From Branchiostoma lanceolatum (taxonomy: Eukaryota > Chordata > Leptocardii > Amphioxiformes > Branchiostomatidae), in NCBI RefSeq assembly GCF_035083965.1, contig NC_089736.1:3119001-3183000 (forward strand): a stretch of 64,000 nt of DNA, read 5' to 3'. The notes beneath the pieces were generated by a model. It ran no database searches. It saw nothing but the letters and a program-made list of their open reading frames with translations, and was not told the DNA's origin. Positions 1 through 64,000 of this stretch are shown in pieces. The translations under genes and the position numbers were made by a program. Positions within the stretch are counted from its first letter, which is position 1, and the number at the start of each line of letters is the position of its first letter.

Positions 1-102
1 ATACCAATTCATACTTATAAAAAGTCCCCGTAATCGCTAAACTAACATGGCAAACCTGGAGTATATGTAGCAGACGTACTTAACTCTGTCCGCTCATTTC
101 AG

Positions 103-1442
103 ACCCAGCAACCGTGTTGGGCGATGAGCCGCGCCACCGGCAGAAAAGGAACCTTGTCCAGTTCGGGCTCATGATAACAGCGGTAACCGGACGGAACCCG
201 CTGGACTACAATGACTACGGCTGCTACTGTGGGTGGGGAGGGTCCGGAACACCTGTGGACGACATCGACAGGTTAGTTTTTGTAAAACTTCGCTGTTTGT
301 GAATAGAAATGGCCATATTTTGGGCATATCATGATGTGACTAAGAACGGTATTGTTTTCTGCTGTTCAATAAAGGATATGAAAGCGATTTTTTTGGCGAC
401 GCATCACTGGCTTACAGTTTTTCGCTTAGCTTCCGGTGTGGCATGCTCCTTTAAAAACTAATTGATGAAAATGAGAGTTGCCACATTATTCATTCTGCAG
501 GTGCTGCCAGGTTCATGACGCATGTTATGACTCTGTGTCCTGGCCCAAGATCACTACATACACGTACACTGCCAGTAGTGGGACCGCGACTTGTCGTAAG
601 TTAGGTCCACTTTCCAATAGACGGCGGCCGCTAAGGGACCGTTCAGCGATTAAAGTTGGATTAGTGTAACACTTGATTTCATAACGAATTCGATTTCAGA
701 TGTAAAGGCACTGGTCAATCAGTGGTCAGTCAGTGGTCAGTCAGTGGTCAGTCAGTGGTCACTCATTGGTCACTCAGTGGTTACTCAATGGCCACTCAGT
801 GGTCACTCAATAGCCACTCAGTGGTCACTCAGTGGTCACCCAGTGGTCACTCAGTGGGCACTCAGTGGGCACTCAATGGTCACTCAGTGGGCACCCAGTG
901 GTCACTCAATGGTCACTCAGTGGTCACTCAGTGGTCACTCAGTGATCTCTCAGTGCTCTCAGTGGTCACTCAGTGGTCGCAGCCACTATAGGAAAGGGGG
1001 CGTGGTCATTGAAATATCTTTGAGTTGATATTCAAACCGATAGGTCATTGCGTATGCCAACATTTACAGTTGTGTGCCAAGAACATTCGATTCTAATCAT
1101 ACATGTACCGTATTTTCAACCATTGTCTTGCGTTTTAAGTACTGGATATGCCAACGAACTCAGATACACATAATTTAGATCAGATTCAGTCAGGAAAATC
1201 ATGTAGAAAGACCTGTGATTTCAGTTTGCTCATGGTATCGCCAGTAAAGTTCTAAATGTTTAACACAGCATCATTCCTGTCTTCATTCTAATATTTGACT
1301 TCATTGTTTTTTAACATGCCATATTTGTTGTCCCGTTCAGAGGATGCCCCTGGCACCAACGAGCGCGCGGTGTGCGAGTGTGATCGGGTCGCTTCTCTCT
1401 GCTTCAACAGTTACGAGTACACCGAGAAGAAACCCTGTATCG
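103..1442 (+). CDS. Gene A exons 1-3 in window: secretory phospholipase A2 domain
   Basis: Exons 103-271, 501-595 and 1341-1442 encode a secreted, disulfide-rich PLA2 domain that would hydrolyse the sn-2 ester of phospholipids. The calcium loop [11 protein letters not shown] is followed by TPVDDIDR; the active-site helix reads CCQVHDACY with the His-Asp pair split from the loop by an intron; the later helix has [11 protein letters not shown]. All key catalytic and calcium-binding residues of group I/II-like enzymes are present, so activity is plausible. The domain is entered in phase 1 and left in phase 1 directly into the VWA exon, with no separate stop. A free-standing PLA2 would normally have a further C-terminal part; here it ends soon after a KKPC motif, so the C-terminal wing is short. 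Paralogue gene B lacks the whole block. Confidence 0.85.
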
Positions 1443-4400
1443 GTATGTCATGCCTCTATGTCTATGCATGTCCCCGTGGCACAAGCGGTAACGCAACCCC
1501 GCTGCTTTGCTATCTGGATCAAATTCCGTGGATCCTAGGGCCCGCGTTCGATCCTAGGGGTCGACTCGAGCTCGGACATCTTGTAAGGGATTGCATTCGT
1601 CATTTCGGATGGTGACGTAAAGCCGGCAGCACCGTGTATGAGGGAGCTTCGGGCGTAAGCCTCAGGCGTCAAACCTCTGCAAGTAAAAGAACCCAACACA
1701 CTTATCGAGATGGGTAGGGGTGACCCGGTGTGCTTGGCCAAAAACGCGAGCGGCATTGCACTACCACTAGCTTCTTGAAAAAGCATTATGCTTAAGCGCT
1801 TCACCTCAATTGAATTGAGGATGGCTGCTTTACTTACTTACTTTACTATGGTCACACGTTTCGGTGAAGCTTCAGGGGCAAACCTAAATGTGTAGTAAAC
1901 AGCCGGTTCCAAAAAATTCCAAGTATTCCACAGGTATTTCTGTGATGTTCCGCGCATGTATCGTGGACACCATAACTCGATAATCTGATAATGTCACCAG
2001 CGGATTTTCAGACCGCATACCCGGAACAAGGAGGCTAACCCCCATTGCCCGGAAATAGGTCTCACGGGGCATACGTCTAGATTTTGGACAGTGAGTTTAA
2101 CCAAATGAATAGCACTGAAAACAATGTGATCACAGAGCAGAAATAGCCTGGACCTGCAGACTCCTTACTCATTTTAATGTGCTTTGAACAAATACATTTC
2201 TAAAGGTAAAATTAAGAGTGCTGCGTTGGTACTTTTATTACACAATCTAAGATAAACCCAGACACGTTCGCCATGGCGATACTTTTTCATTGCCACACTT
2301 ATTACCATTTGCTTTGCATTGCCTGGTAAGAACGTGTCGCACATTCGTCTGAGACCTTTCAAGTGTCACAAATAACAGTTATGTCTGTGATCTAATTTCT
2401 AGAACTCGTTTCAGACTCCGAGGGCAATGAGGCAGCGGAAGAGCCCTGCGCGGTGGACATCGTGTTCCTGTTGGACGGGTCCTGGAGCATCGGTCGGCAG
2501 ATATTCGAGGAGGAGAAACAATACGTCGAGGACGTGGTCGGATGTCTCAGCAACGAGGATGTCAACGTAAGGCGTTATTTATATTGACATGTAACAACCC
2601 CTGTATGGTATAATACAGAGGAAAATATATCTAAGAATGTCTAAAAGTTAGAAATTCTTCCAATGATTGTAAAAGTCAATTCTCATCCCATACTGTACAC
2701 TCTCGTATTAGGTAGATTAGCCTTGTAGAACTGTAGCTATGTACCAGTGGATACTATACTTTGTTCCTTGTACAATTGTTGTGCAATAAAGTTATATCAT
2801 ATTTGCTCATGAGGGCCCCTAGAGTTTCATCAATGAGAACAGTTCTTGATGGCTTGCTCTTGTTTAGTAAATGATGTGGAATCGGTGTTTCGATTTTATA
2901 TCCTAAGCAAGGTACACATATATCAGGGGCATCTGCACTATTGAAAAACAACCAGAGGGCTAGCCCCTTCAAGGAGTGCTTGCATATAGCTGTGTGACTC
3001 GGGAGTTATAGAGACGGAGTCGGACAGCGCGCTAGACGCCAAAAGGTTTGCGAAGGATCTTGATAACTGACTTAAGAAGCTTAGAGTTGCATGGCATGGT
3101 ATGGGAAGCTATTTGAGATCTTTTGTAAGGCTGTTGTTCAGTTGTTGTGATTGTATTTCGCCCATGTATACCACAGGTGGGTGTGATCAGCTACCACGTG
3201 TGCCAGAGTGTGGACGTGCCGCTGGCAGACTACGGAAACACGGTGGACCTTCGAAACGCCATCCTCAGCAACGTGAACTTCACGGGAGACCTGGCACGGA
3301 CGGGCGCGGCCATTAGGTACATGAAAGCTGTGGTAAGTGTGACGCATTTCTGTTAGGGCTAAATGCATTTTTACTCTCGTGTGCCATTTGTTTGCGGATG
3401 GACAGCAGAATCTGAGACGAGAAAATATGGATAGATCTTTGGTTTATGGGTACATCTGTATCTGTATAGCCAGTATAACCGCTCTCCCAGCTTCACAGGC
3501 ACACAGAGTGGCAGCAGCTGATTATGTAACAGTGAACGACCTGTCACACCTAACCTTTGCACATTTGACTGCAGGGGTTGTTTGAAGCTATCTAGAGAGG
3601 ATGTCCCTACAGCACTTGATGCTAACGCGTTCCATTTTTTAGAGGAAACGAAATTTTGAACACATCAATCCTAGGTTGATAATTCTTACTGGCACTTGAA
3701 GGCGTGACTAGTTCTAGTTCTTTTCTGAGATGGTATTAGGTACTACTTGTATATGTCTTCAAAACAAATGACAAGTTTGATCATGCGTCTCCTACCGGAT
3801 TTCTATGGTGCTGCAACAGAGCTTCCGGTTTTGATATCTTTGCAAAATCAAAGAAAATCCAGAGTTGGTCAAACTTTTACGCAGCGTAAGTTGCTGTCAC
3901 ATGTTTTGTCCACTGCAGACGAATTTCCGACAGGAGGCGCGTAAGGTGGCCGTGGTCGTGACAGACGGAAGCGAGCAAGCTGCCGAGATTTCTTACGTGA
4001 GTACAATACTTCATATAACGCTGATGAAGGTAAGACATCCAGGTAGTAGGATACGCCAAAAAATAGTTCTTAAGCAACTGGATAAAGTCACTGACGAAAG
4101 ATAGTGAATGCTGTCTGAAATGTCTGGCTGTTTCAAATTTTATCCAATACTTCATATTGGTTTGGAATCCAATCCACTGCATTCATGATTTGTCTTTGCA
4201 TTCAAAACAGAAACATTCTAGATATTTGGCAAGAGATGCCACTTGTATAAGCAATATGTTGTCTGAGTGACTGATATTGAAAGGGTAAGTGGTGGGCATC
4301 TGAAAGGGATACATGTTCTTAAAATATGTCAAATGTAGTCTGTAAAAAGGAGGCTTTAATAGCATAAAGCAACCTGTGTCTTCAACGGAATGGACTCTTG

Positions 4401-4956
4401 TATTTCTAAGATAATAGCATTTCTCACGTTGCTTCTAACTGCAAGCCTTCCAACAAATAGAAGCTCTTAGACTGATTTATACCAAAGCATGTGAAACTTC
4501 TTTTCACTACATTAATCAACGCATTTTGGTCCAACATGTGAAATGTCAAAAGATGCAACTGTGTGTGTGAATCTCTTAGGATCCGGGCCGGCTGATAAGA
4601 GATGCCAAGAGCGCTAGGGACGCCGGGATAGACCTGTACGCCGTTATTGCGGGACGTGACGTGTTCATCCATGACGTGGTTCACGTCATCATCACTGCCG
4701 ACAGCTCCCGCGTTGTGAGCCTGGCTAACGACCATCCCTGTGCCCTCTCCACCAGGGTCGAGCAGTGCGGTATGAGTCTTATGCATCTCTTTCTTACCCG
4801 GCATTATCTGTGTGTGTGTGTGCGTGTCTGTGCGTGTGTTTGTGTGGATGTATGTGTATATGTGTGTATGTGTGTGTGTGTGTGTTTATGTGTGTGTGTG
4901 TGTGTGTGTGTTTATGTGTGTGTGTATGTGTATATATGTGTGTGGGGGTGTATGTG

Positions 4957-5015
<59 letters not shown>

Positions 5016-8000
5016 ATGTGTGCGCGTGTGTGTGTGTCTGTGTATATTTGTGTGTATTTATTTGTATGCATGTATAAAAATTAAGTATAGAAGAACTAAA
5101 ATTGATCTTTTATCAAATTCCCCAGAGCCAGAGGTACACACAGCGCCGTGCAACCCGGGCTGGAGCTTCAATGGGACCTGGTGCAATGGTGAGAGATTGC
5201 CAATCTTAGAGCTAGCTACTAAATGTATAGTACAGATCCTCTTGGGGTGAAGCTTCAGTTGAGAAAATGCAAGTCTAACAAGCAACGTGGGTATCCGTAA
5301 ACAAGGTTATACACAACACGTGACACGTGTACGTTGTTGATTGGGACCTTAGCAGGCTGTAGCTAGTTAGCACATACATTTAGTTCAGAAATGTATTTGA
5401 GTCGATATATGTGTTAAACACATTTACTTGTGTTAACAATTGGCATAACCTCTAACCTCATTCTAACCTATTACTAGCAAATTGACGAGTAAATACCTCT
5501 CACTTATCAAATAATTAGTAAGAGAATCTTTAAATCTCTTACCGTGTTATTGATACGAAAAACCACTAACACAACTTTTTCACTACCTTCGTCTTTTTGT
5601 ATCTTTAACTATAAATACTAACTGTCTGAATAAATGTGCTAAATAATCAGATCCACTTTAACACATACGAATTGTCATAGAGTACAATGCTATCATTCCT
5701 CAACAATGGTGATCCGGTTTTCCTATGCAGAGATCGACGAATGTGAAATCTACAATGGCGGCTGTGCCCAGATCTGTTCAAACACCATCGGCAGTTTCCA
5801 GTGTTCGTGTGAGGACGGCTTCAGCCTCAACTCGGATGGATTCACCTGTCACGGTAGGGCCTGAATTTGATATGCTGATAATATCAAATAAGAAGCCATA
5901 AGAAGCTTTACTAGTCTCCTTCTTTGCATAAAGATGTCAGCTCAATCTAGATTTGCTCCGATACAGAAAGCTTGCCACATACTTAGAAAAGTGCCGATGT
6001 TGTGTAAACTTTAGTTTCATGGACATGATGTGTGGATCAAACGCAAGCAATGCACTTGCTTTTAAAAAGCAGGGGCTTCTGATTTTTTAAATCTATCCTC
6101 AGCCTTGTAGTGTCCAAGACTTATAAAATTAAGATAGACTCTGTCATATATTAACTGCAGGCTTCACTTATGCGCTTACTGTTTTAAATTGTTTGTTTTG
6201 TTTTGTTCGATACCTCAGCGATCTACACGGCCCCGTGTAACCCTGGTTGGAGCTTTAACGGTACATGGTGCAACGGTAAGATCTCACTTTATCTTCACCA
6301 TCTACTTTCAACTAATTACTGAAAAGCAGCAAATGTAAGGGGTGATGCCAAGGGAAAAGGCAGTCCTCAATAGAATGAAGTGTAAGAACACATTCTGTGC
6401 ACAACTTATAATTATTAAGCTAGTAGTAGTAGAGTAGAGTAGAAACCTTTACTTTCGTTGGGCGGCCCTGCACAACTACAGTGTATATACATGGCCGTTC
6501 TTCCCAGAGGTCCATAGTGGAGGGGTTTATTGGCTGATTACAAAGAGTCTCTCAATGTTTAGATACTCAGTTATTTTTCTGCAGAGATTGATGAGTGTGA
6601 GACCGACAATGGCGGCTGTGCTCAGATCTGTTCAAACACCATCGGCAGTTTCCAGTGCTCCTGTGAGGACGGATTCAGCCTCAGCTCGGATGGATTCACA
6701 TGTGACGGTAAGATTTGAACTTTTTTTGCCATTAAATGGGAATTCAATAGTTTTATATACTTAATGTGCGCAATACATTTGCTTTTGAAAATAGGGGATT
6801 CTGTTTCTTCATATATTTTTAGCCTCATGGTGATCCAGCACACAATGAACATTAAATTCCGTCCCATACCTACTGCATGATTCATTTATACACCCAGTGT
6901 TCTAGCGATATTCTGTTTTGCTTTGTTTGACACCTCAGCGATCTACACGGCCCCTTGTAATCCCGGTTGGAGCTTTAACGGTACATGGTGCAACGGTAAG
7001 ATCTCACTTTATCTTCACCATCTACTGGCAACTAATTGTAGAAAAGCAGCAAATGTACGGGAAAATGGTACCAAGGAAAAAGGCAGTCCTCAGTAGAATG
7101 AAGTGTAAGAACACATTCTGTGTACAACTTATTAAGTAAGTAGTAGTAGGAGTAGTAGAGTAGAGTAGAAACCTTTATCTTCCTTGGATGGCCCTGTCGA
7201 CCCGTACAACTATACACATGGCCGTTCTTCCCAGAGAAACAAGAGGAGGGGGGTCGCCATGTCTCCCAATGTTTAGATACTCAGTTATTTTTCTGCAGAG
7301 ATTGATGAGTGTGAGACCGACAATGGCGGCTGTGCCCAGATCTGTGCGAACACCATCGGCAGTTTCCAGTGTTCGTGTGAGGACGGATTCAGCCTCAACT
7401 CAGATGGATTCACATGTGACGGTAAGATTTGAACTTTTTTGCCATTAAATGGGAACTCCATAGTTTTATATACTTAATGTGCGCAATACATTTGCTTTTG
7501 AAAATAGGGGATTCTGTTTCTTCATATATTTTTAGCCTCATGGTAATCCAGCACACAATGAACATTAAATTCCGTCCCATACCTACTGCATGATTCATTT
7601 ATACATCCAGTGTTCTAGCGATATTTTGTTTTGCTTTGTTCGACACCTCAGCGATCTACACGGCCCCGTGTAACCCTGGTTGGAGCTTTAACGGTACATG
7701 GTGCAACGGTAAGAGATCACTTTATCTTCACCATCTACTGGCAACTAACCACAGAAAAAACGCAAATGTAAGGGAAAATGGTGCCAAGGAAAAAGGTAGT
7801 CCTCAATAGAATGAAGTGTAAGAACACATTCTGTGCACAACGTATTAAGTTAGTAGTAGTAGTAGAGTAGAGTAGAAATCTTTACTTTCCTTGGATGGCC
7901 TTGTCGGCCCGTACAACTATATACATGGCCGTTCTTCCCAGAGGTCCAAGTGGAGGGGGGGTTATTGGCTGATTACAAAGAGTCGCCATGTTTCCCAATG

Positions 8001-11000
8001 TTTAGATACTCAGTTATTTTTCTGCAGAGATTGATGAGTGTGAGACCGACAATGGCGGCTGTGACCAGATCTGTTCAAACACCATCGGCAGTTTCCAGTG
8101 TTCGTGTGAGGACGGCTTCAGCCTCAACTCGGATGGGTTCACATGTGACGGTAGGACCTGAATCGGATATGCTGATAATGAGCCATAGGAATCTTTACTG
8201 GTCTCCCTTCATCTGCATACAGAAGTCAGCTCAATCTAGATTTACTAGACATAGCTTGCCTCCGGATTTTAACTTTAGTTTATATTTCCCATTGACTCCA
8301 GCATGAAGAATCCTGCCTATAAAAAAGGTGGCCATCTGTCTATAGTGACAATGTTCTTCAAGTACGCTGAGTGGTGATTAGATACTGGTCAGACTGTAGT
8401 TAAAAAGTGTCTACTCAATCTAAATGCTTAAGATAATGTAATGGATGCTGCAGTAGATACTTTTTGCACATGCTCAAAACTACTGTCTGATAAAAAGAAC
8501 GATTTCTAAAAAAAAAGTACTGTCTGAAATGTTGCATAATCTGCAACTATTAGAAATGCTTCATTGTACAATGCGTTTTTATGCCACCCAGTACATATCA
8601 CTACATCGAGTACATACACCACCAAGCGAAGCATGCATGTGATGACATTTCTTATCACTTTATTTTCATTCTTAATTTTTCCAATTTGTTATCCAGAAAT
8701 TTTGCTGGGAGGGCCATTCCCACCGCCGCCTCCGATGCCACCCGTCACGGAACAGCCACCACCTCCTCCACCTACAACCCCACCGCCACCGCCACCGCCA
8801 CCCCCATACCTAGGTATTTGTTAGTCATCGATATTGAATAACGAACATGTAATTTCATATTGTCATTTACCTACGGCAGAGAGTCACAACTTATTTATTA
8901 AATTTAGATCAATGAAATTGATCAGTAATTCATTTCATTGAAATAATATCTTTGTCATACCAGTGAACGAGTCTGTTACCTTGGGACATGTACAATATTG
9001 AACTGACATCTTTGCATGGGTAAGGGAGTGAGATATGCCGTATTAGCTCTCAGATGTTGACTGTCTTAGTATAAAATATGTTACCTCTTTATCACTGCCA
9101 TGGGGGTGTCCCTGTGGTGTAGTGGTATGCGCCTTTGCTACTCTGCCACATCTTGTTCAAATTACTTGGACCAGAATGACTGGGGTTCTAGCCCCAGGTA
9201 GGGTACCTCTGGACAAGAGGAGCAATGAGTACTTTATGAAAATGGTACATATTCATGAAACAGTATGGAAGTAAAACACACTCCACTGCCAGTGGACTAG
9301 CCCCCTGCTGCAGTGATTGCACCACAGTGTGGCCCCAGGGCTATGAAACGGAGATGGGCACCACCCTATACATCAATTATGGTGTGGGATGATTTTAACT
9401 TAACTTTATCACTGACATGTTGATCTCTATTTCTACAGGCACTCAATGGCTGCCAATATTTGCGACCGTGAAAGGGACGGGACAGAAGGCTGTGGACGCC
9501 TGGAGTGCTGGCGCCGGTGTTAATGTCTTACACGACAAGAGCCCTTTGGTTGAGCAGTGGGGATCGCTTGGCATCAAGCGGGTACGTTTGTCTTTGATTC
9601 CCGTCTTGTACGTTTTGTGACGGATGCTCAGATGTTTGGCCTTAAGTGCTTGCTTTGTTTAACTGACTTACTCTGTCCACTTTGTTTAGATTTCAATCTT
9701 TACGAATGCCATTTGTTTTGTTTTTAAGACTCAGCATTTAAGATTTTGAAGCTTTTGGTCATTGAAGGTTTATGTCTACTAAACATTCATCATTATTCTT
9801 TTGGAGCATCACTATCAATTACGTACCCTTTTGGAAATGCCTGTGCCACACAGCATTACATTAACCTATAGGAACCCAATGGCATACAGACTTCTTTTGA
9901 AACATGTTTATTTCACTCATGTGTGAGCCACTCTGTTGCTTATCAGCCAGGACAGTTTTACCAGGTCAGCTATGTGTCACGGACACATGTATTGGATAGG
10001 TTTTATTCATTCATAAGATGAAACATAGTAAACAGCATGAAAACACACTGCCATGTTAATTGATCACGATTTAACGTTTGTCGTTCTACCGTTATAGGTG
10101 AAGATCGTATTGGAGGCCCCCACTGGAGATGTCGAGTTGATATTCAATGGAGAAAACACAGACAAGTACAGCTGGTTCTCCGCGGCTCGCCTACTCTCAT
10201 CACCGTGGACTGACATTAATACTGAGCCTAACAACTTCTTTTCAGTTGCAGGAGACCCTATGTGGGAACGGTAAAGCTTGTTCCTCGAGCTGTGTATCAA
10301 TTCACTGGACTCTTCCTCTTGTACAATGCATGTACTTATATATTAAATTGTATTTGTAATTTCTTGCCCGAGGGCTAATTGCAACATGAAACAATGCATA
10401 GAAAAAGTATACAAGATAACAATGGTGGCAAGTGGAACAAGTGACTATTCTAAGAACTGCTACAGAATACAAGGGACTATTCTAAGAACTGCTAAAGAAT
10501 ACAATCTACGCTTTTTGGGTTTGACTTCTTTTTTGTACCTTCTTTGTTTTCTGATTGTTTGCATATTGAATATTCATAGACTGAGATGTTAAAGACTGGT
10601 AATTTCTCTCACACTTACCCTTTTTGTCATTGTCGATGCAGAGCCTTCTTCATCAGTCGGAGCTACGGCAGCTGTCCCTATGACTTCGGTTGGCTCGTGT
10701 TGGCAGAAGGAAATGCTTGTACATGGGAGCAGACGCCTCTGAACCAACGACCCTACATTTTGTTTTCTCGAGAAACTACGAACGTCAATTGGAACGATGG
10801 TAGGTTCTACATTTTATAGACTACCTTATCTTTTATTTTACTAAACCATAGATATCCAATAAAGGTAAATATAGAACCAATTAGCACAAGCTATGATGAA
10901 CTCCCTAAAATGTTCCCTACATCCCCAAACTACAAACTTGCAAAATACAACAAATGCTGCTCATGTATACCCAGCCTTCCTTGCAGTCAATCCTGATAAT

Positions 11001-11872
11001 CTATTCATGTATATCAACACATGATAACTACTTGTTGGACCTTTTGTTATTTCTCTTTCATATGAGCTGTTGAAAATCTTTTCAGAGGCTAATGTTGGAA
11101 TAGCCGATCGCATGGTCATTTACATCGAAACAGGTAGACAATTCCTTTAGATTCCATCTTTATCAGCATTGAGTTGTACGCTTTTTAACGCTTGGTCACT
11201 ATATAGACTCGTTGCCTGGAGTTGAAAATAGTTGATTCAATCGAAGTCATCGTTCAGATACGCTGAAGTCATTGATAAGATTGATAAGAATGCTTACGAT
11301 ACTGCAATGAATACATTTGTACCTGCAAGCAAATCCTCAAAACTACCTTCTCTGGCGGTACATAATCTGCAACGTGTAGAATAATGACTAATCAATTCGA
11401 AATGATTTTTGTACTTTGGGTTTGTGAAGTGAAACATGTATATGCATTTTACTATCATGTTCTCCTATCCTATTCTCTGCCCATTTTGACTCTTAATTTC
11501 TCTATTTTGTTATTCAGAACTTTTACCGGGAGGAACCTTTACTGGGACCTTCCAGGACGTCCTTTTCAGGTGTGTCAATCAACTGAAAATATCCTCCATT
11601 TTGTCGGCAAATGCAGGCTTAAGTATTGTAACTGCAACCTCCGTTTGTAGCAGTGATTCATATATTCCTGGTAACAATATTCTTCTCTCCTCAATGGAAC
11701 TTTGAGCCATGAAACAAACAGTTAACTACATTCACAGCAGTGGTGAATACTAAAATGGTAAGCAATACACCGGCACAAGGTTATGCCTCTTCTTAGAGAT
11801 AGCTGATCAATTCAGAGAAGAACAAGGTCACATGCCGGAGAGAGACACACACATAGACACAGGCACACACAA

Positions 11873-11904
<32 letters not shown>

Positions 11905-11919
11905 AGACACACAGACACA

Positions 11920-11962
<43 letters not shown>

Positions 11963-14900
11963 CTGCATCATTCTCCATTTTTCATGGAGATAATAACCAA
12001 AGCCATGCCTATCTTCTTTTGCAGTGCTCTGCAGGACAAGGTCGAAGGTACCCTGGACAGCTTCGTGAAGGAAGCCAAGGAGGGACTGAACAGTGCCGGC
12101 AGCGCCATAACCAACGCGCACCAAGCGTGTGATGCTGCGGTGGCAGCCTTTAATTCAGCCCAGGCTGATGTAAGTTATCATCATCATCATCATCATTCCA
12201 GGGCGTTGTCACTCATTTCGAGGAACCCCTCCCTTGACCGACTCCAGTCTTTTCTAAGTCCAGCAGATATTGGCCATGTAGGGCCCAGTTGTTTAGCTAT
12301 TGGGCCGCCCTCGTCGTCTCCTCCACTCCACTAGGTGTCATCTCAGTGGCTCTTATCATCCACCTGTTGTCCTGTAGCCTGGCTACATGTCAGACTGCCC
12401 TGTGGTGTTTTGCTGTGTTGACAGCATTGACCATGTCAGTTACTCCTGTCTGTACTCGGATCCAGGAAATAATCTAACACATTCTGTGTTTGAATTAGAT
12501 ATGATAACGCATGTGTTTGATGTTTGCCATGTGTCTATGCCATGGCTATGTTTTATATGAACATATTGGCCAAAAAGGCACCCATCTATCTATTCATCAA
12601 AAACTAGAAGTAGAAAAATACTGTGCAATAGTTTATTCTACTTCGTTGAAATAAACTGGCCCTGCATCATCTATTACAGGTTGACAGTGCACAACTTGAC
12701 TTTGACAACGCTGTGGCAAGTTTGGAAGGTGCAACACAGGACGTGGAAAATGAACAAGCGAAGTTCGACAGCGCTATAGCTGATCTGGAGGAACAGCAGC
12801 GAAACTGCCAGTTCCGTGACTGTGAATGGTGTAAGGCATTCTTTATATTTACATAGCTTGGCATTTATGTACAGTGGCACTTCATGTCTAACTATCAAAC
12901 TACTACATCACCAATCATGTAGACCCAGAATCATGTACTTGCAAACAGCATGGAGTCAATTATATGAATTCATATCCAGTAAAATTGTCACTACCATAAG
13001 TATTGCATGTTGTGATTACTTACTACAGATGAATAAGTAGTCTTCTAACCATTGAGGTAGAGGTTTAAGTAGTAGCCAATTTTGATGTATAGATAGTAAG
13101 AAAATAGCTGAATTTAGTCTATTTACCTATTGTTGAATTGTAGGGGATGCTCCGTGCCATGCCATCAATGCTGGGCTAGCGGTGTGCCAAGCTGCTCTTG
13201 AGGTAAGGTCAATCATGCAACTTTGGTGACCAACTAGATAACTTTAAGTGGGGCGATTAAAGCTTAACTGTAAACAGACTGACAAAATGACCTATCCTAT
13301 ATTTTTCAACCAAAGCCACATACACAATCTTACTAACATCACTACTGTGTTGTTTGGCACTACGGAATGTTTGTATGGAGATACCAAGTGATATGTTTTT
13401 CTTATACATGTATCAGTGCTATTCCATTCCAATAAGCAGCTTCGTCTTGGTAGTCCTAAGAAAATGTTTAATTTCAATGCAGCTCTACAATTATAGTATG
13501 TAGTGATTCCAAACTTATATGCATGCTCACACTGCAAACTAGATTGCCAAGGGGACGGTAGAAGCAACCAAACAGACGCTAGACGTTGCCAATGTTGCCG
13601 TCACCGCTGCTGAGACAGTGGTGGACAGCAGCCGCTTGGCTCTTGACGCTGCAAATGCTGTTTTGGAGGAAACAAAAGTCTCAGTGCACGATTCGTGCGA
13701 GTGAGTCGAAATACTCTCGTGGGTTTCGTGGATTAATCCACACCTTCCCAGTAGCACAGAATAAACACTATGCTGAGCCTATGCCTTGTGTTAAGATCTA
13801 AAACTGATGTCAGGCTGGTAAAGTTCTTATAATGTACAGGACTTTTCGATTTGATCCAACCGTGGTCACCTGTATGCAGTGACAATTGCATCAATCCTCT
13901 AAATGATTTTTAACGTTATATACAGGTTTGACTGTACTTGAGTATACTTTCAGTATTCATAACTAGATGGAGTGATGACAGGCATTGTGTCAATGGAAAG
14001 GATATTTTTCACGCCTTCCAATAATATTACCAAGACGCGGTGGATTTGACAACCCCTACATATATGGTCTCAATACGACTATTGAACCTTTACTATTTTA
14101 TTTTTTTCAGTATTGGCGTCGCCGCTGCCGAAGAGACACTGGTTGCCACACAGGAGAGCAACGCATTTGGCATCGGAGTGGCAGAGAAAGTGGGTGAAGC
14201 CCTGCACAGCCTCGTGACGGAGGCCACAGAGGCATTGGACAGTGCCCGCAATGACGTCAGCATCGCCCAGCAAGCATGTGACGCCGCAAGGGCAGTCTTC
14301 AATTCTGCATATGCTGACGTGAGTTTTCGGATTTTACCAGCATACAAAAACTGAATTAATGTCAATGTTACAGACACAATTATGTGCATCTGTTGAAGCC
14401 ACGCTATCATCTATTCCTATTCATCAACGACAATTAACAAAAGAAACTTAAACACTGTACATTGCTCAGAATGCTTTATAAACCAAGACCTGATTGTTTA
14501 TCGTTTATCACAGGCTGGCAGTGCACGACTTGACTTTGACAACGCGGTTGTGATTTTGGAGGGTGCAATACAGGACGTGGCGAATGAACAAGCGAAGTTC
14601 GACAACGCTGTAGCGAACCTGAATGCACAGCAGCAAAACTGCCAGTCTCGGGACTGCGAATGGTGTAAGCTTATCTCAGAATTCATCTTCAGCACCACTT
14701 CTTGTTCAACTATCAAACTAGAATATCATTACAGCACCAATCATGCACAACCTTGTACTTTTAAACGCCTTGAAGTAAATTATACAAATTCATGACATGA
14801 AATGTTTAAATAGATAATATTGATGACATGGTGTGATTGGGTGGCATATAAAACATTAATTCTACATGTGCAGGTGAAAGAGCCGTATTCCGACGGTAAG

Positions 14901-17900
14901 TTTTTTTGTAACAGCCAATGTTGATGCATTAGTTCTGTCATATACGAGTCATTCATATTCATAATTCAGATACGAGTCTAAATTCTGTTGGATTCCAGTT
15001 GATGTTGCGTGCCAAGCCGAACTTGCAGCGTGCCAGGCTGCTTTAGAGGTAAGGTCAATTATGCGATATTGACAAGTGAAATTAATTTTATCTATTTGCA
15101 AGTTCTTGCCCGAGGGCTAATTGCGATATGAAACAATGCATAGGAAAAGACAAAGTTAACAAGTTAACAAAAGTGACAAGTGGGACAAGTGACTTTCTAC
15201 ATTGTAAGAACGACTACTGAATACAATCTAGTAAGCATTTTGGGTTTGACCTCTTTCACCCCCATGAAACTCCTTATGGGCCGTACCCGGTCTTATGGGC
15301 CGTACCCGGTAAAATTATGGGCCGTACCCGGTCTTATGGGCCGTACCCGGTAAAATTATGGGCCGTACCCGGACTTATGGGCCGTACCCTGTACCTATGG
15401 GCCGTACCCAATGGCCGACATCGCCCGGCCACAGGGCGTAGTCGCGTGAAAGTCGCGTCTAGATACCCTGTACCGCAACGATACACAATCACACATAGCC
15501 TATGCTCTGGCAAACATTCCTGGCCACCTCTCTGCCGAGTGGCGTTGTACAAATCGCCCCCAATTTCGAGAACACTCACGCAAGCTGTGGCGAGATGCCG
15601 GCTGCAGTGCTCGCGTGGGGTCGAGAAACCCGGAAGTGATGCTGTTCTATGGCGGGAAATTTCCTTTTTACCCAAGTTCAGTCCAGCCGGCAGGTGCAAC
15701 GGAAGGTTGGTGAAATGTCTAGTGAATTTAGACTATCATTCCGTGAAATATACGATTTGGTAACGCACAATGGAATCACCTGTTTCTAGAATTCTAGCCA
15801 ATGTCGAAACAACAGGAATCAGATGGATTACAATAGAGATATAATCTCTGTCCACAGGGTTCTCTGAATATACTATCATATAGGGTGGGAGAGCACACTA
15901 GATCTGAGTGTAGTGGACCGAACCTCAGAAGCAACCTTTTTTTGGTGTTGTATACTGGAATTATAGGTACTAGAATTTGTCATTAAATTTGATTGCAACA
16001 ATAAACATGGCATTTTGTATACAAATAATTTGACCATCCCACTGCTACCACTGCCAAAGATGAATTCAGGTGAAGAACCCCCAGACGCAGTTGTCACAGA
16101 TGATGCCGATCCACCACAAATTGTAGAAGGACAGGAAACAGGTGCCACAACTGCAGGTGACCTTTCTTTATTCAATTATTTCTGTGAATATACAGTATAA
16201 CATGTATGTATAGAGCATTGGAGAATATCTACTTTCATATACTTGTTTCATTGTATCATTCAATATTGAAAAAGTGCATTGCATGCGCATTGTTACATCC
16301 CTGTGTACCACAATTGTATGACTCTATTTCTCTTAAAACCAGTGATTGATAGCTTGGGTACCAGCGTCATAGATAACTCTGGGAGGATTTGCAATATGAG
16401 TGAATAACAGGTGTCAGACTGAGTGAAATTTTCTTCCAAATTTACAGTTACTAATTATAAGAAGTTGACAGTAAAAGTACATAGTTACATGTCAATGTGT
16501 TTTATTCAGATTTTTAAGTTGTTTGTTGGTACTTTTTTTCTTTTGAGCCCTTCACACTGTCACATATTTTGTATACATAAACAAACTATGTGTGCATACT
16601 AAAATAACAGATATCTCACTTCTCCCCTTTTAGAATCAAACATCGTCTTGTGTGACATCTGTGGGGAAAATATACCTGCTTCCCACTACAGAAGACACAA
16701 CCTCAGACACAGAGCAACGTTTACTTGTGAGAAATGCTCTACATCCTTTCATGACAAGTTTGCACTAAAAAAACATGTAGACATTCAGCACAATAATAAA
16801 GTACTAGTCTGCAAGGAGTGTGGCAAGAGTTTTAAGTCATACTCTGGTTTCAGGCAACACTGTTTCATACATGAGTCCAAAGAGCACACCTGCACAACCT
16901 GCAAACTGACATTTGCAAACAAAGTAAAGTTGTACCACCATCGCCGGAAGGCCCACGCCCCACAGAAGACATGTGACCACCTGAAGATCCATCAGCAGGC
17001 CAAGGATCACAAGTGCACGGTGTGCACTGCTTCTTTCAAACAGAAACAAAGTTTGAAAAGACACTTGAGCACACATGAAGACCCCAAGACCTGTAACATG
17101 TGCAGTAAAAGCTACCAGGGAGCGAGGCAGCTCATGCGCCACATGGCAACAGTGCACAAAAATTCTACTGATTGATCATACAAAGTCATACGTTACATGC
17201 AGCCCCTAATTATGTTCCATATCTTTAATCATTAACCATGTAAGTCCTGTAAGATCTGAACAATATGCAATTACTTTTTCAAACTAGTACTCAAATCAAT
17301 GAATGATTTTGACAATGCGACAATCATTCCACTTTGAAATAAGATAATGTTTGGCAAAATGGAGAAAAAAATTACCTTGAAATTTTGAATACAGCAGTGA
17401 AGTTTACTTATAGAAGACCAATTCGCTCATGAGGCAGGATCTTTGAAAGATCTGTTCTATGGTACTGCCTTACATCAGTCTGCCCCTTTAAAGGAGCACC
17501 AAGTTTAGTAGAAAAAGTCTTCGTTGGTTTCTTGCGGCGTGCCCTTGATGTCAGATCAAAGGGATGGTTTTTTGCCTTCACAAGAGCCAGCCTAGTTGGT
17601 GGTTCCCACTGTTCAGGGTGGTCTGTTTCTGTAAAGATGGCATCTGTACTTTGACAGGGGTAGACAGGCTTGCTACTTGTCGTTGGGGAATCCACGGGCC
17701 CTGAAATAAAAAAAAACAATTAAATTACTGTTACTACGGTACTTAATGTGTTATAACTTTTAAGCATAAGGTTTACAGATATAGAGTAATAAACTGTGAC
17801 TTTATTGGCAAATAGTGTGTCATGGATCAATGTCCCTTTGAAATTCAAGTTGTTATTGATTTCTGCTTTCCTACTGAATGAATGACTCTTTTGTAGATTA

Positions 17901-20900
17901 GAAATTATCACAATCTACAAGAACAAAAATGGACAAAAACCACCACATGAGCACACATGAAGACCCCAAGACCTTATAAGATCTGTGATTGTAGTGATAC
18001 AATAATGCTGCTATCAAATTCTGCCAGCTGAACACTATACTTTCAAATTTCTGTATGAATATTGCATTGGTTATGTGAGAAGGATTTTAATGTCTTACTC
18101 CAAATAGGTTTACCCAGGTTTGTTTGTGAGTCACCTGTACCCATAAGTACTGAAATCTTCTTTTGCCAACTAAGAGTTCCTTGTTCAACGGGGGCTGGTC
18201 GTCTGAGTGCCCAACTTGGCCGGGGATGATAAGGGAGTCAGACAATGTACCACTTTCCTTTTGGGAAAGGGGATGGCAGCATATGTCCTTTTGTCCTTCT
18301 TTCCAAGATGGAGCTTGATAGGCTTTTTTCTTGTCATTGTGCAATACTCTGGAATGAAGATTGAACAAGACAGTCAAAGATGTTAGAGAGTATTAAACTA
18401 GAAACAGTTCATCTTCACCTAGAGTTTTAGCAATATGCTGTTGTTGTTGTCTCTATTACACCACTGTCTCGTCGGTATATGGTCACTTGTGCAGTGCAGC
18501 ATGCTCGGGCTCCCTGTCATGCTACACCGCCCTCCCCCCTTCCACGCTTTACAAACAAATCAAATCCCCTGTAATCATAATAACAAGAACATTATCTTAC
18601 GTTACAGTGACTCTCTGTTGGAGGAGTGACCTAATAGGGCGGTAATAAAAGTTATATACCATGGATGAAATTGTGAAATGCGTACCGATAGCAAGGAGCT
18701 CGAGAGTTTTGTCCGGATCCACATAATTTTTGTTCGCGACGCCTCCCACACAACCCAGATGATGATGATGATCGATGCGAAGCTCACTTCCGCGTTTCTC
18801 GACCCCACGCGAGCACTGCAGCCGGCATCTCGCCACAGCTTGCGTGAGTGTTCTCGAAATTGGGGGCGATTTGTACAACGCCACTCGGCAGAGAGGTGGC
18901 CAGGAATGTTTGCCAGAGCATAGGCTATGTGTGATTGTGTATCGTTGCGGTACAGGGTATCTAGACGCGACTTTCACGCGACTACGCCCTGTGGCCGGGC
19001 GATGTCGGCCATTGGGTACGGCCCATAGGTACAGGGTACGGCCCATAAGTCCGGGTACGGCCCATAATTTTACCGGGTACGGCCCATAAGACCGGGTACG
19101 GCCCATAATTTTACCGGGTACGGCCCATAAGACCGGGTACGGCCCATAAGGAGTTTCATGGGGGTGTCTTTTTCTTTAATGTGAGTAGCCGATGCGGACA
19201 GTCTGAGAAGAATAATAACTGCCACAGCTATTGCATCCAATTTAACATGTACAATTTTGCTAACATAATTACAAAACAAATCATATTGGAAACATTGGCA
19301 ATCTTTGCTAGAAGGTGTAGGCCATTATATGTTACATGTTATAGCACTGCTTTTTTCCGTTTTTATAGCAATATTTGAGACAATTCAGGATAATAATCCA
19401 CAGTTTAAATGCAGTATATATATGTTAAACTTTACGTTATGTTCCAGGTAGTAAAGGTGACAGTGGAAGCAGCCAGGGGTACACTCGGCGTTGCCACGGC
19501 GGCCACTACAGGTGCCCAGCAGGTGGTAGACACCAGCCGCAGGACACTGGACGCCGCCATTGGCGTTTTGGAAGGAACAAGAGTCAAAGTCCACCAGTCA
19601 TGCGAGTAAGGTCTTTCTGGGTTCTTTCTAATGTGACATACTAGTACTATGTACTAGTACTAATCTATCATATTTTGTCTGCTGTTGTATAGGACATCCC
19701 CACATTCATGACACAAAGGAATTAGAATCTAGGTATCCAATGATACTTTGTAGGACCATGTATATAAAGTGTAGAACTAACTTGGCCGAAAACGCGAGCC
19801 GTAGCGAGGCCGCATTGCACTACCACTAGCGACTTGAAAAAACATCATGCTTCACCTCAAATGAAGACGCCTTGAAACAAACGAAATATACATAAATGAA
19901 CAGCATCTTAAGATGTCATGAGTATGTTGTCCCTATTTTTAACTGAAGACTGAATATCATCTAAAACTCCTTAGCCACATAGATTAGATTTACGGTCACT
20001 TCTAATTATATTCAGTATTGGAGTCACGGCTGCAGTGGAGACACTAGCCGCCACCCGCGAAGCCAATTCTTTTGGCCTCGAAGTCGCGGAGAAAGTCGAG
20101 GCAACCGAAGACATCGTCCTGAAGAAAGCCACCCAGGCCTTGGACTCTGCCCGCGGTGACGTTAGCGTCGCCCAGCAAGCATGTGATGCTGCAAGGACAG
20201 ACTTCAATTCAGCACAGGCTGATGTGAGTTGTCAGATTGTACTAACACTCAACCATAACTGAAAGTATCTTACTGTTGCGGAAACCCAGTGTATTTTTGC
20301 AGTCGCTATATCATACCTGTTTAGCGACAAAATCATTCATCAACGAAAACGAATAGAAAAGACCATGATACCCTAGTTCACCCAATGTGGCTTCAAAACG
20401 ATTTCAAAAAAACGGTCCTGTGTTATCTTCCAGGTAAACAGTGCACAACTTAACTTTGACAACGCAGTTGCAAGTTTGGACGCTGCAAATCATGCGTTGG
20501 AGAGTGAAAATGCGAACTTCGACAGCGCTGTAGCCGATCTGGAGGAACAGCAGCGAAACTGCCAGCCCCGTGACTGTGATTGGTGTAAGGCATTCTTCAT
20601 TCCTACATACACTAGCTTCAAGGCTCTCCACATGCATAATAGAACTCTTCTTCTCCATCAATATTCAATGGCGACATTCACTGAAACGCCATGATACCGA
20701 ATATTCATTTTCATGCAGATCCTTATAACATGGATGCACATAATGCAACTAGGCATAGTGTGTTGTATTCCCTCACAGAGTCTGCATAGCGACTTTTCCC
20801 TGTTCGCCCATTTGTACGTTTCCATTTACCTATGAAACTGGTCCTTTTTGTCATTTTAGACAACTTGGGGCAGTGGTATATCTAATGCTGATATATTAGT

Positions 20901-23900
20901 CGTAAAAGAGACATACTTGAAACACCATTTAAGTGAGTTTACCCGTTGTTGAACTGTAGGGGATGCTCCGTGCCATGCGTACAATGCCGGACTTGCAGTG
21001 TGCCAGGCTGCTCTAGAGGTAAATCCTATCATGTTGTCAACAAATAAACATTCCTAAAATTAACGGCTTACTAAGAGCAACTTGAAACCAATTTCAGATG
21101 TCTAATCTAGAGATATCGCTATAAAGTGACTTGCAAGTGGGGACTATCGACATCTTTGCGTGAGGAAAGAAGCTCATGCCTTTCTTGCACAACTTCAATG
21201 CCACAGGCACAGCGGGACATATTTTCTTCTTTCTATTAGATTGAAAAGTGTTTTTTAAAAACATTGGATGTAGTCCCACATGGATCATTTCAACACCTTT
21301 GTTTCTACTGCTTACTAGATTGCAAAGGGGGTGGTTGAAGTAACCAGGCAGACACTGTCCGCTGCCCAACTGGCCGCTACAGCTGCCCAACAAGTGGCGG
21401 ACAACAGCAGCGGGACTCTTGATGTAGCAAAAGGTGTTTTGGGAGTAACAGAAACCGCCATGCACGGCTCCTGCGAGTAAGTACCAATATTTTCTTGTTG
21501 GATGCAAAACCTTCCCAGTTTGATATAAGGCATTTCATGTAAGCATTACCTAGTATTGTGTTATTTACTTTAAAGATTATATGAGGATTTAGATACTTGG
21601 GAATAGACTTGGCAGCTGTGAGCCAATTATTTTCACCTGATTTGGTGTAGTCTATTCTAGGCTTTAATCACATTCAGGAGCAGTTGCGCACCATATCATC
21701 TTATAAGGTAGAAAATCACACGACCATACAGGATGCATGCTGACAGGAAAGAAATTGCTCAAATTATCCTCTATCGATGATCAACTTTTGTTCTTGCCTA
21801 TTTTCAGTATTGGCGTGTCCGCTGCAGAGGAAACATTGGTTACTGCACAGGAAATGGCAGAAAAGGTAACTTCCGCAGGAAAGCTGCCTCATTTGTCAGA
21901 ATTATTTTACCCACTTTCAAATTTTGTATTCGCATTGTCTGTTCCCTCCATCTGAAATTGTGGTAAATGTGATTAAGTAAATGTGTCTACCATACAACTA
22001 TAATGTTTATAACTTCTCTAGTTTGGAGTATGCTATAGTTACAGACCGTATCAAAGTTACAGACTGTATCAAAGCAGCCTCATCTAATGTGCATTTATAT
22101 ATAATTATAAGAGCTTTTAAAATGCATTCTGTCTTCGTCATTATTTTTTAGGCAACACTCAGGGTTCTGGGAGGAGTGCTGGATATTCAGGACTTAGGTT
22201 TCAACGTGTTGGACATCCTTGAGATGGGCCTCGGTGCAACGGCGGCCGATCGCGAGGCAGAGACTGGCAGCATAGACGGCTGGATGATGGCCTCGTTCTT
22301 CGGGGGCAATCCTCTGGTTAGTGTATCAATGGAATAAGTGTTTGTGTACTGTATATATGTGTATCTTGAAGCATACTGAAGCATGATACCGGTTGAATTT
22401 TAAAGTTGACAAAGTTGTTACAACTTTTACATCTTATCCAGATGACGAGCATTCCAATCAACATCCTCTCCATTGACGACATGGCCAGCTCCGTCCTTGT
22501 CATGATCCAGGACCTCCTGGGTTTGTAACCACTTCGTTTGTCCAATTTTGTCCAATTTCTTTTATTCTTCAGTCCGCAGAGAGGTTTGGCGAGACTATTA
22601 GTAAGAAAACGGTAGCTAGAATTGGGCTCATTCCATTCCAAATCAACATTTTCCCTGTTGTCTGCATGGTGTCATAATGCTCTGAATTTGATTAAGAAGC
22701 TGAATGGCAATTATTCCTACATTCATGTTTTCCATTTTGTATTCATCGTTTCCAGTCTCTGTCTTTAAGGCAATGCCTTAACTTCTATATCTTGTCATAC
22801 AGGTGGCACACAGCCACCCACGCTGTCCCCACCGCTGCCACCACAGCCACCAACTGCCATGCCCGAGCCACCGGCACCGACAACCCTGCCCGGGCCGTTG
22901 GCACCACCGACAACCCTGCCCGAGGCACTGCCACCGACCACCCTCGGGGAACTAGGCGTGTCATCAACGACCACCCTCGGCCGCTGGGCCTTTGGCGATC
23001 CACCACCGACCCCCCTGCCCGAGACCACTTTGCTCTCACAGCCACAACCACCCGCATCAGGTGTCTTCACTTGATTCGAATATTTAAATGACATGAGCAT
23101 ACAATTATAAGAGGCCAAGACATAGCAAGAAACACCAGTAATGTGTTTCACCAGTATGATCTAGGGTCCAAGGCATGCCCCAAACAGTACAAACAAACAA
23201 CATATATTTCAAAATCATAATCAAAATTACTACTCCGATCCGTTTACATACACTTCCCACACGAGAGGAGGGTCATGCAGGCACAATTCTTTGAGGAATG
23301 TCTAAAAAATGAACGAAGCCTTTATCACATGTCTGAGTACTTTCTCATTGTGTTTCTTTTCCTCGTTCTAGGTGGCATCCTTCCCGAGCTTCAACAGCTT
23401 CTCACCGACGCAGTGGAGGGTTCCTACACCGTCAGCCCAGACTGCACCGTCATCCTAGCGCTCAGCGGATGTCGACTCGACATAACTTGTGACCCTGAGT
23501 TTTGTTTGACTGTAGGCTTTCTCCTTTCAGATGTCCTTCCAAATCTGTCGCTAGATGACTATAGGAGCGGTGTCGCTTCTGATCTGCTTAACGTCGCAGT
23601 CTCTAGTAGCTATGTTGATCGATGTGAAGATGAATTATCTATTTCAGGAGGCACCACACAACCTATTGCTATCGTACCCTCTGTCGCGACGCTTCATGAA
23701 TTTTCTGTCTTTGTCACATACACTCTACCCTCCTCTTTCAATGCCTTGTTTAGCGGTGTGTGGTCCATTGGCGATGTCGACTTCACGGTGACATTAGAGA
23801 AATCCGACGACGGTTTTACTCTCAGTGGCACGGTAGCAGAAATTACAGGTGTCACCACTGACAGACTTATCACAGGGCTAACCTCGTTTGTTCCTGGTAA

Positions 23901-26900
23901 TGATGTTAGCGATTTATTCCACCTACTAAAGCTTGACAGTATCTCTGTTACAGACATAAATGTTGAGGTTATGATCGTGGACGGTGGATACAGCTTAGAA
24001 CTGGACTTCAAAACAAACATTCTCGACTCGCAGGTCTTCTTTTTCCTTAGCTCAGCTCAGGCAGATGACGGTTCGACTACTCAGTCGTTTTCGATGGGCA
24101 TGTCTGTCAAGTCTGTCCGCTTTGGCGATCTCATCCGAGATGTGGTCGATGACAACGTTGTTGTTCCTATCATAAGTGATATAATTATTCCCGAGGCCGC
24201 CTTGCTGGGAACGACTTCAACGCCAGAGCTTGATTATCCGGTACCTCTTCTAAACGAGGTGGCTTCGGAGCTGTCGAGTGGGTTGGGCATTGCCTTCACA
24301 ATGAAGCTCTCTGATGATGTTCCATTTGGGACGTTCTTTCTCGGTTTTGACGGCAACAGTTACATGTTTAAGGTCCTTTCTGACGAGACAGTCCCTGTGT
24401 CCGCTCTGCTGAGCAAAGTGATAACCTCTTTTACGTCAATCAGTCTTCCAGCTCAGTTACCTGTTGCAGATGTTCTAGCCGGATCCCTGAAGAGCTTCGA
24501 ATATGACACAGATACTGACGTCATGACAGTAACTGCCGATGTGGACGACACTCTAGTCATAATAGAAAACGTCCTCGTTTTGGAGGATTTAACAGCATCA
24601 TTCCAGCTAGAAAAGCAGTCACCATCTTCAGGAAATAGCTATGATTTTAGTTTTGAATTAGAATCAGTGTGGACCATTGGTCAGTTAACCGTCGCTTTGT
24701 CGGTCGCCAGAGATCCAACAACACTGGACTATTCTGCAACCGGTTCTGTACAAGATGAGTTGCCTGTAGGCGCCCTGATCCAAGAGTTCGGTGCGTCGTT
24801 TTTACCACTCGGTCCATTAAGAGATATTTTGCTTGGAATCGGCCTCGAAGACTTCTCTATTGTAGACCCCAGTGTATCAATAATGTTTGGTCAGGAATTT
24901 GCTGTCCATCTTGGTGGAAGTGCGGTGATCGGTGACTGGAGTAGCACTGTCGAGATGATAGTGGGCAGGGTGCAGAGCAACCTGGTCATGGCGGCAGGCG
25001 TGACGTTGTCAAACATTGGCATAGTTCCGGCCGTTAGCAAACTTACTGGAGGCGCACTAGACATTTCAGTAATTCCAGGAGCAAGCATTTTGTCGCAAAC
25101 TAGCGTTGCCTTTGCGGTGTCTCCTAGCACAATGCCCCGAGATCAGCACTTGACAATGTCGTCCCCGCTACTTGCTGATGTAAACATCAACCAAGGAGTC
25201 AGTATTGCAGCATCTTTTACGCTCCCAGCAGACTGTGGTCAGGACTTTTTTTGCAAGGTTGTGAAAAAGCTGCTAGGAGCTGACATTGAACTCAATCTTC
25301 TTGCGACCCTGACCACTGTGAGTGACCTGTACATGAGGGCGGTGGTGGGAACCCCGGTGTCTCTCGCTGATGGTATTGTGATGCAAGATGTAGGGTTCGA
25401 GATTGAGGTTGGGACCACCAATAATGCCATAGGTATAACTGGCTCACTGGAATTTGAAACCCCTCCTGTGATCTTGAGGGGCGGTATTGGAGTCTCGCAA
25501 AGTGGAGGGTACCTCAGAATGTCTTCCGAAGGGATGTGGAACGAAGCGTTCGGGCTTGATTTCCTCGCAATCGGTGACATAATCTTTGAGCTGTCAATTA
25601 CTCCTGAGCCCACTGTCATAGCGTCTTTGGAATTTGGTGGCCGTGCTATAATTGGATACCAAAACAACCCCAGTGCCACCACCATCGAGGGCTCTGCGTA
25701 CATAGGAGTGAACAAGATAGATCCACGACAGAACTACTGCTCAGGCTCTATCAGTGTTCTGACCGTCCCTGCCATTCTCCGTGCTTTCGGTCAAACCTTT
25801 CAACTTCCGTCTTTCTTGGAAGAAATCGGTTTTCCTGACGGAGCCAGTATTTCGTTCTCTGCAATAGAGCAAACCCTTCCGAACGGTGTAACCATCCCTC
25901 AAGGATTCTTCTTCAGTGGTACTCTACAAATCCTCTCCTTCAGCGTGAGTGCAGACATAAAACTTGACTCGACCTCCCTGTACGCCAAAGTCACAGTGAG
26001 CTCATTTGACATCGGTAACGGCTTGATCCAGATTTCTGGGTCAGGTTCCGAAACTGGCCCTATCCTTAAAGTCGACATCAGCTGGATTCCGATACATGCA
26101 GAGCTACTCATCGACGGTAGCGTCACCGTACTCGGCATTCACGCCAGCACAATCATTTCTATGGATGCATCCAGGACTTACTTCTACATCGAAGGGAGCT
26201 TCCTCGGTATGTTCTCAGCATCTCTCGAAATAGAGGCCAGCTATGGATCTCTGAAAGAAGCTCACTTTTCAGCAACTGGGACCTTCAAGAACGACCTTTT
26301 CAGGTCTGTTAATCAACTCAAAACAGCTTTTTCTAATAAAATGTACATCTAAGTATTATAATCACAACCTGAAGTCAACTAATCATAATCTGTACGTGTA
26401 GCAGTGATTCATGTACCATTACCCTTTATTAGGTTGCTCCGAATGTTTAAACTACATCAACGGTTACTTAACATGTTATGGTAGCAGGTAATACAACGGT
26501 ACACGGATATGTCTATTCTCGAATCACAAAGAGATACCGAAGCTGTTTATCCTTTTTTTAGTACTCTGCGAGACAAGGTGGAAGGAGCCCTGGACAAACT
26601 CGTGAAGGAAGCGAACGAGGCCTTGGACGGTGCCAGGAGTGACGTCAGCAAAGCTCACCAAGACTGCGATTCCGCGAGAGGACCCTTTAATGATGCTCAG
26701 GCTGATGTACGTTGGTAGAATCGTCATTTGAAAGCCTCCAAATTGTGCACAGCTTTGAAGTATGACATAAACTAAATTTACTAAAGGAACTGAGTATCCG
26801 ACACATCAAAGAAAAGGATTAAATCTTACAACGATCATCTTACTGTCCTTTAGACTCTAGGAGAAACTCAGAATTATACAAAACACAATTGTCATAATAT

Positions 26901-29806
26901 TTTTCCTTCAAATGCCTATCGGCAACACGTATTCCCTACCGTTATATTCGATAGCCTTTTAAACACAGGTCATTTCACCCGTTAGTGACAGTGATAGAGC
27001 AATGCCAAGACAGTTTACCTTATCTCGTGTGGCTTCAAAAGTAAGTAACCGCCCTTATGCAATACGCTATAGGTTGACAGAGCACAGCGTGACTTTGACA
27101 ACGCAGTTGCAGATATGGAGGGAGCAAAACGGGACTTGGACAACGAAAAGAGGAAGTTCGACGATGCTGTCGCTGATCTCGATCAAAAACAGCGAAGTTG
27201 CGCGTTCCGTGACTGTGAATGGTGTAAGCTGTTTTAAAAACAAAATCTAGTACATAGTTTGAATTTTCTCCACACTCTTGTGTATCTATCAAATTAGAAA
27301 GTAAGCACATCCCTATAGGATATCTTCTGTCGAAAACCTAACAAAAGTTGATTATACGAATCCAACTTAGATTAGATTTTTCTTGTAGTACATGGCATGT
27401 TTGACTTTCAACAACGTTCATGAAATCATAATCATCATCACCATCCTTAATTATGCATCTTATTCCGACGACAGAGATTGAGCTTGGAGTTAGTTTCAAC
27501 CAACAGTGATGTTTTAACACCATGATCATATATTCTATTGCCATGGATGGAAATAGAACATATGAGGTAAATTGTGTCATAGGGAAGATTTACAAGCATG
27601 TCATTTACGTAGGTCTACCTGTTGTTGAACTGTAGATGATGTTCCGTGCCATACGTACAATGCAGGACTAGCAGTGTGCCAAGCTGCTCTAGAGGTAAAA
27701 TCAAGTATACTACTCTGCAAACTAAGCACCTTAAAGTTGAATGGATAAAGAAAAAATATAGTTATCTACTAAATATCACAGGCATATTGTAGTAATTTAT
27801 ATAATTATTGCAAAATCATTGTCAACTATGGATATCTGAACGTGAAGAAGGCAGGCAATATCTCTTTTTCTAACACATGCGCAATTGTGCTATTCATTTC
27901 CTACAGCCTGCTTTGACTACTTTGGAGAACGAATGTAGGCTGTAACACTACGTGTAGAATTAATAACACTAATTATATACATGCTCACATTGTGTAACAG
28001 ATTGCAAAGGGGACTGTCGAAGCAACCAAGCACACACTGGACGTTGCCAAATTAGCCGTCTCGGGCGCTCAGGTGGTAGTAGACAACAGCCGCTGGACTC
28101 TTGACGCAGCAAAGGGCGTTTTGGAGGGAACAAAAGTCACAGTGCACGCAACATGCGAGTAAGTGGAAACAGTACTTGCACTAATTCATACTGAAGCTTT
28201 GGAGCTTGACACAATATTCCGATTGAAAACTGCATTGCATTTGAATTAAAACCTAGTTTTGATTCTTCATAATATTTGTGTCGTTGCAGAAGGTGCTTGT
28301 GTCACAGCATGAATAGAAATGTATAGGATTTGTTAGCGTTTGAGAAACCTTTTGATGCAGATTGATTTGTTATACACTAAAGTACATTTTTGTTGTTTGT
28401 GTATCTCTAGCGTTGGTGTCTACGCTGCAGAGGGAACACTGATTGCCGTCAGGGAAACTCATGAGTTTGGCATCAAAGTGGCAGAGAGGGTAAGTACAAA
28501 CCATCAGGAACACCATCCGTAGATGATATAAAATTGCATTATTTTGGTCAGAATAGTATAACCGGCTTCAAACATTTTCTATATGTACTTCATATGTTTG
28601 TAAGGTTAGCATCATTCCATTAAATTACTGTTAAAAGAAGTTCTAGAAAGTAAGATAGCTACATTTATGATAATATATATATATGTATATATATCAAAGC
28701 AAAACCGTAGAATATAAAGCTTATATTATATCATATTGTATTGTTGCTATTATGATAAAGATAATGCTTATAAGTAGACTTATCTTTGAAAATTGCATGG
28801 ATCGCATGAAATGCCCCTTTGCAGTCGACCCACCTATATTGCATACATGTACATATACAGTACGAAAGCAATGCCATCATTTATACACTATAAAGGTCTC
28901 ATAATATGTATTTTTCATGTTTCCCCCGTTATCAGGCTATCAATGGCGTGCTGGGAGGAGTACTGGACATTAGGGAGATGGGCTTCCATGTGACCGTGGC
29001 CGTGGCACAGACGGGCAGCTTCGAGGGTTGGATGAAGGTCTCGTTCTTTGGAGACGATCCGGTGGTAAGTGTCCGTGCTTAGTCACCATATCATAAACGT
29101 AAGCTTATGCCTATAAGTTAAACATTAATTAAGAAGAACAGAAAACAAGTTGCTAGATATTCTTTGATGCCCAAACGGTCAAACAGTTAGACTCAAGAAT
29201 AGATGAGACCAGACGAGAAAACTACATGAGGGAGGTTCTCAGGTTTCAATATCCTCTTGGTCTGTGTAGAAAGCAGCTAAGGAGTTACTTTATAGGACAA
29301 TGCAGCAGAGCTAAAGGTTGTCTTGCTAAAGGTTGTTCATGTTGCACATGTCCTAGAAAATTCCACGTTGCTTTATTATAACGGGGTTCATTCATGGGTT
29401 CACCAAAAACAAGACGACCATGCCCAGGAATTTTCATTCCATACGAACAAAGAAATTCGAGATTCCAGCATGTGTAAATGCATTGTTTAATCATAAATAT
29501 ACAGATTCAGAAACAGAATGGACCTAAAAGCACACAAAAGCTCAAAACCCTGCAAATACACACAGTCTGACTGTAAGCTTACTTTTCAAAAGATGTATAT
29601 TGATCTAATCATCAAGAAAACAACATCAGGAATTTTGTTTTCATGTTGACTTGGAACATAATGTGCTAGACCAGTAGTTCTGCCTCAAACTAAATGTATA
29701 CCTTTGTGTTATCCTACAGACGATGGACATTGCAATCAAGATCTTCTCCATCGAGGACATGGTAACCGCCATTTGCGACGTGGTCAAGGATATCGTGGGA
29801 GCCTAG
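103..29806 (+). CDS. Gene A: giant secreted mosaic protein (PLA2-VWA-EGF-coiled coil-beta region), 5' end outside window
   Basis: I join 45 exons, given here as start-end: 103-271, 501-595, 1341-1442, 2415-2566, 3177-3332, 3919-3996, 4580-4769, 5126-5188, 5731-5853, 6219-6275, 6585-6707, 6939-6995, 7299-7421, 7652-7708, 8028-8150, 8697-8813, 9439-9581, 10098-10270, 10642-10799, 11086-11133, 11518-11569, 12025-12169, 12680-12830, 13144-13202, 13543-13700, 14111-14318, 14514-14664, 14999-15048, 19448-19605, 20016-20223, 20434-20584, 20960-21018, 21319-21476, 21808-21865, 22152-22316, 22442-22520, 22803-23060, 23372-26303, 26562-26706, 27073-27223, 27636-27694, 28001-28158, 28411-28489, 28936-29064, 29720-29806. 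All junctions have AG acceptors and GT donors with matching phases, giving 2771 codons and a TAG stop. The first exon enters in phase 1, so at least one upstream exon (presumably the signal peptide) lies left of the window. No single known family has this architecture. Weak points are the donors at 11570 (GTGTGT), 22521 (GTTTGT) and 26304 (GTCTGT). The region could also be two transcripts if the 22521 intron is retained. Confidence 0.78.
711..980. repeat. 11-bp minisatellite in PLA2 intron
   Basis: About 24 tandem copies of an 11-base unit close to GTCACTCAGTG, with single-base variants (GTCAGTCAGTG at the left end, GGGCACTCAGT in the middle). It lies in the intron between the second and third PLA2 exons. 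The open frames across it (Trp-Ser-Leu-rich) are artefacts of the 11-base period. Confidence 0.95.
1530..1860. repeat. SINE-like dispersed repeat
   Basis: A GC-rich block contains a tRNA B-box-like stretch (GCGTTCGATCC), a GGATGGTGACGTAAAGCC motif of the kind seen downstream of tRNA heads in other SINEs, and an end (CTTGGCCAAAAACGCGAG to GCTTCACCTCAA) repeated at 19780-19862. I infer a tRNA-derived SINE or its relative; the A box is not convincing. The rest of the intron up to 2414 shows nothing else I can name. Confidence 0.45.
2415..4769 (+). CDS. Gene A exons 4-7: von Willebrand factor A (VWA) domain
   Basis: Exons 2415-2566, 3177-3332, 3919-3996 and 4580-4769 encode a complete VWA domain, an extracellular metal-dependent adhesion fold. 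The MIDAS residues are visible: DGSWS at the first strand, a Thr in the [12 protein letters not shown] region, and VVVTDGSE. Two cysteines (EEPC at the start, VEQC at the end) bracket the domain as in matrilin/collagen-type VWAs. Phases run 1-0, 0-0, 0-0, 0-1. The exon structure is identical in gene B (44899-47321), where exon lengths 156, 78 and 190 match exactly. Gene A has a Cys (SYHVCQS) where gene B has Ser, giving an unpaired or alternative disulfide. Ligand unknown. Confidence 0.9.
3445..3620. repeat. Dispersed repeat copy (partner at 35570-35770)
   Basis: Intron sequence from TCTGTATAGCCAGTATAACC through the CACACAGAGTGGCAGCAGCTG block aligns by eye with 35570-35770, same orientation. 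The open frame here is part of the repeat, not a gene. Family not identified. Confidence 0.5.
4810..5065. repeat. (TG)n microsatellite
   Basis: Nearly pure TG dinucleotide tract with TA and CG interruptions, in the intron right after the last VWA exon. The corresponding intron of gene B carries an equivalent tract (44608-44866), so the microsatellite probably predates the A/B duplication. Confidence 0.97.
5126..8150 (+). CDS. Gene A exons 8-15: four CNPGW micro-exon + cbEGF pairs
   Basis: Short exons (5126-5188, 6219-6275, 6939-6995, 7652-7708; 63 or 57 nt) encode a conserved [13 protein letters not shown] peptide with two cysteines. They alternate with 123-nt exons (5731-5853, 6585-6707, 7299-7421, 8028-8150), each one EGF domain. 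The EGFs start EIDEC and carry [15 protein letters not shown] and DGFTC, the calcium-binding EGF consensus. All eight exons are phase 1-1, so units can be gained or lost without frame loss. EGF 2 to 4 and their introns form a genomic tandem array of about 715-730 bp. Gene B has a single pair. Likely an extended extracellular stalk; the CNPGW micro-domain is not one I recognise. Confidence 0.9.
6219..8180. repeat. Genomic tandem repeat, ~720-bp units (CNPGW exon + intron + EGF exon + intron)
   Basis: Corresponding exon starts are 720 and 713 bp apart (6219, 6939, 7652) and 714 and 729 bp apart (6585, 7299, 8028). The introns are also nearly identical, for example the TAGTAGTAG/AGAGTAGA tract and the GCGATCTACACGGCCCC acceptor region. 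The intron after EGF1 (from 5854) resembles the one after EGF4 (from 8151), which points to unequal exchange. Confidence 0.9.
8697..8813 (+). CDS. Gene A exon 16: proline-rich linker 1
   Basis: Phase 1-1 exon coding a short lead-in (EILLGG) followed by runs of Pro and Thr ending PYLG. It is a flexible extended spacer between the EGF array and the next extracellular domain. A second, longer Pro/Thr linker exon at 22803-23060 and a short one in gene B (43334-43381) hold the same phase. Confidence 0.8.
   Translation, partial: KFCWEGHSHRRLRCHPSRNSHHLLHLQPHRHRHRHPHT
9106..9400. mobile_element. tRNA-derived SINE-like element
   Basis: The head GTGTCCCTGTGGTGTAGTGG resembles a tRNA A-box region and GGGGTTCTAGCCCC resembles a B box, about 60 bases apart. 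A non-tRNA body of roughly 200 bp follows. It lies in the intron before the 9439 exon. The cloverleaf is degraded and an intact tRNA gene is not supported. Flanking target duplications were not resolved. Confidence 0.6.
9439..11133 (+). CDS. Gene A exons 17-20: C-rich extracellular domain of unassigned family
   Basis: Exons 9439-9581, 10098-10270, 10642-10799 and 11086-11133 (phases 1-0, 0-2, 2-1, 1-1) code about 174 residues. Landmarks are [52 protein letters not shown] and ADRMVIYI. I have a recollection, not verifiable here, that this pattern (FNG...SW...FFI.R.YGGC..D.GW...C.WE...ADV) occurs in secreted proteins and skeletal organic matrix proteins of lancelets and cnidarians. The ends are phase 1-1, so it is a movable cassette. 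Gene B lacks it. Confidence 0.75.
10362..10532. repeat. Dispersed repeat copy 1 (CTTGCCCGAGGGCTAATTGC type)
   Basis: Begins near TTCTTGCCCGAGGGCTAATTGC and ends near TTTTTGGGTTTGACTTCTTTT. A second copy is at 15102-15256. It resembles the tail of a retroelement but contains no ORF. The comparison with copy 2 shows exactly where the transposon at 15257 inserted. Confidence 0.7.
11518..11569 (+). CDS. Gene A exon 21: micro-exon joining cassette to coiled-coil module 1
   Basis: A 52-nt phase 1-2 exon coding about ELLPGG then [12 protein letters not shown]. Its start copies the start of linker exon 8697 and its end copies the last residues of the giant exon (GTFKNDLF at 26281-26303). It therefore looks like a collapsed remnant of a duplicated linker-to-giant-exon segment. 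Phase requires it to connect to the coil exon at 12025. The donor is GTGTGT, weak. Confidence 0.65.
11846..11960. repeat. (AC)n microsatellite
   Basis: AC dinucleotide tract with AG interruptions in the intron before coiled-coil module 1. Cys-Val open frames on the minus strand are artefacts. Confidence 0.95.
12025..13700 (+). CDS. Gene A coiled-coil module 1 (4 exons)
   Basis: Exons 12025-12169, 12680-12830, 13144-13202 and 13543-13700 (145, 151, 59, 158 nt; phases 2-0, 0-1, 1-0, 0-2). They code an Ala/Glu-rich, heptad-like helical region of about 171 residues, with [34 protein letters not shown] and EATKQTLD. Paired cysteines bound the helices (NCQFRDC, PCHA...VCQ). It is likely an oligomerisation or rod segment. 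The 4-exon block as a unit is phase 2-2, so it can multiply in frame; it occurs four times in gene A and once in gene B. Confidence 0.85.
14111..19605 (+). CDS. Gene A coiled-coil module 2 (4 exons, transposon in last intron)
   Basis: Exons 14111-14318, 14514-14664, 14999-15048 and 19448-19605. The first exon is 208 nt ([20 protein letters not shown] then VGEALHSLV to SAYAD), a fusion of the separate IGV-type and KVEG-type exons used elsewhere. The third exon is 50 nt, three codons shorter than its paralogues (59 nt), and has lost the PC dipeptide context (FDVACQAEL instead of WDAPCHA). The last intron is swollen by a 3910-bp transposon at 15257-19166. Reading frame and splice phases are unaffected. 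Confidence 0.82.
15102..15256. repeat. Dispersed repeat copy 2, interrupted by transposon
   Basis: Same family as 10362-10532. It breaks off after GGGTTTGACCTCTTT at exactly the base where the 15257 transposon begins, whereas copy 1 runs on past that point. Confidence 0.65.
15257..15639 (+). repeat. Left terminal inverted repeat of transposon
   Basis: 383 bp. An outer part with seven tandem ~19-22-bp units centred on TTATGGGCCGTACCCGGT is followed by a unique inner part ending CGGAAGTGA. The open frame through it (MGRTRS..., also found at 18597-19106 on the minus strand) is simply the two copies of the repeat read in the same frame. Confidence 0.93.
16015..17175 (+). CDS. C2H2 zinc-finger protein inside the transposon
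   Basis: Two coding exons, up to 16156 and 16634-17175, spliced in phase 1 (CTGCAG|GTGACC to TTTTAG|AATC). The better start may be the ATG at 16060 (212 aa); an in-frame ATG lies at 16015 (227 aa). The N-terminus is acidic ([11 protein letters not shown]). Six C2H2 fingers follow: CDIC, CEKC, CKEC, CTTC, CTVC and CNMC, each followed by His pairs, with a degenerate KTCDHLKIH stretch between fingers 4 and 5. Likely DNA-binding in the nucleus. It may be a captured host gene, or an element protein binding the GC-rich subterminal repeats; neither is shown. Confidence 0.75.
17408..18377 (-). CDS. Possible minus-strand exons of a transposon gene, unrecognised
   Basis: Two lysine-rich open stretches face the zinc-finger gene: 18100-18377 ([10 protein letters not shown] to WVNLFG, followed by donor-like GTAAGA) and 17408-17702 (preceded by TTTTTTATTTCAG, ending in a stop after HERIGLL). 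Direct joining of those two sites puts the second part in the wrong frame (donor phase 0, acceptor needs phase 1), so the true splice sites or an extra exon are missing. No domain recognised. Could be spurious. Confidence 0.3.
18784..19166 (-). repeat. Right terminal inverted repeat of transposon
   Basis: Exact-length mirror (383 bp) of 15257-15639, including all seven subrepeats and their spacing variants. Confidence 0.93.
20016..21476 (+). CDS. Gene A coiled-coil module 3 (4 exons)
   Basis: Exons 20016-20223 (208 nt fused type), 20434-20584, 20960-21018 and 21319-21476. Landmarks: [86 protein letters not shown]. Same exon sizes and phases as the other modules (208, 151, 59, 158). Lies directly after module 2 without intervening domains. 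Confidence 0.85.
21808..22520 (+). CDS. Gene A internal copy of the C-terminal domain
   Basis: Exons 21808-21865 ([19 protein letters not shown], a shortened IGV exon), 22152-22316 ([20 protein letters not shown], then [19 protein letters not shown]) and 22442-22520 ([19 protein letters not shown] to DLLG). This is the same domain that ends the protein at 28411-29806 and ends gene B. If the weak donor GTTTGT at 22521 is not used, the frame stops two codons later (TAA 22526-22528), which would give a shorter isoform. The splice to 22803 is favoured by matching phase 1 and by the same domain order continuing afterwards. Confidence 0.75.
22803..23060 (+). CDS. Gene A proline/threonine-rich linker 2
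   Basis: A 258-nt phase 1-1 exon of Pro, Thr and Leu repeats (PTTLPE, PTTLGE, PETTLL) ending QPQPPAS. It is likely O-glycosylated and extended. Its end matches the end of gene B's 48-nt linker exon (QPQPPAA), showing that gene B's version is reduced or that gene A's expanded. Confidence 0.82.
23372..26303 (+). CDS. Gene A giant exon: ~977-residue beta-rich region, no recognised family
   Basis: One 2932-nt exon (phase 1-2) rich in alternating hydrophobic, Ser and Thr residues with repeated strand-like phrases ([48 protein letters not shown]). Cysteines are few and clustered at the start ([16 protein letters not shown]) with CGQDFFC and NYCSGS later. It reads as a long beta-sheet or beta-solenoid-like secreted region. 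I do not recognise a family; TULIP-type, lipid-transfer or bacterial surface folds are possibilities only. The partner exon in gene B (40013-42962) is collinear and open throughout. The donor GTCTGT is weak, but exon end and phase match gene B, which has GTATGT there. Confidence 0.9.
26562..28158 (+). CDS. Gene A coiled-coil module 4 (4 exons)
   Basis: Exons 26562-26706, 27073-27223, 27636-27694 and 28001-28158 (145, 151, 59, 158 nt). Landmarks: [91 protein letters not shown]. This is the module orthologous in position to gene B's only coil module: both have GPFNDAQAD and QKQRSC/EKQRSC, unlike modules 1-3. Confidence 0.87.
28411..29806 (+). CDS. Gene A terminal domain and stop
   Basis: Exons 28411-28489 ([20 protein letters not shown]), 28936-29064 ([19 protein letters not shown], then [17 protein letters not shown]) and 29720-29806 ([20 protein letters not shown] to VGA, TAG stop). 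Phases 2-0, 0-0, 0-end, identical to gene B. Small helical and aromatic (W, FFG) domain with one Cys; function unknown. Confidence 0.87.
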
Positions 29807-30830
29807 ACACCAACAGGACACGCAGAGAAAGTGACCAGATATGGGCAACCGTTATTCCATCTCGACCGGTGGCCTGTTATTAGACATAAATAAAACGTAA
29901 TTTGCTTTTGCTAGTGTTGTTTTAAGCCGCTAAGTTCTCCACTGCAGATTATAGTTGCTGGCAGATAAGAACGTTAAATGTTGCTGATACATATAATGTG
30001 TATCCTAACCTGCAAATCATTTTGGTCCAGACGAATAGAGGCAGCTCTAGGCTTCTAAAAGTATCATGGAAAATTAAGTACGATTAATTCAAAGTGATGA
30101 CTGCATGATTCGTCATGCTACTGGTAGTTTACGTATCTAGAGGTGTATTTTACCGAGTCAGTGTTAGGTGCCATTTTGATTTTGTCATAGTTGTATCTAA
30201 CCCAGATATATACTAGTTCATGCACATGTTGCAACTTTAAAGACAATTTTACTTCATTTTGCAATTTAGACTTCAACACAAAATAGAGATCCTAAGATTA
30301 AGATTTGCCATGTATTAAAAGTACAGCGCATAGACACAAAGACTCTAGGCTACTGTAGAAAATTCATGGTGTAGATTGCAACAAGAATCGAAGCAGTAGT
30401 CAAATATAATCAATAATGATTCTATGCTGGTGCTTAGTGTACTGTCCCATTATGGACATATTACATTATGTTGGGTTAAGGTTCACTATATATCTGAACA
30501 CAAGCAGGGTTTTTTTTGGTTCAGTAGATGATGATGCTTTAGTAGTTGTTATAAATACATTCTAAATCACGCTGTCTGCATTAGAGACTGTCAGCAGTAG
30601 GAAACCTGGCTTGGCATTATTTACTCAAGACCATTATTGCAAAGAGTTGATCCCTGTATTGTTGTGCATTATGACCTTACCAACGGTCTAAACCATTGAC
30701 GGGTTTTGTTTGATCTTGTTCAACCTTCATCAAAGTATGTCCAATACATGTGGAACCTCTTCATACACTGGTCCTGTCCTTCTTTCTTCAATACAATACA
30801 TTAGTTCAGTAGTTTTCCCTATTCCTGATA
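29807..30830 (+). repeat. Inverted duplication arm downstream of gene A
   Basis: Non-coding sequence that pairs in inverse orientation with 35150-36567 downstream of gene B. Anchors: the 3' UTR (CAACCGTTATTCCATCTC), GCAAATCATTTTGGTCCAGACGAATAG, CAGAGACTGTCAGCAGTAGGA-type sequence, and the stretch around ACTGGTCCTGTC near 30770. Homology fades near 30830. No gene seen here. Confidence 0.8.
29889..29894 (+). other. Polyadenylation signal of gene A
   Basis: AATAAA 83 bases after the TAG stop. The homologous position downstream of gene B reads AATAAG on the minus strand (36473-36478). Confidence 0.75.
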
Positions 30831-31369
30831 CATGAAGCAAGATGATTTAAAATTCCATCAAAAAGCATAACATTGGTGTAAGCTTGTCCTCTTTAGTACA
30901 AACCTGGTGTGTTACACCATGAGGCGGTTTCCGGGTACGGGTATGCAATAAAAACAAACAAACACGAGCAGAGATACGGATATTGGAAAGGAGCAAATAG
31001 ATCTTTAAGATGAAGAAATATTGGAACAGGGGGTTCAGGAACATGGAAGAGGACACACACTGCACATAGCAAGACACCCCCCCCCCACACACACAAAAAA
31101 AATTTGGTGTGTTATCGTTTTATATTTTTAACAACCCATTTTACAAAACTGTACATAATTCAGGAGACACTGACCTATCCCTGCGCATGAAAGTTTGTCT
31201 TTAGAAATAAATAAATAAATAAAATACTGACAATCCGCCTCCCTTGCTATGAGAAACTGGGTACAGTCAGAAAGCAGAGGACTAATATACAATCAGAAAA
31301 TATAAAGTAATATTAGCCCAAAAAGCTAATCCGCAAATCTGCTAAGGAGGCTAAGTGTTTTTCTGATTT

Positions 31370-34110
31370 CCGTGACGAGCAACCCTGAGCTGATACGAAC
31401 CAGGATCTGTAAGCAGAAATCTGGTGAATGAGGAAAACATCAATAATGCCAGCAAGATTTGAAAGCTCATTAATGGACAATGTTATTCTAACTGTGAGGC
31501 GTAGAAAACAAATTTCATCACAAATTTAGAAAAAAGGTACAGTACCATTTCTTCCGATATTTCTAACAAGGCAGGTCACAGAAGGTAGGATCAGAGCTCG
31601 AGGATATCTGTATACGTGTATGATGTAACTTTCAAAGGAATACCAAAAATATCGGATCACATTTGGAATCGATATACATGATGCTATCGCCAAAGCGTCA
31701 TTTCTCTTCGCTTATTGATGTTTTTATCACCACTCGCTCTTCTGTGGTTTAATCCTTTGATGTGATATTAAATGTCCGAGATAAGAATCATTTCTACTAA
31801 ACGTTAGCCGAGAAAACATATCAAATCTTCACTGACAACTTTACTGTAAAGTTTCATTGTCACCCGGACCACACAACAGTATGCACAGTAGTCACGTAAA
31901 ATGCTGATACAGGACATTTAATTGTGCATGACACTGTATAGCTTTTTTTTCAGTTGTGAAAATTTGTGTCGATGTATTGCAAAGATATCTTTATTTTGAT
32001 ATAGCTGACACCGTCACTATCACGAAATCTCATATTTCGTCACTGAACGATGTTTATATTGCATAATGCTCTTTTGTGTGTGGATCCTTTGATGAGCGGT
32101 TTCGTCAGAAGTCAAAGAATATTCCCAAATAAGTCGCCGTTTATGTTTTATCGTTGGAGATAACATCTGATAAATCTAAAATTAAAAGAGCCTTTAATGC
32201 GTTTACTGTTTCTATCATATGGTGTTCCATTGTGAGCGGATCCTTTGATGGTGGTAACGTAATTCAACCAAGAAATCATCTCGGAAAAATTTCGCTGTGC
32301 TCTGTTGTGGGTATGTTTTGTTCCGTACGACTTCGTATGAAATAGGCTTTATCAGTACTGTTAAAAGTAACCAGAAAACGTCTCAAGATGAGTAACTTTT
32401 TGATGATCGTTTCAAATTTGATATCTGATTTTTTTTTCTTTAAGTGCTTTTATCGATTTCAATGTTTGTATACGTACTTCGATGCACGGCTTTGCGTGAG
32501 GGATGTTATGCAGATTGCTATCAGTCTTAAATGACCGAGAAAAACAAGTTGGGTGTCCGCTAGCATGTGTAACACAAACTCCCACTCCCGGGGCTGTATG
32601 GACCAGTGGGGAGGGGCTGCTAGAAGCGTGATTTAGTCCGGCTAACTGACAGTGTAGTCTGTGTATCACAAACTCTCACTGTAAAGTAAAAGAGCTGTTT
32701 AAATAATAGAAGCTTGATTTAGTTAATGTATCTACAAGCCGCTACGTTTGATGGACAGTCAGGCATGTATTTCTCATTAAAGTGGTGATTATTCATTGCT
32801 TATGACACAGTGTCCACCCAGTACATTATGAACGCAATGTCTTCAATAATGTCAGTTGTTATTAAGTCGATTTCTCGTATAATAAATCCTCGGCAATGCC
32901 AGTTTAATCGATGTAAGTTTGACTCAGTTGACCCACTCGTATATTACCGTGTCATGGTCTCTTGAAGTAACAGTTCAGTCGCCAGTTCAGCCTAATTCCC
33001 GAAGCAGTGTCTTTCATAAATTAATCTTTTCTCTCTCAGACGTTAGTAGATAGTTTGGCCAAGGACATCATACACAGCTCTAGTGCCCTTGGCTTGGCCT
33101 GTGTTTTGGAGCGCCCTCCCTTGCCAGATCGATATCAGTCTTACAACCAAACTTTGAAAGAATCAAAATAAGTCAACAAAGACATGGATAAGGCACGCCA
33201 CCCAGCGGTAGTTGAGAAATCTCCACGTTTTCCCAACGTCCGCGCTCCTCTGTATCCTCGGCCTCCATTAGTTGTGTGCTGGCACAATACCTGAAGAAGA
33301 AGTAGAACTCCAAATTACGAATTATGGCCAGCTGCAGACTATGCATGATGCACACGCTGATGGTTAAACTTATAAATGTGCGGCCTACTAAGTATCTAAA
33401 CCGATTCAGGAAAGATTCTTTGCCACAGCCTGGCACAGGTCGGTTATATCGATTTTACAAATCAGTTACAGAATGTCACCTTCCCTAGTCCCATCCTCAT
33501 CACGAGGGTCAGGGTACTCTGGGGCCAGCCGTGACCCACCCCTCCCGACATCCAGTTTCCTTTGCTGGGTCCCGTATCCCTACTGTACGTATACAGTCTT
33601 CCAAACTCCTCTTCATCCATAACAAAACATTGAAACACGCCATCGGTGCCTCCGGAGAGCGTTCAGCTGCACCCGGAGTAAAGTGACGGTGTGTCTGCGG
33701 GTAATGTCCTTGGTACTGAATCAGGGATCCCTAGTCCCTATTGTATGTATATAACGTTACGGTATTCTAAACAACCCTTCAGTCGTAACAAAACATTGAA
33801 GCGTTCCCACGCCGCTTCGAACCTCCGGCGAGCGCAGAGTTATGGCCAGAGTAAAATCGCGGCGCGTCCACGGGCGATGTCCTTGGTACTGAAATGGAGA
33901 CCCCTAGTCCCTGTAGTGTGTGGTTGATGTCGCTGTATATTTGTATAATCAGGTTGACATTGATACTCTCGTCCCCAGAGCATCATCACTGTCCTGGGTA
34001 CGAGGTGAGGATAAGACGATCCGCCATTGGTCTGGACATGACCTTTGCTCTCTGACCTCAAATTGATTCACAGTCTCACAGAGCGGCAGGTCTGGAAAAC
34101 AACATGGAAG
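31370..34110 (+). repeat. Direct repeat R1 in the A/B spacer (partner 48690-50800)
   Basis: Blocks align in the same orientation with 48690-50800. One is GAACCAGGATCTGTAAGCAGA with the following ~300 bp; another is GGCACGCCACCCAGCGGTAG (33195, 49916). A third is a pair of ~166-bp tandem units containing CCCGGAGTAAAGTG and TACTGAAA..GGG..CCCTAGTCCCT. The last is the GAGTATCAA/CCCAGAGCATCATCAC block near 33970. Between the blocks (31.7-33.1 kb) and on to 35.15 kb I see no gene. Confidence 0.75.
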
Positions 34111-35150
34111 AAGGTAATGTTTGGTGAGACAAGAAACACTTCAGATTCTCTGGGGGAAGGCCTGGTTCCAAAGTGTTAATCTATACCTAATACTAGAGAG
34201 CGAAAGATAATGTTAGACTTAACAATAGGTTGGAATAGTGCATTGCAGCGCCTATTTCATATCGGGCGTGGGACAAAGTAAGTTTGCAGTACGATAAGTT
34301 TTGCTGAATCCAAATTATTTTCATGGATATGCCTATGGCTAATAAAACGCAGGTCTACACAAATCACGGGGTCGGGCGTTCGTGAAGGGATATCAGTTAT
34401 CACCCATGTTAGTGTAACCCGTTCTAATCATTGGAATAATATGAAGCAAACTATAAAAGTATGAATGAAAAGACAACAAAACACAAAAATGCGTAAAAAG
34501 ATTGATTTTTATATGTGAAGTGTGTTGAGCGGTCTGTCAAATTTTAGGTCGCAAAGCGGTCGCAGCGACGTAGCCGCCATTTTGGGAAGGGGTGTGACGT
34601 ATTTGGCGTAGATGGCCATGGCAAACTCTTCTATCCTCCTAAGCGGGATTACATACTAGCTTGATTTAGTCAGATTATGTGTTCACATGCCGCTACCTTC
34701 TGTTTTTACAGTCACGTTGATGCATATATCTATCTAGTATCTATTCATTGGAGTGGCGTCCTTCAATTGACTCAACCGGATCTTGCCCCTTCTACATACA
34801 AGTAATTTGCCACTGCGTAGATCTGAAGTACCAGTTTTCACCGCACGGTGTCCCCATATATCTTGGTAGATGCGTCATTATAGCCATAAATACTAGTAGT
34901 TGCATATTTTGAGGTCAATACTTGATGTACGACTAGCCTGTACAAACGTAGGGTGCTACTGAAATGTGGCTCGGCTTTATTGTGTGGTTCTACCTGATAC
35001 TAACGAGCATTGATTATTGGCGATTTAAACTTTCTCTATCAACTATTGTCCCTTCCAAAAAAGTTTTCTTCTATTTCTTTTAAACAAATATATGCATTTT
35101 GAGGCGAAGGAACTTGCTTTGTATATCGTGGATAGGGCAAAAGGTAGCAT
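34110..35150. other. Spacer without recognisable gene
   Basis: AT-rich non-coding sequence. No ORF with family resemblance, no RNA gene. A GAGCGAAAGATAATGTTAGACTT stretch and a GTCGCAAAGCGGTCGCAGCGACG stretch are unremarkable. Confidence 0.5.
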
Positions 35151-36567
35151 GATGTAGTCTATTGAAGAAAGAATGAAAGACAGGACCAGTGCATGAAGAG
35201 GTTCCATATGTATTAAACATACTTTGATTAAGGTTGAACAAGATGCAACGAACCCGCTGAATGGTTTAGACCGATGATATGGTCATAATACACAACAATA
35301 CGGGGATCAACTCTTCAGAACAATGATTATCATGATCTTGAGTAAATAATGCCAAGCCATGGTTCTTACTGCTGACAGTCTCTAATGCAGACAATGTGAT
35401 TTACTTAGAATATATTAATAGCATCATCATTATCTAACAAAGCAAAGGAACTTCTGATGATAACAAATTAACCTTAACTCAACAAATATGCCCATAATGG
35501 GAAATTATACTTAACTACAGCAGACTATTGTTCATGGTTGCAATCTACACTATGTAGATTCTACAATGACCTATCTGTATCTATATCTATATAGCCGGTA
35601 TAACCGCCATTCGGCGTTACACACCAGCTTCGTAGGCACGCGGCGCAGCAGCAGCTGGTTATATTACGCCGAACGACTTGTCACGTGTAACCTTCGCATG
35701 TCTAACTGCATGCATTGTTTAAAACTGTATAATGAGGATGCTTCCACGGTACTTGGTTGCAACGAGTTCCACTCCACGAGACCTAGAGTTGTTAATAGAA
35801 TAATGTACTAGTAAATTGTACTTAGAACGTTTGAATACATGGTACATTCTCGTAGGATCTATATTTGGTGTTGAAGCCTAAGTTACACACTGAAGTAAAT
35901 TGTCTTACAACAAGATTACAGACTAGCATGCATCTGGGTTAGATAGACTTATGACAAAGTCAAAATGGCACCGAACATTATATTAGTAAACGCACTAAAA
36001 TGCACAATCTGTCAGTTACATTACGAATCATAAAGTAAACTATAACCAATGGAATGTGAACTTATCATATGTAATGTTTATGATGAAACATGAACCTTAA
36101 GACGGCTCTATTCGTCTAGCCAAAATCATTGCAGGTTAGAATACACATAGTATATATATATATATATACATGTATATATATATCAGTAGCACTTCTACAG
36201 TACGTGGGCCTGCAAGGTAGAATATAGCAGCTGGACAACACTAGCATAAGCAAATGCATGTCTGTTAAAAGGCGTAAGGAGGCACCGGTAAGGGGGCACT
36301 AGTTTTTTCATTATACTTTTAGAAGCCTAAAGCCGGCTCTATTCTTCTGGACTAAAATCATTTGCAGGTTATGATATACATTACATGCACTTAATGTTCT
36401 ATTTGCTAGCAACTATAATCTGCATTGGAGAACCTAGAAGCTTAAAACAACGCTTGCATAAGCAAGTTATGTCTTATTCATGTCTATTAACAGGCCACCG
36501 GTTGAGATGGAATAACGGTTGCCACAATCTGATCATTTTCACTGTGTTTCTGTGGGCGCTTACACGT
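35150..36567 (-). repeat. Inverted duplication arm downstream of gene B, with local tandem doubling
   Basis: Inverse partner of 29807-30830. It is longer because it contains a dispersed repeat insertion (35570-35770, same family as 3445-3620). A ~200-bp tandem doubling is also present: the GGCTCTATTCGTCTAG block at 36110-36130 recurs as GGCTCTATTCTTCTGG at 36336-36351, and the GCATAAGCAA block recurs near 36250 and 36455. Confidence 0.7.
36473..36478 (-). other. Degenerate polyadenylation signal of gene B
   Basis: Minus strand reads AATAAG in GACATGAATAAGACATAA, where gene A has GACATAAATAAAACGTAA. No other AATAAA is evident within about 150 bases of the stop, so gene B's 3' end formation may be weak or shifted. 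Confidence 0.5.
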
Positions 36568-37521
36568 TTACACCAGGATATCCTTGATCACGTCGCAAAT
36601 GGCGATTACCATGTCGTCGATGGAGTGGATCTTGATTGTGAGGTCCATTTTCTGTGGGATAATACAGAAGTATACACTTAGTTTGAGGCAGAATTACTAG
36701 TCTACTACGTTTTATGTTCCAAGTCAACATGAAAAAAAAATTACATTTTCTATTTTTGTCTTCTTGATGACTAAATTCGTGTTCATCTTTCAACAATTAA
36801 GGTCACAGTCAGAGTATTTTCAGGGTTTTGTCGTTTTATTTTGTAGACTTTTCACTTGCTGGCATCTTGAATTTCTCTGTTCGTAGTGAATGAGGATTCC
36901 TCTACGTGACCGTTTTGTTTTGGTAAACCCATGAATTAACCCCATTATAGCTTGGATCTGATCACGGACACTTACAAACGGTTCGTCTCCAAAGAACGCC
37001 GCCGCCATCCAACCTCCGAAACTGCCAGTCTGTGCCTCCGCCACGGTCGCATTAAAGCCTATATCCCAAATGTCCATCACTTCTCCCACCACTCCATTCA
37101 CAGCCTGATGATGGGGGGATATGCAGAGTCGTAAACCACCTTATGGAGTATAGGTGATAGCACAGTCTACACACACACACGCGCGCGCGCACACTCACAC
37201 ACACACATACACACGCGCGCGCACACACAAACATATTCACACACATTCACACGCACATATGCACACACACACATTCACACTTGCACGCACATATTCACAC
37301 ACGCACATGTTCACACATTCACACTTGCACGCACTTATTCACACACACACACATGCACACTCACACACGCACACACACACACACACACACATACATACAT
37401 ACACACACACACATACACACATCGCTGTATGTTTTAAGTTACCTTCTCTTCGACTTTGAGGCCAAACTTATGAGTTTCCCTGACAGCAATCAGCGCTCCC
37501 TCGGCAGCGTTGACGCCAACG
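36568..37521 (-). CDS. Gene B terminal domain exons
   Basis: Exons 37521-37443 ([20 protein letters not shown]), 37104-36976 ([19 protein letters not shown], then [17 protein letters not shown]) and 36651-36568 ([26 protein letters not shown]). Same lengths (79, 129) and phases as gene A's last exons; the final exon is one codon shorter. Confidence 0.87.
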
Positions 37522-40500
37522 CTGTAGATACACACACATGGGCTTACTTCAGATCAATCTGCATCAAAAGTTTTTTCTCAAGCGCTCAAAAGCATGTGAA
37601 TTTTTTATCCGGAATTCATGCTGTTGCTGGAGCACCTTCTGTAACAACGTCACAGATATGATAACTCGAAGGTAGTTAAATTCAAATGGTAGGTAGTTTT
37701 GGAGCGGAATATCGTGTACAACTTCAGTATGAATTGCATTAGTTGTTCCCACTTACTCGCATTTTGCGTGTATTGTCACTTTTGTTCGGTTCAAAATGTC
37801 CTCGTTGAACCGAAGAAAATTGCGGTCTGCGTCCATTAGTGTCAGGTGATTTTCGGCGGCTAATTTGGCAGCTTCCAGTGCCTTCTGAGTTGCTTCGACA
37901 GTCCCCTTTGCAACCTAGTACGCAGTGAGAGTATAAGAATATTATAAGTGTTACATAATTTTCATCATTGCATGTAGAGTTGCATCCAACCTTTTTTCCC
38001 AAACTAACTAGTCGAAGCAAGCTACAGGAAAGGAATGCGTAAAAAAAAGAGCTATCGCCAGACTTCACGGTCATCTGACCATAGTTCCCAACAATTTCGT
38101 ATTGATTTTATGAATCATGCATGTGACAATTGGTAAGAAAGCTATCCGTCTTCTTCTTTATTCATTACACTTAGGTGCTTAGTTTGTCGCCAAAGTTGCA
38201 GAATTGATCTTACCTCTACAGCATCCTGGCACTCTGCTAGACCTAAATTGTGCGCTTGACACTCAGCATCCCCTACAATCAACAAACAGGTACACTAGCG
38301 TAAATGACACGCTGTGATTATCCCTATGATACATTAGCTCAGATGTTCTTTTACTGTCTATGGCAAACCCCAAACTCAATCATCTTCAGAATAAGACGTA
38401 GAAGTAAGTATGATGATGATGAGTAAAATTTTATGCTGGATTATTATCTATTTGCCATGTCGTGGGTTTGTGTAATCAACTGCAAGTAGTTTGAAAGTAT
38501 TATTTTGATATGATTATGGTTGACATTCTCAGTTTGGGCAAGTGGTATAATTTGAAGCTTACCGAAGGAGGAGGGGCGACATGATCCAGGTATTCAAAGT
38601 CGTCAAGGGGTTTGACCGCATCGAGCCAAGCAGACTGTTTAACTTTAAGACTGATGGACGGACTGGGGGTCACCCCTACAAGATCGCCAAACCCCTAGCC
38701 AAGTCAACGAGATGTAACTTCTTTACTGTCAGGACAATTAACCTCTGAAACAGCCTTCCTGAGGACGTGGTGGCAGCTGAGACTGTCAATGCCTTCAAAT
38801 CCAGACTAGACACCTACTGGAAGGGTTTGGAGTGTGCGCCCACATAGACTCTGGACATTTATTTATTCTATTTGTGTTTAGATACAGAACTTACAGGCAA
38901 AAGACTCCTTTCTGTTTATCAATAGTCAGATAGTCAATAGTCGAATAAAGATATAAAATGGCTTACACGATTCACATTCACGGAGTTGGCAACTTCGCTG
39001 TTTTTCGTCCAGATCAGCAACGGCGTCGTCGAACTTCCTCTGTTCATTCTCCACGTCCTGTTTTGCTCTCTCCAAAGCTACAACTGATTCGTTTAAGTCA
39101 CGCTGTGCATCGTCAACCTGTAGAATAGTGTATAAGGGCAGTTTGAAAGCATGCACGATAAGCTAAACTGTCTCGGCATTGCTATATCATTGCAGCGAAC
39201 GGGTGAAATGACTAATAGAAATAGAATTATGATACTAAATACATGTAGGCATAATTGTTTCTCAATAGATGTTTAGAGGAAAGCTAACGTCCAATGAATA
39301 AATAAACTATTATGAAAATTGAAAACAACCTGATTCTACACTCCCGTCTAGAGTCCAGAAGACAGCAGGATGACTGTCGTCAGATTCAAGCTTTTTTCGC
39401 ATTTTTTATTTGATGCATCCTTTTTTTTTCAGTTACTCAGTTCATTTCGTTATGTTGGTGGATGTCATTCTTTAGAGCTGTTTACAAATTGGAGACTTTC
39501 AATTGAAGATTCTACCAACTCACTTCATGCTTAACATGATCTAACAGACGTTTGGAGGAAAAGCTAGACAAAAAATTGTCTATCAACGTACATCAGCCTG
39601 GGCATCATTGAAGGGTCCTTTTGCGGCATCACAGTCTTCGTGAGCTTTGCTGATGTTACTCCGAGCACCGTCCAAGGCCTCGTTCGCTTCCTTCACCAGG
39701 TTGTCCAGGTGACTCTCCACCTTGTCTTTCAGGTCACTGGAAAAATGCACACGTAGTCCACTTCAGTATCTCTTAACTATCCGAGAAGTGGCACATCCAT
39801 GTACTTTAGTATTACTAACCACCAACGCGCGTATGTGTTGATGTAGTTTGTGTGAGTCAGATCTCAAAGTCCTCTGGAGCAACATACCTAGATCGTTGTA
39901 ACATGAATCACTGCTACACAATGCAGACCAGGATCAGTTGACTTATGGTTGTGATTACTTCACTTAGTGCACATTTACCTAGATAGTGGATGTTTTGAGT
40001 TGATTGACATACCTGGAAAGCATTCCATTGAAGATCCCAGTCACCGAAAATTCAGCTTCTTTCAGAGATATAGATCCGTAGCTGGCTTCGATCTCGAGAG
40101 AGGCCCAGAACTTGTCGAGGAAAAACCCTTCAATTTGGAAATACGTCCTGGTTGCATCCATGGAGATGGCGGTGTTTGTTGTGATGCCGAGGACCATGAC
40201 ACTTCCGTCGATGAGCAACTTGGCCTGGGTTGGAATCCAGCTGATGTCGACTTTAAGGATAGGGCCAGTTTCGGAACCTGATCCAGAAATCTGGATCAAG
40301 CCGTTGCCGATGTCGAATGAGCTCACTGTGACTTTGGCGTACAGGGAGGTCGAGTCAAGTTTTATGTCTGCACTCACGCTGAAGAAGAGGATCTGTAGAG
40401 TACCGCTGAAGAAGAATCCCTGGGGAATGGTCACACCGTTCGGAAGGGTTTGTTCTATTGCGGAGAATGAAAAACTGGCTCCATCAGGAAAACCGATTTC

Positions 40501-43500
40501 TTCCAAGAAAGACGGAAGCTGGAAGGTTTGACCGAAAGCGCGGAGAATGGCAGGGACGGTCAGAACACTGATAGAGCCTGAGCAGTAGTTCTGTCGTGGA
40601 TCTATCTTGTTCACTCCTATGTACGCAGAACCCTCGATGGGGGTAGCACTGGGGTTGTTTTGGTATCCAATTATAGCACGGCCACCAAATTCCAAAGACG
40701 CTATGACAGTGGGCTCAGGAGTAATTGACAGCTCAAAGATGATGTCACCGATTGCGAGGAAATCTAACCCGAACGCCTCGTTCCACATCCCTTCCGAAGA
40801 CATTCTGAGGTGCCCTCCACTTTCGGAGGCTTCGATACCGCCCCTCAAGATCACAGGAGGCGTTTCAAACTCCAATGAGCCAGTTATACCTATGGCATTG
40901 TTGGTGGTCCCAACCTCGATCTCGAACCCTACATCTTGCATCACAATACCATCAGCGAGAGTCACCGGGGTTCCCACCACCGCCCTCATGTACAGGTCGC
41001 TCGCAGTGGTCAGGGTCGCAAGAAGATTGAGTTCAATGTCAGATCCCAGCAGCTTTTTCACAACTTTGCAAAAAAAGTCCTGACCACAATCTGCTGGGAG
41101 CGTAAAAGCTGCTGCAATGCTGACTCCTTGGTTGATGTTTACATCAGCAAGCAGAGGGGAGGACATTGTCAAATGCTGATCTCGGGGCATTGTGCTAGGA
41201 GACACCGCAAAGGCAACACTAGTCTGCGACAAAATGCTTGCTCCTGGAATTACTGAAATGTCTAACGCGCCTCCCGTAAGTTTGCTAACGGCCGGAACTA
41301 TGCCAATGTTCGACAACGTCACGCCTGCCGCCATGACCAGGTTGCTCTGCTCCCCGCCCACTATCATCTCGACAGTGCTACTCCAGTCACCGATCACCGC
41401 ACTTCCACTAAGATGGACAGCAAATTCCTGCCCAAACACGATTGCCACACTCGGGTCCACAATAGAGAAGTCTTCTAGGCCAATACTAAGCAGGATATCT
41501 CTTAATGCACCTGGTGGTAAAAACGACACACCGAAGTCTTGGATCAGGGCGCCTACAGGCAACTCATCTTGTACAGAACCGGATGCAGAATAGTCCATTG
41601 TTGTTGGATCTCTGGCGACCGACAAAGCGACGATTAACTGACCAACTCTCCAGTTAACTGATTCTAGTTCAAAAGTAGCGTCATAGTATATTATATTTGA
41701 CGACTGCTTTTCTAGCTTTTCTGATGCTGTTAGATCCTCCAAGACGAGGACGTTTTCTATTATGACCAGAGAGCCGTCCACATCGGCAGTAACTATCATG
41801 ACGTCAGTATCTGCGTCATATTCGAAACTCTTCAAGGATCCGGAGAGAACGTCTTCAACAGGCAGCTGAGGAGGAAGATTGATGGCCTTGAAAGAGATTA
41901 TGACTTTGCTCAGCAGAGCGGACACAGGAATTGTCTCGTTAGAAAGGACAGTAAATATGTATCTGTTGCCGCCAGAATCGAGAAAGAACGTCCCAAAAGG
42001 AACATAGTCATTGAGCTTCATTGTGAAGGCAAATAGAAAATCACCCGGCCCGACTAATGAGACCAACTCGTTGAAAAAAGGTACTGGATAATCGTCATGA
42101 GGTTCTAGTCTTGTAGTCGTTGCCATCACGGCGGCCTCGGGAACGACTATGTCACTTATGATAGGAATAACAACGCTGTCATTGACTACATCTCGGATAA
42201 GATCGCCAAAGCGGACAGAACTGAAAGACATGCCCATCGAAAACGACTGACTGTTCGAACCATCATCTGCCTGAAGTGAGGTGAGGAAAAAGAAGACCCG
42301 CGAGTCAAGTATATTTGTTTTGAAGTCCAGCTCTAAGCTGTAATCCCAGTCTCTGCTTATCATAACCTCGACACCATTGATGTCTGTAACGGAGCTGTTG
42401 TCAAGCTTTAGTAGGTGGAATAAATCGCTAACATCATTACCAGGGACAACAGAGGTTAGCCCTGTGATAAGTTTGTCAGTGGTTACATCTGTACTTTCTG
42501 CTACCGTGCCACCGAGAGTAAAACCATCTGCCGATTTCTCCATTGTCACCGCAAAGTCTAAATCACCCATGTACCATGAACCACTGAACAGGGCATTGAA
42601 AGAGGAGGGCAATGTATACGTGACATCGACGAAAAATGCACGCAGTGTTATTGCAGGATATACGATAGCGATAGGCTGTGTGGTGCCTCCTGAAATAGAT
42701 AATTCATCTTCACAGCGGTCAACGTAGCTACTAGACACAGCTACACCAAGCAGATCAGAAGCTTTACTCCTATAATCATCTAGCGACAGGCTTGGAAGGA
42801 CATTTGAGAGGAGAAGGCGGACAGTCAGACAAAACTCAGGGTCACTAGATATGTCAAGTCGACATCCGCTGAGCTTCAGGTTGACGCTGCAGTTTGGGCT
42901 GACGTTGTAGGAACCCTCCACTGCGGTGGTGAGGAGCTGTTGCAGCTCGGGAAGGATGCCGCCTAGAGAGAAAAAAGAAATACCCCTGATGAGAATTTAG
43001 CATGAAACTTGAAAATTCACCATGCTTTTGATAAAAGATTGTTTCCCTTGTGCGACAGGTTTTAGATATTTACATTATGTGTATTTTCAAGTCATAGGAA
43101 TTGGGGAAGGAGGCACTCAAGCTAACCGATATCTTTCGCACCGCAATCGTCCTTCAGTAAGACATATGGAGCCGCATAGTTCACGTTTGGAACTGTGCAA
43201 ATGGCTGAATAAAGGTTCCAAACGTGAACTATGCGGCTCCAGATGTCTTACTGAAGGACGATTGCGGTGCGAAAGATATCGGTTAGCTTGAGTGCCTCCT
43301 TCCCCAATTCCTGTGTATTTTCAAGTCAGTTACCTGCGGCGGGTGGCTGTGGTTGCTGTTGCAGTGGAGACAGCGCTTCAGCTAAAATTGCTGTATAACA
43401 ATAATGAAAAGGAATGCAACAAATGCTGCTTCACACACTTGTCAAAACTATTAAGAGTCACAATGAATGACATCAACACACCTGCACCATGGAACGTAAC

Positions 43501-44822
43501 TGCTTTATGTTCCGCATAGCATGCGTGGCAGAAGCACATATCAGATTTGTTCACTGAACATTAAGGATTATATGAAGAGCAGACAGAGACTAAGGCTGGG
43601 CTAATATGTATGTGACAAGGTATTGCTCTATCGAACCCGATTCAGATTGAGTTGACCGTTTTATACAGATAAAATGAGATTGGTAAAGCTTTATATGGCC
43701 CACTATCAACATATCATATTCATATTCTACCGTCACATGTGAATCCATCCGAGTTGAGGCTGAAGCCGTCCTCACAGGAGCACTGGAAACTGCCGATGGT
43801 GTTTGCACAGATCTGAGCACAGCCGCCATTGTAGATTTCACATTCGTCGATCTCTGCATAGAAAAACGAATGACCATTGTTGGGGGATGCTAGTATTAAA
43901 CTCTATTACATTTCGTATGCATTTAGGTAGATCTGATTATTTAGCACATTTATTTATCAGTTTTTGTAAAAGATACAAAGAGACGAAGTAAGTGTAAAAT
44001 TTGTGCTTGTGATTTTTCGTATGAATAACAGTAATAGATTTAAAGATACTCTTACTATTTATTTGATAAGTTACATGTATGGTAGCTCATTAATTCACTA
44101 GTAAGAGGTTAGAAAGAGGTTCAAGATTGTGCCAATTGTTAACGCAAGTAAATGTGCTTAATACATGTGTTGATTAAAATACTTTTCTTAACTAAATGTA
44201 TGTGATAAATAGCTACAGCTTGTTAAAGTCCCAATCAACACGTGTTGTGTAAGAACTTGTTTGCGGATACCCATTTTGCTTGTTAGACTTGCATTTTCTC
44301 AACTAAAGCTTCACCCTAAGACGATCTGTACTATACATTTAGATGAGCAATCTCTCACCATTGCACCAGGTCCCATTGTAGCTCCAGCCCGGGTTGCACG
44401 GCGCTGTGTGTACCTCTGGCTCTGTGGAATGTGATAAAAGATCAATTTTAGTTCTTCTATACTTAATTTGTACGTAAAATAACGGACTAAATGTTAATCT
44501 GAAATTTAGTCCGTTACTTGGAATGACGTTAAGTTTTTTTAGCATTACGCTGGCCAAAGTATGCCGAAGCACAAAAAGGCAAGCACGCATGCAGACACGC
44601 ACGTCAGCAAGCACACACACACACACACAGACAAACATGCACACACACACATATGCGTACGCACACACACAGACACACACGCACACACACACACATGCAT
44701 ACGCACGCACACACATGCATACGCACACACATACATACACACTCCTACATGCATACAAACACAGACACACACACACACGTACATACACAAACACACACAC
44801 ACATAAATATACAAATACACAC

Positions 44823-44868
<46 letters not shown>

Positions 44869-47800
44869 CAAGGTAAGAAAGAGATGCATGACTCATACCG
44901 CACTGCTCGACCATGTATGAGAGGGCACAGGGAGGGTCGTTAGCCAAGCTCACTACCCGGGAGCTGTCGGCAGTGACGATGACGTGAAACACGTCATGGA
45001 TGAACACGTCACGTCCCGCAATAACGGCGTACAGGTCAATCCCGGCGTCCCTTGCGCTCTTGGCATCTCTTATGAGCCGGCCCGGATCCTAAGAGAAATT
45101 CACACACACAGCTGCATCTTTTTACATTTCACATGTTGGACCATAATGCGTTGATAAATGTGGGGAAAAAGAGCCTGACATGCTCTTGTATAAATCAGAC
45201 GGAGTCACCCGGCAGTGGCCTTGGGTGTCCGTGCACAATTTATTGGAGTCCCCCGAGAGTGGCCTTGGGCCGCACTAAGGATTGTGATGAAAAGGTAATT
45301 AGTACCCACCGTCTTATCGTCCTGTCGGACAAAAATAAATAAAAAAGGTTTGAAGAACTTCCCCATGTAGACCCCAACAGTGGCATGATCCAATATGGCG
45401 GCCAGAAATCTTGAAAACGAGCGGAGTAACTTATAAAAAATGGTAAATACTGAGAGTTTGCTGCTTGTTTTTCATTCATAATTGCATATTCAACGTATCC
45501 AGAACGTCAAATAATGTCCCTGCCCCGTATACACTGCGTTTTAGACTCGGATGAGGTCGGGTGAGGTCGGGTGAGGTGTTTAGGCATACCGTAGTGGCCT
45601 TGGGCCGCACTAAGGTTAAAAACCTGAAGACGAAGTACGGGGGGTGATCAATAAGTCCTCAGCCTAACCCAGAGATGGGTGAGGCCGAGGACTTATTGAT
45701 CACCCCTCGTACAAACTGGTCATTGACCACAACAGGAAGAGTGGGAACTGTTGGGCACGATTTTACAACTCGCGCTCGTTCGACCCTGGTGTGTAGGAAT
45801 GCGGCTTCGCGGCGGCTTCGTGATTCGGGCGACTTGCACGACTTAGTATGAACGGGGTCTTCTATTTGTTGGAAAGCTTGCAGTTAGAAGCAACGTGAGA
45901 AATGCTATTATCTTAGAAATACAGGAGTTCAGTCCGTTGCTTTATGCTATTAAAGCCTCATTTTTACAAACTAGATTTGACACATTTTAAGAACATGTAT
46001 CCCGTTTATGCCCACCACTTACCCATTCAATATCACTCACTCAGACAACATATTGCTTATACAACACATGGCATCTCTTATCGAATATCTAGAATGTTTC
46101 TCTTTTGAATGCAAAGACATATTGTTGATTCAGCGGGTTGTTTTACAAAAAAGGTGTGAAGGTAACTGACGTAAGAAATCTCGTCAGCTTGTTCGCTTCC
46201 GTCCGTCACGACCACGGCCACCTTACGCGCCTCCTGTCGGAAGTTTGTCTGTGGACAAAACATATGGAAGAAGGTTACGTAGCGCAAACTAGACTTTGTG
46301 TTGATTCAGATCATGTGGGAATTAAGCCCTGACGGAAAAATTCACACTTACCACAGCTGTCATGTACCTAATAGCCGCCCCAGTCCGTGCCATGTCTCCC
46401 GTGAAGTTCACGTTGCTGAGAATGGCGTTTTGAAGGTCCACAGCGTTCCCATAATCTCCCAACGGCACGTCCACACTCTGTGACACGTGGTAGCTGATCA
46501 CACCCACCTGTGGTATACATGGGCAACAAATTATCATGAACTGAACAATCCAGTCCTGCCAAAGATTGCAAATTGCTTCCCATGCCATGCCGTAAAACTG
46601 TTAGCCTTGTAAGCCAGTTTTTAAAACCCTTCCCAAACCTTTTGCTGTCTGGCGCGGTGTTTACATCCGTGTGTATAAAATTGTATAGCCCGGGTTTACT
46701 CACATCCGTGTCTAAACGGAGCGTGCGTAGTCCAGTGGTTAGCGATCTTGCCTCTGGAACTAGAAGCCCGGGGTTCGATTCCGGCTGTGTCACTTACCCG
46801 ACATGCACGCTACCGGAAAGGGTCGCAGTCCTTAGGACGGGACGTTAAGCCGTGGTACACTGTTCATTGTTCTTGTCGAAAAGAGCTAGGGGAATTTCCT
46901 GGTACAATGAACCTATAAATACTGTACATAGCGTCTGTCTTCTCTGTCACGACCAGTAGAAGATTAGCTCCTCAGTGAGCTAAACTGGATCGAGATAACT
47001 TTCCTTTCCTTTGCTTTCCCCTAAGTCACACAAAAACTGCAAGCACTACTGGAAGGGGCTTGTCTACTGCCCCTAAAATGTTTGTATATGACATCGATTT
47101 CATATCTTTTACTAAACAAGGGCAAGCCATAAAAAAACTGTTCTCATTGAAGAAACTCTAGGTATGCCTCAGTAGCACATATGGATAATGTCTTACATAG
47201 ACATCATCGTTACTCAGACATTCGACCACGTCCTCGATGTATTGTTTCTCCTCCTCGAATATCTGTCGGCCGATACTCCACGACCCGTCCAATAGAAACA
47301 TGACGTCCACTTGACAGGGCTCTGAAACACGGTGTTAGATAACGTGTTTAACACGAAAGACTAAAGGTTGTATGTGTTGGACATAACTTATAGAAGTTAA
47401 TAAAACTAAAAAAATAAAACCCAGGTACTCTACAGTACGGGGCATCACACAGTATTGTACAATGGGGTACCTCAAGTGCATTGTAGTTTGAATAGAATAG
47501 AGGACGAATGCCCTTTTGTAACAGAATGTAGGTTGCATAACAAAGAGAGAAATGAACTGTATAGGCATGTACAAAACCTATTTCCCTATTTCATACTCTT
47601 AGGTACTGTAGAAAAATTCATTTTCCTAATGAAACTAGACAAACCTTACATCGAGAAACATATCTGTTCTTTTATATCTACAATAACTGACAAGCGAGGA
47701 GAATGTGAATTTATCTAGTAATTGTTTTATTCTGTTTTATATTTGTGAACTGTATCTGTTCAACATGTTTTGTCCTGTTGTGACCTGTTCTTAGCTCAGT

Positions 47801-47944
47801 GTTGCAGAAATGTGCAATAAAGGTCTTCATTCATTCATTCATTCATTCATTCATTCATTCATTCACATACGTTTTCCTACCAGAATTTGCTCCAACGCCC
47901 AATACTGCCGTCGCGCAGAAGATGAGGGTCAATTCCCCCCACAT
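36568..47944 (-). CDS. Gene B: complete secreted mosaic protein (signal peptide-VWA-EGF-giant beta region-coiled coil), 1533 aa
   Basis: Sixteen coding exons on the minus strand, 5' to 3': 47944-47881, 47321-47197, 46507-46352, 46248-46171, 45088-44899, 44421-44359, 43853-43731, 43381-43334, 42962-40013, 39736-39592, 39117-38967, 38272-38214, 37914-37757, 37521-37443, 37104-36976, 36651-36568. Lengths total 4602 nt with all phases matched and a TAA stop. It starts with a signal peptide, so it is secreted. Order: VWA, CNPGW micro-domain, one cbEGF, short Pro linker, 983-residue beta-rich region, one coiled-coil module, terminal domain. It is the tail-to-tail paralogue of gene A and probably shows the simpler layout. 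Likely extracellular adhesion or matrix role (inference). Introns hold SINE, LINE, hairpin and microsatellite insertions. Confidence 0.85.
37164..37427. repeat. (CA)n microsatellite with CG and TTCACA variants
   Basis: Long CA-rich tract in the gene B intron between 37104 and 37443. Gene A's matching intron (28490-28935) has no such tract, so this one expanded after the duplication. His-Thr open frames are artefacts. Confidence 0.95.
37757..39736 (-). CDS. Gene B coiled-coil module (4 exons)
   Basis: Exons 39736-39592, 39117-38967, 38272-38214, 37914-37757 (145, 151, 59, 158 nt). Landmarks: [95 protein letters not shown]. Heptad-like helices with the same cysteine spacing as gene A. The second exon ends ECES, where gene A modules read CEW or CDW, so a conserved Trp is lost. 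The fourth exon is the most diverged ([20 protein letters not shown]). Confidence 0.85.
38563..38850 (+). pseudogene. LINE (CR1-like) reverse transcriptase C-terminal fragment, broken
   Basis: Plus-strand frame [20 protein letters not shown], then [23 protein letters not shown], stop, [26 protein letters not shown]. This is the typical end of non-LTR reverse transcriptase ORFs, with an in-frame TGA where Trp is expected (WNSLP). 5' truncated and dead. It lies in the gene B intron between 38272 and 38967. Confidence 0.82.
40013..42962 (-). CDS. Gene B giant exon: ~983-residue beta-rich region
   Basis: A 2950-nt exon collinear with gene A's 23372-26303, phase 1-2, fully open. The first ~540 residues differ from A at many positions with small indels. 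From about [13 protein letters not shown] to DISWIP the two are nearly identical, including many silent sites, and they diverge again at the end. Cys positions are mostly kept (PNC, GCRLD, PEFC, DRC, CGQDFFC, NYCSGS), but one Cys of gene A's DITCDP is DISSDP here. Family unrecognised; secreted. Confidence 0.9.
43096..43312. repeat. Near-perfect 98-bp hairpin (foldback element) in gene B intron
   Basis: Left arm 43096-43193 and right arm 43215-43312, 98 bp each with one mismatch seen (CATATGGAGC versus CCAGATG), and a 21-base loop. It is flanked by a 16-bp direct duplication GTGTATTTTCAAGTCA (43079-43094 and 43313-43328). No counterpart in gene A. It sits just downstream of the linker exon on the minus strand. 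Confidence 0.93.
43334..43381 (-). CDS. Gene B short proline/glutamine linker exon
   Basis: A 48-nt phase 1-1 exon coding [15 protein letters not shown]. Acceptor ATTTTAG, donor GTAACT. Its QPQPPA end equals the end of gene A's 258-nt linker at 22803-23060. Confidence 0.72.
43731..43853 (-). CDS. Gene B calcium-binding EGF domain
   Basis: A single 123-nt phase 1-1 exon: [38 protein letters not shown]. Six cysteines and the cbEGF start motif. Closest to gene A EGF1 (both have EIYNGG), consistent with EGF1 being the ancestral copy. Confidence 0.92.
44359..44421 (-). CDS. Gene B CNPGW micro-exon
   Basis: A 63-nt phase 1-1 exon coding [20 protein letters not shown]. Same length and start (EPEVHTAP) as gene A's first copy at 5126-5188. 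Confidence 0.88.
44608..44866. repeat. (AC)n followed by (GA)n microsatellite
   Basis: CA-rich tract to about 44823, then pure AG/GA repeats to 44866. Occupies the gene B intron homologous to gene A's (TG)n intron at 4810-5065. Confidence 0.95.
44899..47321 (-). CDS. Gene B VWA domain (4 exons)
   Basis: Exons 47321-47197, 46507-46352, 46248-46171, 45088-44899. MIDAS residues intact: [34 protein letters not shown]. Begins EPCQVDV directly after the signal peptide exon, whereas gene A has a longer acidic lead-in ([12 protein letters not shown]) reached from the PLA2 block. SYHVSQS has Ser where gene A has Cys. The 46171 donor is GTCAGT. Confidence 0.9.
45635..45712. mobile_element. 78-bp palindromic MITE, mariner-like ends
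   Basis: Arms GGGGTGATCAATAAGTCCTC and its complement GAGGACTTATTGATCACCCC around a ~16-base loop, bounded by GTAC on each side (TA target possible). The GATCAATAAGTCC type of terminus recalls mariner-family transposons; assignment is by resemblance only. It lies in the gene B VWA intron. Confidence 0.6.
46721..47020 (+). mobile_element. tRNA-derived SINE
   Basis: Head GCGTAGTCCAGTGGTTAGCG (A box) and GGGGTTCGATTCC (B box) ~45 bases apart. A body with GGTCGCAGTCC and GGACGGGACGTTAAGCC follows, with a TTTCCTTTCCTTTG tail near 47010. It lies in the first VWA intron of gene B and is absent from the corresponding gene A intron. A short piece after it (TACTGGAAGGGGCTTG) resembles the LINE end at 38815. 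Confidence 0.8.
47455..47872 (+). mobile_element. 5'-truncated LINE 3' end with (ATTC)n tail
   Basis: Open frame ending 47718 contains [20 protein letters not shown], a Cys/His-type motif typical of the C-terminus of many LINE ORF2 proteins. It is followed by ~100 bases of 3' UTR and a tail of about 11 ATTC units (47825-47870). It lies in gene B's first intron, immediately 3' of the signal peptide exon's donor. Confidence 0.75.
47881..47944 (-). CDS. Gene B first coding exon: signal peptide
   Basis: The ATG at 47944-47942 opens [20 protein letters not shown] followed by Ser and a phase-1 donor (GTAGGA). A short charged start, a hydrophobic core and small residues at the end make a classical secretory signal. 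A CCCTACAG just upstream (near 47967) may be the acceptor of this exon, putting a 5' UTR exon further right. It joins in frame to EPCQVDV of the VWA exon. Confidence 0.8.
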
Positions 47945-48299
47945 GTTGCCGTAGTCTTCTCGGCACCTGTAGGGACAGAACACCGCTTGAAAGGACAACA
48001 AGTCTGTAGCTGCTTCGCCTTTTCATTGATCGGGGTCGGGATCCGCGTCCGCCCAAGTTTGTTTCCATATCAAAAACCTCAAAGTGGCATACCCTTCCAA
48101 AATGGATCTCATACAGTGCTCTAATGAATCCGACACCGTTTTGTACAGATTTGTAATAGTGTGTGTATAGCTCAAATAGTAAGATCGCTATATTTTCTAC
48201 CTTGATGCCAAAATCATTCGGAGTATCTTGTACATTGCTCAAGCAAAATGAAGCGGCTGTACCACATATTCTAAAGATTGGTCAACACAAAACTATTGA

Positions 48300-48580
48300 G
48301 ATCATGTGTAATATAGTTTGAAGAATATTCAAGAAAAAAGTAAGCTTGTGTACAAGATATTTTGAAGAATACTAGTATTCAAGACAAAAACAAGCTGGCA
48401 TGCAATATATTTTGAAGAATATTCAAGACAAAACTAAGCTAGCTCGAACATACAATGAAGATGGTGTTATAATATACTTTCTACAATTCATTTGTTTACA
48501 ATGATTTAGGCCAACTACGCTGGTAAGGCGGTAAGCCGGTTCACAACATATTTTGAGTAATATTCAAGTCAAGTCAAAAT
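48300..48580. repeat. Imperfect ~65-bp tandem repeat
   Basis: Three to four copies of a unit containing ATATTTTGAAGAATATTCAAG followed by ACAAAA and AAGCT, degenerating at the right end. Confidence 0.75.
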
Positions 48581-49009
48581 TCTAGGCAAAATAAGCTGAT
48601 GCACATCATGTACCTACCTCTGTGACGGAGAGACGATGCAAAACTTGAGACCGTGCAATGAAGCGCGGCTTCCAGCTCCCAAAACAAGTACGTGGTGACG
48701 AACCAGGATCTATAGGCAGAAAACTGGGGAATGACGAAAAAATCAATAATGCTATCAAGATTAGGAGCTTCATCAAAGGACAATGGTATTCTAATTGCGA
48801 GGCGTGTAAAATAAATTCCATCACCAATCTAACGAATGCCATTCCTCACAATATTCCTAACAAAAGCAGGCCCACTGAAGGTAAGATCGTCACATGATAG
48901 TTCTATACTTGTATGATGTAGCTTTCAAAGGAATTTACAAAATATTGCATCACATTTAGAATCGATTGACATGATGCTATCGCCAAAGTGTCATTTCTCT
49001 TCGCTTATT

Positions 49010-49330
49010 ACCTTCGCCGAGGTTATATTTTCGCCAGCGTTCGTGTGTGTGTTTGTGTGTGTGTTTGTGTTTGTGTGTGGGTGTTGTGTGTTTGTGTGTC
49101 CGTCTGTAAACACGATAACTTGAGAATGCCTGGGTGGATTGTCTTCATACTTGGTATGTGGATAGATTTTCTTAAGACCCAAAAAATATTAGATTTTGGG
49201 CCCCCTAGCAGCTAGGTACTGCAGCAGAACTTCAGAGTTTGATATCTCGTGTTCTGGACATACAATGGTCATGATTTTTACAGGTCCATATCTTCAGCCT
49301 TCATCTGAATCACCATAGCGGCAACAAAGG
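49010..49330 (+). repeat. CCTTCGCCGAGG-type dispersed repeat
   Basis: Starts TTACCTTCGCCGAGGTTATA, has a GTGTGTTTGTG tract, then AACACGATAACTTGAGAATG and CATACTTGGTATGTGG. I recognise this layout as a common interspersed repeat of marine invertebrates (from memory). Non-coding. Confidence 0.6.
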
Positions 49331-49462
49331 GTGAGCAGTTACGTTACCTACGCCGTTGGTTATTATCAACGCTTAATTTCATCACATAATCTGTTACTTA
49401 ATGATTGCTGCGTGATAGGCTAAGAGTAGACTGCGTGATAGACTAAGACCACGCTATAGCTG

Positions 49463-49698
49463 CGTCAAAGCCCCCTCTCACTGGACCTGCGACACGTTGG
49501 CGACCTCGCTGCGACCGATCGATTTGACACCGCGCTAAATGAATTTCATGGATAAAAATCGAATCTTTTGTCTTTTTAATCATACTTATACGTTTTGCAT
49601 GGTATTCCCATTGTAAAGTCAAGGCTAACTCAAATTCAATTTAGGACGTAGCGAGGTCGCCAACGCGTCGCGGGTCCAATGAGAGGGGGGCTTCGACG
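49463..49698. mobile_element. Foldback MITE, ~50-bp inverted ends
   Basis: Left CGTCAAAGCCCCCTCTCACT with GGCGACCTCGCTGCG mirrors right GTAGCGAGGTCGCC with AGAGGGGGGCTTCGACG. Total 236 bp with an AT-rich centre and no ORF. Confidence 0.75.
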
Positions 49699-50799
49699 TA
49701 GCCAATTGTTCCAGAAGAAAAAAAAACGTTTTGCAAGCAGACTCACTTTAAACTTTTCTAAAATTAAGTTGACGAGTAATAGTTGACATGCAACAACATT
49801 CTCCTAAATATGAATGGATTGCATTTATCCAACTTATGCCATGTCCCGCTTTGGGTGTTGATTTGTCACTAGAACCCCAAACCTCTCACACACACATACA
49901 TTACATTAGGATTAGGCACGCCACCCAGCGGTAGTTAAGATATCTGCATGTGCTCATTCAACAACAGCGCTTCCTCTGACCCTCTATCAAGAATGTGCAG
50001 GCACAAGAACTGAAGTAGCAGCAGACCTACAGTGGAAGTCACTCGATAACAGACGAAACATCTCGGGATTATGATGGATGTGTGCAAAGTAACATGGTTC
50101 ACTTACCAACTACTATGTATTTCTAAGCATTGTTAGGAAAGAGTCATGACGATAAGTTACGAGAGATACGCCGGAGGTTAGTTATACAATGCAGATACTA
50201 CCTTCCAAAGACGCACTCTAATCGCGAGGGCCCCTCCTCCGACATTCAGTTTTCCATGCTGGGTCCCTTAATCCCTGCTGTACTGATACAGTCTTCCAAA
50301 CGCATCTTCATCCATATCAAAACATTGAAGCACGTCATCAGAGCCTCCGGAGGGCGCTCAGCTGCGCCCGGAGTAAAGTGGCGGTGCGTCCACGGGCGAT
50401 GTCATTGGTACTGAAACAGGGGTCCCTAGTCCCTACTGTATGTATATATCGTTACGGTCTTCTGAACAACCCTTCAGTCGTTAACATTCTCCCCGCACCG
50501 CTTCGAACCTCCGGTGAGCGCTCAGCTGCGCCCGGAGTAAAGTGGCAGTGTGTCTGTGGGTAATGTCCCTAGTACTGAAATAGGGATCCCTTGTCCCTGT
50601 CGTGTGTGGTTGATGTCGCTGTATATGTGTATAATCAGGTTGAAATTGATACTCTCGTCCCCAGAGCATCATCACCTCCTGGATACGAGGTGAGGATAGG
50701 ACGGTCAGCCATTGGTCTAGACATGACCTTTGCACTCATTGAGTCAAAGAGCGGCAGTTTTGGAAACGACGTTGTAGGTGAGGCTTAGTAAGACAAAAA

Positions 50800-52327
50800 A
50801 ACACTTAATATGCTTCTGGAGAATAACCTTGCCCCTAAGTTGCCATCTATAGCTATTTTTAAAGCACGTAAGATTATGTTATATGTAAATCAGGGTCGAA
50901 ATAGTACATTGCAGCCCCTAATTTAGATTGGACGGTGGGGAGGGGGGCAGAGACAAACTGAGTTTGAAGTACGATAAGTAGCGTACCCATTGTTGAAGGT
51001 ACCAGTAAAGGATCCGGAGTATAGGTGTTTTGCCGCTCCAAAACTTTAGTCTGGGTTAAACTTGCAGTACTATCACTGGGTCCAAGGTGGCATAGCGAAC
51101 AACCACTGAATGGGTCCTGAATGAGAAGCACTGACTCCACGTACATTTCTTCTAGAACAAAGGTATGGCAGTAGGCCCGTAGTTCCCACCCGTTATCTCA
51201 CAATTTCCGATCACGCCGAGTAAAATAAATGCGCCAACAGATGGAGTACTGCCAGTCACGTTGTTTTCAAATTGTTTGGCTTCAGAAATTGACCTGAACC
51301 TTGGAAATGCCTCTGTTCAGGTGACAGCCTATTGTATCTCATGTATGGGGTGGTGATGTGGAGGGGTAGGAAGAAAAGATAATAATGACTTTGATGTTTT
51401 CTATTCCCAGGAAATAACAAAATAAGCTTCTAATAGGACAGGTTGAGAATAAATGAATAAGAAGACATTAGGTTCGAAATGACAGGACTATCTAATTATG
51501 ATATGCCGTGAAAACATTTCAATCCATAATTCGTTATAATTACTGTCATATCAAGCATGAACTGTGGGTATACCGGTAGCAGAATTTAAGAATCCAGTAG
51601 CTGATAAGAAAGATGTGTAACATAATATCATGACTGCTCCATTTCCATTGGCCTCCTCCAAAGGGTATAGGTTAAGGTTTAACTCGAGTGTTTGCTGGCA
51701 TTTTGTGTGCTTTGGGCTCTTCCTGTCGGATGGACGCACACCATTGGCTCTCTAACGCCTTCCAGACCTGCAGTTGTCGCTCATCATGTGAAAATATACA
51801 AGGGTAAGCCTGATTTAGCCTTGTTAAATGCTTTGATGATTGTGTTGCATTTAATCAGTATTGACAAATTTCCCGTTCAATGTCTGTATTGATGTTGAGA
51901 GGACAACGTCTGGGAAAACCCTGTGGCTTTTCTGTAGGTCTCCACACGCCTGTATTAGCACCGAATATGGCTACGAAATGTTAATTACACAGTAAATAAA
52001 AGGAGCAAAGAGCTGCACGTTCGCCCTCCTCAGTAGATGCCGCCGCCGCCACTTGATAAACAATTTATCCCTGACCTGTCTGACCCCCTCCTTTTTATCC
52101 TGAGCTTATCGCAAAGGTGCGGGGCATTTTTTTTTTACCTCGCTGCACACACCAATGGTACACAATACAATAGAAAATTATGAACGGCTAAAGTCAATGT
52201 TATGAATGTAAAAGAAGGACAATCGGTGCACAATTCCTTTATTTTGTCATTCATGAACTAGCGGTGCTGTGCTCACATGTTCTTTTTTGTTGTGACTTCC
52301 ATTTTCTAGCTCTGTGTTTGCAACAGA
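50800..52327. other. Intergenic stretch, no gene recognised
   Basis: No ORF with family resemblance. It ends in an AT-rich region and CTCTGTGTTTGCAACAG just before the LRR gene's ATG, which could be an acceptor for a 5' UTR exon. Confidence 0.5.
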
Positions 52328-52906
52328 ATGACAAGAAGACGGGTGGTCTTCCTGACAGTGTGCTTTCTCAGCATCTGTACATCTCCATGCATATCTGCAG
52401 CTCAATCGGGCAAGGGTTGTCCCAAGAACTGTGCGTGCGAGGAGGTGGCAGGGGGATCCGTTGTGAACTGTAAAGGACTGAACCTTGCAGCCGTGCCAAA
52501 AGGATTGCCGTTGGACACAACGTACTTCAATATGGCGAACAATTCCTTAACAGAACTCAAATTGATACATCTGTACAATTTGACCAAGCTAGAAGGGGTG
52601 TGTATGACTGATAATGACATCACTGAGATTAAAGGGACATTTACATTCTTCGAACATCTTAATCAGATTGACATATCAAAGAATAAGCTGGAAACCGTTA
52701 AAAATACTGTTTTTGGCAACTCACTGCCACAGTTTAGGTTGATAGACTTATCAGGGAATCCTCTGAACTGTGACTGCCACCTTAAGTGGCTTAGAGTAGC
52801 TGCCGATGGTACCGAACTCCTGGGGAACAACGCTACCTGTGTGGAGCCACCGCCTCTCAGCGGCAAACGGCTTCTGGACGTTCCTCCTTCAGATTTTAAG
52901 TGTTGA
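52328..52906 (+). CDS. Secreted leucine-rich-repeat protein, 192 aa
   Basis: Single-exon ORF. Signal peptide (RRRVVFLTVCFLSICTSPCI), LRRNT cap (GCPKNCACEEV, VVNCKGLNLAAVP), about three to four LRRs (LTELKLIHLYNLTKLEG, NDITEIKGTF, NKLETVKNTVFG), LRRCT cap (NPLNCDCHLKWLR ... CVEPPP ... FKC) and stop. There is no membrane segment, so it is predicted secreted and LRR-ligand binding. It aligns with the ectodomain of the LRR-TM-Death receptor at 59858 (shared IKGT, F.HL, KN.L, FGN, NP.NCDC), with the same order but no TM or Death domain. Possible poly(A) signal variant ATTAAA at 53142. It could be a soluble paralogue or a truncated copy. Confidence 0.88.
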   Translation: MTRRRVVFLTVCFLSICTSPCISAAQSGKGCPKNCACEEVAGGSVVNCKGLNLAAVPKGLPLDTTYFNMANNSLTELKLIHLYNLTKLEGVCMTDNDITEIKGTFTFFEHLNQIDISKNKLETVKNTVFGNSLPQFRLIDLSGNPLNCDCHLKWLRVAADGTELLGNNATCVEPPPLSGKRLLDVPPSDFKC

Positions 52907-52909
52907 AAT

Positions 52910-54050
52910 TCTAGATTTGATGAAATATAATGATATCTATCTCTTACTTATTCATTTTGTCTTTTCTTTTAGTTGTTGAGTTGTTTTGTCCATAATGCTA
53001 TTCTTACTGTCTATCATTGTAAGGCCTTTTATGGCAACCATTTTAACAGTATGAAACATGCATGCTATATACCACGTATCAATATTTCATTTCTAACGTT
53101 TCATTGATCCTACATGAGGCCATACATTGTTCAACTTTGTTATTAAACTGTTAGTAATCTAACTGGTATCTTTGCTAGCGGATCAGTGTAGGGAGGTTTT
53201 TTTTCTCTATACACGTACACAGTTGCAGACAAGGTTGGCCAATCCAACAGTATAACAGAGCAATGAGACTCACAGTGTAACATACTTACACTGATTTATT
53301 ACTGAAAACCATTGCTTTTATTGTTGCAACAATCACATTCTGGCTCAGCGTAGATATATCGTATTGTGTTTGCTATGTTATTTTGTTCAGAAATAAGTTG
53401 AAATCCAAATATCTTAACTTGGCTGGAGCAACAACAAGAGCAAATAACAGGTACTTGTTGTGATAAAGGTACATTGTACAAAGTACAAGTACAGTAAGTA
53501 TACTCACTTGCTTCATTGATTTGTTCCTTGCTGTTCAAATATTTTCGACACAAGCTCCCATTAGTGCTAATCTCTCACGTGATTACGTAACAGTATCTCG
53601 CCATTGATATCGCACTTACATCGGTTGCGTGTTACATGTTTAACAGATCATACAAGTAATGAATACACTTTAATGTATCGCTTAATTGGAGACAAAACTA
53701 TGTAGCTAGTATACATGGCAGTGTTGAAGATAGCACTTTCCTCAAGTAAGTAGGAGGCTTTGCCAGAAAAGTGACAAATTCGGAAGAGAAATAGCGCATG
53801 TTTTCCTGGCACATATAGAAGGTTTTTATTTGTGTTTTCATATTGCCGTTCTGTTGCTACTTTTCTCTTGCATTTTATGATCTGGTAGCCAAGTTTTGTT
53901 TTCTGACATACATACAATATTAAAACGTGTATCAGAGAGAATTACGGAAACTGATAGCATTTTTGTTGCCGTCGCCTTCACTATTCGGATTGGGGTTTAC
54001 TAAATCTTTACCGCTGGACTTTAGGGGTGTCTTTAGTGCGTCTTTTTTTG
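52910..54050. other. Intergenic, no gene; likely TNF-gene 3' UTR at right
   Basis: Minus-strand AATAAA (TTTATT at 53825-53830) lies about 220 bases past the TNF stop and may be its polyadenylation site. Small ORFs here have no family resemblance. Confidence 0.5.
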
Positions 54051-57000
54051 TCAGAAAAATGTGCTGACAAAGTCAAAAGATGAAGACGATTTTTGCTCAT
54101 ACTCCTTAAGCATGACGGCACCAAAGAATGTAGTATCGCTACTAAGTGAAATCGTACACTCATCACATTTGATGCTTATGGCGATAGAGCTGCCAGCCTC
54201 CAGGGTGTGGATGCCTGCCGTGTGACACGTGTCCCAGGGAGGGTCTGACACCATGGAGTGAACGCAGGTCAGGAAAACCTCCTTGTTGACAACAACGGAG
54301 TGGTTTGTGGCCTCAATCCCAGGAGCAGCGTTAGGATCGTCGATGTAAAGGATCTGAAATATAAATCAATAAGTTGAATTAAAAAAAATCGTTAGTGTGT
54401 ATTCACAGTTTCTACTCACTTTCTTTTTGCGCGGCGACTACATAAATTTGTTTTGTCAAAATGTGAGAAGAGGTGAAAACAAATTAGAACATCGAGTTCT
54501 CCCTTATCACGCGCAAATACACGCCCGCACGCGCACATACAAACATACACATAAACATACACATACACAAACAAACCCCCACGTGCGCGCGCACACAGAC
54601 ACGCACGCACACACCCACACACAGAGACATACACGCAGACACACATACATACACACACACACACAGACATGATACACTCAGTTACCTGGCTATAGATGAA
54701 GTAAAGACCGGTCCTTTTCACGTAGAGGTATCCATCCATAAGGTGGAACCCCTCACCCGGGTTGCTGAGTGGGTCCCACTTGGTCAGGATGTCATGACCC
54801 TCTAATATAACAGATTACAACTGCTTACTTTAAAGGATATAGGAGATTCTTTTTACACAACCATTCGATGTCTACCAGACACCTTCTTCAGAGCTTCTGA
54901 CTGGAGTACTACTTCTCATCGCTATAAGTAGCCGATGTAGGTGGCGCTTTTGCGGTGAGAACACTGTCCAAAACGTGGCTAAGCTTGTATCCCCCCTGCT
55001 ATTTATAGCGGTGAGAAGCAGTACTCCAGTCAGAAGCTCTGCAGATCTGATGAAAGTGTCTGATAGACATCGAAACGTTAGCAGGTAGGATTATCTGGTT
55101 GTGTAAAAACAATCTCCTATATTCTACCAACCTGATGAAATTATTTTCTGATGCTTACTCTATAGTATCACAGGGTTCACAGCAATATGGAAAATACTGC
55201 TGTAATAACAAAAAGTGACGGTCTTGCAGTCCCATGCATTTGTAGTAACCACGTTTCAACAACTTTGATCATAACTTAAGGAAAGGCACAAAGGTCTGGT
55301 CAGATTAAAACGAGTAGATAATGCAAAACTTACTTGGAATTTTGTAGTCTTTCTTTTCTGGATCTGCGGCTTGTTCATCTGATCATAGAAATAAAGTACG
55401 TAACCGTTAGCAATTCAGCTATATCCGCACATTTGTATTGATGGACAGTGGCAATTGCTTGACGTGTTATATGGTGACATAGGAAAAATTTACTTTGTAA
55501 AACTTAAGTGCATACTTTAGCATGGAATGGTTTTAGCACGTGGCCTCCACTGAGACTCTCACCTGAATGTGCTTGAACATGTACCCCTATCACATCCTAA
55601 AGTGAGAAAATATGGAAAACGAGCACGTTATTAGTTTAAATCGCATTAGTATAGACATTCCAAACTTAATCTCAAATGTGTCTCAAATGTGTCTATGTGT
55701 GGTTGCCCAAACAATAGCATGCATGCTAGTAAGTTATTACGAAAACCAAAATAGATGCGAAAAAGCAGAGTTTCAATGAACTTCAACTTACCCGACGGCC
55801 CACATGTTGTTCTTCGACTAGAGGGATGCTTGCTGTTGTGATTTAACAATGAAATAATTCAATATCAATTCAATTCTCTATGCAGCTGATTCACTCATGA
55901 CGAAATAGTGATCAGCGCGTATTTAATGCGTAAACCCTAAGCTTAGGCGTCGTATGTCAAAATCTATTCTTGAAAATTCGGTAAGTTACAGTTTGTAAAC
56001 GTGCGTTTTGATGATCATCTTATCAACCGTCACAGATGAACTAATGCTAGTCTTGAAATGACTATGTAATTAATATTCATGCATGTAATTGAAAAAATAA
56101 TGGATTTTTACTAATCAAAATCAAATACTAGTAGTAGATGATGTTGATGATGCACCTGTTTCCAGTGGTTTGTCTCGTTTCATCCGTTTGGCGCTTGCGT
56201 CATCATCGATGCGGTTGATCTGAAAACAAAATCCCCAAAGGCAAATTTTAAAAGCTATGGCAAGTCTTCGCAATCTGTAATCAAGTAACAAGTCAACCCT
56301 TTCCCAGGCAGAATGTAGTACCCGTATCTTAACTATATTTTTGTGTCATCTTAACTAAGAAATTTTAGAACTGTCCCTCTAATCAATGATGTCATGCTTA
56401 TTTTCAAGGTCGCCTGCGAATATACTGTAGCAACATGAAATGTCAGTAGTAGAAATGGTATAACAAATATTCCATACAGAAATACCTTACAGTCAAAATA
56501 GCATTGTTAACTTTATATCATAACATATGCTAATCCAGAAAATGTACAATGCTTCATATACATGTATCAATGGATATCTCAGCTGAATGCTTCAGATATC
56601 GACCTGCCAAAGTAGGGGATACGTCAACTTGTATGTTTTTCACGGTTGTGTTTTGATAAGGGCGCTAAAGGGCCCTCAGCAGGTGGCATATATGCCAATC
56701 ATACAGCAGGTTATCAGGTGTATGTATTTGCACTGGTTACCGAAGTGCTCAACAGCGGTCTCGCGGACTTTCCCCAATTCTATTGCAGTGTAAAATACTC
56801 TTGGCGATGTGTCTTAAACCTCCTTGGCCGGACCAATCGTCATGTCACTGGGTTGATATTGCAGACCTGGTGACTAACTTAACACTTGTAGAATATTTGT
56901 GTTTCTACACTTAGAATTGAAGATCACAAAAACTTGTTAAACCAATTGTTTGATACATGAAAAATACATTTTAAAATGGGATGAACCAACGATAGAAATA

Positions 57001-57506
57001 CAACTGAAGAGTACATCATATTTCATGTCTTCTTCGATCTCTGCGATTGGTCTGGGCTTTTCTTGAACATTCTTGTTATTACGTAATGTACATCTGATCT
57101 GAAGAAGATATTCTTTGCTGCAAGTCTTAAACACTTTCATACCGTTTGGCCATTTGTGGGCACATGAGCAAAGGTTTCACACTGTAAGTAAAACACAAGC
57201 TACAAAACAACGGAATTTTCTCACCTGACCACTTTGAACCTCTTTGTCGTTCTTAGGCTGATCTTCCTCGTTCCAGAGGGTTTGCACCTTTCTATCCAAT
57301 CCCTGCAACTTTCTCTCGACTTCCATCAACCTTCCTGACAACTCTGCATTCTCCCTTTCTACCACCATGTTGCGGTACGCGAGAACTACCACAACACAGA
57401 GTAGAAAACCTTGAAGGAAACACCATGGCAGGTTCTCTGCACGTCTATTGGCCTTTTGATTGCCCGCATTGTCATAGCTTTTTGGTAGTTCTGTCTCTTC
57501 GGCCAT
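54051..57506 (-). CDS. TNF-superfamily ligand, type II membrane protein, 289 aa
   Basis: Seven exons: 57506-57225, 56219-56156, 55817-55792, 55596-55563, 55378-55334, 54801-54686, 54353-54051 (870 nt, phases all match, TGA stop). The cytoplasmic N-terminus ([15 protein letters not shown]) precedes one TM ([19 protein letters not shown]), then a coiled stalk ([20 protein letters not shown]) and a basic KRMKR site that could be cut by furin. The TNF homology domain has [34 protein letters not shown] and TFFGAVML at the end, the classic TNF strand pattern. It would be a trimeric cytokine acting on TNF receptors. Cys pairs (TCVHS/DTCHT, CDEC) may give a disulfide. Subfamily not assigned. Introns contain a microsatellite and a MITE. 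Confidence 0.88.
54515..54668. repeat. (CA)n/(CG)n microsatellite in TNF intron
   Basis: CA-rich tract with GCGCGC runs between the last two TNF exons. His/Thr and Val/Cys open frames are artefacts. Confidence 0.93.
54839..55120. mobile_element. Foldback MITE (282 bp) in TNF intron
   Basis: ATAGGAGATT and TTTTTACACAACCA at the left mirror TGGTTGTGTAAAAA and AATCTCCTAT at the right. Imperfect ~95-bp inner arms continue (CTTCTGACTGGAGTACT versus AGTACTCCAGTCAGAAG). No ORF. Short AT-rich flanks; target duplication unclear. Confidence 0.8.
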
Positions 57507-59857
57507 GTCGGTCTCTCTTGAAAGATGATTACGCGACTAACGTGTCATCATGGTGTAAGAAAACAAATACAACCTGTCACTGTGCATGGAAGGTAGTTAG
57601 TTAATCAATAAACACAGTTACAAGGTGTAAACCTGTGTAGCAAGTAGACCATGAATACTGAGGAGGTAATTCAAATGTTCCTAATCAGTCCAGAAACGGA
57701 CCATTTCAATGAATGAATCGAAACGTTTTGTAGGAGTGCATTCTATTTTCTTTTATGTTATGTTATACATGTACATTATGTCTATGACCCTTCACGTAAG
57801 TGTTTCGAACTGTACCTAATAAGCGCAAGGCTAAGGGTCCATTCTATGTCCCCAGACCAGTACAAAGGTTTGTTGACTCGACCGATAGCCATAGGCTAGC
57901 TGGATATTCTGTCATGACATCTCTCCAGGGAGATGTAAAATGTACATTAGTGGAAACTCAAACGTTTCAGTGATGTCTCAACCTGAAAACTGATGGGTAT
58001 TCATCTTTAGAATATCGATCAGCGACGCTTCTATTTTTACCTACTACATGTAGTAGATTTGTTGTACTTCAAATGCACCGCTATCTATCTCGTGATGTTT
58101 TTGGTAAAGTTATCAAGCCCTGTGACCCACCTTGTAATGTTTGTACAAAGGTAGCGGTCACATCAAAGCTTTTGCATGTGAGATTGACACCTGAACACAA
58201 TGGAAGGGTAGATATTATCAATATTGCTTCATCAGCAATAGAATGCAGTACGGTCACATAGTACTTAGACAATACGGATACGGATAAAGCGTCTATTTGT
58301 ACTTGTATAATTGCCTTCACCGTTATGGGTTCGTTTAACGCTTCGTCCAATTTGAACACATAAGAATATATCATGTGGGAATAAAGAATGACAGTCATTT
58401 AGTGACGTATATCATGTCAACCATTCTGCAAACATACCTATGCAGTCAGTACCTTTACGAGTATGTCAGCATCTGTAAAACTCAAATATTTCTTTCTAAC
58501 TGACGCCGTTTAGAAAAAGTATGCACATAGCTTAAATAGTCAGAGCTGTGTCGTTTCTAATGCTCTACATGTCAATCTTGTAGTGAATAAGCCACTTTTT
58601 AACGGTCGGATATTCAAGAGAAGACCTGTCTTCATACACTTCGGGTCATATCAGACTATAGTCACTGATCTATGTTGTTCGAACGTCTCATCTACCTATT
58701 TTCAAAAAGCCTATCTGCAAACAAATGACAACAAAGTTTTTTTGGTGTAGGTGGACATTGGTTTATATAGCCATGCTCAAAACTTGGAGTTACATGGCTC
58801 GTTTTCGTCTAAGGTAAACATTTTATTTCATCTACTCTGACTCGTATATTTTCCTACTGTATCTTATTTGTACTAAGAAATACAGAGGAACACTAAATAT
58901 TTCGTCTGTCGTATCGTATGTAGTATAGAGGTAATCAATTACTGATAGAAGTATTGGATCAGATGTAAACGTATGGTGGACTGGTAATTTTTTTGCCTTA
59001 ATTGTAGTATTCCAGAAGGCTCACACACACACACACAAATGAAAACAGGAACATGGTACAAATGTGGTGTTTTCTTTTCCCACGGTTGTACTGGCGGTGG
59101 TGATCAATATATAGATTACAAATTCGATTAGGTTACAGCTTCAGATAGTGTCTTGCCACAGCAACTAAACTGATATCAGCCACTTATATACGTGGTGACT
59201 CACTTCTGCATCTGATCGCCAAGCCACAACTTGGAGCAGCCAAACGGGAGAGTCAGTCTGATTCATGTACGTGTAGCAGTTGTGGATCTAGAGACTTCGT
59301 TCGCCTAATGCATTTGTATGTATCACAGCCCCTTCAAACAAATCTGAGATTACCCTTTGCGCAGAGCAGACTGTTTGAGGTAAGGTGTTCAAAGTACTGA
59401 GCGGGTCACGTGCTTGCTGATAAAACGTTACGCTAATTGCTGAATAATTTTCCGACGTACGGACTCGTAACTAGTGAAGCCGTAGTATTGCATAGTATGT
59501 TTTTCATACCTATTATCAATGAAAAGTCGTTGAAACGTCAGCTCTGGTAAAATACTTGGTTCTGAATAAGAGAACCTTGCAATTCTATTATCAATGATTT
59601 TTGTTACATTAAATAGTTGAACACTTTCTCCTGTTTATTATGTTGTCATGGTTTTATTTCAGGAGAAGGCATGTAAAACGTGGGCTAGAATAAGTGTTGA
59701 GAATACTTTATACAGAGAGAAAGCTAGCAGGGGACTCGCATTATTCCTACTAGTACTAGTCTCTCTACCTTTGCCTTTCTGTCCATGCATTCAGAGTCAA
59801 ACTGGACTGTTGTTCTTTGATCTTTCCTCCTTAGATATTGGTGACAAGTTGTAAGCC
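57507..59857. other. Intergenic between divergent TNF ligand and LRR-Death receptor
   Basis: About 2.35 kb that must hold the promoters of both genes, which are transcribed away from each other. ORF fragments (for example 58081-58398 minus) have no family resemblance. A short (CA)5 run at 59022. No TATA box stood out. Confidence 0.5.
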
Positions 59858-61405
59858 ATGGCAACTGATCCTGTGGCAGTAATGGTCCTCTGCTGCCTTG
59901 CCTTGTGGGTCGTCGTTAAATGTGAGTTGTCGTCCGGCTATGAGTGCCCAACGAACTGCACCTTTTTTCCAGACGTGGCGCAGACTATTTGTCATGGCAA
60001 TGGATCCACTATTATCCCTGGGGGACTGCCAACTAATACTTCTACTCTGACACTTATAAACTACCACCTGTATGTACTGCCTCTCGGGGAATTGCGCAGT
60101 TTGACCCAGCTAAAACGACTGGACTTGTCATCGAATAGAATCCGTCATATAAAAGGAACGCTAGAAATTTTTAAACACCTTTCTGAAGTGTATCTGGATA
60201 AAAATAACTTAACAGATATCACCCCAAAATTGTTTGGGAATATAACAGAACGACTAAAAGTAGTGAGTTTAGAATCTAACCCATTCAATTGTGACTGTGG
60301 TAGTATTTTACTGGACAGTGATATATGTGACTGTACTAACGGTTTGTTCAACTGCACATGTAACATTAGGTGGCTGCAAAAACAAGTGAAAGGGGACTCA
60401 GATAAATGGAAAGGAGTACATTGTCACAACTCATCGAAAGATACTGAAATCATAGAGGTGAAGATCACAGATTATTGGTGCAGATACAAATGGGGGTATC
60501 TGATGCTCATTATAGTTCTGAGTACCATCATAATGGAAGTACTTATTGTAGTTCTGATGTGGCGGTGCAAGAAGAACAGGACCAATCAGGAAGACGCCGT
60601 AGTCAACGCCTCCGATGTGACTAATCCAACGATCGTCCGGTCTTCACGCACATCAGAGGCTACAGAGCCATCTAACGGACACTTTGAAGGAGGTAATTAC
60701 ATTGTATACCAACACAGTCTCGTCATATTGCACCCGTTATTTAAATAATTAACAAAATACATTTATTGGGATTTGGAAACATATCACTGGAAAAATTAAA
60801 GGGTCCATAATGTCTGTTAGGTCAATGTTAACTTACAAGGAATATTTACGGACCCAATAGAAACCCAATGAAGCCACAGTAAGTAGTTGTGGACAATGGA
60901 AGGCATGAATTTTACAAGGTAACAACCAACCTCTTTATGCATTTATATTTTTGTAGGCGCCTGTCTCCCATCAACAGGTAGTCTGCAATCATCCAGCCCT
61001 GTTCCAGCACATCTACCACCAGAGGTCCTCAGTCAAAAATTACCACAGAGCACTGTTGTCACTGACAAACAACTAAAAACGTTGGCTAGAAAACTGGGCA
61101 AAGAATGGGAGGATTTGGCCATACAGAATCTTGGTATTACACAAGCAGAATTAGACATATTTATGTCGGACCATCCGAAAAATACACGAAAACAAATCTT
61201 TGAAATGCTTCGCCTTTGGAAGCTAAAATGGAAGGAAGAAAAGAAGACGGACGCTACGGTTAATGATCTTATTTCAGAACTCAAAGCATTTGGACTTGAC
61301 GTGGATAAATATAACTTTCTTATAGAAGATCTTTCAGTTGCAATACATAGTGCGAGTATCAGCACTTATGGCGGATGTTCAAATACAAACAGGCAGATAA
61401 ACTAA
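59858..61405 (+). CDS. LRR-transmembrane-Death-domain receptor, 427 aa
   Basis: Exons 59858-60692 and 60957-61405 (phase 1; donor GTAATT, acceptor TTTGTAG). Signal peptide (VMVLCCLALWVVVKC), LRRNT (YECPTNCTFF), LRRs (LTQLKRLDLSSNRIRHIKGT, LSEVYLDKNNLTDI, LKVVSLESNPFNCDC), then a doubled LRRCT (CDCTNGLFNCTCNIRWLQ ... WC). One TM follows (YLMLIIVLSTIIMEVLIVVL) with an RCKKNR stop-transfer. Exon 2 codes a Death domain: LKTLARKLGKEWEDLAIQNL, GITQAELDIF, MLRLWKLKW, ATVNDLISELKAFGLD. Surface innate receptor signalling through Death adaptors (inference from domains; LRR-TM-Death combinations are known from lancelets). Poly(A) signal AATAAA at 61540. Confidence 0.9.
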
Positions 61406-61539
61406 GAGTAATCAGTTCACCATACATTCTACATCTGCTGTCGGTATTATCGACTTCTTCAAGATTACAACATTCACATTCAAGTCAATGTTACTGTGTA
61501 TTGTACTTGCGTTCTAACTTCTACTGCCAGTTCGGTGCA

Positions 61540-61545
61540 AATAAA
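61540..61545 (+). other. Polyadenylation signal of LRR-Death receptor
   Basis: AATAAA 135 bases past the TAA stop at 61405. Confidence 0.65.
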
Positions 61546-61619
61546 GATCGATCTATGAATTTCAAACACATTTGCCTTTTTTTTTCCCATTGCTAATATG
61601 CCGTCACTGCATTCTCCCA

Positions 61620-61960
61620 CCACATAATATGTTCTCGATTTGCAGGGTTTGGGGATTGTCCAAGTTGAAGCAGGAACCGAGATATCATGATTTTGCCAAG
61701 GGGTCGTCTCTTTATGTCTAAAATGACGAGTAGATGATATTGTGAAGTTATGTGTGTCCTCAGGTTGGCTTTGATTATCTCGTTCCCAGAGCACTTGCCG
61801 ATTTGTACTTCTCACGATTGTATTAGGCGTTAACTGACCTGGGTACGAGTTTAGAAGGTCACCATTGGTGTAAATCTTGACCTTGCCCTCTGACCTCGAC
61901 TTGAGAGTCACGGAGCGCCAAGATTTAAACTTGTCTTCTACTCGAGAACAAGACAAGGAA
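61620..61960 (-). repeat. Third, diverged copy of the R repeat block
   Basis: Minus-strand sequence with GTCAGAGGGCAAGGTCAAG, ACCAATGGTGACC, TACCCAGGTCAG and TGCTCTGGGAACGAGA parallels 33950-34060 and 50640-50740. It has an open frame of 158 codons (KFKSWRSVTLKSRSEGKV...), longer than in the other copies. The frame has no known domain, so I call it a repeat first. Confidence 0.45.
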
Positions 61961-62590
61961 ACAAACTCTCAAGATGTTTATGCGAAAAACATGATTCTAC
62001 TTCTAAAACGGGTCAAGTCGAGCTTGAAACAAAGGTGGGCATTTGTTTGAAATGGAATGTGAACGGACCCGGAAGTAAGTGGAGGGGGGGGCAACTTATA
62101 AAACATTAAAGCTTTTAGCATGATACGTTCGGTATCATTAGAAGGTTAAGTATTTGTTTTTGAAGGTTAACTATCATTACGATTCAAACCATCCCTCTGG
62201 AACAGTCTTGAATAAAACGTTGAATTGCTGCAAAAGTTTTATCAAAATATGCACTTTCCTGGCAGCCAAGCGTATCTATGGATTCAGGTAACGTTACATT
62301 ATAGTTCAACCACTTAACCACTGATAAAACTTCAATTTAGTTTGGTCTATTGGTTTATTTGTGCAAAATATATCTTCATATCGATAGACTAACATGATAT
62401 CCTGTCTTCATGTAACAGATATAACTACATTGTGTGTGACTATGTACAAATACATAAGATGCTATTAATTTACGCCATAAGACGTAATACAACACATTTT
62501 CTGTACTAAGGATTGACAAAAGCTAGTTAAACTTCTAGGATGAATCTTTTAGGTTGTGAATAGTCTTTGTCACTTGCTTCCTTGCACTGC
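61960..62590. other. Non-coding stretch, probably includes 3' UTR of the minus-strand membrane protein
   Basis: Minus-strand AATAAA (TTTATT at 62354-62359) lies ~233 bases past the stop at 62592. No ORF accepted. Confidence 0.45.
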
Positions 62591-62591
62591 G

Positions 62592-64000
62592 TTAGTCAAA
62601 GTTGGTGGTGACTGAGGGCCTTGGTAGCTTGAACTCCTGTAACACATATTCGTGTCATTAGTTAACCAACTCTTCAAACTTCACAGAGCAGAATGGGCAA
62701 ACGGTACGTAGACGCTCAACAAGATGGTTTGCGAGGATTTTTACATCATTCAATGCTCCAAAGACAGTGGCGTTAACGTGTTAAAGTCAGCGTTTCGTGA
62801 TCTGATTTGATCTGACAACAGCATTTTCAATTGTTATTTCTGTACTCCAGAAAGAATCAATACATGTGATAAAGCCATATGTACTAAGAACGATAGGAAC
62901 AAACCTGATCGGACGATATTTTGGGCGGGTTCTTGGCCCAGCCGCTGTCCGGGGGAGGGGCAGGGTCCGTCCCGTGGCCGTTCTGAAGGCTGGAGAATTC
63001 TTCAGTCATGTCCTGGTGATGAAACCCTTTCTCTCTACAACAAACGTTTAGAATGGACACTATTAGCTATTCGTGTTGAGAACAAATGCTCTTTTAACAT
63101 CCCGTTGCGCAATAAAATTCTCATTATTGCGCTTATCATGACACGTAAATTGGTGCTTTCTGTACGTGGGATGACATGTTTTCGTATGTTGGTTACTAAT
63201 ACTATGGTATGGTATAGTTTTTACGCTTTTCAATAGGGGGTCACTTCATTGGTTTAAATGCTTCCTAACGTTTCAATTGGCAAATCCAATGCAAATCAAC
63301 TTAAACACAACTGTACAAACCTGTCGAGTCGGTTGAGCCTGTTCCTGACGCAGAGACAGACGGACAGGACTGACGTCATCACGAACAGCAGACCCCCCAC
63401 CCCGGCCGCCGCCAGGATGACGAGAGTGCGCGGCGCGTACAGCTCACACCGGGACCCGCTGTAGAACCCGCTGGGGTCCGCGCCGCATCTGGGGGAAGGA
63501 CGGAATGATGTGTCTTACAGTTTTTGTTACGTTACGTTACAGTACGCTGCGTTATGTTACGTTACGTGAGTACGAACAGCAGATGACCAGAACGCGCGGC
63601 GCGTACAGCTCACACCTACATGTAGCACCGCTGTAGAACCCGCTAGGGTCCGCACCGCACCTGGGGGAAGGACAGAATGTGTCTTTAACTTGTTATTACG
63701 TTACGTTACGCTACGTTACGTGAGTACAAACAGCAGTCATGCAGGATGACCAGAGCGCGCGGCGCGTACAGCTCACACCGGGACCCGCTGTAGAACCCGC
63801 TAGGGTCCGCACCGCATCTGGGGGAAGAACTGTTTACTTGGATATGGGCAGATGCTTTTTGCCTAGTCCATTCATTTCATTTACAACATAGATAGATACG
63901 GCAATCTTTTATTTTGAAGTTAGAAGATCCCTGAAAACGATGTCAAAACTTTTAAAGTTGCGTACCGACAAACGGGTCCGGCGCCTTGTAGGAACTCACA
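62592..64000 (-). CDS. C-terminal part of a single-pass membrane protein with EGF-like ectodomain (5' end outside window)
   Basis: Exons, minus strand: 64000-63966 (CEFLQGAGPVC, continues outside), 63488-63321, 63034-62905, 62636-62592. The second codes CGADPSGFYSGSRCEL, the end of an EGF-like module, then a TM (TLVILAAAGVGGLLFVMTSV) and a basic CVRNRLNRLDR start of the cytoplasmic tail. The tail exons read EKGFHHQDMTEEFSSLQNGH, PAPPPDSGWAKNPPKISSD and EFKLPRPSVTTNFD, then TAA. Phases 2-2, 2-0, 0-end match. The layout resembles mucin/SEA-EGF type membrane proteins, but the family is not identified. Partial duplicates of the TM exon lie just upstream (63573-63664, 63722-63823). Confidence 0.75.
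63480..63830 (-). repeat. Three tandem copies of the EGF-end/TM exon 5' part
   Basis: GGCGCGTACAGCTCACACC followed by GCTGTAGAACCCGCT, GGTCCGC and CTGGGGGAAG occurs at 63435-63498, 63597-63670 and 63757-63828. Each copy is separated by GTTACGTTACG tracts. Only the first continues into a full TM exon; the others lose the frame after the EGF remnant. Confidence 0.8.

Follow-up and report, generated by a model that had tools for sequence, protein, structure and literature searches.

Within the window (the whole 64 kb stretch of Branchiostoma lanceolatum DNA that was analysed), three exons of a secreted-type phospholipase A2 (PLA2) lie on the plus strand directly upstream of a long gene with VWA and EGF modules, here called gene A, and a related copy, gene B, lies on the minus strand. 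The first PLA2 exon (103-271) is entered in phase 1 and left in phase 2 and encodes a propeptide with an RQKR site, the mature N-terminus and the Ca2+ loop. The second (501-595, phase 2 to phase 1) encodes the catalytic helix with CCQVHDACY, and the third (1341-1442) encodes CECD and the last cysteine and is left in phase 1 at TCG/gtatgt, a donor position one codon and one base beyond the last Cys codon. AG/GT borders are found throughout, and the phase series is 1-2-1-1. The start of gene A is upstream of base 103, its 5' end is outside the window, and the PLA2 signal peptide would likewise be encoded before base 103, largely beyond the edge of the window. The intron separating the second and third PLA2 exons contains an 11-bp tandem repeat of 24.5 copies (712-978, plus strand), which sits in a 124-codon frame free of stops.

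Judged by its sequence, the encoded domain is an intact-looking secreted phospholipase A2, for which calcium-dependent sn-2 hydrolysis is predicted. The match to Phospholip_A2_1 (PF00068) has E=3.9e-29 and 101.8 bits against a curated cut-off of 32.1 (Pfam, 835-aa model of the joined exons), and the motifs YGCYCGWGG, CCQVHDACY and CECD are found at residues 39, 58 and 100; the Ca2+ loop, HD pair and CECD contained in them are taken as functional residues of the enzyme. At E<=0.001 the PLA2 part matched 153 distinct PDB sequences (best 4.7e-31), and among the 60 matches listed 55 are named 'phospholipase A2' and five carry other venom-protein names. RQKR, which we take to be a furin-type site, stands immediately N-terminal to NLVQF, and NLVQF corresponds to residue 1 of the PDB chain in the three alignments shown. 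The Ca2+ loop and HD pair are common to this domain and to conventional secreted PLA2 (PF00068, group I/II type), but the PLA2 at this locus has only ten cysteines, an even number whose pairing is presumed from the usual PLA2 numbering, and it ends in a splice donor and not in a stop codon. Compared with 1vip, it is without the cysteines before CY in HDCCY, after KVK and before KRAVCECD.

The VWA part of gene A begins with an exon at 2415-2566 (plus strand), entered in phase 1, in which a linker of 27 bases precedes the VWA start with DGSWS; the linker (2415-2441) is acidic, stands right behind the acceptor and is missing from gene B. Further VWA exons on the same strand (3177-3332, 3919-3996 and 4580-4769) are followed by a hinge exon and an EGF exon, repeated four times (5126-8150) with every exon in phase 1-1, and then by a Pro-rich exon, a 174-aa stretch, a short exon and the first coil-like exon recognised by eye (8697-12169). 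The 174-aa stretch is made up of four exons (9439-11133, GTQWLP...IYIET) and was matched by no Pfam family, nor did any PDB sequence reach an E-value below 0.77. The reading frame continues from the third PLA2 exon into the VWA exon at 2415 (phase 1 to phase 1; neighbouring exons agree in phase by chance about one time in three), and the PLA2 module is symmetric (1-1), as are the EGF and hinge modules. The joined model from PLA2 to 12169 has 22 exons and 835 codons with no stops, and eight Pfam families were matched in it. VWA (PF00092) was found by two Pfam models (best E=3.1e-21; 76.8 bits against a cut-off of 23.8), with DGSWS at residue 143 matching the DxSxS pattern of the MIDAS motif. 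Four EGF-type models each matched four stretches, and a match to ANATO is marginal (22.3 bits where the cut-off is 21.4, with no single stretch passing alone). In its order of VWA and then EGF repeats, with segments downstream that look coil-like by eye, gene A resembles the matrilin-like VWA-EGF matrix proteins. Unlike matrilin, gene A has a PLA2 in front and Pro-rich and unclassified modules behind, and Matrilin_ccoil (PF10393) is not among the eight families of the 835-aa model, which covers the exons to 12169; the large exon downstream of 12169 gave no Pfam match either.

Gene B begins with a signal-peptide exon (47881-47944, minus strand) that starts from ATG 47944 with the Met in frame and is left in phase 1. 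The next exon is the first VWA exon (47197-47321, minus strand), which is entered in phase 1 behind tgtttcag. Between the beginning of VWA and the first EGF, 222 of 244 codons encode the same residue in A and B, and over these 244 codons dS is 0.26, dN 0.044 and dN/dS 0.17. These values indicate that the VWA-EGF part is under purifying selection and that the copies are fairly recent, and gene A therefore has the look of a functional gene, for which a start is required. The similarity of the two genes in DNA begins at the VWA exon (2440 in A, 47323 in B). Within bases 1-2414 of the A side no clear match to the signal exon of B was found (the best score was reached by 33 of 100 shuffles), and the first introns of A and B gave no clear alignment (score reached by 13 of 200 shuffles), yet the next intron aligns with a score of 130, where the highest of 50 shuffles scored 30. 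In the visible sequence the 5' ends of A and B thus appear unrelated, and the absence of PLA2 from B therefore says nothing on the direction of change. An earlier note on this DNA had proposed that the PLA2 exons enter and leave in phase 1 and splice in frame into the VWA exon, that the signal exon of gene B splices in phase 1 straight to its VWA exon and that the lipase is apparently intact, and the phases, the exon order of B, and the Ca2+ loop, HD, CECD and PF00068 match agree with this reading. The presence of PLA2 in A and its absence in B, which the same note had stated, hold within the window, where tblastn (E up to 10) found the three exons in front of A only and the next match had E=2.5.

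The gap of 972 bases separating the PLA2 and VWA exons (1443-2414, plus strand) holds a signal-peptide-like segment at 2262-2325, also on the plus strand. It consists of a hydrophobic frame and one extra base, and it ends at the donor CTG/gtaaga in phase 1, which is the phase taken by the VWA exon at 2415. No other stretch of the gap is strongly hydrophobic (12-residue mean above 1.9), and donor 2325 is the best of the gap both in a model trained on the window (9.32) and in a generic model (4.91). Because the signal-like segment ends on the best donor in the matching phase, the VWA part of gene A probably has, or at some time had, a first exon of its own, of the signal type, between PLA2 and VWA.

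A scan for such segments, designed after this one had already been noticed, was run over all 64 kb of the window on either strand. With window-trained donors (a model made from 19 donors of gene A), a donor score of 8 and a hydrophobicity of 2.2, three sites were found, namely the segment at 2262-2325, the real signal exon of gene B and a site at 54954 without a Met. Generic donor weights, which were textbook frequencies and were applied later, gave five sites in the window at a threshold of 3, and the two with a strong-context ATG were again the segment at 2262-2325 and the start of an LRR gene near 59921. No site, including 2325, passes at a threshold of 5, and the signal donor of B (2.75) fails at 3 or more. 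In random sequences of gap composition, preserving nearest-neighbour composition only, segments of this kind turned up in 2 of 600 and 4 of 1000 trials (15 of 1000 at looser settings), and when the ATG context was added in 0 of 600 and 0 of 1000 (1 of 1000 at looser settings).

The strong-context ATG, at 2273, does not share the reading frame of the hydrophobic stretch in the given sequence. The hydrophobic frame is read from 2262 and a second frame from 2264, and the frame of ATG 2273, when joined to 2415, runs into an immediate stop. A sequence error or a rare allele may explain this offset, or a coding exon further upstream, spliced at 2262, may circumvent it. Frames are open throughout the 22 joined exons of A, in the six exons of B that were compared and in the large exon of either gene, so that broken frames are not a general fault of the assembly in this region. 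Inclusion of 2262-2325 within a PLA2-VWA transcript, as an internal exon, was considered and rejected, since it would be entered in phase 1 and left in phase 2 and would break the VWA frame.

The splice sites that would join the two parts are of uneven quality. Among 4100 GTs donor 1442 ranks 42nd in the small window-trained model; with the generic model it scores 1.72 against 4.91 for 2325 and is sixth within the gap, but the donors modelled at 595 and 4769, with 1.15 and 1.09, are no stronger. Acceptor 2415, which scores 0.54 and comes 798th among 3810 AGs, is weak, and it is required whether the two parts are fused or separate. At least ten AGs of the gap score above it, including 1934 (7.35) and 2136 (4.73), which would give the PLA2 a tail of 16 and 3 residues, respectively, and then a stop. 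Neither AATAAA nor ATTAAA is present in 1443-2414, and the variant poly(A) hexamers there are AGTAAA (1682 and 1894), AATACA (2191) and GATAAA (2251). ATG-led candidates for a first exon ending in phase 1 number 11 in the gap at a length of at least 12 aa and 13 at a length of at least 8 aa. The most hydrophobic, from ATG 1821 with its donor after 1863, reaches 1.55 compared to 2.32 for that of B, has a donor score of -0.03 and is an unlikely first exon; its hydrophobicity was matched in 120 of 1000 random gap-like sequences, which is the level of chance. A B-box-like GTTCGATCC at 1546 was considered for a SINE origin of the gap, and neither ARAGORN nor Rfam found a match in the whole window.

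Taken together, the locus looks like a PLA2 gene placed head-to-tail with a VWA gene, the two possibly joined by splicing past the first exon of the VWA gene. That a PLA2-VWA transcript exists we consider somewhat likelier than an even bet. The fuller reading, in which two neighbouring genes produce a secreted PLA2-VWA-EGF fusion enzyme and the disused signal-peptide exon is still recognisable in the joining intron, is held tentatively and falls a little short of an even chance. According to it, a secreted-type PLA2 gene would lie directly upstream of the VWA-EGF gene A on the same strand, the segment ending at 2325 would be the own first exon of the VWA gene, coding for its signal peptide, and the third PLA2 exon would skip it and splice in frame to 2415, the second exon of the VWA gene. 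The out-of-frame signal segment would then be a leftover that fell out of use when the start came to be provided by the PLA2 gene upstream. For some stand-alone secreted PLA2s a cleavage that frees the N-terminus is necessary, and in the secreted precursor proposed here cleavage at RQKR would free the PLA2 N-terminus, with the C-terminus staying tethered to VWA, the EGF repeats and the further modules. The enzyme would remain attached to the VWA part because no furin-type cleavage site was seen by eye in the linker between PLA2 and VWA. Tethered in this way, an active PLA2 could have as its targets membranes or particles to which the VWA part binds.

Several features favour this joining: the symmetry of the PLA2 module, its phase-1 exit just past the last cysteine with no stop before the donor, the high rank of donor 1442 among the GTs, the lack of AATAAA and ATTAAA in the gap, the conserved downstream gene that needs a start while its own has the wrong frame in the given sequence, and the chance level of the other ATG-led first exons. 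In human cells, cis-spliced fusions of neighbouring genes favour the splicing of the second-to-last exon of one gene to the second exon of the next, with both genes on the same strand and less than 30 kb apart, according to PMC4450057. The present locus is likewise on one strand, within 30 kb, and the splice would run onto the apparent second exon of the downstream gene; here the fusion could also be a fixed one of the genes and not an occasional transcript. Against the joining stand the generic score of donor 1442 beside that of 2325, the weakness of acceptor 2415, the better acceptors at 1934 and 2136, the variant hexamers of the gap, and the chance that the frame offset of the ATG is bypassed or goes back to a rare allele or an error in the sequence.

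The strongest alternative, which we regard as a serious minority possibility, is that of two ordinary neighbours, in which PLA2 ends in a short terminal exon within the gap, VWA starts at the signal exon ending at 2325 and no fusion protein is made, the frame offset at 2273/2280 being a matter of the assembly or an allele or bypassed upstream. It would account for a signal-like segment with a phase-1 donor that is one of only three such sites in 64 kb, for the short tails that stop behind 1934 and 2136, for the hexamers, AATACA included, and for the modest generic donor 1442, and gene B shows this very layout without PLA2. It fits poorly with ATG 2273 lying outside the hydrophobic frame and stopping immediately on VWA, with the missing AATAAA and ATTAAA, and with an intron of only 89 bases between 2325 and 2415. 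In secreted PLA2 genes the whole C-terminus is normally in the last exon, and an extra intron right behind the last cysteine seems unusual for them. Four exons and three introns are given for snake IIE PLA2 genes in PMC4280545.

It is unlikely, although consistent with the phases, that both products are made, an upstream promoter giving the PLA2-VWA chimera and the inner first exon a plain secreted VWA protein. The exit at 1442 and the hydrophobic frame ending at 2325 are each phase-compatible with 2415, and splicing between neighbours is described as rather frequent in human prostate cells in PMC4450057, which supports this reading, but the inner start is out of frame in the given sequence.

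The earlier note had called the locus a textbook exon-shuffling insertion, which the sequence does not establish. Phase-1 entry is not by itself evidence of shuffling, because an ordinary PLA2 gene would have phase 1 at its border of signal and propeptide. A phase 1-1 PLA2 cassette that entered a B-like ancestor ahead of its VWA exon and behind a signal exon now lying upstream of the window seems quite improbable, since, despite the matching phases of the cassette and of the signal and VWA exons of B and the homology of the 3' flank (VWA) in A and B, no signal exon or flanking intron common to both is seen in 1-2414 while the next intron aligns, the signal-like segment of the gap stays unexplained, and loss of PLA2 from B is as possible as gain in A. 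Of the fusion proposed in the same note, the fitting phases and the possibility of in-frame joining stand, whereas the gap turned out to hold what looks like the VWA part's own signal-like first exon.

Neither secreted PLA2 nor VWA-EGF proteins are unusual in themselves, and their union alone would be new. A PLA2 fold is built into an extracellular matrix protein in the otoconin-90 type of matrix proteins, which are not known to have VWA or EGF; compared with these proteins, the PLA2 at this locus retains its catalytic residues. A weak search of the open-access literature gave no PLA2-VWA-EGF protein named in the titles or abstract openings of the matches listed, and the string 'phospholip' is absent from PMC11788884. 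If the junction is real, the locus would present a new domain pairing, a catalytic secreted PLA2 with a VWA-EGF protein, with its origin visible through the old first exon in the joining intron. If it is not, the locus calls for caution, as gene models may report a novel multidomain protein where two genes lie.

Further downstream, a large open stretch of about 990 codons is found in both genes (23372-26352 on the plus strand in A, 39982-42981 on the minus strand in B; 85% identical). It gave no Pfam match, and a fold from the two sequences gave no usable model (mean pLDDT 29.3). A Pro-rich segment with phase-1 borders, recognised by eye at 22803-23060, stands just ahead of this large exon, which suggests that gene A is one gene of about 30 kb, from VWA through coil-like repeats into the large exon. 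Between these parts, an inverted repeat pair (15257-15643 and 18781-19166) is 99.5% identical, far above the likeness of the A and B genes, and flanks a C2H2 zinc-finger ORF (16603-17175); the pair and the ORF are perhaps a recent mobile insertion. Near the VWA genes lie also two LRR proteins and a TNF-family stretch (52310-52906, 59855-60748 and 54054-54353 (-); the TNF-family match has 23.9 bits against a cut-off of 23), giving the VWA genes an immune-looking neighbourhood.
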